NCBI RefSeq assembly: GCF_026151205.1 | Contig: NC_087074.1 | Coordinates: 6,572,001 to 6,636,000, forward strand | Source of the DNA: Bolinopsis microptera | Lineage: Eukaryota > Ctenophora > Tentaculata > Lobata > Bolinopsidae | Direction of reading: 5' to 3' | DNA length: 64,000 bases | Part shown: in pieces, positions 1 to 64,000 of the stretch | Layout of the letters: each line of letters starts with the position of its first letter | Position numbering within the stretch: the first letter of the stretch is position 1 | The notes under the pieces: generated by a model | Databases searched by the model: none | The model's input: the letters and a program-made list of their open reading frames with translations, nothing else | What the model was told of the DNA's origin: nothing | Program-made: the position numbers and the translations under genes

Positions 1-815
1 AGTACATCACGAATTATGGTAGGGGAAATAGGGTTTTCAGACTAATTAGATTGAAGAATTCATAATGAAATGACATTTTTGCTCTGAAGTTGTTCAACTT
101 GTAATATTGTAGAAATCACAGATTACTTATCAGTAGTAAATTTAATTTGAAAGTTGATTTAACTGGCGACAGAAAAAAAGGAATATAAACAATTTGAGTA
201 GCTGGCATAGGACTTAATTACAAAAAACTTATCAGAACTTGATAATTAGAAATCAATGCCCACTCATTTGCTGAGTCAAGGATGTCCTCACACTGCACCC
301 ATCTAATATTCCCGATCAATTAATTTTCCGGGATGGTCCGACTGGAAATAGTTCTTTATTCCTCTGCAACTGCAAGACGCAAGTCTGCCGTCTTTACATA
401 ATCTTAATTTCTTGAATGGCTAAATTAGACGTTCGTCGATTGCTTGGATCACTAATTCTTATATTCGTGTAATAGTTTGATCCTACCGATAACTGTAATC
501 ATGGTCATTAGGGCAGGCACAAGTAAACTGAAATTGACTGTACTACCTATATGATTAAGGAAACCAGTAACATCTATGTTAGAGCACACGTGCTCTGGAC
601 TCTTACTCTGGCCCCCATCGCTGGACTTTCACTCTGAACTCCATGAACAAATTCGAATCACATTTTCTATTATCAGTGGTACAAGTACAGTTGTTATTAC
701 ATTACAACTCCGATAGTAATATAGTTACTAGGCTATCTCTACTGCAGTCTGCGGTGCCTTGCTAACTCATATTATGGTCAAGCTATAACATAAAATGAAA
801 ACAGCAGTTTGCTAT
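1..815. other. Non-coding DNA, nothing recognised
   Basis: AT-rich sequence with stops in all frames and no long reading frame. I see no splice-bounded exon, RNA gene or terminal repeat. It ends at the TA target site of the transposon that follows. Confidence 0.5.
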
Positions 816-817
816 TA

Positions 818-2038
818 CCTTAGTTCCCAAAAATTTGTGTGCCATTATATTGAGCACAATTTATTTGAGCCCGAAAAATTTGGGCAGAAAATTTGAACTC
901 ATTTGGGTGACCGAAAATTTGGGCACAAATTCTTCGAAAAATGAACGATTTTCCACTAAATTTTCAGTTAGATATTTGCCCTAGTTCATTATTATACCTT
1001 ATTATTTCAGTCATTTTGCTTTCAATTTTAAGCATGTAGGTGGTAGTCTGAGTTGTTTCACATTATGAAATTTACGATCTGCCCCGTTGTCGGGAGAATT
1101 CTTGCCTGTTCAGATAATCTATCAGGGTAAAACAAAGCGTTGTGAGCCCAAATTCAAGTTCCCATCCAGCTTCCATGTTACCCATACCCACAACCATTGG
1201 TCTAATACCCTAACCAGTGTCCAGTTCTTTGAGAAAATCCTTCTTCCCCACATAGAATCAGTTCGAGCCTCAATCAACAACCCTGAGCAGAAAGCGCTAC
1301 TGATATATCAGATGTGTTTCGGGCCCAACACACACAGACACTAAAAGATCTGATGACAGCCAACAACTGCATCCTACAGAAAGTTCCAGCTAATATGACC
1401 CATCATCTACAGCCCCTGGACATATCTATCAATGGACTGGCTAAGAAATTCATGCGCAATAAGTACGAAGATTGGTACGCGAAAAACATAGTGTGTCAGC
1501 TCAATGGAGGAGTTTCATCAGACAATGTGAAAATTGATACCTGCTTGACAGTGATCCGTGAAGTACACGCTCGTTGGATCAACGAACTTTTTGTATATTT
1601 AAAAGGGAGGCCAGATGACATAAGGAAAGGCTTTGAGAGGTCGGGTATAACTGATGCTTGTAGATCAGACTTTACGGTGGATGATAATCCATTTGCAGAT
1701 ATTGTTTAAATCTCTAGCCATCCGTACCTCTAGCCATTTGTTTTATTGGTAGCTGTTAGTTATTCCAGTTATTTCTATTCATTTAAAATATAAGCCTTTT
1801 TACTTGGTCAAGCCATGAATGACAGATTAGAAAACTAAAATTTCAAATATTATTTCACTTGGATATGAAGAAAAAGCCATCTTTCTATAGATTTCAGGGC
1901 CACAGGCCAAATGCCAAAAGTTTGGTTAGCAAAAAAATTAGCAGACGGAAAAGATTTATGCAATTAATTTGGTATGCAAAAAAATTGGGCGAGAGGCCCG
2001 CTCAAATTTTTTGTCGCCCAAATTTTTGGGAATTAAGG
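818..2038 (+). mobile_element. Tigger/pogo-like DNA transposon, internally deleted
   Basis: The element starts CCTTAGTTCCCAAAAATTTG and ends in the reverse complement of CCTTAATTCCCAAAAATTTG. A TA dinucleotide lies directly outside each end (816-817 and 2039-2040), the target duplication expected for the Tc1/mariner/pogo superfamily. The subterminal regions repeat an AAAATTTGGGC-type motif several times at both ends. At 1.2 kb the copy is shorter than an autonomous pogo element and carries only the C-terminal part of a transposase, so it is a deletion derivative that could move only with help. A truncated relative of the right end lies near 38.66 kb. Confidence 0.85.
1087..1709 (+). pseudogene. 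Transposase fragment (DDE_1, Tigger/pogo family)
   Basis: Two overlapping reading frames (1087-1344 and 1314-1709) together match the catalytic core of pogo/Tigger transposases. The first has FLPVQIIYQGKTKRC and HNHWSN. The second has FRAQHTQTLKDLM followed by VPANMTHHLQPLDISING, where the last Asp of the acidic triad is expected in LQPLD. The frame changes near 1312-1316, where the sequence should read IYDVFRAQ, so the gene is frameshifted. The N-terminal CENP-B/HTH DNA-binding region and the first part of the catalytic core are missing. It lies wholly inside the terminal repeats at 818 and 2038. Confidence 0.85.
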
Positions 2039-2040
2039 TA

Positions 2041-2929
2041 ATTTAAATGCACCAGTACGGCGCCAATATGCGATCAGCATCAATCGTGATCGATTTATGA
2101 ATCATGGATGCTCGGGCATTCGCCTTTTCTTTCAGCTTTCGTTCAATTCAAAACAAGACGTTTTTTTTTTAATGATAAATAAATGGTAATGAACATACCT
2201 ACACCGGAGAATCTTGTAACACTTTTAGCAAGCATAACTAAGCTGCATACAATCGATAGAGCGTAAAAACGGATTCGGAAAACTGATTAGATCAAACTAA
2301 GATAATGAAAAGTTGAACAACTATGTTCATTGCGCGCATGCAAAATAACTTTTGTCCAACGCGAAATTAAAATGGTATGAATTTCAGTGCACAGAAATAA
2401 ATTTGCGCGGCTTAAAAATGTTACATATTTGATACAAGAAAAACGCCATTTTCGGACGTGAAGAGGGTTATATATATATATATATATTATATATATACAT
2501 TAGGACTCCTCCAACTACATTAAATCAATTCCTTCTGCAACGTCCTGAATAAATATAATTACGAAAACAAAATTTACTAAACATTTTAAAACATTATTGA
2601 ACACCAAAATTATATTACTAATGCAAAGATACAACAAAAGACAAACGAACAAATAATAATAAATCAAAACAAATATCAACATAATAAAACATAATAACAA
2701 AATAACAACAAAATAACAACAAAATAACAACAAAATGACAATAAAATAACAACAAAACATAAAATATTTAAAAAAAGACTCAGAATCGTAAAATTTTGAA
2801 TTTGCTCCTTTATCAAGTGAAACAATTTTTTTTTTTTGTGAAACAAATTTAAAATTTTATCATTTATTTTACAATCATAATATAATAATATTTATAAGCC
2901 TCCGTTTTGAAAGTTTTAAATTTTAATTT
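2041..2929. other. AT-rich non-coding DNA with microsatellites
   Basis: A TA microsatellite lies at about 2467-2500. An A-rich tract of AACAAAAT-like repeats at about 2690-2760 produces a spurious low-complexity frame. No gene is recognised. Confidence 0.5.
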
Positions 2930-3045
2930 GTAGCGCGATGCACTACTGGGTCGCGCGCGCATCAAATAATGCTTCTCGCAACCACCGTATGCAGATCGGC
3001 GAGATGCGAAGGATTCAGGATTGACATCGTGAATCAAAAGTACTT
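2930..3045. repeat. Dispersed repeat, copy 1 (relative at 4640-4785)
   Basis: This stretch shares blocks with 4640-4785: ACTGGGTCGCGC-like, CAACCACC, AGATCGGCGA and ATTGACATCGT occur in the same order. The similarity is interrupted, which suggests an old interspersed repeat. The family is not identified. Confidence 0.45.
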
Positions 3046-3782
3046 ACAACATACAAAATTTAAAACCATCAACACGGTTATAGTTAATATCAAGGGCCAA
3101 TTTGGTATACCTCTATTTCGTTGTAATATCTAGTACATAGTATATCTTCACATCTTAATACTATAATGAAATACAATAGGATACATGTTTCGAGAAAGAA
3201 AGGTTGGTCCGATTATTAACAAAAGTCCATCAGGGAATCCACGGAGTCGAAAAAGGTACACGGCTGCTGTCTGGTGCTGCTAGGCATTTATTGATCAAGA
3301 TGTTTTATTGTATTGGTTTTTGATGATTCTATTCACTATTGTTCGTGACTAATCAAGTTCTAAGTGGGGGTATAAAGTGCTGCTTAAAATACTTCGTCAT
3401 CTCATGTCCAGTATAATGAATAAGATAGTAAACAATACAGTTTCAGTAGTTGACCCATACAGTTAAGTCTGTCATAACTCACAATTGTTTAATCATCTGT
3501 CAATTGTCAAAGTCGTTGTGTGTTTAGTCGCTGAGTTAGCAGTAAGATAAGTTGTTACGCGCGCGCGCGTTTAATCCCGTCGACGTGAGATGTGACAATG
3601 AAAACACTACAGAATTATTGTTTTCGCGCGTTACGTAGAATTTACTAGTGTGTAATACTGGTTAACACTGGGTGTACACTGAGTGTAAGTCGCTAAGTTT
3701 CATATACGAGCCGTTGAATATTTCCAATTTTGAGTGTATCGTGAGCATGTTTTACAGTGCAATTGTTCGGTACTAGTGTGTT

Positions 3783-3843
<61 letters not shown>

Positions 3844-4016
3844 TCTGTGGAGTATGGTGTGTGGACTGTGGTAAATAATGTGTTTAGTTAGAGTGCAGTG
3901 GTTGCATGTATGAAGAAAGATAAGTGGTTATTTTAGTAACTCACATTAATCAAAACTTGATTAATCTTCAAAATTGTAAATTTACAGAAAAATGTTTTTT
4001 ACAGTACGCGTATAAT
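3046..4016. other. Non-coding DNA with a (TA)n tract
   Basis: No coding signal. A pure TA microsatellite of about 54 bases lies at 3786-3841. Short CG alternations (GCGCGCGCG near 3559) are present. Confidence 0.5.
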
Positions 4017-4018
4017 TA

Positions 4019-4606
4019 CCTGGGGACCCCAGCCTATTATGTTCATAAACATAATAAAGATTCGGCGGAATGACAGGCTGAGCGCCGCCCGGTAATACGC
4101 CGCGCGTACGGAAATAAATTTTACAGAATAAAGGGCGATATTAAATAAAAATATTAGTTGAATTAAAAACCCTCAAAACTTATAAGTACACGGATGTTTA
4201 GCCTTTATAAACTTTTTAACATATCTATATTTAAAACATCATTATTAAAATTAATTGACGAATGACGATGTCAACTGTCAATTTTTCGCAGCTCGACCAT
4301 CGACGCTTGCTGGGCGCGGCGCTCAGCTTTTCATTCCGTTACCTGGGGCCGACCCCAGGCTATTTTGTTAATATACATAGCCTGGCGTAATTGAACCCTC
4401 TAAAACGCGCAAGTATGCACGTTTATTCGATTTTACAATCAAATAATCAGATTTTACAATCTAACCCAGCGGCTGTAATTGCAGTTCTGAACGATCACGT
4501 GAATGCTAGTCACGTGCGCTCTAACACCCATTACTGGGCCGCGCTCAGCCTATCATTCCGCCAAATTTCTGTTTGTTTATGAACATGATAGCCTGAGGTA
4601 CCCAGG
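4019..4606. mobile_element. MITE-like element with about 75-bp inverted ends
   Basis: The left end (4019 to about 4097, starting CCTGGGGACCCCAGCC) recurs inverted at about 4533-4606, ending GCCTGAGGTACCCAGG. TA flanks both ends (4017-4018 and 4607-4608). A third, similar segment lies inside at about 4303-4385, so one copy may be nested in another or the arms duplicated. No protein is encoded. The TA target site suggests the Tc1/mariner/pogo type, but no transposase is present to confirm it. Confidence 0.65.
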
Positions 4607-4639
4607 TATAATAACATCCAATGAGCATGATCGCACTTT

Positions 4640-4785
4640 TTTAGGGCGATGGAGGTTACTGGGCCGCGCCGCGCACTCAATTATGCTTAACTTTTCACAA
4701 CCACCACCTCGCTAGATCGGCGAAATGCGCTACTGCATACTGGGTCTCGCCGAGCTGCGATGAATTGACATCGTAAATTAAATTG
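4640..4785. repeat. Dispersed repeat, copy 2 (relative at 2930-3045)
   Basis: It has the same ordered blocks as 2930-3045: ACTGGGCCGCGC, CAACCACCACC, AGATCGGCGA and GAATTGACATCGT. It lies just outside the TIR element ending at 4606. Confidence 0.45.
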
Positions 4786-6049
4786 CGCTACAATATTAAA
4801 ATTATAGTACAATAATTGAATTTTAAGAGATTTTACATCTTTAATAAATCCTTTTAAATATTTCACATTGTTGCATTATTGTTTATTACCAGGCGCATCA
4901 TTATCTATACACATAATTGTTTCTTTCTTCTTTTTTCTTTGAGTGTTGAGATATACGCGAGAAAGGTAAACCATAAACCATCAAACAGTTTATTACTTCC
5001 TTTTCGAAAAAACAATTATAACATTGATTCAGAGAAAGCCTGGTAACTCAGAAAGGTGGTTAAAAATTAATTATATTTGCTGCAATGAGTCAAGCTACTG
5101 ATGAACTTAAAAACATAGTTTTAAACTAATTACAACACTACAAATCTATTACATTTATTGAGAAAATTATGTAATGTAACGCGATGGAAGTTCTTTAAGC
5201 GGGCAATTCCAGTCCAAACCCTGGAAACATGACATAAAAGATTCGTTTTTACTTGTTTGAATGAAAAGCACTAATATGCAATAAATCTTGCTATAGTGAA
5301 AATATCAATTTGATACATAATTTTGATTTACATTATTTTTTCGTTGGCTATTGTAATGTAATATATGTTTGTAGCACGTCGTGACCCCCATTCACCATTG
5401 TCGTTTTACTACGATACAACATATGACAACGTTGCTTTGACCCATCAAGTTTAATATGCTTTAAGAATAGACATTCTAGACAGTGCCTTAATATATACAT
5501 AACACATTTAAAATTATGGGTCAAATTGTTTAAGGTGACCAACTCGAGTCCTTTACTCATTACTTATGCAAACCAAATGTAATGAAACCACATCATAAAG
5601 AGTCAGCAAAGAGATGTCTATATTTTTTGTGGAATTAATAACTTAATGAATTATATATTTACATGCAAACGGGAAGGACAGATCTCCCTTCGTCACAATT
5701 ATTTGAAAAATATGCTAGCTGAGCTCTTACAAACTACTAAGTGCAAAGGCATAAAAATCGAGCCTTTCCTCCTTCCTTTTCAGCGGGACACAACGTCCTG
5801 CATGGGCCAATAAAGCGGATGGAGCTAGGTTAGACGTGAATCCTTGGAGTATGTGGAACCCACAGCCAGGAAAGGGTATTTTTAAGAGTGGGTGCAGTGT
5901 TGAATGCAAGGTTAATGGTCTTCTACTTCCAAATACCTATGATATCATTGTTTTTACTTGGAGACATTAATAACATTTGTCCATGCAGATTTGTTTATCA
6001 GATATTTTCATGTTTGATGTTATATTTAAAGCAAAATAGTAACTACTTA
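4786..6049. other. Non-coding DNA, nothing recognised
   Basis: Short reading frames at 5348-5560 and 5727-5909 (- strand) have no recognisable domain, no consistent splice borders and no repeats at their ends. I see no RNA gene. Confidence 0.45.
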
Positions 6050-6470
6050 TACTAATAGGTCGGAACTAAGTCCGATCTTCGCCAGATGACCCCATCGATA
6101 TATCCCTGTCCTGTATCAGGGTTCACAGTTCCTCTTGTCTCGGTCGGCCTTACGGATTACTCTGCTCTACCATGCAAAGGTTCTCATAAGACTAATTCAC
6201 TGGCCAGTAGCTCAGGATGTCTGATTATGCAGTGTCCGGCTATTCGTAATTCCTGTGTTTGACAACTTTGGTTGGCTACCATATAAAGTAACATTGCTGA
6301 TCTTGTCCTTCTATGAATTACCCAGCATCGTACGCAACATCTTTGTCATATGTCCCGCCCAATCTTTTTTCTTGAGCCTCAGTGTCCAGGTTCCTGATCT
6401 GTAGAACAGTACCGATTCGCAAGCCGCAATGTTTCATCACATCTTAACCCTGAACTCCCTATCTGTGCTC
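6050..6470 (-). pseudogene. Decayed LINE fragment, C-terminal region
   Basis: Read on the - strand, degraded frames give WTLRLKKKDWAGHM and, further on, LRIAGHCIIRHPELLAS, then RPTETRGTVNPDTGQGYIDG. This order (AGH-R-HPE, then RP-T, then DTG) is the conserved tail after the reverse transcriptase in many invertebrate non-LTR retrotransposons. Stops and frame changes interrupt it, so it is an old remnant. It lies next to a younger LINE in the opposite orientation. Confidence 0.65.
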
Positions 6471-6635
6471 TCATATTTTTGTTCACAACTTTTTAAACAA
6501 TTTAATTCCTGTGTCACTGGCTCATTATCTCTCTTTATGTCAGGGTACTTCTCGACTAAGATGTTGACATCTCAACAGTTTCTCTATTGTGTCATCAATT
6601 TTACTTAAGCTAAGTCAGAATTCACACACCACCAC

Positions 6636-6790
6636 TACCTTAAATAGTCCACTGGCAAAATCATTTTTCTACAGAACCCATATACTTTGGAATGGACTCC
6701 CTTTACAGGTAAAAACAGATTGGGTCTACTAGTCTTTTTAAATTTGAGGTCACTATTTTCCTTTTTGCTCCCCCTATTTTCCTTTTTTTC
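6636..6790 (+). pseudogene. Small LINE reverse transcriptase tail remnant
   Basis: The stretch reads SFFYRTHILWNGLPLQVK and, in another frame, SLFKFEVTIF. The pattern FFxRTxxLWNxLP followed by a FK motif is the usual end of CR1-like reverse transcriptase ORFs. It is short and frameshifted, so the call is tentative. It abuts the 5' part of the LINE that follows. Confidence 0.4.
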
Positions 6791-6832
6791 TTCCCACACA
6801 CACCTTCTCACTGCACTAAAATCAACGGAAGT

Positions 6833-7606
6833 CTTCATATCTGTCAAATAAATGTCAGTGGGCTATCAAACAGGTCTATTACAGCAATTGATAGATTCAA
6901 CTTTAAGTTCAAAAATGACATTTTGGCTCTACAGGAAACTTTGTTGGATAACTCCAAACCCCACTTAAATACCTTTCATAATCTCGACACATTTTCGGTG
7001 AACAACAGCAGAGGAGTGTCCACCAATGTTGCCCCAAGACTTGTTCCACAACAAATCAGTGAGCTTCAAGACACAACCACTGATGCACTTTGGGTCACAG
7101 TTAGGTACAATTCAACGGTAGTTATGATAGGTAACATATACATAAACCACTCCCTAACCTCTCCAAACAATTTGAGCTCAGCACTAACCAACATCACTAA
7201 AGCTCTACAATACTGCTCCAAGCTCAATATCAAAGATATAATAATTCTCGGTGACTTCAACAGCAGACACATCTCCTGGGGAGATATCATCTCAACCGAT
7301 CGTGGAAGACAGCTGAACTCATTTATTGGTCAGCATAATCTGACATGCATTACTCCGAATACCAATACATTTGTTTCCCATAATGGTGGGAGTATCATTG
7401 ACCTTGCTTTGTTGAAGGGCAAAGTATGTAGGCTATACCAATCGTCCAGTATTGACAGTGAAAGTGAACTTTTCACAGGTGCTCCTAATAGAGGTCACTT
7501 ACCAATCATCCACCAATTCTGTCATGCACAAACTGCTCAAATTGCATCTCCTCTTCTTTACTGGGACCTTGAAAAACAGACTGGAATGCTTGGCGTGAAT
7601 CACTAA
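6833..7606 (+). CDS. LINE ORF2, N-terminal part: APE endonuclease
   Basis: The frame is open from about 6800 and begins to match the family at HICQINVSGLSNRS. Landmarks of AP-endonuclease-like LINE nucleases follow: ALQET (catalytic Glu), VMIGNIYI, ILGDFNSRHISWG (catalytic Asp and Asn) and SIIDLALL. The usual SDHxPI is RGHLPII here: the His is kept but the preceding Asp is lost, which probably weakens nicking. The frame runs to a stop at 7606, but homology moves to another frame at about 7575-7582, where one base appears to be missing from an A-rich stretch. The protein would cut the chromosomal target for target-primed reverse transcription. Confidence 0.85.
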   Translation, partial: LHICQINVSGLSNRSITAIDRFNFKFKNDILALQETLLDNSKPHLNTFHNLDTFSVNNSRGVSTNVAPRLVPQQISELQDTTTDALWVTVRYNSTVVMIGNIYINHSLTSPNNLSSALTNITKALQYCSKLNIKDIIILGDFNSRHISWGDIISTDRGRQLNSFIGQHNLTCITPNTNTFVSHNGGSIIDLALLKGKVCRLYQSSSIDSESELFTGAPNRGHLPIIHQFCHAQTAQIASPLLYWDLEKQTGMLGVNH

Positions 7607-10152
7607 ACAGGTCCCTTCTCCTTGGAATAACTGGTAGGATCAACTCTTACATAGACCATCTAAAGCTGTGGCAAGACTTCAAAAACACTTTATCTGCAAT
7701 TGGTAATCAGTGGATCCCTCTCAAGAAAGCCAGCATCCACTCAAAACCTTTTTGGAACTCTCTCCTTACAGACCTCTCACGAACTCTTCAAGCTGCGCAG
7801 GAAACGATGAAAACCAGCTACACACCGCATAACGTCTCCCTCCACAAACAAGCAAAGGAGGAGTTCTCTAATACCTTGATATCCGAAAAAAACAAATGGA
7901 TTCATCAAAAACTGGAAAATCTCAATGTTGCACAATCTCAAACATTCTGGAAAAATTATAAGAAGACATTGACCAATAAGTCTAACGAGTACATGGGAAA
8001 CCTCATGGATGGTGGCATTCTCCACTCTGACAGAACTCAGAAAGAAAACATCCTGTACAAATCATTCTTCTCTGGTGAACACATGAATGGAGGCAGTTTT
8101 GATCGTATTTTCGAACAGGATATCGATAGCTGCTATGACAACATTATATCCACCCAGTTCTCTTCTGACCAACTAGACCCAGTAATTAATGATCACTTGA
8201 ATGGAAAAATAGGCCTAGAGGAAGTTACCTCGGCACTAAAGGCTCAAAATAGCAGTGCTAAAAGTTTTGACACTGACGATCTTCATCCAAGAATCCTTAA
8301 ACATCTGCCTGTGTCAGCTCTTCATATCCTAACAAAACTTTTTGATCTTGTCCTTGACACTGGTATATGGGTCTGGGACGTATCCAATGTCACTTTCATC
8401 AAAAAGGATGGGAAGGAAAATTACATGAACCCCTCTGCTTACAGACCAATATCGATATCATCATATGTTGGAAAGCTTCTAGAAAAGATCTTGGAACGAA
8501 GAATAAAGCTCCATTGTGAACTAGAGGGCTTACTCGACGAAGAACAAGAAGGCTTTAGACCTCAAAGAAATACTGCAAGGTATCTTTATAAATTAGTTGC
8601 TACTCTAGATGCATGCAAGAGGAAAAAACTCACTACTTTCCTACTATGTATCGACTTTAGTAAAGCATTTGATAGTGTATGGGTGAAAGGCCTGGTTTTC
8701 AAGCTCAACAAATACCAAATACAAGGAAAAATCTTGCGGATAATCAATAACTTCCTGTTGTCTCGCAAAGTACGGCTGAGGGTTGACAACAGTCTCGGAT
8801 TCCAACGCTCATGTGGATGGTTTGGGCTTCCCCAAGGCTCTGTCCTTGCACCTCTGCTATTTATCCTCTACATCTCGGATATGTTATGTAAGGACCAGCT
8901 TCCACTGGAATGCAGCTCTAACTCAAGTCTATTCAAATATGCGGACGATGGAAGCATAGCAGTATCCCACATGGATCCTATATGTGCTCACCGGATAATG
9001 CAGCTGATGTGCAAATACCTTCATGTCTGGTGCAGTAAATGGAAACTAATCCCGAACTGTGATAAAAACAAAACCGAGTGCATAATGATCGCACCAGCAT
9101 CCTCAACTGCACCTGATGTCACAACCTTAAGTCCGTTAATTATTGGCAGCAGACCCATAACCTATACGTATCAATCAACTGTTCTCGGATTAACAATCGA
9201 CAACAAGCTCACATTCAAGGGTCACGCAAAATTCAAACTCAAGCAATGCTGGTTTGCCTGGCACAGGATCACCCAAAACTCCACCCGCCACAGAGGTCTG
9301 AATACAAGCTCACTCAGAATGCTCTTCAGAACAGTGGTACTCACAAAACTTCTATATGCTGCTCCTATATGGCTAAAAGATAACCTCGACACTTTCAAAG
9401 ACTTTTATGCCAGGGTCCTCTTGAAGATAAGCGGGGCCACTCACCATCCTCCCAAAGATTTGACCTCTGTTGCGCTTGGGATTCCACCCCTTGAGATATC
9501 CTACAAGATGGTCACTATAAAATTTATAATAAAAGCACTTACAAGTGACCTATTTATGCAAGGGCTCATCTTGCAGCTAGAGGAGGCAAAGGCCCACCGA
9601 TACCAGCACCATATTGACGAGATACGTAAGTTTCTAACGTGGAAAACTGGGTCTAAAGAACTAAACAGAAGCAAAATAGACCTTCTGACTAGTGTCCAGA
9701 ACGATGTTGTCAGCTACTCAAAAGAAGAAATAATCCGCTTCATGGAGTTTACTTGGAATAAACATCTCCTGCTGAACCCAAGAATAAATCAGAGTGAGGG
9801 TCAGATACTGGATAACATTGATGAAAGGAGCAAAAGATTATTTCCTCGCTACTCAAGCAGAAACACGGATACTAAGGTTATGTCTCTCCTACATGGCCAT
9901 GACATCACCTTTGCAGCCTTCCAGGCAAGGGTAGCCAACAACTGCGACCCTCAGTGTCCAAATTGTAAGGTATTGGACACCAATTATCACAGACTCTTCT
10001 ACTGTCCACTGTGCAGCTGCTCTTACAGGGAAACCCTGCAGGACCATTCCTTTAATGACCAACCATCATGGTCTATCTTAAGAGATGATAGTGATAACAG
10101 CATCACTGCCTTCCGCTCTCTAGCACAAATTGCCATTGGTGAACTATCATAA
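7582..10152 (+). CDS. LINE ORF2, main part: reverse transcriptase
   Basis: The frame is open from about 7582 with no start codon of its own until 7807, as expected for a protein continuing from the endonuclease frame. Counting from Met 7807, reverse transcriptase motifs are FIKKDGKENYMNPSAYRPIS, LCIDFSKAFDSVW (near residue 283), GLPQGSVLAPLLF and KYADDGSIAV with the YADD catalytic pair near residues 378-381. YADD is used where many CR1/Jockey elements have FADD. The tail has a Cys/His cluster (CDPQCPNC, then H and C) near residues 713-735. There is no RNase H signature. The stop is TAA at 10150-10152. Confidence 0.93.
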   Translation, partial: WNAWRESLNRSLLLGITGRINSYIDHLKLWQDFKNTLSAIGNQWIPLKKASIHSKPFWNSLLTDLSRTLQAAQETMKTSYTPHNVSLHKQAKEEFSNTLISEKNKWIHQKLENLNVAQSQTFWKNYKKTLTNKSNEYMGNLMDGGILHSDRTQKENILYKSFFSGEHMNGGSFDRIFEQDIDSCYDNIISTQFSSDQLDPVINDHLNGKIGLEEVTSALKAQNSSAKSFDTDDLHPRILKHLPVSALHILTKLFDLVLDTGIWVWDVSNVTFIKKDGKENYMNPSAYRPISISSYVGKLLEKILERRIKLHCELEGLLDEEQEGFRPQRNTARYLYKLVATLDACKRKKLTTFLLCIDFSKAFDSVWVKGLVFKLNKYQIQGKILRIINNFLLSRKVRLRVDNSLGFQRSCGWFGLPQGSVLAPLLFILYISDMLCKDQLPLECSSNSSLFKYADDGSIAVSHMDPICAHRIMQLMCKYLHVWCSKWKLIPNCDKNKTECIMIAPASSTAPDVTTLSPLIIGSRPITYTYQSTVLGLTIDNKLTFKGHAKFKLKQCWFAWHRITQNSTRHRGLNTSSLRMLFRTVVLTKLLYAAPIWLKDNLDTFKDFYARVLLKISGATHHPPKDLTSVALGIPPLEISYKMVTIKFIIKALTSDLFMQGLILQLEEAKAHRYQHHIDEIRKFLTWKTGSKELNRSKIDLLTSVQNDVVSYSKEEIIRFMEFTWNKHLLLNPRINQSEGQILDNIDERSKRLFPRYSSRNTDTKVMSLLHGHDITFAAFQARVANNCDPQCPNCKVLDTNYHRLFYCPLCSCSYRETLQDHSFNDQPSWSILRDDSDNSITAFRSLAQIAIGELS

Positions 10153-10911
10153 AGATGATTATTATAGTGCTCATCTCTTGTGACATTTATTCTTCTTCAG
10201 CCTCTACTACTCACTCTACTGCCTCATCTTCTGAACATCATTATCTTTAGTATAGTTGAGGATTCTCAACACCCACTTTCAAGTTGAGTACTCTCGACCC
10301 ACTTAGTCCACATGCCTTGCAAACTTACAGCACGGTATTTGTAATGGTCTAAGTTCCTAATACTCGCCAGGATGGTTCCTCTAGTCAACCGTAGGAGAAG
10401 AGAAAGCTCAACAACAAATTAGATGGCTGCATTTTGTTTTCATTTTATTAGGTCCTAGTATTTATTCCTATTGTCTTAAAGTTTTAAGAGAACTCACCTT
10501 AAATTATTTTAATGCAGTCACTCAGATAAGTTTATATCAGGACAATTCAATAAAGACACATACTCTGCCCACAATAAGGGGCCATAATTGTTTCAATTAT
10601 GTAACTGTATAGAATTATTATTATTATCACTGCACTTACATAATGACTATAATATATCATAGTATCAGACTTGTATTTAATTTATCGTAAATACCAATTT
10701 AATCTATATAATATATTCACAGTTATTCACCATTGATTTGTTTTTTTTTCTTTAATAGTTTTTCATAAAGTTTTGGATTTAGATTAATTTAATGGATCAT
10801 TTGAAACTTTCAGAGCAGAGTTTCGAATTAGGCCTATAAACTTAAATTGCTGTCAATTATGTCAGACAAAGTTTAAATTGTCAGCATTTTCGGTTAAAAG
10901 GACTATAAATA

Positions 10912-11697
10912 TCTCCGGGATTTCGACGCGGGATCATATTATCACTCAGCCCGGCCCGCTGTTAGATAAACATCTCAAGGTGATATCATCCCGCCCCGGA
11001 AATTTGTATAAACCCGGCCCGCTTTTTAGTCGTAACTGATGTTTATCATTCAATTCTCCGACTTACAATAATCAATGATACTGCTGATTAGAACTCGATA
11101 ATAGTAGAACAGTTAGACGCGCGATCACGTGGGCGCGTCACGTGCGTACCACGTGCCACCAATAGCATACGCCGAATCTATACCACGTGACACGAAAGCG
11201 CACCACGTGATATGAAACATCGTAACCGTCCACTTCTTTTACACGCAAATTCCTGGGAACGTTGCCAAAGCAGCTAATTCTTGGAATTTCTCCAACGCGT
11301 GGCGTGAGAAGTTGGCGACTAGCCAGCTACCCTTGTCCGTGCCCTAAAAATATAGTATTGTTTTGCTTGCTCTCCTTCCAGCTCTTGTTCCTGCTAACGT
11401 TCAAGCTATTGCTCCACTATGACAGATCGGTTTGACATTCAGATTGATGAACTGCTTTTTTATCACTCTCTTCTAAAGTATAAATCCCTTGTCGAAATCG
11501 CCGGAGATAATTATAATCCATAAACACTTCACGCTCAGGGCTAAATAAATGTAATCCCTCAGCTGGCGCTTCGGGATTACATATTAACACAAAACTCGTG
11601 CGCTGCGCGCACTCGTATGTGTTTATCAGATCATCCCGCTAGCGCGGGATGATCTGTTATATAAACCCTTTGCGTGGCGGGTTTATGTTATTATATA
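10912..11697. repeat. Palindrome-rich element with CACGTG cluster
   Basis: Short GC palindromes recur at both sides: AGCCCGGCCCGC, CATCCCGCCCCGG and TAAACCCGGCCCGC on the left; GTGCGCTGCGCGCAC, ATCCCGCTAGCGCGGGAT and AACCCTTTGCGTGGCGGGTT on the right. The middle holds five CACGTG sites at about 11124-11210. The layout resembles the inverted pair at 31.8 and 34.2 kb, so I infer a related non-autonomous element. Exact ends are not established. Confidence 0.5.
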
Positions 11698-11861
11698 TCT
11701 GCTCTGAAATAAATTCATTAAATATTGTGTAGTTTGTGCCTGGACTAGAGGATTGCAGTTATGAATTATGGTTTAAGGACCCATGACTTTGGCCGGTATA
11801 AATATTTATTTTCCAACAGACGACAACTTCCTGTTTTTTTTCCTTCTATATTAGTTACTCA

Positions 11862-12572
11862 TAGGATACAAGGATACAAGGATACAAGGATACAAAAGTG
11901 ATAATTACTTTATTGAGTACACAATAGTTGTAATTCTGAAATAATTTAAGTTACACAATTCTAATTATTTACAAGTGTGTAGGGATAATTTAGAAATGTT
12001 ATATAATGCTAGTTTTAGAAAAATAGATAAATCGAGTTTGTATGGTTCAATCTTATTTTAAGGTCCTATAGCATTATGCACTTGCCAGTATTTGAGTGGA
12101 AATCTGGGCTCTTATAGTAGGCTGTATAATTTTTGTTCACAGAGAGAATTGAATGGATTGCTCTTGCTGTGGCAGTGAGTGTGGTAGGATCTAGAGTTTT
12201 GTTGGAGAGCAAACCGACTAGGTCAGTAATGTTTAGGGGATGGAAATTGAATTTTTCCCTAACTGAGGAGTAGAGCAAACAGTCAATCAATACGTGACTT
12301 TCGTCCTCAATAGGCTTGAGCCCTTTGCTGAAAAAGCAGTAGGTGCACCAACGTTCTTCTCTTGGTACAAGGGGGGTTTCGTATCTGCCCCTTTCGATGT
12401 AGAGGTTGTGGCAGCTGATACAAAACCTTGTCAGACTTTTTCGAACATCCGGTATTTTGATAATTCGTAGGTATGCCTCTGGTTCGAAATCATGTTTAAT
12501 TAAGTTATAGAATTCTAGTTTTGGCGAGGAGGCCTTGGCAGCTTTCCAGGTATTCACGAATTCTTCCCTCAT
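11862..12572 (-). pseudogene. 5'-truncated LINE: RT C-terminus and 3' end
   Basis: The - strand frame 12572-12066 (168 codons) reads KLEFYNLIKHDFEPEAYL, then LTRFCISCHNLYIERGRY, then ERWCTYC and IEDESHVLIDCLLYS. This matches the conserved tail after the reverse transcriptase of many animal LINEs, with a C-x2-C...H...C cluster. Sequence upstream of 12572 quickly fills with stops, so the copy is 5'-truncated. The 3' end, at the low coordinate, closes in four tandem octamers (TTGTATCC on the - strand, 11862-11895), a terminal tail type known from CR1-like LINEs. Confidence 0.75.
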
Positions 12573-13237
12573 GTTATGACTGATTTGGGTGGAGAGCTTA
12601 GATTTTGAGGAAGATGAGTACTGTAGACTGTTCTACAAGGACTGTTCTACAAGGACATTGACAGATGATACTCATATTAGGCATTCATTATTGCATCTAA
12701 ATTATTTCACTTGCATTAGGTTTAGAAATTTATTCTCTGGTTAACAGATTTCAAATGTTTAATTAATTTGTAGTATGACAGTATATAAGAAGTTATTTAA
12801 TTTTGCTTGGGCTGTTGTGTTGACTGTTCATGTTGGGGTTTAGTGGTGGTATGGAATTTGAATTTTATATAAATTTACACTATGAGGTTGGGGCATTTTG
12901 CATAGTAAATATGGTTACTACTCCTATATATCATATTATTTGATTGGTATTCGATTTCTGATTATTTCCCTAGGAATATGATTATTATATCTCAATTTGG
13001 CTTTAGGTAGGGTGCCCCGCTAAAAGAACTGGATTCTTCCAGGAAGCATCCCGTGCACAGAGCTTGGTCTACATATATATTAAATTATTAACCATTCATT
13101 CTGTATGTGCAGGAAAATTTATTTCAATCAATCAATAACGTTGATACATTTTTATCACTTTCTGGGGTAATTCAAATCACTTTTGATTATCCTGACATTC
13201 TGTTCTGACTGAAAGTGCCTTGCAGCACGCTAATTAG
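12573..13237. other. Presumed upstream region of the cyclase gene
   Basis: AT-rich with no recognised coding exon. The cyclase frame opens after an in-frame TAG at 13235-13237. This stretch could therefore be 5' UTR/promoter, or an intron if a further upstream exon splices at the AG of 13236-13237. TATA-like sequence occurs near 13070-13080 but is not diagnostic. Confidence 0.35.
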
Positions 13238-13273
13238 GAGCTATGTAAGGCGGAAACACGGCAAAATGAGAAG

Positions 13274-16200
13274 ATGCCATATTATCGGCATAAGATTATA
13301 GCCAACAACAAGAACTACAAGCCTCTTACATGTTTAGGTGAGTGTTTAAAACCCCCATGGCCATTGTAGAAGTCTAAATATATAATGCCAATAATTGAGA
13401 AATGTGCAAACAAAGCAATGCTCTTTCTAAATTTTACATCATAATTAGACTTTCCTAATCTTCCATTCCTTATAACATCAATAATTTCAGAGTACGACTG
13501 CAGTCCCAAATACACGTGGCACAATGGACACTGCCTCGACCTTAGCTTCCAGGTACGGGTCCTGGTCATTGACCACACCACACATGTAACCTTAGTGTTC
13601 CTGCTCCTTCACTGATCAGATTACAATTGTACCTAATCTAATGATGATAAACTGCTCACTCGTCCCCCATGCTGTAGTTTACAAGTGCAGAATGAATTAG
13701 CATGTTGAGATGTTACACTGTGTAATTTTGAAGGACTCAAAATACCTTTGTGTGTTTTTTTCTCGCTGGATTATCAAATGACTTTGAGCAAGGGAACTCT
13801 TCAACTCTAGTATGTGACCACTTATGTGACCACTTTTACGGTTAAAGTCCTCCACGTATTTTAAAGAGCAATTATGAAATGTTGCATTATATATGTTTTA
13901 TATAGCAAAAGATTTCTATTTTTGTTTTAAACACATATTAAACTTTAAAACATCCGCAGAAAAAGGATGTAGAGAAACAGTACCAGATCTGTTCAGTTTC
14001 AGAGAGAAAATGGAATATTCAGCTTGCTTCCACTCTCTACTTTATACTATCGTTAATTCTCGTCATCTACTTTGCCATACGTGAGTATTGAACATTATAA
14101 CTGTTAGAAGATTTTAGTATATATAACTTTATACTTAATAGTAAAACTAATCTTATTTCGTAGTAAGAATACTTTGTAGGGTCGGGTCAATTTATTTCCC
14201 TGCTAACAAAAAATGAGATTCTGATATTGCATCAAGATTTTACCTCTGTGAAATTTTCTGAAATCTACTGTTAATTCAGCTGTTAACATACTGACAGCTT
14301 CATTCTGTCCAGGATTTGCAACAGTAGATAAAGATAATGACAAGGACATTAGTTTGCAGCTGTTCTACGCAACAGTAGCCGCCACGGCTGCTAACTTGGG
14401 ACTTATTGTCATCTCTCACACGCTCTCACACCATTCACTCCATGTCTCCTCCTTCTTCACCCTTATTGTCGGATTCATACCTTCCTTCACCATTCTCTAT
14501 TTTGGGGTGAGTTTCTGTTCAGTTTCTGTTATTTCACAATATTTACTGTGTACTGTTTTTAAAAACCAAGTTTCTAATCATTTTTATTTATCAATACTAT
14601 CACAATTTACTAATCCTATTATAAATTCAATTATTGTTAATGCAACCAATCTTTTGTCCCATTTTAATAACAATAATTTCTCAGAGGGACACACTGAGTC
14701 CTCTGTATCTGACATTTGTTTGGAGTTGCCCTATTTTGATATCATACACCCTGTTATACTTAGTAAGTGGATATTTTCAAGTAACTTTAGCTTTAATTAG
14801 TGTCGAGCGTCACATCTTACCAAATATTTAAGAGATCTCTCCTGGGATTTTCTGTCACCTTATCATGAGTTTTAAAGCAGTGTGTTGGATTTTCATGGTA
14901 TCTCATAAGAAATAATGTTGAGGTTATTACTTATTGTCACCACATGTTTGAAAATGGCAGTATTAGCGATTTGTGTATTTAGCTAACAATATTTTATTTC
15001 AGCCGTTATTGTTTTTGATAGTAGCTGGAGTGTTATACTCTGTGGGAGTCTTTTTATATACGCGTAAGTCAATTAGTAAATTAGTTAATTAGTTCATTAG
15101 TTAATTAGTTTATTACTGTATTTACTAAAATGCTTACTAAAATATTTACTTTTTATATACGCGTAAGTTACTAAAATATTTACTGTATTTACTGAAATAT
15201 TTACTAAATATTTGTAATAAGATACATATTGTTATGATATATCTATAGTGTCATATTATAGTATTATGCGGATATTATTTACAGAATTCTAAATTGAATA
15301 TATTTGTATATAACACTAACGTTCTATTTATAACTTGTACCTTGTTATTTAAATTTGAAACAAATGTACAATTCCGCCTTTTAATGGCAGGAACCACGGC
15401 TCTCGATTAATTACAATTACAATTTTATGCAAAAGAATAAAATGTTATTTAAAGAATACACTATTTAAATCTCTGTGTATCACTACTAATTATCAGTACT
15501 ACTAAAACAAACTCTTTCTTCCTCAGATTTAGATTCAGACCTATCGGCCGACTCAGAGCCTGTACAGTGTGTGTTTTATTTACTCACTCTGCTTGGAGTT
15601 AACCTCGTGGGGGCGTCCACCAGATTCTACGACGAGCTCACATCGTAAGTTACACATTGTGTCGTACTTATCACTGATTTAAAAAGTTTTTCATCGCTAA
15701 ATGAAATTCTATTTTTGCCCTGGTTACCTTGAAAAACAACACAGCTATAATATTAAAAGCTATATAAATTGCTTTTACACCATATTTTAATGTTATAATA
15801 ATTGTTATTTCCTTTATACATAACACCATTTATTTCAATTTAAAAGTCATTAAATTTTGTATTAAAATGTCCGGTACTATAATAAACAGACGCACTGGTG
15901 ATGCTAGAGTCTGGGAGTGTTAGCCAGCTTTAACTCCGTACTAATAACAACAGTATCCCACTGGGAATATACATGACGCAACGGGACCAATACAGTTCAA
16001 ATTCCACTTAAATTAGTGACGCGCTGCTTTTGAAGGTGTTATCAGGTTTAGTCACTTGAGTTGGGTTTATTAGTTTTTTCCCATATTATTATTATCTGTA
16101 AAGTTGTGATGTTCTCCTGGCATTTCTTTACGATTGTACTGCGCTTTGCTTACTTAAATAGAATGCCATATATAGGTAATTACTGGTTTAGTTAATTGGT

Positions 16201-19200
16201 AAAATGGTTATTGTTAAATGGGGTAAATAAATGGAGTCAACTCTCTAAGTGCACGGTGTAGAAATAATCCGGTATAGAGAGGTTCACATGATCCCAAATC
16301 CTCTCAAATAACCTGTCAAGCGTCTCATGACTCTGATATACCCCTTTACTCTTTAGCCTTATGTGCAAGTATTGTGTCGTATAGCGATGAAATACAGCTC
16401 AATATCTACTCATTTTACCACCAAATCAAATGTGACCACTGAAAAATCGCATTACTTTCTGAAAATATCAAATCACGGGCTAATTGACCAAAACTTTGGG
16501 GAAAAGAAGAGGCTCGGTATATCGAGGTACCCGGTATAGAGAGGCACAGTATACAGAGGTTTTACTGTAATATTATCAAATTGCAAATAGCTGTAAACTC
16601 AGTAAAAGGAATGTGAAACTTTAAAGTTATAATAATAATGATGTATGCACATGTTAATATATCAGACGTACAATACAATATGTTACACAATAAAACATAA
16701 ATCAACCGCAATATTATGTAGTACAAGCAGGCTCCGACAACACTGGCAGTGTACTCGAAAATAATCGGATATAGTTTACTCCCGGAGTCCCGCAATAAAT
16801 CAGTCTCGGAAATCTCATAAAATGTATGACGTCACTCACGTCACACGTAACACCACGTGACGTCACACACCACGTGACTAGAACATAGTCTCGGTGCTAT
16901 TGAAGTTGAGAATGAAGGTCCGTATCTGGAAGGGCTGGAGTTCAATAGTGTGCTTGGCAGCGTCGTCATGTTGGGTGTGAGATTTGTAATCTACAACTTT
17001 CTTTATATCTCTGTCTGCTGCTAAGCCAAGCTCCTGTGGGGGAGGCGACTCTTTTTAGTTACGTAACTAATTATAGGGAGTCATAAATATCAGAAAATTT
17101 GAATATCTTTTAAAATCCTTATATAGCTGACTGAAATCAATTATTAGCTTTAAATTGTCTTGGGAAGTTTACGAATCCTATTAAATTATAAACTGTTTTC
17201 ACTATGGTAATAATATTATTACATAATAGATCGCATAAATAACGCTATGTCCTCTTACCTGATATCCGTTGAAGTTACCCTCCACTCCAAATATATCATC
17301 CAACTTGACAGTAATAGGTTTGCCTCCCTCAGACCCAGGTAAAGTATTCTCCAGTCTCACTAACAGATCCGTCCCGTTTACAGAGGGTATCTTCTGCAGG
17401 GTCACTATGTTCAGGTATTGGCTTGCTGGGGTCGCGCTCTTGTAGAAGTTCCATGTAGGCACCTGTAAGGTAGAAACGTCATGTATCTACAATTTACATC
17501 TCTACATCTCTACATCTCATCAGACTACATCTCTACAATTTACATCTCTACATCTCTACATCTCATCAGACTACATCTCTACAATTTACATCTCTACATC
17601 TCTACATCTCATCAGACTACATCTCTACAATTTACATCTCTACATCTCTACATCTCATCAGACTACATCTCTACAATTTACATCTCTACATCTCATCAGA
17701 CTACATCTCTACAATTTACATCTCTACATCTCTACATATTTATTATAGATTCTATAATGCAGCAAAGTAGAGTGTCCGGGTGAAAGGTGAAAGCTGATGT
17801 TTGTAAAGATGTTATTGCGAAGCTGCTAACCTCAATTCCTCCCTCGTTTCCAATAACAACAGTGGGTTTGTAAAACAAGTCCAGACCAACATCTCGGTGC
17901 ATGTGATAAGAGATAGTATCTGAGTAGAACAGCCAGTGCCTCCCCCGCACTATCAGCCCTCTACCATTAGCAGTCTCGTTAAGGGGTTCACCTACTCCTC
18001 TGTGATCATCATTTAGTATCCGCCTGTGTACCATAAACTCCACCTGTTGGGATCTGGTATAAGGTTACTATTGAGTATTGGTTAATAATGGTTACTACTG
18101 GTTACTACGGGTTACTACGGGTTGGATCCCTCTTTCTCTGATGTTTTGTTAAAGTCACTAAAAGTGAATGTCTCTGTGAGACCACCATATTAAATACCTG
18201 GTAGTCTCTGTGAGACCATATTAAATACCTGTCCGTCTCCGAGACTGGCAGCCCCCTGACTTCTGTCAGTCAGAACAGTCAGCTGCATTCCGCGCGCACT
18301 GTCTACTATAGTAGCGCGCGTGTTGACTGGGTAGTAGTTCCCCGCTATAGGCTCCGTAACCGTCAGATCCCAGGTAGGCTGCTTGTTTAACACTCTTTCA
18401 ACCATCTCTCTACCTGAACCGGGTAACTCGTCAGGGTTATTGATAAACAGTAGAGTTAGAAAGTACACAAATGTGAGGTTTATTAGTGGAATTGTTGAAA
18501 AACTACCTGCTACTTACCGTTACTGACTCCTACTTACCGTTACTGTCCGTGTAGAAAGTCTTGTTAGTAGCTAGACTAGTATCGTACCGTGTTATTATCT
18601 CCCTGCCATGATCTAGAGGGATAGGACCAACTGTCCACTCTACTTCTATGTGGAACTTATCGTAGTATATTCTTGTTACCTGGGTTATTACGTGTCAGAG
18701 TGTGACGTCACAACACGTGTCAGAGTGTGACGTCACAACACTTGCCAGAGAGTGACGTCACAACACGTGACAGAGAGTGACGTCACAACACTTGCCAGAG
18801 TGTGACGTCACAACACGTGACAGAGTGTGACGTCACAACACGTGACCACATCAGACAATATTGCAACTAGACGAAACAAACATGATATTTGTATCTGAAT
18901 TATTAATCGGTATTGTTGAATGTTGTCAATGAAATCGAATAATATAAATAAATAAATCATATTTATTAATATTATAAAATAAATTGTCCTCTATTAACCT
19001 GGGTAATCCAGTCGTCGAATGTTTGCCAGACTTCAGTGAACAGTTCCCCAGGTATGTAGTCCGTCAGTATGGGGTCTCCTAGGTCGTCGGGTGAGTTGTT
19101 CAGTGGTCTGAATATGTACGCTCCTGCAATTTATTATACTAAAGGGTGTCAGCTGTTAATAAAGTACTGCTTATTAATCAGAACTAGAACTGTACTTACC

Positions 19201-22200
19201 AGGACTAGAACAGTACTTACCAGAGGGTTGGTTGTCCACTTTATCACCAGGACTACAACTGTACTTACCAGACGTTTGGTTGTCCACTTTATCACCAGGA
19301 CTAGAACAGTACTTACCAGAGGGTTGGTTGTCCACTTTATCACCAGGACTAGAACTGTACTTACCAGAGGGTTGGTTGTCCACTTTATCACCAGGACTAG
19401 AACTGTACTTACCAGAGGGTTGGTTGTCCACTTTATCACCAGGACTAGAACTGTACTTACCAGAGGGTTGGTTGTCTACTTTATCACCAGGACTAGAACT
19501 GTACTTACCAGAGGGTTGGTTGTCCACTTTATCACCAGGACTAGAACTGTACTTACCAGAGGGTTGGTTGTCCACTTTATCACCAGGACTAGAACTGTAC
19601 TTACCAGAGGGTTGGTTGTCCACTTTATCACCAGGACTAGAACTGTACTTACCAGAGGGTTGGTTGTCCACTTTATCACCAGGACTAGAACAGTACTTAC
19701 CAGAGGGTTGGTTGTCCACTTTATCACCAGGACTAGAACTGTACTTACCAGAGGGTTGGTTGTCCACTTTATCACCAGGACTACAACTGTACTTACCAGA
19801 GGGTTGGTTGTCCACTTTATCACCAGGACTAGAACTGTACTTACCAGAGGGTTGGTTGTCCACTTTATCACCAGGACTACAACTGTACTTACCAGAGGGT
19901 TGGTTGTCCACTTTATCACCAGGACTAGAACTGTACTCCATGAATCTCTGAGTAAGTTTGTCACTTCTCCCACTCAGCCCAGCTAGCTTATTAGTTATCA
20001 TCTTCATAGCGCCGGTCCTACTGTCAAAATACACCTTGTAAATCTGGGACTCCACCATTAGATCCTCCCCGTAGTAAACTGGCACACTCTTCAGTACTCG
20101 TCCCACATGGTTTAGAGACACTCTCAGTTCGAATGAGGCGAAGCCGAGAGGTGGAAGCTCAGCTCTGAACACCCCCTCTAGTGGTAGAGAGTCAGGGTTG
20201 AGAGCTCTAGTGGCAGCGCTGACACGGAGGTACTCTACTGGCATGTACTGTTGTGTAACCAGGTTAACAGCGTGGTAGTGGGGGTGGGTTAGAGGTATTC
20301 TGATGTACTCTATTCGTGGAGTTACCCTGTGGGTATATGTATAATAAAATAGTGGGTTATGATAATTGTAGGGTCACACGCCTGATACATAGATAAAATT
20401 ATTGCGAACAATGAAGAAGACAGAAGTCGTTGACGTTAGTCAAACTTATTACTCGTGCTTATTTATATGAAAAAAGAAATCAGAATAATCCGAACTTAAT
20501 AAAACCACGCACCTGGCATTGTACACAACAATAGTGAGACTGCGGTTACCATCCTGAGTAACCTCACAGTAACTCTCGTTTAGTAACCGACAAGCGTGTA
20601 ACTTGCCAGTGTACACTGACTTCATCTTCAGGCCTTTAGTAATCAGTGTTTCACATTCTGTCTGACCCGCAGCTAGTCTTCTAGCGTAGTCGTCCGCTAC
20701 GTGCTGGGAATAGTGTGTTTGTTCGTTTGTTTGTTCGTGTGTTTGTTCGTGTGGTTGTTCGTGTGTTTGTTCGTGGGTTTGTTCGTGTGTTTGTTCGTTT
20801 TTTCTTTCGTGTGTTTGTGCAATTCAAAGTATAACTGGCATTTTCGGAAATTTGAACAAAGCAGTGTCGAACTTATGGTATAAGGTTGTGACGTCAACTT
20901 ATTGTTAAATGATCTTATCCTAAAATAGTTGTGCGTCATCCATAAAAAGGGCATCGATGGGCATGGACTTAAACAGTTATAAATTGAATTGTGATGAAAA
21001 TAAACATTACCATCGTGTTTGCCTTCTATTCCTATAATTAGCAAGTACAGCTATATTTCAGCTTAATAGAGTATGGTATATAATATCAGGAATATTTATT
21101 TTTCAATTCTTCAATTTTTACCGAAAAAAGATGAAAAATGGGCATGTGCATCTGCATCGGTATTAAGGCCTTCTAATTTCTCGCGAGAATCATTTATTCT
21201 CACGGGAAATCACAACGTCACAATGATAAGTGATAAATCAACATGATGGTGGAATATTTCTGAAGGCGTCACTACAACGTCAACTATATAACTTGTTGAT
21301 TGTTGAAACGAAATGGTATTAAAACCCATCTTCTAGAAGTTTCTAAACCCCCAATTTCTTGTGGCTATTAGATCACTAACCTGTTTGCTGGTCACTAACT
21401 GGTCACTTACTGGTCACTAACCTGTTTGCTGGTTCCACTGACTGCATCGTGGTGCTGAGAGACCCCCATAGCCAGTCTGAGTAGCTCAGAAGTAGCCCCC
21501 AACTTGTCACCAGGTGCTGCTGCTGCCTCCACGTGCTTACACACCTGCAACACATTGTTACAGTCCCGGACATACCCTTTTAGGGTGGGGCGAGAGGTGA
21601 AGTAACCAGTCCAGTAAGAGTGGGGACCGTCAGCGTACGGGAACAGATCGTCCGTTTTATTTTGTAGCCCTCCTACGGGAGTAGTGGTCACGTGACGGTA
21701 TGTGGTCTGGTTAAGGAGCAATAACTGACTCTGAAAAAAGAGTCCCTTAAGGGGGACCCCCCGGCCCCCTTAAGCCCAACAGAATAAACATGATGCTGAG
21801 TGCTGACTTGCTCTAAAACTGACAATATTAATCTTTACCAATAGATTTGAGAACAGCGTCCATGTACTGAGAAGGGGTGGAGTAGATCATCTTGAAGCCG
21901 TTGTTGGTTGTGTTGGCGTTAACGTAGTCCATTAAGATGTCCAGGTTTTTGAAGTACTTGTGGGCGTTCTGGTAGCAGAAGTCCCCTCCCATGGTCAGCA
22001 TTATGTTACCACTTCTGTAGTGGGATGACTGAGGGGATGTGTTTCAGATATTTAACTTTAATTGTTACCTGGAAATATTTGAGATATAGTTTTATGTATA
22101 AGTTTCATTGACCACGTTGCTTATTGGTAAATACTTTTGTAGTTTTGTTACAATTATGAATGATACGAACAGAATCAGAAGGTTTCAAAACCAATCAGGC

Positions 22201-25200
22201 TGCGATCTTGATGTAATTTCAGTTATTATTACTTTATTGGCAACACGTTTTATCATCAGTGTATAGGATGCACCAGCAGACACTGTACAGAAGATAAAAT
22301 GAATGTTTTGGCTTATTTTACATTACACGTGACATGCCATCACACCACGTGACACCACACCACGTGATGGCAACTCTAAAGATGGTAACTTTAGAGACTG
22401 ACCTGTTGCCTCATGTAGCTGAGCAAGAGTTCAGATCGAGCTACAACATTGTATTCGGGAGATGCTCTGTTAGTTACTATTGGAGGGTCTTTACAGTTCG
22501 TATCAAAACAGAACCCATCAGGACCCTCGTATCGGTAATAGACTACACTCGTAAATATTGAGCTGTTCTCTTCTTCAATCACCCAGCGGAATTCCAGGCT
22601 GAGAACGTAGGATTTTTATAGGGGCGGGAAATATGGGAAAGTTAAAGGGGGTGACCCTCCATAAAGTGCTAGCTGGTACATCCCATATTATTGTTTTTAT
22701 CTGATACAGTTATACGATTAGGAACCTGTTCTGTAAGATAATCAATCATATCCTGTACCCTCTGAAATACGTTATACTCGGGGCTGTCCTTGTTGGTAAC
22801 CATGGCGGGGTCGTTACAGGCTGTATCGAAACAGAAACCGGAGGGTGCCCAATACATATCCCACATAACGTGTGTGAAGATTGAGGTGTCACTCTCCATG
22901 CTCAGCCACCGGTATTCTAGACTGGGGAAGTGTGATGTCATGACACGTGGCGTGACGTTATATTATGTGGCGTGACGTCATGACACGTATTTTGGTCTTA
23001 CAACTTCTTGTTGAAGAATTTTACATGGTGTCTGCCGTTGCATCCGTCTCACGATACCCAACAAAAATAACCTGTTCCTCCAAATAAGAAACAAAGTCCT
23101 CAACTCTCTCTGGAATGTTGTACTCAGGAGATTGAGGGTTCCTGACCATTGGGGGGTCAGCCCTTCTACGGTCGAAGTCAAATCCTGGGGGTGCATTGTA
23201 GTGTTGTCGATACAGGACACCGGTGAACAAGTTCCCATTTTCCACTTTCCAGTTAAATTCTAGACTGAAAGTGTTGTTCTCTCATGGTCATACTGTGCTT
23301 TGTTTCCGCAGCAATAGAGTGAATAGACCATTGTATTACAAAATACAATAATACATTTGCATTTTTGATTCATATCATATCCTGTACCCTCTGAAATACG
23401 TTATACTCGGGGCTGTCCTTGTTGGTAACCATGGCGGGGTCATAGGTGCAGATTTCGTTTTGAGGTGAACTTTTAAGTTCCCGAGAAATCTTCTTAAGTT
23501 TGCTTTTTTTTTCTCCTCGGGCACATTCGTAACCTACGGGCCAGGTAAACCTAAACTACATATTGACCGTTATGTACGTCGGTATCTGTTGAGGAGCCAA
23601 ATCATCTGAAAAGCCCTAAACCTATATTTTGCTCAGGCACGTAGCCAAGATTTTTCTTTGGGGGGGGGGGGGGGGGGGCTGTCGGCGAGCGGAGCTGCAA
23701 GCTGTGGCAGGGGTCTGGGGGCGGACCCCATTGGCGGGGGCTAGGGGGGAAAATTTTGCGAAATTATAGGGTGTTTTAGGCTAAATTGAAAGTTTAATGA
23801 ATTTACAAAAATGTATGGTTTGGCATAATCATTGCCTACAATCCTGACCTGAGTAATTTCCCCCTTTGAGACTTTATTTTGGGTTGAAAATTGAGTTTAT
23901 CGAGAGGAAGTGAAAAATCTCTGGTTCAAATTTGGATTTGAAGCCATGTTTAATTTTTTCTGTTGAGGTCAATTTTTTGCGCAGAAAGCGCTCGATTTTA
24001 GGGGCGAAAATTTAAGTTTGCTTTTAATTTTTATGGTCCTGTCGGCACCTGAAATCGACGAAATCTGCAGGGGTGGGCGGGGTCGCTACAGGCTGTATCG
24101 AAACAGAAACCGGAGGGTGCCCAATACATATCCCACATAACGTGTGTGAAGATTGAGGTGTCACTCTCCATGCTCAGCCACCGGTATTCTAGACTGGGGA
24201 AGTGTGACATAATATCACGTGGTGTGACATAATATCACGTGGTGTGACATAATATCACATGGTGTGACATAATATCACGTGGTGTGACATAATATCACGT
24301 GGTGTGACATAATATCACGTGGTGTGACATAATATCACGTATTGTGGTCTTAACAATTATTGTTGAAAGTCAGTTTACAGTTTACATTTTACATGGTGTC
24401 TGCCGTTGCATCCAAGAAGGCCATTAAGCCCTATTTTCTCACGACACCCAACAAAAATAACCTGTTCCTCCAAATAAGAAACAAAGTCCTCAACTCTCTC
24501 TGGGATATTGTACTCAGGAGATTGGGGGTTCCTGACCATTGGGGGGTCAACCCCTCTACGGTCGAAGTTAAACCTTGGGGGTGCATTGTAGTGTCGATAC
24601 AGGACACCGGTGAACAAGTTCCCATTTTCCACTTTCCAGTTAAATTCTAGACTGAAAGTGTTGTTCTCTCATGGTCATACTGTGATTTGTTTCCGCAGCA
24701 ATAGAGTGAATAGAACATTATATTACAAAATACAATAATACATTTGCATTGTTTGATTTGATTGCTACTAGAGCACTTATACGGCTTTAGGGTACTTAAA
24801 AGTTGCCAAATTGATTAAGCAAGCAAGATGAATGAGATATAATATATTGTTACACACAATATATTGTATGTTTACTGATTACTCACTCTTTGTTCCTCTT
24901 TCTTTTATCATAGTCCTGATAATGCATCCTAGCAAAGAATAGTCCCTTCATACCCATCTGAGCACTGAGAGCTGCGTGTGCTGAACTGTGTCCAAACGGA
25001 TCTATCTAGATTGAATAGGTTTCAGCAATGAGGTGAGACTGTGAGAATACAAAAAACACACAAAAAGACAAAAACAGAGAATTTCGCGGAGTGATGATAG
25101 ATACAACAGTACAACAACTTCAGCTGAGAAAAAGTCTCAGAGACTTGAGGATGACGCAAACAACTTAAGAACTAAGAAAAATTCACGACCACACTGAGCA

Positions 25201-28200
25201 GTACTTGACTGCAAAGAATTTTGATTTGAAAGATTTGGAGCAGTGTTATACTATCTGACCTGCCAAGCGATGGTGGGGGTAACATCATAGTCAGGTCCTC
25301 CAACCTCCCTCTGTAACCACATCAGTCCTTCACTCATCTGGTCTATTGTTGCTGCGTAGTGAACACTCGCTTCATCGTTCATACAGTACCTGGACATGGT
25401 TTAACTACAATAATATTGTAAAAGTCCATCATCTACTTAATATTATTATACAAACATAGAAGAAAATCATGATTCCCGTTATAAGAAGTTATAATATATA
25501 TTTGTCTGAGACTAACCCCGCGTTGATGAACTCGAGCTGTCCCCCCTTGACCAGGTTCCTGACCTGCTGTCTGGTCTCCTTGTCTTGTTCCTCCCACCAT
25601 CTCTTAAAGAACGCTATCTCCACGTAGATAAACTTCTTCTTAGGATCCTTTACCAGCTGCTCTATGACAGTGTCTATTATGTACTGTACCTGGAAGAAAC
25701 TAGCTTATTGAAACTGTGGTTCAAATGATCGATATTGTACAGAAAAACCATCTCGAGAATGATTTATTCTGAAGAAAACCTGGCAAGTCTTATAATCATC
25801 CCTCCCGGCCTCCCCATTACAATGCTAAGGTCTACCTTACTCGGGATTATTATAACCGGGATAAAGTGGTGGGTTTTGGAAGATTCCGCCATATTTTTCC
25901 CGGTCAAAAATTTCACCAGTCATAAAAAAACCCGCCGACTCAGATTATGGGGTTCCAAGGGGGTGGTGATCATCATATTTTACCTGAAGTCTCATATGTG
26001 CTAGAGAAGACTTTTGAAGCAGTGGATGGAGGGCTGTAACTTTATTGGCGGTTGCTACCATAATTTCGTTATAAAAATCACAATTTGGTTATAGAAATCA
26101 GATTTCAGGGTGGACCGTGATTCTCACTTTTCTTGCCCATGAAGTGAGTAAACTGTGCCACTATTTCATGGTCCACGGTGGATTGATTACTGGAGCAGCT
26201 GAAGATGCAAAGCCAAGACGTTCCCCAATACCAAGCGGTGGGTAGGAAATTAAGCTCCGGCTGACCTTCAGAGCAGTAGCCCCATTAGCGGACAAAATGA
26301 AAGTCTTGTTAAGACAACAATACAACTTCGAATTTGACGGTCAGCAGCAGGGGGATATCAATAATGATGATGGAGGGGACATTAGCGATAATGAGAATGA
26401 GAATACGCTTTAATGAAGATTTGACTTATTATTGCTATAGATTTATTTTCCTTTAAATACTAGACGTGTCTTTTTTTTCTATTTCTGAGTAATATCAGTA
26501 ACTGTAAATTGAAATAACTTCTTTAACAAGTAACAAAAACAGAAATTTCGGTTGAAAATTTGTTGACCTCTGAAAAAAAAACTTGAAAGGTCGGCCACCG
26601 GTAAATACATGACCGGGATAATTTGGCGGGTTTTGGGAAATTCCGCCATATTTTTACCGGTTATTAATTTTCCCAGTCATAAATTAACCCGCTATAATAT
26701 TCCCGAGTAAGGTATCCAAAAATGTAAGCATATCAGCAGCACCAACATTGTAGGTTCATATTAAAATGTGACCCGTGAGACTTTCCCCCTCCTTTGAGAG
26801 ACTCACCCCACTCTTGTGAGATTTCCCCCTCCTTTGTGAGACTCAGCCCGCCCTTGTGAGACTCAAACCACCCTTGTGAAACTCACCCCGCCCTTGTGAA
26901 ACTCACCCCGCCCTTGTTAGACCCACCCCACCCTTGTGAAATTCACCCCACCCTTGTGAAACTCACCCCACCCTTGTGAAACTCACCCCACCCTTGTGAA
27001 ACTCACCCCACCCTTGTGAAACTCACCCCACCCTTGCAAAACTCACCCCACCCTTGTGAAACTCACCCCACCCTTGTGAAACTCACCCCACCCTTGTAAG
27101 ACTCACCCCACCCTTGTGAAACTCACCCCACCCTTGTGAAACTCACCCCAACCTTGTGAAACTCACCCCACCCTTGTGAAACTCACCCCACCCTTGTGAA
27201 ACTCACCCCACCCTTGTGAAACTCACCCCACCCTTGTGAAACTCACCCCAGCCTTGTGAAACTCACCCCAACCTTGTGAAACTCACCCCACCCTTGTGAA
27301 ACTCACCCCACCCTTGTGAAACTCACCCCACCCTTGTGAAACTCACCCCTCCCTTGTAAAACTCACCCCTCCCTTGTGAAACTCACCCCTCCCTTGTGAA
27401 ACTCACCCCACCCTTGTGAAACTCACCCCACCCTTGTTAGACTCACCCCACCCTTGTGAAACTCACCCCACCCTTGCGAAACTCACCCCACCCTTGCGAA
27501 ACTCACCCCACCCTTGTGAAACTCACCCCACCCTTGTGAACTCACCCCACCCTTGCGAAACTCACCCCACCCTTGTGAAACTCACCCCACCCTTGTGAAA
27601 CTCACCCCAACCTTGTGAAACTCACCCCACCCTTGTGAAACTCACCCCACCCTTGTGAAACTCACCCCACCCTTGTGAAACTCACCCCACCCTTGTGAAA
27701 CTCACCCCAACCTTGTGAAACTCACCCCACCCTTGTGAAACTCGCCCCACCCTTGTGAAACTCACCCCACCCTTGTAGATATCATCTTTAGACCCGTAGT
27801 AGTACTGATCCACGGTCTTGAGCCACCCAACATCGTCATGAGTGTGAGCCACCACGTGGACCGTTATAGTTCCTTCGTGTCCTGGAACCTTCTCATCTGA
27901 CGGCCTAAGTACGTGGAGAGAGAGAGAGGAATATTAGGACAGCTGCACGCTAGTCAGATATATTAGTTAGTGTAATAAGATAAAATATCTGGGTTTTATT
28001 AGCTTATTGAATGAAATATTGATCAAGGTGGGCTGTCTTTCTGGCTAATACTTTTTAATAATATCTAGAGTTCAAACTTGTGTGACGTTCGCAAAGCTGA
28101 GTGAATTGTGGTCTGTAAATTGTCAACCGTTTGGTTAAAATTATGGAGTAGGGAAAAATACTTTGATTTATCGACCTCACGCTCACCCGATACCACTCTG

Positions 28201-31200
28201 TTTAAACGTTTTAAGCGCAGAAGGCCACCCTTTTGAAACATATTTTTGAAACAAGCTTTAACAAAAGCTACGTGTTTTTGTAATCCAATCAAATCAAATT
28301 TCTTGAACGGCAAAACCAAAAGTATTTTTCAATATTATGTGCGTATTAATCTACTGATTGTTTTGGAATAATTAATCTCAATTCAAAATAAATCTCCTAG
28401 ACTTTAGTTCCAACTTACGTGTCCACATCTGCGTGATTTATATCAATATCGGGCTCATCAGCTGTTGTAACGGTTACAAAAACCAGCGCTACAAGCGCCG
28501 TTACAAGCGTTACAATTCTCATATCAAGCAAATGTCAAACAGTTCAGCAAAGTGCGACATCCAATACTCTAGATTCATGAACTTTCTTATCTTTGTCATT
28601 GCGTTATACTCAACGCAAACATTCTCTGTAACCCAAAACCAGCCGTTTTTACTTATCTTTCCAAAACATGATTAAAACCTGAAATAATGAGTTCCACCAC
28701 GCAGTGCGGGTTGATCACGTGTCTCCCCATTAAAACGCGGGAACGTTACGCAAATTGGGTGAATATAAAGTACTACAGAAAACAATTAAATGTTGGATTC
28801 CACTAAAACTGAATAGCAAGTAGTGTAGCAATTAGCTTAGTGAGTAGTATAGGAATAGTGTAGGTTAACTTCAAGTTGCCCCCTGATATACCGCACTTTG
28901 CAAGATACTGCTTGTCTCAGCCTCCATGACATGTTTTAAAGAGCATGTCTGGAGCTGTCAAAGTAAAATTAGTCGGTGCTTTGAGTTATGATATTGTCAT
29001 AGATATGAGTTAACTTGAATACATTGTCATAACTCATAAGGCTGAGGTGCTATCATGAGTTGTATTGTTGTAATACAGCGTGATACGTTAAACCATAATA
29101 CCAGGACCAAGGTGCAGGATGAATGAGGATAATTGTTCAGATCTATATATAGCTAGATTTTTAATATTCAAATAGGACAATGTTTGCTGCTGTTATATTA
29201 ATAATACTGAAATGTAAATGTTGAACTACTAGTGATCTGCCGGGCTGCTCACCAAGCTGACATTTAAAACTTCTGCAGAATTGCAATACCTTGAACACTG
29301 AACAGTGTGTACTAATTACAGGTGCTTCGACTTACACTGCCGGCTCTTGTACTAGGGTGCCTATTGTGTAGAGATAGCACCCTGATATACACGGCTCAAC
29401 TAGATACCATGTAACCAGCACGTGTACTCCTTCACAAAATAACCTTGGTTTTGGGATCGCACGTGTGAACATATTTTCTAGTGACTGGTATCAAGGAGTC
29501 CATATAATTATCACTTGATACTTACGTTATCAAGATCATCATTATTATGATCAGAAGCTATATGATTAGATCCCCAAATATCAACTCGTATTGTCGGAGT
29601 TCAACAAATAGTTGATTTAAACTCACCTTCGATCTTGGATATGAAAAGGATTTAACAGATATTGTGTTGGTTTGAATACTGTTGCTCAATGCTCATTATA
29701 CCTCCCGCCCACTTAAAGACATTTCTCCGGATACACTGTAAGATACAGCTTTCTGCGGCAAATGAGGGAAGTCAAGCACTGCACCACAGCCGGTGCAGCC
29801 TTCACTGATCCGTGTATTGTATAATGGGCCCAGATTTTAAAATTACTTGGAGTATATTGTTAATCGGACAATCGGGGGAAACTTATTGCAAAGTTTATAT
29901 TATATTAAACATGTATAGGATAATATTCAGAGATAAATCATTATAGTAATATTTTTGTTTTGTTTTGTTATCTAGAGCTACACTTAGGTCCAGGATCATT
30001 ATAATAATATATAACGCTGGACTTCTAGGCAAGATGCTTGGTTATGGGACACACTCAACTAAGTAAGGTTGAGAGACCTCAAATCTCCCTAAAGAGATAT
30101 CAACAGAGTGTGGGCCACTGCCTGACTAACCTGTGAATAGAGTTAGCCCGATTCTATGAGTATGGCAGACAGTATCTTCTGAGTTGTTGAGATTCTGAGT
30201 ATCCTTTGTCCGTGGTGCTGGTTACAGGCTCTTGTTGTAGGTGGTAGAAGGATAATTGCTGACACCAAACTCATTTACATGAAGGATAAGAATCACAGCA
30301 ATAGGATTAGACGCGAACAGTGGTAACTAAAGGTTGAATAAACCTAGAAATTAGCGAAACCAATGTGAACGTGGATAATGGGTGGAGAGATGACGCACGT
30401 TTGTTTGGACACGTGCCAGTGATTTTATATTAGATTGGCTGATGCTGCCCACTGATTGGCTGAGTTGCAAGCTGATCGATCAATCGCTAGCACACGTGCG
30501 TCACGTCCCCACCACTACCGACTGCGACAGGAACGCTCTCTTCGTCTCTGGCGGGGTTATAATCTCCAATCGATAACTGACACGTTTAGCCCCCAGAAGG
30601 TTCTGGAACTAAACTCTGCAGGTTAAACTAGAAGCTGTTTTATATTGTACGTTTTTTTATAGTGTGAGCAGCACGTGAGCACGTGGTTGTAAAGGTTCGT
30701 GTGAGGTGGGTAGATTGTAGAATATAATATATTTGATAAAGGAGCAGGAAGTACATTGTCTGATGATTATATGCAAGCACATTGTACTGTAAATAGTAAA
30801 ACTAGGGGTTGGGCCCTCTCAATATCACTAATGTGTAGTGTGGGTGTACAGTAAACAATTAACACGTGTATAATAATATATTGTCAATACGCTAGCTACA
30901 TGCTCTTTGATCGCACACTAAATTCTAAAGAAGGCCTCACCTGGGCCCTTTAATTTTGTAATGACGCTTTCTCACGCAAATCGAGCAACCAATCCCCTAA
31001 CTCTAATTCTTGCTTGGTTTAATATCGCAGTCAAAGCGCAAGTTTGGTAGACTTAGTCATACACGCGATACGATATTCAGTAATATTTAGACCGGGATGA
31101 TCAGACACCGTCGAGGAGTCGGCCATATAACCCGGCTGGCGGCTATTTCTCAGTCTTAGCTTCATTGTAACCGGGTGAATGAACCAGATATTAAATTATG

Positions 31201-34200
31201 CAGAGCATGCATAATAATTTATATGCATAATAATTTATATGCATAGTTATATGCATAGTTATATGAGCCTGTTTTAGAGATGAACAACTTGGTCCGACTA
31301 CTGATTAACCTTAATAACAATGAATAATCAAAGTAATGTAAGTATTGTGATCCTTAAAAAGCAATTAATAAACTAAGTAGGATAAGTATTGTAGTCCCTA
31401 AATGATACCAATTATTATGACCTGAACAGTGTACCCGCTATTATAATCCTACCCTGGCTCATTAACAAAGGGTCTATCTCTACAAAGGGGGTTATCACCG
31501 ACAAAAGGGGGCATCAGCCCCAATTACTACACCAATATTAAGTATCTAGCACTGCGGGGGACTTTTTAATATTGTATACAATGCACTGTAAACTGTGCAC
31601 TGTAATACAATGCACTGTAAACTGTGCACTGTAATACAATGCACTGTAAACTGTGCACTGTAATACAATGCACTGTAAACTGTGCACTGTAATACAATGC
31701 ACTGTAAACTGTGCACTGTAATACAATGCACTGTAAACTGTGACTCATGTACTGTAGTGGTGGTCTGTAGTGTTAATTGTTCACATTATGTACTGATCCT
31801 CTGTGATAAGAATATTACAACACACATAACCCCGGCATGCGCGGGATTATATTTCAATTTTTCCCGCGACGCGCGGGAAAAATTTATAATAATTTCGAGT
31901 GCGAAGCACGAGGGATTATTATGAAAATAACCCCGACGTGCTTTAGCACGAGGGGTTATTTTAATATAACTTAAGCGTGCCGGTGTTATGTGTTATAAAC
32001 CCCTCCGGGTTAGTGCTAGGACCAACAAATTTGACATTTTACTCTTAATTCTAGCTATATGAGATCATTATGGAAAATATGAAATGGAATTGGGGACTTC
32101 CAAATAAATACAACTAAGGTACTATGACTTTTGAAATTGGCGTTATATCTAAACACTATTCCTCAGTCAGAACGTTGAATGAATATGAATATCGATAAGG
32201 GCCGGCGTCGAGTTAAGCCTGGCAAGCGATAAAAGCTAATAATGATATCTAATCGTGTCATGAAGTTCATCAAAGTAGACGATTATAATACATGGCTTAT
32301 ATCAAACTCGACAAAATTAACCGAACCGGACAAAATCAAATGTAACCGTCGAGACAAGTTTTGGAACTGGTCCAATTAATGTAAGAGTTTAAGTAATGTA
32401 GTGTGCTGGAGTTTTGCCAGCGCCTGCAATTAGACCGATACGTAGATCGAGTGTATTTATAGTTCTTACGTTAAGCCATAGGTCACGTGACATTTTTTAC
32501 CAATGCGCGTCGTAGTAGTTAGTCACGTGATACACGTCATCAAAACACGTGACAGTACGCGGTTGAAATTCTCATGGAATATCAAAACAAAACAAATCTT
32601 GTTGAGCCAAATTAGCGGGGCGGGATTATAAAAGCTGTGCCGGGGTTATTTATTCAGCGGGAAAAAACTAACAGCGGGAGCCGGGATTATCAGAATCTAT
32701 TTAGCGGGAGCCGGGATTATCATAATCTTATTCTATCCCGGAGGGGTTTATAATATAGTAAATCTGATACCTTGGCAGTGGGCCAGAGTCCAGACGTTAA
32801 CATTGAGCAGGAGTAAACCTTGAATTCGTAACCAAGGAGAAAGAGAGAAATCTGGAAAATATAGCACATAGTATATATATAATATAACTGTACCTTACAC
32901 ACAATTTATGTACATGATAAAGAAACTATTTTATAAACCTACATCTCTTTCAGGCGGCGAGTGTTTTACAAGATTGGTCGAAGTCTGATAAGTAGACAGG
33001 ATGCTCTTGGAGAAACCCTTCTCAAAGAAGTGTAAGTGAAAGTGAAAGTGTTTTGATTCTCTTTTAGAAGTTTTACCTTAGAAAATTCAGTTTATTTTTT
33101 TGATGGTTTTAAGCGATGGAATAATTTAAGTGAAACGACCCTTTTTTGTTATTTATCAAGTGTCCGGTTTATCAGAATCTGTGATTACGCAGTTCCATTA
33201 TCCTACCCTACACCGTAACGGCATATCATCAAGTCCGCCTCCTTTCGATAAGAAATGCCGATATCTGATAATCAGTTCACGGTGTGGTAGAAGTGTGAGG
33301 TAATTCACTCAACAGCATCACCAGGAGTGATGATATGGGTCTGTCAGTATAGTATACTACCGTACAGCCTAGCGTCAACACTTTGTTTCTCTACTACCCT
33401 TTTATAAGAAAGACTAGCAACCCCCCCAAAACCTTCTGCCAGCTCAATTTGTACTGTACATTTAGAGTAATTTGAGGGATGTTTGGCAACAGATTTAATT
33501 CAACATGTCAACATGTCTGTGGTGAGCGGCAGGGTTTTCAGCGAGGAGGAATTCCCTCTGGCTCTAACCGTATCTCTCAGCACATCCAATTTGTAATTTA
33601 TAATTTAAATTACACACCACTCGGTGCACATTTGTAGGATTAGTGTTGTAATCCTATATTTGATCATGAGTGGATGCCGTGTTCTACAACCCAGGAGCTA
33701 ATAGTTCCCTGTAATTACCTTTCACCACTTTTCCAATAACACCACTATCAGGGTGTATTAATGAGAGATATCAGCTCACAACAGGGACAAAAGGATTTCG
33801 CGGTAATTTTGGCCGAAAATCGCGATACCGCGAATTACATTTCGCGGTATATTAAACTATGCATAAAATTTGTCGCGGAGAATGGGAAATTTCGCGATTT
33901 CGTACATGCCGCGAAATCCTTTTGTCCCTGGCTCACAATGATATCACAGTCTCTCTCACGGGTTCAGGGCGAGATATACAATTATTATAGGATGGGGTTC
34001 AATCTGTAGATATACAATTATAGGATAGCGTTCAAGCTGTAGATATACAATTATAGGATGGGGTTCAAGCTGTAGATAACAATTATAGGATGGGGTTCAA
34101 GCTGTAGATAACAATTATAGGATGGGGTTCAAGCTGTAGATATACAATTATAGGATGGGGTTCAAGCTGTAGATACACAATTATAGGATGGGATTCAAGC

Positions 34201-37200
34201 TGTAGATATACAATTATAAACCCCTCCGGGTTAGAATAAGATTCTGATAATCCCGGCTCCCGCTAGATAGATTCTGATAATCCCGGCTCCCGCTGTTAGT
34301 TTTTTCCCGCTGAATAAATAACCCCAGCACAGCTTCTATAATCCCGCCCCGCTAATTTGGCTCAACAAGATTTGTTTTGTTTTGATATTCCATGAGAATT
34401 TCAACCGCGCACTGTCACGTGTTTTGATGACGTGTATCACGTGACTAACTACTACGACGCGCATTCATGGTAAAAAATGTCACGTGACCTATGGCTTAAC
34501 GTAAGAACTATAAATACGCTTGATCTACGTATCGGTCTAATTGCAGGCGCTGGCAAAACTCCAGCACACTGCTTACATTACCTAAACTCTTACATTACTT
34601 GGGCCAGTTCCAGAACTTGTCTCGACGGTTACATTTGTGCGGTTAATTTTGTCGTGTTTGATATAAGCCATGTATTATCAATTATAGTCGTCTACTTTGA
34701 TGAACTTCATGACACGATATCATTATTAGCTCCACCTTTTATCGCTTGCCAGGCTTAACTGAAACTCGACGCCCCTTATCGATATTCATTCAACGTTCTG
34801 ACTGAGGAATAATGTTTAGATATAACGCCAATTTCAAATGTCATGGTACCTTAGTTGTATTTATTTGGTAGTCCCCAATTCCATTTCATATTTTCCATAC
34901 TGATCTCATATAGCTAGAATTAAGAGTAAAATGTCAAATTTGTTGGTCCTAGCACTAACCCGGATGGGTTTATAACACATAACACCGGCACGCTTAAGTT
35001 ATATCAAAATAACCCCTCGTGCTAAAGCACGTCGGGGTTATTTTCATAATAATCCCTCGTGCTTCGCACTCGAAATTATTATAAACTTTTCCCGCGCGTC
35101 GCGGGAAAAATTGAAATATAATCCCTGCGCATGCCGGGGTTATGTGTGTTATAGGATGGGGTTCAAGCTGTAGATACACAATTATAGGATGGGGTTCAAG
35201 CTGTAGATATACAATTATAGGATGGGGTTCAAGCTGTAGATATACAATTATAGGATGGGGTTCAAGCTTTAGATACACAATTATAGGATGGGGTTCAAGC
35301 TGTAGATATACAATTATAGGATGGGGTTCAAGCTGTAGATATACAATTATAGGATGGGGTTCAAGCTGTAGATATACAATTATAGGATGGGGTTCAAGCT
35401 GTAGATATACTATTAGAGGATGGGGTTCAAGCTGTAGATATACAATTATAGGGGGGTTCAAGCTGTGCACTACTATCTAGCCTATATTAAGTACATATAA
35501 TACACGGTCATGTTTACCTTCTCTCTCACTCCGATGTGCTGGTAATTGACCTGGTAGATTACATTGTCTGTGTCACGACTGGTTACAAACCAGTCAATTT
35601 AATACTGGGATTCCACCTGTCTCATAGTTAATCAATAAATTGCCAGTTAAATTTATTTTCTCAGCACAGTGCAGTATGGTTAACAGTCTTGCAGGCTGCA
35701 GCGAGGATTTTCACTTCGCAATATTATCTGGATCTTGCAGTTCATCTTGGCGGAATTATATCGTATTTTATTGCCGCCAAAGTTATGTGGTTTAAGGGTA
35801 GTTACTATAGTGAGTGGCTAACACTTACAATGATCACTCTCGTAGTTTTGTCACGCGGGATGGTTGTAGTTTTGTCTCAAGGTTCTGTTGTTTGTGAGAC
35901 GATCTCTCTGTTTCTGGAACAATTAATGGTGCATAAAGTAGTCATTCCAAGACGTTTAAAACTACGTAAATCATTTTCTATTTTTACTGGAAATATATAA
36001 TTTTCACTATCATTAAGAGAACGGAAAGTTGTTCAGCTGTTCCCACATTATTAAGAAATGCAGCTTTACCAAGATACAGTCTGTAAGGCCATCTTTACAC
36101 TTGTTCAGACTAATAAAGTCTATAAGGGGTCGTTCACATATATTATGTAATCAATGTTTGGCTAATTTTTAACCCCCTCCGTAATCAGTTTTACACATAG
36201 CTATTGTGGTAAAATTTCAATAGCATAATCATTTGAAAACCCCCTCCCCCCTCGGCTGATTACGTAATATGTGAAAGACCCCATAATGCCATCTCTACAG
36301 GTTGATAAAGTCCATAATGCCGGAAGCAGTGTGTCACCAGATCCTAGAGAGTGGTGTTTTACACGACTCAGTCCTGTGTAAGGACCCGGAGTATATGATG
36401 AGGAACCTACCTATCAACCTGATGGAGCCTGTATCTATTTTGTACGCTGATCTGGTGGGGTTCACTGCTATGAGTAGCACGGTAAGTAAGGGGTGGGGTT
36501 CACTGCTATGAGTAGTACGGTAAGTAAGGGGTGGGGTTCACTGCTATGAGTAGTACGCCGTACGGTAAGTAAGGGGGGTTCACTGCTATGAGTAGTACGG
36601 CAAGTAAGGGCCTAAGGGGTGGGGTTCACTGCTATGAGTAGTACGGTAAGTAAGGGGTGGGGTTCACTGCTATGAGTAGTACGGTAAGTAAGGGGTGGGG
36701 GTTCACTGCTATGAGTAGTACGCCGTACGGTAAGTAAGGGGGGTTCACTGCTATGAGTAGTACGGTAAGTAAGGGCCTAAGGGGTGGGGTTCACTGCTAT
36801 GAGTAGTACGGTAAGTAAGGGGTGGGGTTCACTGCTATGAGTAGTACGGTAAGTAAGGGGTGGGGATCACTGCTATGAGTAGTACTGTAAGTAAGGGGTG
36901 GGGGGTTCACTGCTATGAGTAGTACTGTAAGTAAGGGGTGGGGGTTCACTGCTATGAGTAGTACTGTAAGTAAGGGGTGGGGTTCACTGCTATGGCCTAT
37001 GAGTAGTACGGTAAGTAAGGGGTGGGGTTCACTGCTATGAGTAGTACGCCGTACGGTAAGTAAGGGGGGTTCACTGCTATGAGTAGTACGGTAAGTAAGG
37101 GCCTAAGGGGTGGGGTTCACTGCTATGAGTAGTACGGTAAGTAAGGGGTGGGGTTCACTGCTATGAGTAGTACGGTAAGTAAGGGGTGGGGGTTCACTGC

Positions 37201-40200
37201 TATGAGTAGTACTGTAAGTAAGGGGTGGGGGGTTCACTGCTATGAGTAGTACTGTAAGTAAGGGGTGGGGGTTCACTGCTATGAGTAGTACTGTAAGTAA
37301 GGGGTGGGGTTCACTGCTATGAGTAGTACGGTAAGTAAGGGGTGGGGGTTCACTGCTATGAGTAGTACTGTAAGTAAGGGGTGGGGGTTCACTGCTATGA
37401 GTAGTACTGTAAGTAAGGGGTGGGGGGTTCACTGCTATGAGTAGTACGGTAAGTAAGGGGTGGGGGTTCACTGCTATGAGTAGTACGGTAAGTAAGGGGT
37501 GGGGTTCACTGCTATGAGTAGTACGGTAAGTAAGGGGTGGGGGTTCACTGCTATGAGTAGTACGGTAAGTAAGGGGTGGGGGTTCACTGCTATGAGTAGT
37601 ACGGTAAGTAAGGGGTGGGGAGTTCACTGCTATGATTAGTACGGTAAGTAAGGGGTGGGGGTTCACTGCTATGAGTAGTACGGTAAGTAAGGGGTGGGGG
37701 TTCACTGCTATGAGTAGTACGGTAAGTAAGGGGTGGGGAGTTCACTGCTATGATTAGTACGGTAAGTAAGGGGTGGGGGGTTCACTGCTATGAGTAGTAC
37801 TGTCATGTAAGTAAGGGGTGGGGGTTCACTGCTATGAGTAGTACTGTCATGTAAGTAAGGGGTGGGGGTTCACTGCTATAAGTAGTACGGTAAGTTAAGA
37901 GGGGGTTGTGTTTTTGACTGGTGTTTATTTTATGGATACTATGCGACGGTAGAATTGGATGAGCGGTCATGTATTGACAATTTTCTTATCTTCTTATATT
38001 CTTATCTGTAATCCAAAGCAGCGTTAGAAAGATATTCCTGTTATCTGTACATCTCCTTTTAAGATAACACCAAGTTCCCTGCAGTTACTAGCCCCTGAGC
38101 TGGTGGACCTGTTAACCGATCTGTACGGCAGATTCGACTGTGTTGCTGAGGCGTACAACTGTGAGAATATCAGTATCCTGGGTGATTGTTACTTCGCTGT
38201 ATCAGGTACAGTATGTGGTTACTGGTTACTGGTTACTGGTTACTGGTTACTGGTTACTGGTTACTGGTTACTGGTTACTGGTTACTGGTTACTGGTTACT
38301 GGTTACTGGTTACTGGTTACTGGTTACTGGTTACTGGTTACTGGTTACTGGTTACTGGTTACTGGTTACTGGTTACTGGTTACTGGTTACAATTATTTTA
38401 TAAGTATGGTAAGGACCAATCAAAATGTTGCTGAGAGTCTATAGAGTTAAGTGAGCAATCTTACAATAATTTGATTAGTCTTCTATCAGATTAGAGTTTA
38501 CTAATTATAATACTAAGATAAGTTAACTTTAACTAAAAGTTCAAGTATTAATATTCGATGGTATAATAATATAATGTAATCATGATGGTAATGTTATATT
38601 ATAGGCAATATTGGCGATTGATAGTCAGTGCCATTAATGTAATTTATTTGCCATTCTTCGTCGCTCAAATTTTTGGGAACTAAGGTAAACGATTTTGAAT
38701 TTACCATAACCTTTCCTGATGACAAATTAAGAGGAATATTTCTGAGACACTCTATTACAATATTAATTATATTATAATATGGTTAGTACAGTATAAAATA
38801 CATCACCTGTAACGTATACTCATTAAAGTGCACAATGTAGTGTCAGGTATATACCACTTAAAATTACATCAGGCACATTGTCAGGCTATTAATGTGATAA
38901 TATCCTATATAAAATACATTATACGTTAATTGTAATTAGAAGTGATTTTATTTCCTCCAATAATATGAAGTAATATAATGATACTGGCTATGTAAGATCT
39001 CTCCCTAGTACTACAATAAAACCCACCGTGGAGTTTGGGGGAACAGTCTTGTTAAAACAGGGTAAATAGGGACGCGGCAAATCGGGGGTTTACTGTAGTA
39101 GGTTGTGCGTATTAATGACATTTTTGTTATAAAAACATACTGTACCTATCAACGTGTATTAGTGCCACACTTGGCAAGGTGCCAAATATATAGCAAATAA
39201 ATCCATAGTGCCCATATCCGTATTTAACCAAGACATACCTGTACACGAGCTGTTTATACTAAAACATGAGCTATTTAAGTAAATACCGTACTTAATCATC
39301 CATAATTTAAAATAAGAGTACGTGGTCTGTATACCAGTGGTCAACTAAGATACCGTGTACATGTGTGTTTAAAGGGCTATTTTTAGAAATCAAGGCAGAT
39401 CACTGTAAAATCAGATCAAACCCGTGTCCGGTGGTCGTTAGTGAGAAGATGGTACCTTGCCTCATTATCCTATTATCTGCAGATAACATGAGTAATTATC
39501 CTGCATATAACGAGTAATTATCCTGCATATAACGAGTAATTATACCCTGTCTGGTAATGATAATAGTGTCACTAAATAGTCTTCACTTGAGCTCCCACTC
39601 GCTCCTCTAATTAGAAACGCAGGAATAATTAATTCTCTTACTTCCTAATTAACGCTCGATTCATCTAATTATCGTTTAATTAGCTCTAACTTTTAACAGG
39701 ATGCCCAGAAGCTGACGAAAGACACGCGGACAACTGTATGTACACGGGAGTAGGACTCATCAATGCTGTAAGTCAAACACAAGGAAATATTTTTGTTATC
39801 ATTTTCAAGTTTGTCTCTACAAACTGACCAGCACTTTGCTAATGTTGAGTGGTCATGTTTCTCCTATGTTTGTTTGAGCCAGGAAGTGTTAAACAAAAAA
39901 GGCATTTCTTGAGAACGCTATTTACATTACAGTTGCAGTTACAACCTAATAGTAATATTTTTGGTAGTGGGTTACTAATTTACAAAACATCCCTTATCCA
40001 ATAATATCACTCTTATACCTTAAACAGAATTACTAATGCTGTCATGCCCTGCACGAGGTAATAAATGTTACAAGGCAAACCTTTGTGATCATAAAATGTA
40101 CATATGGCAGCCTAGCTAACCGCACTTTTGTGGTTTGATAAGTGCTTCTCAACTACTCCAAACCCTGCAAAGATAGCTTAGATTCTAACAGATCACCGGA

Positions 40201-43200
40201 AACCAAACTTAAAACTCAGCGAATATTCACAAATCACACAGTAACAGAGCGGTTCTTTACAATTTGCACACCCTTTAGTCTCGGTGTGCTGTAGTGTGCT
40301 GTTATAGTGTCGCAGTAAACTAGAACATTATTACAAAGGTTAAAACATAAGCCCACTATGTAAGATACGAAGATTGGAGCAAAATAAATGCGGATAAGAC
40401 TTTGGAATGCTGGGAATGCTGATGGTGGGATGTTGGAGTGAACAATTTGATACTAGTCGCTGTTTAATTTAAACGTCCCCTGAACTACTCATATTATATA
40501 TTACTAGTGTTACCCGATCTTCGACCGGGATTTCAATTTCGTATTTGCTAAACCTGCTCAGTCTAAAACCTGCATCAAGCAATCGAGATACGTTTGTAAA
40601 ATTTCAAGTGACAGAATAAGTATAAAATACCTAAAACAAAATTATGAAACATTGCCACTGAGGATGAAGAGAACAGACTTAATTTATCGAAATAAATTTA
40701 TCGAAATAAACTTATCGAAATAAATTTATCGAAACTAAATTTATCGAAACTAAATTTATCGAAACTAAATGTTGTGGTCCAATTAAAGTTCCCTAAAGTT
40801 AGTAGCATGCATGATGTCAGGGTGGCCGGTTAATAGCATCAAGGTAGAATCGCTCCCTTACCCAGACTGAGGAGCAAAGTGTCGTGATCGAATTAGACCT
40901 CGTATATATTTCAGATCGATCTGCCCTTATACATGTTATAATAAAGAGCACCATCTCAGCGTTTTGCCGGCATTATACCGAAAAACCAGTCCCCTAACTC
41001 TTACCGTTTTGTTGACTAAGCGGTTTGGAAATTACACGCGAACCAACATAGCTATCAGAATAGCAATTGACGCACTTAATACAAGATGATATGAAATATC
41101 TCGGTTTCTGATCATGATGGAGGCTGGACATTAAAATATCCAAAATTATGGCATTATGTTAGTTTAGGGGGGGGGGGGGGGGGGGGCAACCCCCTAGTGT
41201 ACTTACTGCTTCAATATAGTGCTCATAGTCAACCGAATACATTAAAACCCCGATTTGCCGTTCACTTCGATAAAAGGAAAGTAGTACAGTTAACAGTACG
41301 GTAAATTGGGGTTTTAATTTGAGTCACAAATGGGATCACATGGTCTCCACCAGCATCACACTATTATTGGGTCCCAACTCCATAAAATCGGCTATAATTA
41401 GGGCTATATAGGGCCTTCTGTAATTGCTACTGCTAGAGCTCAAATAATCGTGACAATATAAGTCAACAACCTGAGGTCTTGAGATGTTTTATGCCCAAGT
41501 TGAGCTTCTTAATCCAATCAGAAGCCGAGTTATTTTGATTTTGCAAAAATGTACCAATAGCACAATAGTAAAAATTTCTACCCAAGCCAAATTTGTTTTT
41601 GTTGGGTCCCTTGAGGTATTCAAAGTCTCAAACCCTGGCGGAAGTGTTTTTTATACGAGATTGTTACCAGATCCGCAAGTAGGCTGGTTGGAATCCAGTA
41701 TAATATTTTAATGATTAGATTTTTTACATATAAAATGATAAGGAGCTTCTTGGCCTTGGTTATCAACTATCAAGTTATATTGATTGAATTACAAAGCAGT
41801 TTAATGTGACTGTGTGAGCTCAATTTGATGACGGTGTCGAAACTCAAAAAGACTTCCTTTACTTCCTCAAATTACATAACTATTGTACTTTACTTGTTTG
41901 ATATACTTATTTAGAATAATTTATCTAATGTATCTTAAAACTAATGAAATATCAAATATGTGCATGATTTTAAAGAGCTGATCGGATATCAACTGTTCGC
42001 CTTGAAGCTCAAAAGGCACGTGACATCAATTTTTATATAATAATATACTAGTTATTAAATAATAATATAATCATATCGTTATTCTTCATGTTAAATGCTA
42101 AAGAAGCTAAATCTTAACTTAGAATAATATGATATTAACGACAATTGTTCGACGACCAGAATTCTTAGGAAATTGTCATAATTCGATTCAGTTTTTATTT
42201 TTTTAGTTTCTGAGTCCATAATTCCTGGACTGTTTTGTTTTTCTCTGGAAACAAGACTCTTCAGAGGAACAAATCAATGGATAATTTCTACATAATGACG
42301 ATTATAAGCTGGATCTGTATAGTGAAGGGTATGTTTGCATTGTTCATAGTTCTGGGCCTGGGTCTGGGCCTGGGTCGCCTCCCTAGTCAGTAATCAAATC
42401 ACCATGTACCGTTATTTTATTACAAGGTTTATTCAACACACCCACGTACTCCAATGTAATCCAGAAGGAGTCTGCACTCTGCGTGTGGGGGCATAAAATG
42501 TCTCATTATAACTTAATAATGTGCAGTTTCACAGTTTGGGTGGAGTGCTAATGAACCTTTCTCTCTCCCACTCTGCCTCCTACCCCGCCACGCACCGCCC
42601 TTCTTTACTTGGCGGTTAGGTCGGGACACTAACCCAGTTAACCAATAGTACACTATCTGTGCCGGCCCCTCCACCTGACTGTAATATCTTCTATAGCTCT
42701 CCATCTTCCTTCTAAGTTCTACTCTACTAGACTCACTTCCCTCACCTCTACTTCCCTCACTACCACTCTGTTTCAGACACGAGAGTTCTGTCAGCAGCGC
42801 AACAAGAGTATAGACATCAGAGTTGGAATTCACACTGGCATCGTCCTCTGTGGTATTGTCGGTGGTACCAAGTTCAAATACGGTACGTTTACTACAATGT
42901 GTTTACCAGGCTTATGTTCTTGACTCGACCGCTATAATAAGTGTGAAAGTGAAAGTGAAATACCCGTTTTGAGCAATTAGTTTGCACCAGCCACCAATAA
43001 AATTCTTAAATATCGCTGTCTCTTCAAATTAACCTAACCTGCCCAAAACCAGTCAAGGGTATGTCATTGTTAAATGTATGTCAAGGGTATGTCATTGTTA
43101 AATGTATGTCAAGTGTATGTCAAATGACTGTCAGTCAAACATTTGACACACTTCGCTATGGCCCGAGATCTTTAAATTTCATAGTTTAAGCCATGTTCCA

Positions 43201-46200
43201 AGGCTTCGCATTTTGTTGTAGAAAATTATTAATTAAGATGTCACTGTTTTTAGTGGGAAACGCCTAATAATTTGAGATATAACATCTGTATCTCTTGTTC
43301 CAGAATACTTGTCACTTATTTTTTCCTTTTCACCCTTTTGAAAAAAGGCAATAGTGAAAGGTTACGAATGGAGGTTTTTGCAGAAAAACGTGGATTTTGG
43401 AGATTGCAGTAGGTGGGTCTGAGTATGTCAGTATGTCGTGTTCCTTGCTTCCGTCCGTTACCAAGCAACGAAAAAGTTGCGCGCGCGCGAGGATTGCTTG
43501 CGGAGATGTGATGTATAGATAGCCTGTGATCTATGAATGCGCGGCGCGACTGTGTTTTAATGTATATGATGCATGTAATGTATAATATTACTATTAGGTA
43601 ATACGCCCAATTTGTACGTGGCACGCGTAGTGTATTGATTTGTACACGAGTATAGTTTACCTTTGCTGATCATTTCTTGAATTACAGATACAAGTTAAGT
43701 TCTACGGCAATTGAACTGAATTTTTTCCCGTATTTGATGCATAATTTATCAATATTATTAATATTATGAAGATTGAAGTGAGCTGATTGGAGCTTATACT
43801 TAAATTTATAGTAAATGTGAAATGGAAATCTAGCGTCCGCCAAAACGAAACAACGGGCGCAATTCTTGTTAAATAAGTGACAAGTATTTTGCAGAATCAT
43901 TTAAGAATGATTCTGCAGCTATGTATATGACCTGCAGATTGTAGAGTCACTAAAATAGGGTCATCGAACAAATTATAACGTGGTTTACTGGTTTAATAGT
44001 TTCAGGATATTATTCATTCTTTTGTAATTGATATCAATATCAGATGTTTGGTCCAGCGATGCCAAGTTGGCGAATTACATGGAATCTGGTGGAGTACCCG
44101 TAAGTTTGGAAATTACTAAATTTTACTAATTAGCTGACTTACTTTGATTATTCTGCAAAAAGAGTTTCTTTTAAAATGTTGTGGATGAAATCACTTTTGG
44201 TTGAACTTTTGAACAAAGTTGGAGATAAGGAATAGTTTCTTCAGTATATCATGTTAATCTTGTTTCAGGGCAGAGTTCACATTTCTGAGAAAACTAAGGG
44301 ATGTCTGCAAGACAACTGGGACTTTGAGGAGGGCTTCGGATCCAAGAGGGAACCAGGTAAGAGGAGGGGTTCGGTCCTTCGGATCCAAGAGGGAACCATG
44401 TAAGAGGAGGGGTTCGGTTCCAAGAAGGAACCAGGTAAGAGGAGGGGTTCGGATTCAAGAGGGAACCAGGTAAGAGGAGGGGTTCGGATCCAAGAGCGAA
44501 CTAGGTAAGATGGGTTCGGATGTAACCGAGCTAGGTAGTTTGTACTAATTTTCTTTTAAAGATTTTTAATCCATCCTAAAGTATTGCACCGTTCTTTAAT
44601 TCAAAATGTCAGTAGTTGGACTATATCTAATTTGGAAGGAATTGAGCTTGGCAAATTATAGGATATAATAATATTCGCATAAAATTAACGCACAATCAGA
44701 ATAATCTAACTCACTAAGCTCAGGTGCAAATGAATAAATAATACCATATTATGTGCAACTTATATCATATTTCCTCACCAAACCGTACAGTAACTGATAA
44801 ACCGTTATTAAAAGTTTTATAACGTGCTAAAATATGTAATTTAGTGGTTGTAAGACGTGCCTTTAACAAATATTAATAACATAATTCTCCAGCTCGAACT
44901 TAGCATAATATGCAATAAATTATCTAATAAATCGTGGTAGTAATTTATTAATTATGGATTCATGATATCAAATTATTAATGTATGGATTTATTTGAATAT
45001 AGTAGCGGTTTATGAAATGCGTTTTATGATTGTACGATGTAATATTGAGACCTGCAATGGAACTCTCAAAACTTCAAAAGACCAATTTAAACGTTTAATT
45101 CTAGGGGAGGTATGACCATTTTAAATAAATCGGAAAAACATTTGAGGGATTCTTAGAATCTCAGATTCTACCTCCAACGATAGATATTAAACTTCAAGCT
45201 TTAATCATGCCTAAATCTCCCCACACTTGATTTTAAATTTAAAGCTATCAAAGGTCTATGATTATAGAACTCAGAGTCACATGGAGAGTTTTTAGCTTTT
45301 AAAGTTTTAAGAGGTGGTTTACAAAAAAGGCAGGTTTTGGTCACACGCTACCAGTTTAAATTTTAACCCTTGTCTTGTAATTATCTGTGAATGTAAAGAT
45401 TTCAGACTCAAACAAATCTCTCTGTACGAGATTTCAGACTCATTTTCATGACATAACTATCACCGAAAATGTGTTTAATTATAGTTGATTTGGTATTCTC
45501 AAGCTCGGGATCACTTTCAATTTAATGTAAGTTGCGACTTATCTTTAATTTGACATCTGAGGAACACTCGACTGCTACTGCAAGTGCAACTGTTAAATGA
45601 TTTAACTCTAAACGTTACGTAATTTTAACTTGTCTCATAAATTGATATAAGCGTCTAATTTTCGTTAAGAAGTGCTTTTAATCTAATTAGATGTTAGTCT
45701 TAAATCTGAAAGTCACTTATTTGTAATATTAGTCTAATGCTGTACGAGACCGTTACAAAATGAATCTCTAAACTAGTGTCACATAATATTTGAAACACAA
45801 GGAAAGGTTTTAAGATCCACGGCAGTTAATATACTTATATTTTTACCTACGCTTAGAAGAGTTGTATGTAATTGCAAACACTTTTCCATATCCATTTAGA
45901 GGCTGCAGAATATATTATATATATATATACCATTTTGACACAATGATGCCCTGTGTCGTGAACCGTTAGCATCGTCACCATAGCAACAAAAAAATAGCAA
46001 CCAATGACTGACAAAGCTGATGAAACGCACCGGGGAACAACCAATAGAGGGGTTTGAATTCAGTCACGTGACTGTAATAGGGGTGACACCTGTTAAAGGG
46101 GTGTAGATTGTAATGCATCTAGTAACAGGCACGTTCCAATAAATCTCTTCTTAATCGCGCGTAATGATAAAGGCTTATCATTTAAATGCCAAAAACTAAC

Positions 46201-49200
46201 ATGTAGAAAGTTGTTGATAAAGTAGTTGAGTTACTGTTTGGCAACATATATTATGATTATCAGTACCAATGACAAAAACTCAGATATCTCAAAAGTTTTT
46301 CCTAAAATAGTGCTAAAATGTCATTAGCTTCATGTTGAACGAGAAAGTTATTGTTCTAAAAATAGTTTTAATACGGTCATTAGTGAAAGTATGAATGGTG
46401 AGGTGGATGTATGATCTTTAAATGATATTTCGTGAGGGGGCGGGCTGTAGCTCGTATCATTCAGCATTATTACATAATACTGCATTATTTCATATATGAT
46501 ATAATATGTCTAATAAAGTCTAATTAATTAATAAAGCACTATACTGCATGACGTCATGGGTTAAGACGTCATCAAAATCATTTTAAAGGGAATTGGAAAA
46601 GAATAGAGTATTCTAGAATTTCTACGTGTATTTTATAATTTCATATTGAAGGGTATGTTTTTCATCCCGGAAGTAAGTTACACACTATTCTTCAGAGTTA
46701 CAGGGAATACGGACCTATCTACTCAAACAAGAATTTCAAGATACGGTCGTTGTGGAGCCCAAAAAGAAAGACGTAAGTAACGATCCCAGCTCCCAAGTGT
46801 TCTGCTTAAAATAACGTAGAATCTGACGTATCATCACGTCAGATTTTACGTTCTTAACTGATTTTGTATCTATGGATCCTACTCAAGGCGTGATTTATCT
46901 ACCAAATATTATGAACAAATTGATGGGAAGTTTAACAATTGTTTTTTGATACACGCCTGATCCATATTATACAACCTCATTGTACATTCTTTCTATTTCC
47001 CCCACATACAAAAATTAGGTAACGTGTATGATCGTATGAATTATGTTATTAATGAACTAGAAAACCCGTGGTCACCGGCCACAGGGAGGAACCTAATAGT
47101 ATTCTTTGGAAGTCAGTTTTAATCGTGTCAAAAATTATTCATCCCCACCGAACAGCCAAATTAAATGTAGCTCGCACTGAACACAACATACTTACCACAA
47201 AACCGATCAAAATATCGTAACAACAATCATTGCACGTGCACGTGGCAGTAACAACCCTCGTTACCATGGTTATTTTGCAACCTAAAAATAGGTTAAAACC
47301 TATTTCTTATATATTTGCACGTGGGCGGTCGTACAAACAAACAAAAAGAATTCTCTGAATTATAAGTAAGACTAGAAAGCCCGTGGTAACAGGGACGAAG
47401 CTAGTAGTATTCTATGAAAGAAAGTTTTAATCGCATCAAAAAATATCCATCTCAACCGAAGTTACAGCCGATTTAAATATAAAACACTTTAAACACAACG
47501 TAATTACCACAAAACCGATCAAAATGACCTTAAAACAATCTTTGCACGTGCATGTGTATATTAAACACCGTTGCTATGGAACCTTTTGGTTGTTACCTAA
47601 ATTCCTATTTTTCATCTAATTTGCACGTGGGCGGTCGTACAGTGTACATACATACAGAAATAATTCTTTGAATTATAGTAGAGATGTATAATAACTATTA
47701 TATTTATTATCTATGATATTTCCTTGTCTTTGAGTTTTGACTAGAAAACATTTGCTTGTGTTTCAGATCTCTGAGACGGCTATCTACAAAACAGTTCAAA
47801 AGACAAAGGAGAAGAAGAGAGGAAGTAGTACTCATACAAGCAGGGAATTTGACGGTAGGAAATTTATCCTTTTAATTTTAATTATTAATATTAATTATTA
47901 TTCCCAGTATTTATTTATTATTTTTTTTTTTTTTTTATCTAGACACTTATTTTACTTCGGTGTATTCCAACAGCCACAATGTTACACAAGTGCAACCAGC
48001 CAATTACAGGAAGCCGAAGGATCTTTTTGGCCAGTGACGGTTAAGGTAGTGTGTACCATACTTTCTTCGTCCGAGACTTTGCTGCAATGTGCAGCTCCTC
48101 ATTTAACCCTCACACCCGATTTCTCGAGTATTCGGCTGAGTAGACCGGGGGGCTGCATAGACCACTCATGATCCTTAGCTGAACGTCGACGACGCTCACC
48201 CCACGACCAGGCAGTCAGTGGGTTTCGAACTCGCAACCTAACGATTGTAAGACAGGCGTTCTAACCAACTGCGCTACCTGGCCGTATTATATTATTATTT
48301 ATTTATTTATTATATTATTATATAAAAAACATGCTGATCAGCAAAACGAGGGCATTGCAGACGAATGGCCTAACTTTATGTTATACAATTATATAGCGGG
48401 ACTAAGTAAAATCAAAGCGTTCCCCAACAAACAAAAAATGTTTATAGTTTAGCTTATACTATATTATGCAACTACATACTTACTTTACTATAATCATTTA
48501 AACCTTGAGTCGAACAAATCAATTTGTCTGAGATTAGTTGTTAACAAGTATTTTGGAAGCTAATTAATAACATTTCAATTAGACTAATTAGTTAATCTCT
48601 CCAGGAAGTGTATCGCTACAACACGTTATAAGCAACGAGGAACTCTACTCTGGATACACTTTATTACCTGTCCTTCACCCCAGCATCGCACTACAGGAAA
48701 ATAAGGTACACAATTAGTTAACTTACTGTAATTAATGGATTAGTTAACTATCTTAGATACTGGAGCTATTTCTATGGAACTAAACAAAACTTCTAACAAT
48801 GGCAAACTATACTGTAAAGTTATCCAATTAAAAGAACTGGTGATGTTTATTCTATAGTTCAATAATTTATAAGTGCGATTCTTGTTTCATCTTTATCTAT
48901 CACCAACTCTCGAAATTCTACTCTTTTTTTAATAAAAGATAATATCTCTCTGTCCAGTAACTGTACACATAGAGTTTAAAATAAACATGCAGTGTTGCAC
49001 TGGACTAGCACCTGTGCTTTTAAACACCTGTTTAAATAGTATATTGTTCGCTCTAATAATAATAACACTGCGTGCTGGACTTTGGCCCACGAACAGCGTT
49101 ATTACTAAAATTAGTACTATTGTAGCTGTAATTTACACCTTTATAATTGTGATATATAAGCGGGTGTATATTGGAAGGGGAAATTGGTAGATCACCGACC

Positions 49201-52200
49201 GGCTATAAGCCGGTTATAAGCCGGCTATAAACCGGCTTATAGCCGGCTACAATTTTTATAGCCGGCTATAAGCCGGCTTATAGCCGGTTAGTAGCCGCTT
49301 ACATTTGTTGTTGAGCGACGGCTATTAGCCGGTTATAAGCCGGCTATTAGCGTTTAGGTATCGGCTATAAGAAATTCAGTGAAAACGGCTATTAGCCGGT
49401 TATAAGCCGGCTATTAGCCGTTTAGGTATCGAAAGTGGTTATAAGCCGGCTATAAGCCGGCTATAAGATATTAACTTAACTTCATCGTACTGAACTGAGT
49501 TAATATCTTATAACCGGCTTATAGCCGGCTTATAGCCGGCTTATAACCACTTTCGATACCTAAACGGCTAATAGCCGGCTTATAACCGGCTAATAGCCGT
49601 TTTCACTGAATTTCTTATAGCCGGCTCCTGACTATCGTTCAGTACGATGTAGTTGAGTTAATATCTTATAACCGGCTTATAACCACTTTTAATACCAAAA
49701 CGGCTAATAGCAGGCTTATAACCGGCTAATAGCCATCGCTCAACAACAAATGTAAGCGGCTACTAACCGGCTATAAGCCGGCTTATAGCCGGCTATAAAA
49801 ATTGTAGCCGGCTATAAGCCGGCTTATAGCCGGTTAGTAGCCGGCTTATAGCCGGTCGGTGATCTACCAACTGGCCATTGGAAGGACATGCTGTTCCTTT
49901 TACAGCTATTCACACATATTACATGTACAATGGAGGATAATTAGAATTTATATTTATCAATTAATATCTGGCAGAACTTCTGCCAGAATGTTGTGACACA
50001 ATTAATTGACACCCACTGAAGTAAAAGTAGAAGTTACCGTGAAATGAGTAATGACAATGAAGTAGGAGTAACAGGGCGCAATTGCAGGGTAACAGCATGT
50101 TAAACACCGCTGGAAGCAACTACAAGTGTATAACTAACGCAACAGTTAGTCCTGCTCAGAACGGTAGTGGAACTGCCAACGGAACTACACACTCTCCCGA
50201 GGTAAGCAGTCACGAATATTCCATTCAACCCCACCCACTCACTGTTTAAACGGGGAAATAAGGAGATTTCTCTAATCTTTTTAACAAGTCATGGTTATAA
50301 TCTCCACCACACCAACCATTTCAAGATTTTACTCCAATAACCGAGTTAATTTATAAACTATGGTTAAATGGCAGAACGGGCGGATACCGCTGCCGGCAGA
50401 GCGCCGGTTGAGCGCCGCGCCGGTTAAGTACCATAGGGAATTTATGTTATCATCATTGTAATAGGTTTTAGTGTTATAATATTTCTGTTAAATAATATGC
50501 TAATAATAGCACTTAGCGGTTGACAGGCTTAGTTAATGAACGAAAAATGATTTCGCTTGAAAGCAATTATATTTGCAATCCTTAATTTGCAAAAAATACC
50601 CAATTTGGGCACATGGCCCTGACTTCTTTACCTCTTCTGACATTGTAACATTTTAACATTGCACCAACACCCTACCGAAATAGCCACACCCCAAATAATA
50701 ACATTTGTAGAAAGTTAAAATGCCGCCACATCCTCAGCAAAGCACCGTTAATGATTAGACTTTACAGAGCGTGAATTGTAACGATGTGCTACTTTATTAC
50801 AAATTGTGATTAGTTAAATGTTTGCTGGGTCTCTTTCAGTACAGCAGGGGGCACATTTCCCACCGGACTTCTTAAGGATTTATTATTTAGTTATTTAATT
50901 AAACAAGCTGGCATTTTTTATATCTCTCCATCTTGCCATCAAGAAGACCAGCGGTGTCTGTACAATTACATCATTTCTAGCGACTCTTAAAAATAGAATA
51001 AACTGTTCGGTTTCAGATTTGATCGTCAAATAAGGTTAAGCAGTTACATTAGCGTATCTACCCCACTTCAGATATGAGATATTTCAGTCGTTGTAAAGTC
51101 TCTCTGTAGACTGATACACAGTGTCACACCAAACACAGTGTCACACCAACAGCAATGACGTTACAAAGTGACACAAACAGTGAGCTTCTGTGACGTAACA
51201 ATGTGGCAATACTATGGTTACAGTGTCAGTTCCTATGGTTACAGTGTCAGTTTAACCACATGCTGCCGACACTCCCGACTAGTTTGAACTCCTACCAGCT
51301 GGGAGGTAGAGGAGAAGGAAATGTAATATGTCGTATCTAGTGTCTCTCTCCGTATTCGGTATCTAGATACAGTCTCTCTCTCTCTCTCTCCGCAGTCGGT
51401 ATCTCCTTTGGATCTGTGATAGACGTGCGTGTGACGTGTTTTTCCTTATCTGGTGTGGGGTGTTTCTTTATCTGCCTGTCAGAAATCGTGCACTACACCC
51501 ATCCTTCTTAGTTGTGCTTCTTACTTTACTCTTTTAAGGCAAAGAGTATCTCAGGCTAAGGATGAATTGTGGTAGATGCGCTGTTTTAAACTCACGACTG
51601 TCTTACAACTTTACAAGCTTCAAGTTTGTTAACTAAATGCTGGAACAATAATCAGAAGTTTTTGACCCTTCTGTCGACAGCCTATTATAGCAAGATCAAA
51701 TTAGACTATTTTGTCACAGGACAGCATGTCAAATGTCAATAATATAATGTCTTAAGCTTCAAGTTTGTTAATTATGGAACAAGAATGAGAAGGTTTTGAC
51801 CCTTGTGTCACCAGCACTATTTAATAATAGCAACATCAAATTAGACTAGCTTGTCCGGGCATACAGCAGCCAATGTGAGTGTTGTACCTACTACGAGTGT
51901 GTGACCACTGTTCAGCTGCCTGCACTGGTGGTAACTATTAGAGGTGAGAGCTCCAGTGAGTTGACTCTAGTCTCTATATCAAACATCATATTATTACATA
52001 ATCATCAGAGTCACAACCTTTCTAACTAACGTGGGCGGTTTTTTTGGTATAATTGCACAGTGGTCTTCTGGTGCTGACTGCTGGTAGCATGAACTGGGGG
52101 TACTGGTTAAGGGGTACTGGTTAGGGGGTACTGGTTAGGGAGTACTGTCTATTCGCTCGATATGTTACCAGAGTACCAGGGCGACAAGCTTGAAACTGGC

Positions 52201-55200
52201 TGGAGCATAGCTAACCTGTCTTTCATTTGTTATAAGAAAACCTATAGGAGTGTTTATTGGTTAGTACTGGAGGCGAGACACTTACATGATCTCTTAACAT
52301 GATAAAAGTGAAGATATCTTTCTTTGATCTCAGGTTTCCACCTACCAGTGCTTCAGTCTAGATATCTTTATTTGATCTTTATATTATAATCTTAGTAGAG
52401 TATCGTTATCTTTGCTTGGTTGCAGGGTTGTAAGTGGCGGCAGTATAAGTGCTCTCAACCGTTGCTTTTAAGAATAGTAAGATAAGGTGATGGTTACCAG
52501 GTTACTGTCTAAAGTATAACGCCGACTAGAGTGTTTAGAAAACCATGATCGAGATATGAACCATGGTCAACCAGTCAGCCTAAAAGTCGATTATAATGAG
52601 AACCAGTCATGACCTGGACAGATATAAACGGGACAACCCTCTCTTTACTACTCTAACTGATGTGATCAAGTTTTTATGCCTTGAGAAACGTTTAGTGCGC
52701 AGACAACATACAATTTTGTGCAGCTAGGACTCATATCAGTTTGTTCACAAAACGTGTGGCTATGCAGTTAGAATTGCTCTTGCGAAGGCAACAAGGAACT
52801 ACCAGGTTAAGATTTTTTCTACCCTGGCAAGTTTTTGTAAAATCCGGATTGGAATATTGTTTATGGGTATTGTTTATGAAACGGGATCAATACAAATTTA
52901 CACAAGAATAGAAGCAAGTTTTATATGTCAGTTTTATGAATGGCCATGAAACAGTTGGAAGAGGACTGAGGAGTGGCCGTGATATTATCATGTTTGTTTA
53001 TTTATCAAAAACTGCATTCTTTAACTGCAAAATGTGATACACAATTGGTATGTATTTACTTATCTTAGGCATTCAATAATAAGCATGTTTTGCACTGTCG
53101 AAAATGACCCTACTCCCGATCCCCTCCCCTGATGGATAATGTAACCACGCCCAGTTTGACCTCCCAACCCATTGTTTATCAGTACATCTCACATTATATT
53201 ATATACTATCCTACTAGTTCCAGGAGCTACATACCAGGGGTCCTTGTTACTAAATGAAGTGATAATAGTCCCCTCTCTCTCTCTCCTCTATGTTTGTGGC
53301 TCTAGCCCCCCTATATAATAGAAACGCTACCTATGGTAGGCGGCAACCTTTAAGCTTTAATAACAACAAAAGGTGTCCCCAACACATAGGTGCCATAGTA
53401 TATATAATAGCTCCCTCCCTCTAGTGCTCCCAATATTAATGATTGCAGAATCTTCTTGTTTGCAATTAAACCATTGTGACACGTGGGCTCTAGGTTCACA
53501 GTGCACACAACAAATCGCATAACATACCACTTGGGGATGTAATATGCCTCTCTTAAGGTGTATTGATAATGAGATTGCAGTACCTAGCATCACACTACCA
53601 TATTGTTTGTAGGCACTGTATTGAGAGCTGTAATGCGTGGTTAATAAGATACTGCAATATACAGATATAATCACTGTTCGTATAGGTTTATAAATCAAGA
53701 GGCTTGCATATATTGAACATATTGACACGGGTGCAGAGTTGAGTCTGTACGGAACCTAGTAGTTTCAGATCCTTGTTTAACTTGCCGTACAGCAAGGTCA
53801 TCCACTACTTTAGCCCGGCGAGGCACATAACTCCCTCTACAACTCCATATCAAATGTTTCATATATACTAGCCAAGTTCACAAGTTATATCCTTGTGTTT
53901 GAGAAGAGCTCGTTAGAACTGCTTCCTTTCCCTTCAGTATCCCACAGTCTCTTATGTTATAGTAATATACAGATACTATCACTGTTCGTATAGGTTTATG
54001 TTATAGTAATATACAGATACTATCACTGTTCGTATAGGTTTATGTTATAGTAATATACAGATACTATCACTGTTCGTATAGGTTTATGTTATAGTAATAT
54101 ACAGATACTATCACTGTTCGTATTGGTTTATGTTATAGTAATATCAAGATATTATTATCAGTATCCTTTTAGTATCAAGATATTATTAATAATCGTCACC
54201 ATCAAGATATTATCAATATTATTACAGAATCTCAGTCTAGTCAGATAGTTAGTACTGAACTTGTACGAATATATACCCAGAACTCAGACTATTAAATATG
54301 TACGCGGCACAAATATTCTTGCGGACGGTCATGGTCATGATCACGTCTAATACCATGACAAGGGTGAATCCTCTTCTCTCTCCCAATTGAGAAGTGTCGT
54401 AGCACTGGCTACCTAGCTATACCTATGTCAGTATATTAATATATTTGGAGATATTTAGTACTGTACTATTTTAGTGGACCTAGGTCAATTGATGTCTGAG
54501 ACTGAAAGGCATTTCGAAAATATGTAGTTCAGAAATATGTAACAAACATTACATATCAGACAGAGTTATTTTCAGTGATTTGGGAAGCCCAGTTCTTAAA
54601 ACCTGGCCACTATACTACGTTGTCATACTAGGTGGTATTTAGCGTGTAGACTACATGATGAGACACTACTTAGTGGTAGAAGATACTAGATAGTTACTAA
54701 ACTATTTGGTGTCTAGACACGCTTCGGCGCGTCAGGCATTTCCCTTATCAGGTATCCTTACTTATCAACTAACACGTGTCACGTGGTATCTTGTGAACAG
54801 TGAAGCCGCCGTGTCACGTGGGCTGGTGTGATCACGTGGTATCTTGTGAACAGTGAAGCCGCCGTGTCACGTGGGCTGGTGTGATCACGTGGTATCTTGT
54901 GAACAGTGAAGCCGCCGTGTCACGTGGGCTGGTGTGATCACGTGGTCTCTTGTGAACAGTGAAGCCGCCCTGTCACGTGGGCTGGTGTGATCACGTGGTC
55001 TCTTGTGAACAGTGAAGCTGCCGTGTCAGTAACAGGTAGCACTGAGATAGCGGGGAGATTTGTAGGAAGAGGTTGTGGTGGTTACCATAGTAACAACACA
55101 ATGGTGGTTACTTTACTTGCCTCTTTCTGATATACTATATAACTGATTTTGCAGTTACAGATTGGCTGGTGTTACAGTATCTTGATAGTATCTTTATCAA

Positions 55201-58200
55201 GTTAACAAGATGTTTATAGAAGTGCAGAGCAACCTCACCAATCTGGTGGTGGTATCTTTTTGCAGTAGCACAACGCTTGTAGATCTTTACTACGCACTTC
55301 AGTGTTATTGGCTCCTTGATCTATGTTCACATAGTGTTCATGACAACTAGCGGACTAGTCTTCATGACTACTGACTAGTGCAAGTGTTCATGACAACCAG
55401 CGGACTAGTTTCATTACTAGTGTTCATGACAACCAGCGGACAAGTCTTCATTACTAGTGTTCATGACAACCAGTGGACTAGTGTTCATTACTAGTGTTCA
55501 TGACAACCAGTGGACTAGTGTTCATTACTAGTGTTCATTGCCCAGACTTAGTATCAACACAAGATGACTAAAGATAACTGTTGTTCTTGGTTTACCTGAA
55601 AAAGAGAAGTTACTCAGTTATTTTGCTCCATGCAGAAAAAGTGACTGGGTTTTCATAATCTAGATCATGACAGATAGTTTTTAAGCGATTAACATTTTTA
55701 ACAGAACATGTTTTGGCCAGGGTATGATGGGAATTTATTACAGTACATGGTACAATCAGGCAAAAGAGGTCTAGAAAAGGAAGTGCCTTCTCAAATACCT
55801 GTACATTACAATATTATGCACTTGTCGGTCGGCATTGTACCTATTTGACCTTGTGTAGCGTTTAATTCGTATTATTAGCAGCTGCTAAAACAAATAATAA
55901 GTGCTGATAGATGCTACAACACAGAAAACTGCGCCTCTAATTGCTCTGTTAACGTGCGACAAGACCGTGTAAGTTCCCCTGTTTTCTCCGTTTCTCCAGC
56001 ACGCCCACCTAGATGAAGTTAGAATTGTGTCAAGTCTCAACGTGTGTGTTCTAATATCACCGTAATACACCCTGAACATAATACGTCTTATCAACAACAA
56101 ATTAACAGGTACGATATTCCGTACCTGACTACAAAGGGATGGGCTATAAATAGAATTGCTATTTTTGTCGTGTGAATGGCTATATTTGTAGGAGTTCTTG
56201 AGCTCACTCGGTTATTGTGGCAGCCTGCTATCGCACGTGCTGCAATTCTTGCACGTGGTCTTATTACGTGTAGTGTGCACGTGCTATTCTCATAGCTTTA
56301 TTGGTTTCCGTTGGATATTTTGAGGAGTTTTGGTTAGAGAATCTCTACTTGTGATTCAGAGAATCTCCATTTTTAACGGTAACAGCTGACATGATAATGA
56401 CCTGCTGTCTTACAAAGCACGTACATTTTGTTTGTTTGGGGACTGATTTTGTACATTTACAAGTACAACTCAATACAAGAGTATTAAAGAAGGAGCTTTC
56501 GTAAAGAGTATAATAATTTGGTCCAGTGTTAATGCTGGTTAAACTTCTGTTAAAAGAAGATAGGAAAAACAAAGGAGCTATTAAAAGTTTATTTTGAATG
56601 TGTAAGTCTCTGGCTGTTATATGACATTGCAACACATTGTGCGACGTAATGTTTGTGCTCAATTTAGTGTGTGCTCCGCAGCCTTAGTATCCTAATAAAT
56701 ATTAAAAGTGTTTTAAATAATGAACAGACAATATGGGGTTAATTATCCTAGACTGCTTTGTGTTTATTGTAATGAACCACTTGCACCGCAAGAGAAGAGA
56801 GGAATGCACGTGACTTTTCAATCTAGCAGCGACCATTCAAAACCATTAAAAATAATCCGTGGAATTACTTTGCATTATCTCTACTATAATTCAAAGAATT
56901 GTTTTTGTTGTACGACCGCCCACGTGCAAATCAGACGAGAAATAGGAAGTTGCATAGTATATAACCATGGTAACGATTTTGATCGGTTTTGTTGATATTA
57001 CGCTGTGTTTAGTACGAACAATATTTTAATTGGCTGTATCTCCGGTTTTGTAGGATATTTTTTGACGCGATTTGAACTTACTTACAAAAAATACTATTAG
57101 CTTCCTCCCTGTGACCACGGGTTTTCTAGTATTGTATATAATGAGATGGTTTCAAAATACTATTGAAATTCAATTTGTATACTATTGCATTCACTTTCTA
57201 TCTATAATGCATATCTGAACTAAACCATGATCATCCTTGATGTTTTATAATAGTTAAAAACAATTTGATGCCAGACCAAATCTGAGAATGCCACTAATGA
57301 CTGAACCGAAGAATGAATGGTATGCTTACTATTATAAGCAGCATCTAAAAATAGATCCGAGAGAGAATTAGACGAATAGTTTAGCAGTGTAAATGATTTT
57401 AGGTCTTGAGAAATCTGGTCGAGCCGTCTTTAAGAGAATTAACCAGACCGTTTAGCCTTACTTATTCTTGACCGTTTAGAAATATTTCGAACTTGAAATA
57501 CAGACATAAAATAAAAGTAATGAATACTGACAAAATGAGTTCGTCTGTACTAATAAACGGCACACCAAAAACTCATATATCATAAATTACGGATTTAAAT
57601 GTAAATACGAACTTGTTAAAACTTGAACGATCAGAAATTAAGTTTCTCGTTTAATTTAATTAACCGTTTAAAAGTTAGACGCATGATTAATTCGCCACCT
57701 TCATATTAATGATATCATACCAGTAGTGTCTTACCAATAAATATGTAGTGATTTTAATGACTTCTATAAATCAATCTACAGGACAGGAAAGAAAACACAA
57801 TATTTACTACCTGGCTCATATGCGACAAAGATTCTTTTTGAAATTATGTAATTTTGAAGAAATGGAAAGCGTTTTATGAGTTTATCAGTTTACAGCGCTG
57901 ACAAAGTCTCAGACTTTTTACTTTTACTAATATCTTATGGACAGTACTGGAATAGCCGAACGGAACTTGGGTGGTCCTGACTTATCTTAAATCTGACAGC
58001 TTCAAAGCGCGGTTTTACATCAATCAGTTGCAACAGCTTGATAATATGACATGATAACTTCACCGCACAGTTTCTATCCACCAGTCTCCTTGAAACTGGA
58101 TATCAGTACATGTTTACTGTAAGGTTTTTTTTTTACATATTTGATAGATTTACAGATCTGGCTTGACAAAAATTTTCAGAAAAAATCATGTTCGCGGGAA

Positions 58201-61200
58201 GCAAAAATCCGATGAGTTTTTTAGGGGGGAGGGGTAGGGGGTTGAGGGGGGTTGGGAAGGGTTGTCACATGACGAGAAATTTTTTGCAAAAATTAAACAA
58301 TCTTTATTTGTTGATATTATTCACCCCTGTTGCCTAGAGTGGTGGGTCTGCACTTGAGAAGAGTGGGTCTGGCCGCTAGAATGGTGGGTCTGCAATCTAG
58401 AAGTGGGTCTGGCAACCAGAATGGTGGGTCTACAATCTAGAAGTGGGTCTGGCAACCAGAATGATGGGTCTGTACCCTTAAAGAGTGGTCTGACAACCAG
58501 AGTGGTACGGTGGGTGTGCACTTGAGAATAGTGGGTCTGGCAGCTAGAATGGTGGGTATGCAATCTAGAAGTGGGTCTGTTAACCAGAATTGTGGGTCAA
58601 CACCCTTGAAGAGTGGGTCTGACAACCAGAATGGTGGGTCTGCACTTGAGAAGAGTGGTTCTTGCGGCTGGAATGGTGGGTCTGCAATCTAGAAGTTGGT
58701 CTAGCAACCAGAATTGTGGATCTGCATTCGAGAATAATGAGTCTTCACTCTAGAAGAGTGGGTCTGACAACCAGGGTGGTGGGTCTACACTTGAGAAGAG
58801 TTGGTCTGGCAGCTAGAATGGTGGGTCTGCGATCTAAAAGTGGGTCTTGCAACCAGAATGGTGGGTTTGCATTTTTGAAGAGTGGGTCTGACAACCAGAG
58901 TGGTGGGTCTGCACTTGAGAAGAGTGGGTCTGGCAGCTAGAATGGTGGGTCTGCAATCTAGAAGTGGGTCTGGCAGTTAGAATGGTGGGTCTGCAATCTA
59001 GACGTGGGTCTGGCAACATGAATGGTGGGTCTGCACCCTTCAGGCTTAAAGAGTGGGTCTGACAACCAGAGTGGTAGATCTGCACTTGAGAAGTGTGGGT
59101 CTGGCAGCTGGAATGGTGGGTCTGCAATCTAGAAGTTGGTCTGGCAACCAGAATGGTGGGTCTGCACCCTTCAGGCTTCAAGAGTGGGTCTGACAACCAG
59201 AGTGGTGGGTCTGCACTTGAGAAGAGTGGGTCTGGCAGCTAGAATGTTGGGTCTGCAATCTATAAGTGGGTCTGGCAGACAGAACGGTGGGTCTGCAGTC
59301 TGCACCCTTAAAGAGTGGGTCTGACAACCAGAGTGGTAGATCTGCACTTGAGAAGAGTGGGTCTGGCAGCTGGAATGGTGGGTCTGCAATCTAGAAGTTG
59401 GTCTGGCAACCAGAATGGTGGGTGTACGTACACCCTTGAAGAGTTAGTCTGACAACCCGAGTGGTGGGTCTACACTTGAGAAGAGTTGGTCTGGCGGCTA
59501 GAATGGTAGGTCTGCGATCTAAAAGTGGGTCTTGCAGCCAGAATGGTGGATCTGCACTTGAGAAGAGTGGGTCTGCAGTCTGCACCCTTAAAGAGTGGGT
59601 CTGACAACCAGAGTGGTAGATCTGCACTTGAGAAGAGTGGGTCTGGCAGCTGGAATGGTGGGTCTGCAATCTATAAGTGAGTCTGGCAGCTAGAATTTAG
59701 TGGGTCTGAAATCTAGAAGTGGGTCTTGCAACATGAATGTGGGTCTGCACCCTTGAAGAGGGGGTCTGGCAATCAGAATGGTACGTCTACACTCTAGAAG
59801 AGTGGGTCTGGCAACCAGAATGGTGGATTTTCGCCCTAGAAGGGTGAGTCTGGAAACCAGAAAGGTGGGTCTACAATCTGGAATAGTGGGTCTGGCAACC
59901 AGAATTGCGGGTCTGCATTCTAGAATAGTGGATCTTCACTCTAGAAGAGTGGGCCTGGCAACCAGAATGGTAAGTCTACACTCTGTCAACCAGATTTGGG
60001 GGTCTATAAACTAGAATAAAGGAGATATGGCTACCAGAATTGTGGGTTTGGACAACCCGAATGGTGGGTCTTCACTCTAGAATAATAGGTCTGGTGGGTC
60101 TACACTTTAGAAGAGTGGGTCTGGCAACTAGATTGGTGTGCCTGCAATCTATAAGAGTGGGTCTGGCAACCAGAATAGTGGGTCTGCAATCAAGGGAATC
60201 AAGATGAGTGAGTCTGGCAATCAGAATGGTGGGTCTGCACCTTAGGGTAGTGGGTCTGGAAACAAGAATGATGGGTCAGAATTCTTGAATAGTGGGTCTT
60301 CACTCTAGCTAAGAGTGGGTCTGGCAACAAGAATGGTGGGTAAGAATTCTAGAATAGTGGGTCTTCACTCTAGAAGAGTGGGTCTGGCAACCAGAATGGT
60401 AAGTCTACACTCTGTCAAGTGTCAACCAGAATTGGGGGTCTAAACTAGAATATAGGATATATGGCAACCAGAATTGTGCGTCTGGAGTCTAGAGTCTAGA
60501 ATAGTGGGTCCGGCAACCCGAAAGGTGGGTCTTCACTCAAGAATAGTGGGTCTGGCAATCGGAATGGTGCGTCTACACTCTAGAAGAGTGGGGCTGGCAA
60601 CCAGAATGGTAGGTCTTCGCCTTAGAAGAGTGGGTCTGGCAACCAGAATGGTGGGTCTGCATTTTAGAATAGTGGGTCTTGACTCTATACCTACTAGAAG
60701 AGTGGGTCTCCTCTCTAGAAGAGTGAATCTGGCAACCAGAATGGTAATTCTTCACTCTGTCAACCAGAATTGGGGGTCTATGAACTAGAATATAGGAGAT
60801 ATGACAACCAGAATTGTGGGTCTGGACTCTAGAATAGTGGGTCTGGCAACCAAAATGTTGAGTCTGCACTGTAATAGAGTGGGTCTGGCAACTAGAATGC
60901 AGACACGTAGCCAAGGGGAAGACTCCCGGAAAAAAATTGAACCCCAAAAAAAATAGGCCCCCTAGTCCCCATGGTCGCCTGGTAAGTGGGCTGTGTTTAT
61001 GACTGTTTGATTAAACGACACGACAGGCAATCGACTTTAGCATTTCGTAAATTATTCCCAAATCCCACTATACAATATGTACTTATTCAATTCAATGTGA
61101 CAAGTACTGAGTTCCCCCCTAGCCCCCAACTTTGTATTATTGTGATGTCTGAAATTACAAATTTCTAATGCCAAATGTCGTCTGAAACACCCTATTTCTC

Positions 61201-64000
61201 AAAAATTTTCCGGGGGCTGCACCCCCAACTTTGTATTATCGCCGTCCTACAAATTTCTTTAATGCCTAATGTCGTCTAAAACAAATAATTTCTAAAAATT
61301 TTCTTGGGGGCTGCGCCCCCCCCCAGTCCCCCAACTTTATATTATTGTGATGTCTGATTATTACTGTGCCCCCCAACCCACCAACCTTGTATTATTGTAA
61401 TGTCTGATTATTGCTGTCCCACAAATGTCGTCTGGAACACTCTATTTCTCAAAAATTTTCCGAAGGCCAGGGCTGCGCCTGCCTAGCCCTCCAACTTTGT
61501 ATTATTGTGATGTTTGATTATAATTACTGTCCTACAAATTTTTTTAATGCCAAATGTCGTCTAAAACACATAATTTCTCAAAAATTTTCTTATTGGCTGC
61601 CCCCCCCCCTCCTTAGCCAACCAACTTTATATTATTGTGATGTCTGATTATTACTGCCCTACTAATTTCTTTAATGCCTAATGTCGTCTGAATCACCCTA
61701 TTTCTCAAAAATTTTCCGGGGGGTGCGCCCCCCTAGCCTCCCAACTTTGTATTATTGTGATGTCTGATTATTACTGTCCTACAAATTTCTTTAATGCCAA
61801 ATGTCGTCTAAAACACATTATTTCTCAAAAATTTTCTGAGGGGCTGCGCCCCCCGGCCCCCAACTTTATATTATTGTGATGTATGATTATTGCTGTCCTA
61901 CAAATTTCTTTAATGCCAAATGTCGTCTGAATCACCCTATTTCTCAAAAATTTTCCGGGGGTTGCGCCCCCAGCCCGGCCCACCAACCTTGTATTATTGT
62001 AATGTCTGATTATTGCTGTCCTACAAATGTCGTCTGGAACACCCTATTTCTCAAAAATTTTCCGAAGGCCAGGGCTGCGCCCCCCAACTCTGTATTATTG
62101 TGATGTCTGATTATTACTGTCCTACAAATTTCTTTAATGCCAAATGTCGTCTAAAACACATAATTTCTCAAAAATTTTCTGGGGGGCTGCGCCTTCCCCC
62201 CTCCCTAGCCAACCAAAGGAGCTTCGCCCCGGCTACGTGTCGTGTCGGGCTACGTGCCCAGAATCGAAAAAACTTAATCTTTAAATGAATAACGGAACCT
62301 TCTTTATGAAGTTACGAGATGATAATATAATTGGGAGGCAAAGTGGGTATCGGGCTTGGGGCTCATAATGCGCAAAATTTGGCCGCTGTCGAGTGGGTCT
62401 GCCTAAAATTCACAGATCTAGCTATGGGTCTGAGATATTTGTAAAAAAAAAACCTTAGTTTACTGCCATCCTCAGATTGTACAGTTCCAAATACTGGTCT
62501 ACACAGAACCTCTCACTTCTCAGCTTCAGTTCCTTACTTAACTAGCCACACGGTTATTCACGCGGTGCACCAGGTTAAGCATATATATATATTATATATA
62601 AATTAAAATATATATAATTATATATAACATTAACCAACCGGACAGTAGACGTATTTATCCTTTATGTGATTGAGGTTTAGCTGCCGCATTTTGTAGCAAT
62701 TTGGTCGAATATTTCATAGTACTTAAATTAACTAAAGCGCCAGAGCTTTCAGTCTTCAATTTAAAAGAACTGCGAAGTACATAATTTACTGTAAACGCCA
62801 GACTAACTCACCCTCTTTGAAATAACCTCCCTCACTTACCCTCACTTACCCTCTCTTACCCCCACTTACCCTCACTTACCCTCTTTATAGGAATATTCAC
62901 CCCTCATCCCACACTTGTTCACGATAAGTATATATACCAGTTTGTCAGTGGTAAGCAAATTGTTGATAACTTATTACAAATCACTACTCCTCATCACACG
63001 GACCAGCCCTATTTGTCTGCTAGAGATTAATGAAACGCGCGGCTCTCTTGGCACGTGCACGCTATATTAGATATCAGCTAGATAAGTAAGTTAGTGTTCC
63101 AGTAACTAACAGACCCCAACCAAACAAACAACTTGTTACTCTGATTACCAGGCTTTGGAACCGTGCCAGGAATGGGCCGCCTCTCATTTTCCTCTGCAGA
63201 CACTAATTGTGAACGGCTAATTAATTGTGAACTTTTAATTAGTTGTGATACGATATAACACTGTGTATACACGTTGTATCTAATGAGTCTGGGACTCGTA
63301 TAAGGCTTCGTTGAGTTATACTCTATTCTTTGGTTTCTTTTCAAACTGTGAGATGTCAAATGTTTAGACCATGGAGTTTAGCAATGGCGTGGATTGTGGT
63401 CGATTTTAAAATGCGATCGAAGAGTGGTGGCCGTTAAATTGCTATCGAATAATATCATACTTCAAATAAACGAATCTTAAAATATAATGAACACTGAAGA
63501 ATTATAAAGGCGGTTTCTTAGAAAATAAACTCCATAGATTGCATGCAACCTATGACAAAATATAACTTCTTCGCGTAATATTAAGTATCTCTTTACATAC
63601 ATATTATCATAAAGAACTTACCGTTTCATTAACATGGTTATACTCCCTTATAAAACATATTTACCATCAATATATAATCGTGTCAATAATACGACCTGTT
63701 GCAATCTCCAAAATGTCGTTGATGACAAACTGCAAATTGCAGCCGCCTTATTGAAATAATTTCATAACTCTCTCACACCAATTTTTGCAGAGTACCCAAC
63801 TCTTTAACAAATCCCCTGTATTGCAGGAAGGAGCGGAGGTGACAGGGAGCAAATCCCGGCACTCCCAAGAACTGGTTACAGCCGCCTCCCAGCCCTGGTC
63901 ACTTCAGAGGATGTTCCAGAAGGAAGCGAAGTTTGTGGCGGACAAAGTGGGATGCAGTCTGATGATCAACCCTCTCACTGCCATGTTTAGATCTACACGT
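13274..64000 (+). CDS. ADCY: Transmembrane adenylyl cyclase (5' and C1 part)
   Basis: The product makes cyclic AMP from ATP at the plasma membrane, normally under G-protein control. Eighteen exons join in frame (624 codons): 13274-13337, 13491-13552, 13960-14080, 14313-14506, 15003-15063, 15527-15644, 32954-33031, 36301-36481, 38085-38205, 39700-39767, 42777-42882, 44044-44099, 44269-44356, 46696-46772, 47767-47854, 48605-48705, 50088-50201, 63827-64000 (cut by the window edge). All introns are GT-AG and all phases agree. Exons 3-6 are membrane segments; 8-13 are the C1a domain. The second membrane block and C2 must lie beyond 64 kb. The start is the first ATG after an in-frame stop; an upstream exon spliced at 13238 is possible. 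Intron 6 (17.3 kb) holds the mannosidase gene on the other strand. The subtype is not resolved. Confidence 0.93.
13960..15644 (+). CDS. ADCY: Cyclase exons 3-6: first membrane domain
   Basis: The exons encode hydrophobic helices in order: [19 protein letters not shown] (exon 3), [18 protein letters not shown] and [19 protein letters not shown] (exon 4), [19 protein letters not shown] (exon 5) and [16 protein letters not shown] (exon 6). I count five clear spans where the family has six; one may be split or less hydrophobic. Before them comes a charged stretch ([18 protein letters not shown]). The exon 5 end with its donor (TTTTTATATACGCGTAAGT) occurs again about 100 bp into the intron, at about 15148-15167. 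Confidence 0.85.
15645..16877. other. Cyclase intron 6, left part (mannosidase 3' flank)
   Basis: Non-coding. It contains a Tigger-like terminal sequence ending at 16567. It also has paired CACGTG and TGACGTCA-like palindromes at about 16826-16877, immediately after the mannosidase stop codon. I found no AATAAA on the - strand close to the stop. Confidence 0.5.
16490..16567. mobile_element. Tigger/pogo-like element, right end
   Basis: Read inward from 16567 on the - strand the end begins CAGTAAAACCTCTGTATACT and continues with GTGCCTCTCTATACCGGG. CAGTAAAACCTC is the classic Tigger terminal motif, and TA follows at 16568-16569. A related box, CCGGTATAGAGAGG, lies at about 16270, but I could not find a matching left end, so the left boundary is unknown. 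Confidence 0.5.
16878..17033 (-). CDS. MAN2B1: Mannosidase last exon with stop codon
   Basis: After the acceptor CCTCCCCCACAG the exon reads [12 protein letters not shown], then [17 protein letters not shown], and ends STETMF-stop. The motif LxPxxIRTF near the C-terminus is shared with animal lysosomal mannosidases. CACGTG and CGTCA palindromes begin within a few bases of the stop. Confidence 0.9.
   Translation of the reverse strand, partial: ELGLAADRDIKKVVDYKSHTQHDDAAKHTIELQPFQIRTFILNFNSTETMF
16878..28522 (-). CDS. MAN2B1: Lysosomal alpha-mannosidase (GH38)
   Basis: The enzyme removes alpha-linked mannose from glycoprotein glycans in the lysosome. Exons on the - strand: 28522-28419, 27904-27766, 25689-25517, 25389-25260, 25005-24887, one of the exon-6 set (24651-24462, 23264-23072, 22921-22726, 22598-22403), 22028-21839, 21730-21422, 20703-20513, 20326-19893, 19123-18999, 18679-18538, 18413-18229, 18043-17831, 17462-17259, 17033-16878. 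Exon 1 encodes a signal peptide ([20 protein letters not shown]). Zinc and catalytic residues are visible: AHTHDDVGW (exon 2), DPFGHS nucleophile region (exon 5) and QHHDAVSGT (exon 8). Further landmarks are [42 protein letters not shown] and [10 protein letters not shown]. Length is about 1000 residues, as in the family. All junctions keep frame except exon 7 to 8, where the obvious sites give phase 1 into phase 0. Confidence 0.93.
17487..17740. repeat. Minisatellite, 46-bp unit, about 5.5 copies
   Basis: The unit contains CTACAATTTACATCTCTACA and CATCTCATCAGACTACATCT. It lies in the mannosidase intron between exons 14 and 15, ending close to the acceptor of exon 15. Reading frames across it are repeat artefacts. 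Confidence 0.9.
18181..18228 (-). repeat. Duplicated intron start at mannosidase exon 13
   Basis: Exon 13 ends GGACAG before GTATTTAATATGG. About 30 bp further into the intron the block CTACCAGGTATTTAATATGG provides the same AG/GTATTTAATATGG junction again, followed by another TCTCACAGAGAC. This is a two-copy example of the donor-linked duplications seen elsewhere in this window. Confidence 0.7.
18511..18537 (-). repeat. Duplicated donor at mannosidase exon 12
   Basis: The exon end CAGTAACG/GTAAGTAGGAG is followed 20 bp later by a second CAGTAACG/GTAAGTAG. The proximal site gives the phase needed for exon 13. The distal one would add 20 nt including in-frame stops, so only the first is productive. 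Confidence 0.75.
18693..18845. repeat. Minisatellite, 25-bp unit with CACGTG-like and CRE palindromes
   Basis: About six copies of a unit with TGTCAGAGTGTGACGTCACA and ACACG. Each carries TGACGTCA (the palindromic CRE core), and several junctions form CACGTG. It lies directly upstream (in gene sense) of mannosidase exon 12. Repeated CRE/E-box palindromes may bind transcription factors, but the array form makes chance amplification equally likely. Confidence 0.85.
19190..19940 (-). repeat. MAN2B1: Exon-10 splice-donor minisatellite, 48 bp x 15
   Basis: The last 48 bases of mannosidase exon 10, including its GTAAGTAC donor, are repeated about 15 times plus a partial copy into the intron. Each unit encodes [16 protein letters not shown] or a close variant and has no stop, so the frame stays open from exon 10 to 19174. 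The first donor is after 19893, giving QPSG joined to AYIFRP of exon 11, the normal family sequence. Because 48 is divisible by three, splicing from any later donor also keeps frame and adds 16 residues per unit. A few units vary (SCS, CSS, QTSG). Whether distal donors are used is unknown. Confidence 0.93.
20711..20815. repeat. Minisatellite, 10/20-bp GTTTGTTCGT-type
   Basis: Repeats of TGTTTGTTCG with small variants lie just upstream (gene sense, - strand) of the acceptor of mannosidase exon 9 (high end 20703). It gives ACGAACAAAC-rich intron sequence before the AG rather than the usual pyrimidine tract. Confidence 0.85.
21375..21421 (-). repeat. Duplicated exon end and donor at mannosidase exon 8
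   Basis: The exon ends ACCAGCAAACAG/GTTAGTGACCAG. The intron then repeats GTGACCAGTTAGTGACCAG and a full CCAGCAAACAG/GTTAGTGA. The proximal donor matches the phase of exon 9 ([10 protein letters not shown]). An in-frame TAA soon after it means that use of the distal site would truncate the protein. Confidence 0.7.
22403..22598 (-). CDS. MAN2B1: Mannosidase alternative exon 6, type C
   Basis: It encodes [20 protein letters not shown], then [17 protein letters not shown], then [20 protein letters not shown]. The acceptor is CTCAG and the donor GTCAGT. Length is 196 nt (3n+1), entering in phase 2 and leaving in phase 0, like copies A and B. The CFDTNC pair matches the short disulfide loop of animal lysosomal mannosidases. 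It is the copy nearest exon 7. Confidence 0.85.
22726..22921 (-). CDS. MAN2B1: Mannosidase alternative exon 6, type B (intact copy B2)
   Basis: It encodes [20 protein letters not shown], then [17 protein letters not shown], then [20 protein letters not shown]. The acceptor is CCCCAG and the donor GTTCCT. Length is 196 nt with the same phases as the other exon-6 copies. It keeps the CFDTAC cysteine pair. Confidence 0.85.
23072..23264 (-). CDS. MAN2B1: Mannosidase alternative exon 6, type A (copy A2)
   Basis: It encodes [18 protein letters not shown], then [18 protein letters not shown], then [20 protein letters not shown]. The acceptor is TTTCAG and the donor GTTATT, a weak donor. It is 193 nt with compatible phases. 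Unlike B and C it lacks both cysteines of the loop (FDFDRRRAD). It is nearly identical to A1, including flanks, so it arose by a recent tandem duplication of an A-B pair. Confidence 0.85.
23373..24193 (-). pseudogene. Dead copy of alternative exon type B (B1)
   Basis: The acceptor-side half (24193-24085) and part of the donor-side half (about 23441-23373) match B2 almost base for base. A 634-bp insertion splits them at 23442-24075. The final codons and donor present in B2 (YLTEQ/GT) are replaced by unrelated sequence after ATATCCTGTACCC, so the copy also lacks a splice donor. It therefore cannot serve as an exon. It pairs with A1 as the older or duplicate half of the A-B tandem. Confidence 0.85.
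23442..24075. mobile_element. Non-autonomous transposon inserted in exon copy B1
   Basis: The target GGCGGGGTC is present on both sides (ending 23441, and again 24076-24084) but only once in intact B2, a 9-bp (or 8-bp) target duplication. Near the ends TGCAGATTTCGT and its reverse complement ACGAAATCTGCA form inverted repeats. Inside are CACGTAGCC and a 19-G run (23660-23678) followed by G-rich sequence. No protein is encoded. The duplication length suggests a Mutator- or hAT-type mover, but the family is not resolved. Confidence 0.8.
24203..24343. repeat. Minisatellite, 20-bp CACGTG unit, about 7 copies
   Basis: The unit is GTGTGACATAATATCACGTG, creating a CACGTG in most copies. It lies just on the acceptor side of the dead exon B1. 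Intact B2 has a shorter, related CACGTG/TGACGTCA stretch in the same position (22935-22990), so the array grew after the exon pair duplicated. Confidence 0.85.
24462..24651 (-). CDS. MAN2B1: Mannosidase alternative exon 6, type A (copy A1)
   Basis: It encodes [18 protein letters not shown], then [18 protein letters not shown], then [20 protein letters not shown]. The acceptor is TTTCAG and the donor GTTATT. Length is 190 nt, entering in phase 2 after exon 5 (KRKRNK) and leaving in phase 0. It is the exon-6 copy closest to exon 5. It lacks the cysteine pair found in types B and C. Confidence 0.85.
25835..26712. mobile_element. TIR DNA element with TA target, 878 bp
   Basis: It starts CCTTACTCGGGATTATTATA and ends with the inverse of CCTTACTCGGGAATATTATA. 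TA flanks both ends (25833-25834 and 26713-26714). Just inside, both ends carry a box with GGCGGGTTTTGGGAAATTCC-like sequence and CCGCCATATTTTT. A short open stretch near 26298-26413 encodes an acidic tail ([17 protein letters not shown]-stop), perhaps the last residues of a lost transposase. It lies in mannosidase intron 2. The TA target suggests a mariner/pogo relative. Confidence 0.75.
26763..27765 (-). repeat. Exon-2 splice-donor minisatellite, 20 bp x about 50
   Basis: On the - strand mannosidase exon 2 ends AAGGGTGGG/GTGAGT. The unit GTGAGTTTCACAAGGGTGGG then repeats for about 1 kb, so each copy recreates the exon end and a GTGAGT donor. The first site gives the correct [14 protein letters not shown] junction. 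Using the next would add 20 nt with a stop (TGA) in the exon frame, so the rest are decoys as far as protein is concerned. Some copies have point variants. Confidence 0.93.
28419..28522 (-). CDS. MAN2B1: Mannosidase first exon: signal peptide
   Basis: The ATG at 28522-28520 opens [20 protein letters not shown] followed by [14 protein letters not shown], a hydrophobic secretion signal then an acidic stretch, as expected for a lysosomal enzyme. The donor is GTAAGT. The 104-nt exon joins exon 2 in frame (phase 2). Confidence 0.9.
28716..28721. promoter_or_regulatory. CACGTG box upstream of mannosidase start
   Basis: GATCACGTGT lies about 195 bp upstream of the mannosidase ATG. CACGTG is the core of the CLEAR motif (GTCACGTGAC) bound by TFEB/MITF factors at lysosomal genes in vertebrates. 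CACGTG is common throughout this window, so the site may be coincidental. Confidence 0.35.
28723..31576. other. Cyclase intron 6, right part
   Basis: Non-coding between the mannosidase promoter region and the first repeats before cyclase exon 7. I see no reading frame with a recognised domain, no RNA gene and no terminal repeats. The mannosidase promoter and 5' UTR must begin here. Confidence 0.45.
31577..31745. repeat. Minisatellite, 29-bp unit, about 6 copies
   Basis: The unit contains AATACAATGCACTGTAAACT and GTGCACTGT. Three overlapping frames on the - strand across it are repeat artefacts. It lies shortly upstream of the palindromic element at 31819. Confidence 0.9.
31819..32753 (+). 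mobile_element. Palindromic MITE-like element, copy 1
   Basis: The first about 170 bp are a chain of hairpins: TTCCCGCGACGCGCGGGAA, TCGAGTGCGAAGCACGA and CCCGACGTGCTTTAGCACGAGGGG, enclosed by ACATAACCCCGGCA and its near inverse. TATAAACCCCTCCGGG (near 31993) recurs inverted at the right end (near 32737-32753). The body has a CACGTG cluster at 32483-32555 and repeated AGCGGGAGCCGGGATTATCA boxes. No protein is encoded. A highly similar inverted copy lies at 34214-35150. It sits about 200 bp upstream of cyclase exon 7. Confidence 0.85.
33782..33930. mobile_element. hAT-type MITE with perfect 8-bp target duplication
   Basis: The 149-bp element starts CAGGGACAAAAGGATTTCGC and ends with the inverse (GCGAAATCCTTTTGTCCCTG). 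GCTCACAA is duplicated exactly at both sides (33774-33781 and 33931-33938). The CAGGGA terminus and 8-bp duplication are hAT hallmarks. It lies in cyclase intron 7. The small reading frame through it is not a gene. Confidence 0.92.
33976..34213. repeat. Minisatellite, 33-bp unit, left part
   Basis: About seven copies of TATAGGATGGGGTTCAAGCT plus GTAGATATACAAT. The same array resumes at 35151, so the intervening palindromic element inserted into it. Confidence 0.9.
34214..35150 (-). mobile_element. Palindromic MITE-like element, copy 2 (inverted)
   Basis: This is the reverse complement of 31819-32753 over its full length, nearly identical by eye apart from a few substitutions and small indels. 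It interrupts the 33-bp minisatellite, with TATA-like sequence at both junctions. Together with copy 1 it encloses cyclase exon 7 (32954-33031) in an inverted repeat of about 0.93 kb arms. A 93-codon frame inside (34477-34758) has no recognised domain. Confidence 0.88.
35151..35465. repeat. Minisatellite, 33-bp unit, right part
   Basis: About nine copies of the unit seen at 33976-34213 continue directly after the inserted element. Long frames on both strands here are repeat artefacts. Confidence 0.9.
35466..36300. other. Cyclase intron 7, right part
   Basis: Non-coding up to the acceptor CATCTCTACAG of exon 8. A 103-codon frame at 35689-36000 has no recognised domain and no fit to the cyclase phases, so I leave it out as a gene. 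Confidence 0.5.
36301..44356 (+). CDS. ADCY: Cyclase exons 8-13: C1a catalytic domain
   Basis: Exon 8 holds [12 protein letters not shown] and [16 protein letters not shown], with the first metal-binding Asp. Exon 9 has [10 protein letters not shown] and [13 protein letters not shown], with the second metal Asp. Exon 10 has [13 protein letters not shown]. Exon 11 has [18 protein letters not shown] and KFKYD. Exon 12 has [18 protein letters not shown]. Exon 13 has [13 protein letters not shown]. These are the class III cyclase landmarks of a C1 half, which supplies the two catalytic Asp residues and pairs with C2. Nothing essential appears missing. Exons 8, 9 and 13 are each followed directly by tandem repeats in the intron. 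Confidence 0.93.
36482..37898 (+). repeat. Exon-8 splice-donor minisatellite, about 38 bp x 36
   Basis: Cyclase exon 8 ends GGTTCACTGCTATGAGTAGC plus ACG before GTAAGTAAGG. A unit containing that exon end and donor (CTATGAGTAGTACG/GTAAGTAAGG) is repeated about 36 times with length variants (extra GCCGTACG, CCTAAGG or TCATG). In the exon frame the first unit meets a TGA, so only the first donor gives a working cyclase. The copied exon end comes from VGFTAMSST, beside the first catalytic Asp. Confidence 0.93.
38215..38389 (+). repeat. (GGTTACT)n array beside the exon-9 donor
   Basis: About 25 copies of the 7-mer GGTTACT begin some 10 bases after the GTACAGTATG donor of cyclase exon 9 (exon end 38205). 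Because 7 is not a multiple of 3 the array opens all frames, giving spurious WLLVTGY proteins. No exon bases are copied here. Confidence 0.92.
38640..38687. mobile_element. Truncated Tigger-like end (relative of 818-2038)
   Basis: GTCGCTCAAATTTTTGGGAA followed by CTAAGG and TA matches the right terminus of the element at 818-2038 (GTCGCCCAAATTTTTGGGAA, TTAAGG, TA). No matching left end is visible nearby, so this is a fragment. Confidence 0.65.
39009..39100. mobile_element. Miniature pogo-like MITE
   Basis: The left end TACTACAATAAAACCC and right end GGGTTTACTGTAGTA are near-inverse repeats 60 bp apart. The inner AATCGGGGGTTTAC resembles the ends of the element at 41241. It is intronic (cyclase intron 9). 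Confidence 0.55.
39768..42776. other. Cyclase intron 10
   Basis: Non-coding. Small features are tandem ATTTATCGAAACTAA repeats at about 40678-40770, a 20-G run at 41167-41186, a MITE at 41241-41318, and a CTGGGCCTGGGT repeat near 42355. A pyrimidine-rich stretch with CCCTCAC repeats precedes the exon 11 acceptor. Confidence 0.5.
41241..41318. mobile_element. Miniature pogo-like MITE, 78 bp
   Basis: ATTAAAACCCCGATTTGCCG at the left is inverted at the right (CGGTAAATTGGGGTTTTAAT). Only about 38 bp separate the arms. It has no coding capacity. Confidence 0.6.
43304..43888. mobile_element. MITE-like element with 18-bp inverted ends
   Basis: AATACTTGTCACTTATTT at 43304 is repeated exactly inverted at 43871-43888. 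The inside has GCGCGCGCG and no protein. Similar bases outside (CCAG and GCAG) do not prove a target duplication. It is in cyclase intron 11. Confidence 0.6.
44357..44520 (+). repeat. Exon-13 splice-donor repeat, about 35 bp x 4
   Basis: Cyclase exon 13 ends TTCGGATCCAAGAGGGAACC plus AG before GTAAGAGG. The intron then repeats GGTTCGGATCCAAGAGGGAA with CCAGGTAAGAGGAG about four times. The first donor fits exon 14. Later ones add about 35 nt each and meet a stop in the exon frame. Confidence 0.88.
44521..46695. other. Cyclase intron 13
   Basis: AT-rich non-coding DNA between exons 13 and 14. No terminal repeats, RNA gene or domain-bearing frame recognised. Confidence 0.5.
47057..47366 (-). 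mobile_element. Helitron-like non-autonomous element, copy 1
   Basis: On the - strand it ends in a hairpin (CCTGTGGCCGGTGACCACGG), then GTTTTCTAG followed by T. CTAG fits the Helitron 3' CTRR rule. The 5' side begins near TATAATTCAGAGAATTCTTT and seems trimmed of its TCTCTAC start. It carries CGACCGCCCACGTGCAAAT and two further CACGTG-type sites. It lies immediately beside copy 2 in the same orientation. Confidence 0.7.
47372..47684 (-). mobile_element. Helitron-like non-autonomous element, copy 2
   Basis: On the - strand it starts TCTCTACTATAATTCAAAG and ends TACCACGGGCTTTCTAG before T, with A just before the start. A TC start, CTAG end, A/T insertion site and hairpin near the 3' end fit a Helitron. 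It shares its body, including GTACGACCGCCCACGTGC, with copies 1 and 3. Confidence 0.72.
47921..48283 (-). mobile_element. tRNA-derived SINE
   Basis: On the - strand it begins GGCCAGGTAGCGCAGTTGGT, a tRNA-like head with an A box (TAGCGCAGTTGG) and B box (GAGTTCGAAAC). A GGCCAGG/CCTGGTC acceptor-type pairing is visible. About 280 bp of unrelated body follow, ending in a run of A (T at 47921-47936 on +). ATTTATTTATTA-like sequence flanks both ends and may be the target duplication. A Pol III SINE explains this better than a tRNA gene, since the anticodon arm pairs poorly. It is in cyclase intron 15. Confidence 0.8.
49184..49870. mobile_element. Foldback palindrome of CCGGCTATAAGCCGG modules
   Basis: TTGGTAGATCACCGACCGGC at the left edge is repeated inverted at the right (GCCGGTCGGTGATCTACCAA). 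Between them both arms consist of dozens of CCGGCTATAAGCCGG/CCGGTTATAAGCCGG modules, each itself palindromic. Unique spacers are mirrored: TACAATTTTTATAG, TTTAGGTATCG and AGAAATTCAGTGAAAACGGC each occur in both arms. The centre is near 49470-49620 and carries AGTTAATATCTTATAACC twice. No protein. Foldback elements have this design, but no target duplication is evident. It lies in cyclase intron 16. Confidence 0.88.
50202..53952. other. Cyclase intron 17, left part
   Basis: Non-coding. Small repeats: CACAGTGTCACACCAA and CTATGGTTACAGTGTCAGTT near 51115-51255, (CT)n near 51373-51391, and GGGGTACTGGTTAG near 52095-52143. A 123-codon frame at 53357-53728 (-) has no recognised domain. Confidence 0.5.
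53953..54147. repeat. Minisatellite, 44-bp unit, 4 copies
   Basis: The unit contains TATGTTATAGTAATATACAG and ATACTATCACTGTTCGTATA. A single related block (ATACAGATATAATCACTGTT) lies at about 53657-53676, a possible seed. Confidence 0.9.
54776..55028. repeat. Minisatellite, 53-bp unit with two CACGTG, 5 copies
   Basis: The unit contains CACGTGGTATCTTGTGAACA and GTGTCACGTGGGCTGGTGTG. Each full copy carries two CACGTG palindromes. The last two copies change TATC to TCTC. Confidence 0.92.
55325..55535. repeat. Minisatellite, about 37-bp unit, 5 copies
   Basis: The unit contains GTTCATGACAACCAGCGGAC and TAGTCTTCATTACTAGT, with substitutions between copies. No coding potential. Confidence 0.85.
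55536..56877. other. Cyclase intron 17, middle part
   Basis: No gene, RNA or terminal repeat recognised. A few CACGTG sites lie at about 56230-56285. Confidence 0.5.
56878..57129 (+). mobile_element. Helitron-like non-autonomous element, copy 3
   Basis: It starts TCTCTACTATAATTCAAAG after an A and ends CCCTGTGACCACGGGTTTTC plus TAG before a T. The hairpin CCCTGTGACCACGGG lies just before the CTAG end. The body (GTACGACCGCCCACGTGCAA, AACCATGGTAACGATTTTGA) matches the two copies at 47.1-47.7 kb in reverse orientation. It encodes no Rep/helicase. Confidence 0.78.
57130..58324. other. Cyclase intron 17, stretch before the satellite
   Basis: AT-rich, non-coding. A G-rich patch (GGGGGGAGGGGTAGGGGGTT) lies near 58220-58260. 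Confidence 0.5.
58325..60900. repeat. Satellite array, about 42-bp degenerate unit, 2.6 kb
   Basis: Units alternate a GTGGGTCTGGCAACCAGAAT block and a GGTGGGTCTGCACTCTAGAA block with GAGTGGGTCT. There are roughly 60 diverged copies, and the spacers differ (CACTTGAGAAGA, CACCCTTGAAGA, CAATCTAGAAG), suggesting higher-order repetition. Many reading frames on both strands cross it because stop codons are rare in the unit; none is a gene. Confidence 0.93.
60901..62240. repeat. Tandem array, about 150-bp unit, 8-9 copies, with inverted edges
   Basis: The unit contains TTTGTATTATTGTGATGTCT, ACAAATTTCTTTAATGCCAA, ATGTCGTCTAAAACACATAA and TTTCTCAAAAATTTTC, then GGGGGCTGCGCCCCCC. Alternate copies lack some blocks. 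The array starts with GACACGTAGCCAAGGGG and ends with CCCCGGCTACGTGTC, an inverted pair, so the whole may be one transposon with an amplified interior. CACGTAGCC also occurs in the insertion at 23442-24075. Confidence 0.88.
62241..63826. other. Cyclase intron 17, right end
   Basis: Non-coding up to the exon 18 acceptor. (TA)n lies at about 62581-62630. A TTACCCTCAC repeat (about five copies) lies at about 62829-62881. No gene recognised. Confidence 0.5.
63827..64000 (+). CDS. ADCY: Cyclase exon 18, cut by window edge
   Basis: After GTATTGCAG the frame continues from exon 17 in phase 0: [20 protein letters not shown], then [20 protein letters not shown] and [12 protein letters not shown]. This is the end of the variable C1b linker going towards the second membrane block. 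No donor is seen before 64000, so the exon is incomplete here. Confidence 0.85.

Follow-up and report, generated by a model that had tools for sequence, protein, structure and literature searches.

In the ctenophore Bolinopsis microptera, exon 10 of a gene for lysosomal alpha-mannosidase runs into a minisatellite in which each unit carries a splice donor. Does this locus yield a ladder of enzymes of different lengths, or is one donor chosen and the rest of the repeat removed with the intron? We addressed this question in a window of 64,000 nucleotides (contig NC_087074.1, positions 6,572,001 to 6,636,000), whose features are collected in Table 1. The first-pass annotation had named the gene correctly. 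It encodes the N-terminal, middle, and C-terminal GH38 domains in a single intact frame, with matches to 6b9p and 1o7d. In the public NCBI annotation, the B. microptera protein P0121 is lysosomal alpha-mannosidase-like isoform X2, for which PF01074, PF09261, and PF07748 are listed, and it is identical to the gene model that we built except in exon 6. The gene resembles other lysosomal alpha-mannosidases (GH38; MAN2B1/LAMAN) in its intact reading frame, the same three Pfam domains, and the retained SGAYIFRP motif, whereas it differs in that one internal exon exists in alternative copies and the introns carry donor repeats.

Table 1. Gene, exons, and donor-spanning repeats in the window (window positions)
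Feature	Positions	Strand	Basis or remark
Lysosomal alpha-mannosidase gene, whole	16878..28522	-	Gene model; 16 exons, 983 residues plus stop, ORF intact
Mannosidase exon 10 with first (annotated) donor	19893..20326	-	Gene model; junction same in P0121; gap-free to 6b9p and 1o7d at junction
48-bp minisatellite, 15 full units plus partial	19198..19937	-	Unit of 40 nt exon end and 8 nt intron (GTAAGTAC); 16 GTAAGT
Mannosidase exon 11 (AYIFRP...)	18999..19123	-	Acceptor TTGCAG; phase-1 junction
20-bp minisatellite, about 50 copies, over donor of mannosidase exon 2 (27904-27766)	26786..27776	-	43 GTRAGT donors
Mannosidase exon 8 donor, exact downstream copy of 20-nt context	21370..21440	-	Gene model and copy test
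Mannosidase exon 12, donor-spanning two-copy duplication	18505..18550	-	17/20 nt
Mannosidase exon 13, donor-spanning two-copy duplication	18170..18240	-	16/20 nt
39-bp minisatellite, about 36 copies, over donor of adenylate-cyclase-9-like exon 9 (ends 36481)	36457..37895	+	
35-bp minisatellite, about 5 copies, over donor of cyclase exon ending 44356 (FGSKREP)	44326..44510	+	
Cyclase exon 6 donor (15063), downstream context copy	15040..15170	+	19/20 nt

As first described, exon 10 ends in a 48-bp unit that includes its own GTAAGT donor; on the minus strand the first unit begins at 19932. The earlier estimate of about 15 copies agrees with the 15.4 copies (97% matches) found by TRF in the one assembly from which the copy number was taken, whereas the donors number 16 and not about 15. 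From the first, at 19892, they recur at 48-bp intervals as far as 19220, and the 16th, at 19199, follows after 21 bp, likewise a multiple of three. The frame from exon 10 stays open through the array until the TAA at 19176-19174, where it had already been placed. The claim that every donor has the same phase and can be joined in frame to exon 11 also holds, as 16 of 16 give an open in-frame product with that exon (GAGCGTACATATT...). Each unit would indeed add 16 residues, but the peptide had to be corrected for register. All 16 hexamers are intact and equal, so the sequence itself forbids no use of a later donor.

The array itself is far beyond chance. The lack of stops in it, which had been considered notable, is unremarkable: the probability of no stop across the copies is 0.75 to 0.84, and one unit length in three would be divisible by three by chance. 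The open frame is uninformative because the unit is derived from an exon, only 5 of the 144 single substitutions of the consensus unit make a stop, and the copies differ by just five distinct substitutions (eight cells). The frame is open because the unit is exonic apart from eight donor bases, which by chance can be translated (KY), because its length happens to be divisible by three, and because the copies are young. The caveat that recent homogenization could explain the missing stops was well placed.

Exon 10 is one of several such places. In the two genes of the window, downstream copies are present at 8 of 33 donors, a rate biased by the choice of the window for such a feature, and at 0 of 33 acceptors. 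Five of these donors belong to the mannosidase gene and three to its host gene, the cyclase gene. Copies at donors and none at acceptors would follow from use of the first donor, with later copies doing no harm. In the exon 2 array only 2 of the 43 donors, the first and the third, are in frame and open, and in the tested stretch of the cyclase exon 9 array 1 of 35 GTAAGT hexamers, again the first, leads to a product that is open and in frame. As the first donor is open in both, first-donor choice is likely the rule for these arrays, in line with what is reported for intron 7 of human factor VII. Ten donor-spanning repeats were compared for the distance from the donor unit to the copy that follows: it is divisible by three in three cases (48, 66, and 99 bp) and not in the other seven (20, 41, 20, 31, 38, 35, and 28 bp), and three of ten is the chance expectation. 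Arrays in the mannosidase gene and its host gene whose spacing is not a multiple of three would be tolerable only with the first donor normally chosen.

Outside the window, three mannosidase paralogs offered 24 donor places, 1 of which has a donor-spanning repeat; a sampled locus has another. An alpha-mannosidase II-like paralog (contig C2) has a 66-bp ladder in which 11 of 11 donors are in frame and open. None of the true paralog acceptors, at 20 places, has tandem copies; the only one flagged (1 of 20) was dropped, as its motif had matched an intron repeat and the true acceptor has no copy. Peptide motifs served to locate the paralog places, and at one donor place or more, together with the matching acceptor place (NVKER followed by SLLILDQW, in the gene on C3), the sequence reads on with no intron; the true number of places is therefore slightly below the count. 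The LAMAN paralog P0123 (contig C1) is nearly intronless. Overall, the sample comprises 57 donor places, 9 of them with downstream copies, and 53 acceptor places. Inside the introns of the window's two genes, 51 of 1,757 sampled positions are the first of an array, and against this background the paralog rate amounts to no enrichment.

A genome-wide enrichment of tandem repeats at donors is suggestive only. Of ten hexamers tested for tandem triplets, the donor hexamers GTAAGT (16,393) and GTGAGT (12,370) rank as the top two. The enrichment is only suggestive because the control GTTAGA comes close (11,125) and the acceptor-like TTTCAG (5,407) is about fourfold above its own reverse, GACTTT (1,300); the other controls gave 8,031 (TGAGTG), 5,638 (AGTATG), 3,050 (TGAATG), 2,968 (GTATGA), and 2,731 (AGATTG). 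The triplet pattern spans spacings of 16 to 46 bp and misses the 48-bp array of exon 10. In a 264-kb sample, 11 of 219 GTAAGT and 1 of 144 GTGAGT were first of an array, compared to 276 of 13,641 for the permutations, which places GTAAGT 211th among 3,183 hexamers; the two GTAAGT triplet arrays in this sample are equaled or exceeded by 17% of hexamers. In 200 kb without the window, 37 of 121 GTAAGT and 1 of 72 GTGAGT stand in tandem copies, compared to 1,237 of 10,115 for the GTAAGT permutations. A strong tendency toward donor repeats across the genome was rejected in view of the paralogs, GTTAGA, and TTTCAG.

The isoform ladder and the length-variable enzyme proposed by the first-pass annotation are not supported by comparison with proteins. 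In this proposal splicing draws on several of the 16 donors, so that multiples of 16 residues enter a surface loop and alleles differ in copy number. The annotated model P0121 joins exon 10 at the first donor, as it does exon 2, and P0122, the ortholog from Mnemiopsis (85%), lacks the insert. The repeat junction motif was sought in 360 proteins (the best 120 of each search, with P0121 and P0122 included) and found in none. The insert would part SGAYIFRP after G642, which all 26 aligned proteins share, and before A643, conserved at 90% or more, and SG[AV][YH][IV]FRP is contiguous in 115 of the best 120 homologs listed. In the AlphaFold2 model the junction falls in a low-confidence loop (residues 633 to 646, pLDDT below 50), so that an insert is structurally not impossible, and this favors the ladder, as do the open frames at all exon 10 donors and the similar ladder of the alpha-mannosidase II-like paralog. 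Given the chance distribution of spacings as well, we consider the ladder decidedly unlikely. Later donors may nevertheless serve at a low level or in particular tissues, and alleles may differ in copy number. A wider proposal is that ctenophore genes repeatedly make donors into minisatellites and that the subset divisible by three (48 bp in exon 10 and 66 bp in the alpha-mannosidase II-like gene) sometimes uses later donors, which would give length-polymorphic enzymes, while sequence exchange of the first, exonic unit with the intronic copies would allow intron variants (S to C and P to T) to enter the coding exon. Taken as a whole, this is decidedly unlikely as well.

The array could also be a functional intronic element under selection, such as a set of clustered U1 snRNP sites aiding definition of exon 10 or, in another role, shielding the long transcript from premature polyadenylation. 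The intactness of all the exon 10 donors and the leading rank of donor hexamers among tandem triplets would fit such an element. The triplet counts lose force with GTTAGA so near and with a few long arrays supplying many of the matches listed, and such copies are missing at 23 of the 24 paralog places. Even with both roles counted together, this explanation is highly improbable. It is barely credible that the array is an assembly artifact, with a true copy number of one or two and a repeat over- or undercollapsed, as its copies bear distinct variants and similar arrays exist at independent loci.

Very probably, the exon 10 repeat is a donor-spanning minisatellite that is nearly all intronic, with the first donor used and an ordinary enzyme made. 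It is probably passenger intron DNA that does not serve to vary the length of the protein. A segment comprising the 3' end of exon 10 (40 nt) and the 5' end of intron 10 (8 nt) would have been duplicated in tandem, and slippage or unequal exchange may then have expanded the duplicate to about 15 near-identical copies. With the most upstream donor used, one unit would be coding and the remainder spliced out, and the expansion would be neutral. We infer that this choice of the first donor would operate in vivo.

Coding minisatellites such as the mucin-type VNTRs offer one comparison. Like these, the exon 10 array consists of Ser/Pro/Gly/Asp-rich units repeated in frame, whereas its units after the first appear intronic and the repeat is absent from the proteins searched. 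Another parallel, associated with oriented scanning, is intron 7 of human coagulation factor VII (F7), where 37-bp repeats bear donors and only the most upstream one is reported to be normally used (PMC6627357). In both cases, the tandem repeats begin at the exon's own donor; in the ctenophore array, downstream units have equally good donors. In contrast, the ctenophore unit is 48 bp long with about 15 copies and 16 donors, all in frame and open, five mannosidase and three host-gene donors have copies, and first-donor use in Bolinopsis rests on annotation, not on experiment. The literature searched, including the available text of ctenophore genome papers (PMC12221973 and PMC8527503), yielded no description of donor-spanning minisatellites from ctenophores, which is not proof of absence.

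If first-donor use holds, the arrays of Bolinopsis, with 11 to 43 near-identical donors, would be a natural test of 5' splice site choice. To our knowledge, the choice among equal 5' splice sites has been studied mainly with constructs and with the human factor VII repeat. The in-frame and out-of-frame ladders within one gene would serve as matched controls: splicing errors should show through nonsense-mediated decay at the out-of-frame arrays and as protein at the in-frame arrays. The arrays also illustrate how the end of a coding exon can come to share its sequence with intron repeats, which may overwrite it.

The window spans positions 6572001-6636000 of contig C3. The lysosomal alpha-mannosidase gene in it is intact and encodes 983 residues in our own gene model. 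The 48-bp unit at the end of its exon 10 is present as 15 full copies and a partial one. The array contains 16 GTAAGT hexamers, the first at 19892, in 48-bp steps with a final step of 21 bp, and the exon 10 reading frame stays open through it until a TAA at 19176-19174. Spliced in silico to exon 11, all 16 donors gave an open, in-frame product, which confirms the array anatomy, the in-frame donors and the frame open to 19174 described in the first-pass annotation. Very probably, the array reflects a tandem duplication across the donor, which would then have expanded via slippage or unequal exchange, with the first donor being chosen so that the units after it would remain intron.

Coordinates of the genes, arrays and other features (window positions unless a locus is named)
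Feature	Position	Strand	Description
Lysosomal alpha-mannosidase gene	28522-16878	-	16 exons
Mannosidase exon 10	20326-19893	-	3' end inside 48-bp unit
Mannosidase exon 2 array		-	20 bp x ~50; 43 GTRAGT donors
Mannosidase exon 6 copies	A 24651, B' 24193 (with a ~0.6-kb interruption), A' 23264, B 22921, C 22598	-	homologous tandem copies, 24651-22403
Minisatellites	17486-17737, 18690-18846, 24202-24340		stop just upstream of mannosidase acceptors, not spanning them
Adenylate-cyclase-9-like gene	13274 to past window end	+ (opposite mannosidase)	19 exons placed with protein P0241
Cyclase array	at exon ending 36481	+	35 GTAAGT
7-bp TGGTTAC x25 array	38216-38390	+	begins ~11 nt past cyclase donor 38205, not spanned
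Third array	44356	+	spans cyclase donor
Palindromic repeats	49199-49855		11/22-bp, diverged, CCGGCTATAAGCCGG type
Reverse-transcriptase-like stretches	about 9000-12540		resemble broken retroelement fragments (judged by eye)
Alpha-mannosidase II-like array	L032:431-1130, C2 near 21.24 Mb		donor-spanning; exon ending VPHSHCDPG, then 66-bp copies that repeat this peptide; 11 donors
Donor-spanning array	L008:8090-8990 (200-kb sample)		exon ending DKEINVGYGEPP, then donor-bearing units of ~28 bp, roughly 0.9 kb

The first-pass annotation had proposed that each donor can join exon 11 in frame and that a ladder of isoforms may result. A full-length protein search retrieved P0121, the lysosomal alpha-mannosidase-like isoform X2 of Bolinopsis microptera (by its naming style apparently a RefSeq model), which is identical to our model except in exon 6 (copy A' in P0121, copy C in ours) and joins at the first donor of both exon 10 and exon 2. 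The Mnemiopsis ortholog, P0122, reads YSSSTGDKVDKQPSGAYIFRP at the junction. Among the best 120 of 3,770 homologs above threshold, the junction motif was contiguous in 115 (104 SGAYIFRP, 8 SGAYVFRP, 2 SGAHIFRP and 1 SGVHIFRP); one of the other five has SNNYIFRP and four have no detectable YIFRP. The repeat junction was absent from all 360 proteins that made up the best 120 of each of three homology searches. In a 26-protein alignment, no variation occurs at S641, G642, F646, R647 or P648 and hardly any at A643; extra units, if translated, would sit between G642 and A643. Residues 633-646 fall below a pLDDT of 50 in the AlphaFold2 model (mean 80.6) and thus lie in a flexible or poorly predicted loop, where an insert is physically conceivable. 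A ladder from the later donors is improbable; the putative repeat-bearing isoforms are unlikely as a main product.

By origin, the consensus of the 48-bp unit is open: the 40 nt that come from the exon are coding, and the 8 nt of intron that bring the donor translate as KY. The 15 copies hold 5 distinct substitutions in 8 cells. A stop would result from just 5 of the 144 single substitutions that can occur, which puts the probability of finding none at 0.84 if five events are counted and at 0.75 if eight are; the absence of stops, earlier thought notable, is thus unremarkable. Three of the five substitutions are non-synonymous (two S to C, one P to T), and these small numbers give no sign of purifying selection. 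That the 16 hexamers are a cluster of U1 sites under selection seems slightly less credible even than the ladder. The exon 10 array has a close parallel in the 66-bp ladder on C2, another contig, where 11 of 11 donors are in frame and open and the first leads to ordinary HSHCDPGWLLQYEEYYEQ sequence. For the exon 10 array, an artefact is the least probable reading of all.

Other donor repeats in the window contrast with exon 10: the exon 2 array is in frame and open only via donors 1 and 3, and the cyclase exon ending at 36481 gives an open in-frame product from its first GTAAGT only. We counted a splice site as copied when its 20-nt context recurred (at least 16/20 matches) within ~220 nt, downstream for donors and upstream for acceptors. 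In the mannosidase and cyclase genes this held for 8/33 donors versus 0/33 acceptors (Fisher P = 0.005); in their intron interiors, 51 of 1,757 sampled positions were first-of-array. The asymmetry argues for first-donor use: a duplicated acceptor would add exon sequence, while a duplicated donor does no damage as long as splicing takes the first copy. Pooling with three alpha-mannosidase II-like paralogs, identified by homology, gave 9/57 donors and 0/53 acceptors (P = 0.003), where the window is an ascertained sample, which affects its donor rate, one acceptor was re-assigned on inspection, and the C3 paralog is read through, with no real junction, at one or more of the donor places and one of the acceptor places. 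The paralogs alone, with a repeat spanning the donor at 1 of 24 places tested, the one on C2, show no excess over the intron-interior rate.

The mannosidase gene is nested antisense in intron 7 of the cyclase gene (17.3 kb; 15645-32953), and the locus numbers of the two Mnemiopsis proteins, G005287 and G005288, follow directly on each other. Use of the exon 6 copies is probably mutually exclusive; A' is the copy in NCBI isoform X2, and the exon in Mnemiopsis is C-like.

Across the 264.65-Mb assembly, tandem triplets at 16-46-bp spacing (match counts, weighted heavily by long arrays) numbered 16,393 for GTAAGT, 12,370 for GTGAGT and 1,300 to 11,125 for eight comparison hexamers. Minisatellites (period of at least 12, at least 3 copies) formed 79 arrays, or 13.7% of 264 kb including the window, in line with the 13% tandem repeats given for the ctenophore Hormiphora (PMC8527503). 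A donor-spanning minisatellite as such is of a known kind: in human factor VII intron 7, which has donor-bearing 37-bp repeats, splicing is reported to use the most upstream donor only (PMC6627357). New, as far as we searched the literature, are that two mannosidase genes have an open in-frame ladder, that a gene can have several donor repeats, and that the host is a ctenophore. With minisatellites this abundant, arrays may arise at many sites in a genome so rich in tandem repeats, donors among them.
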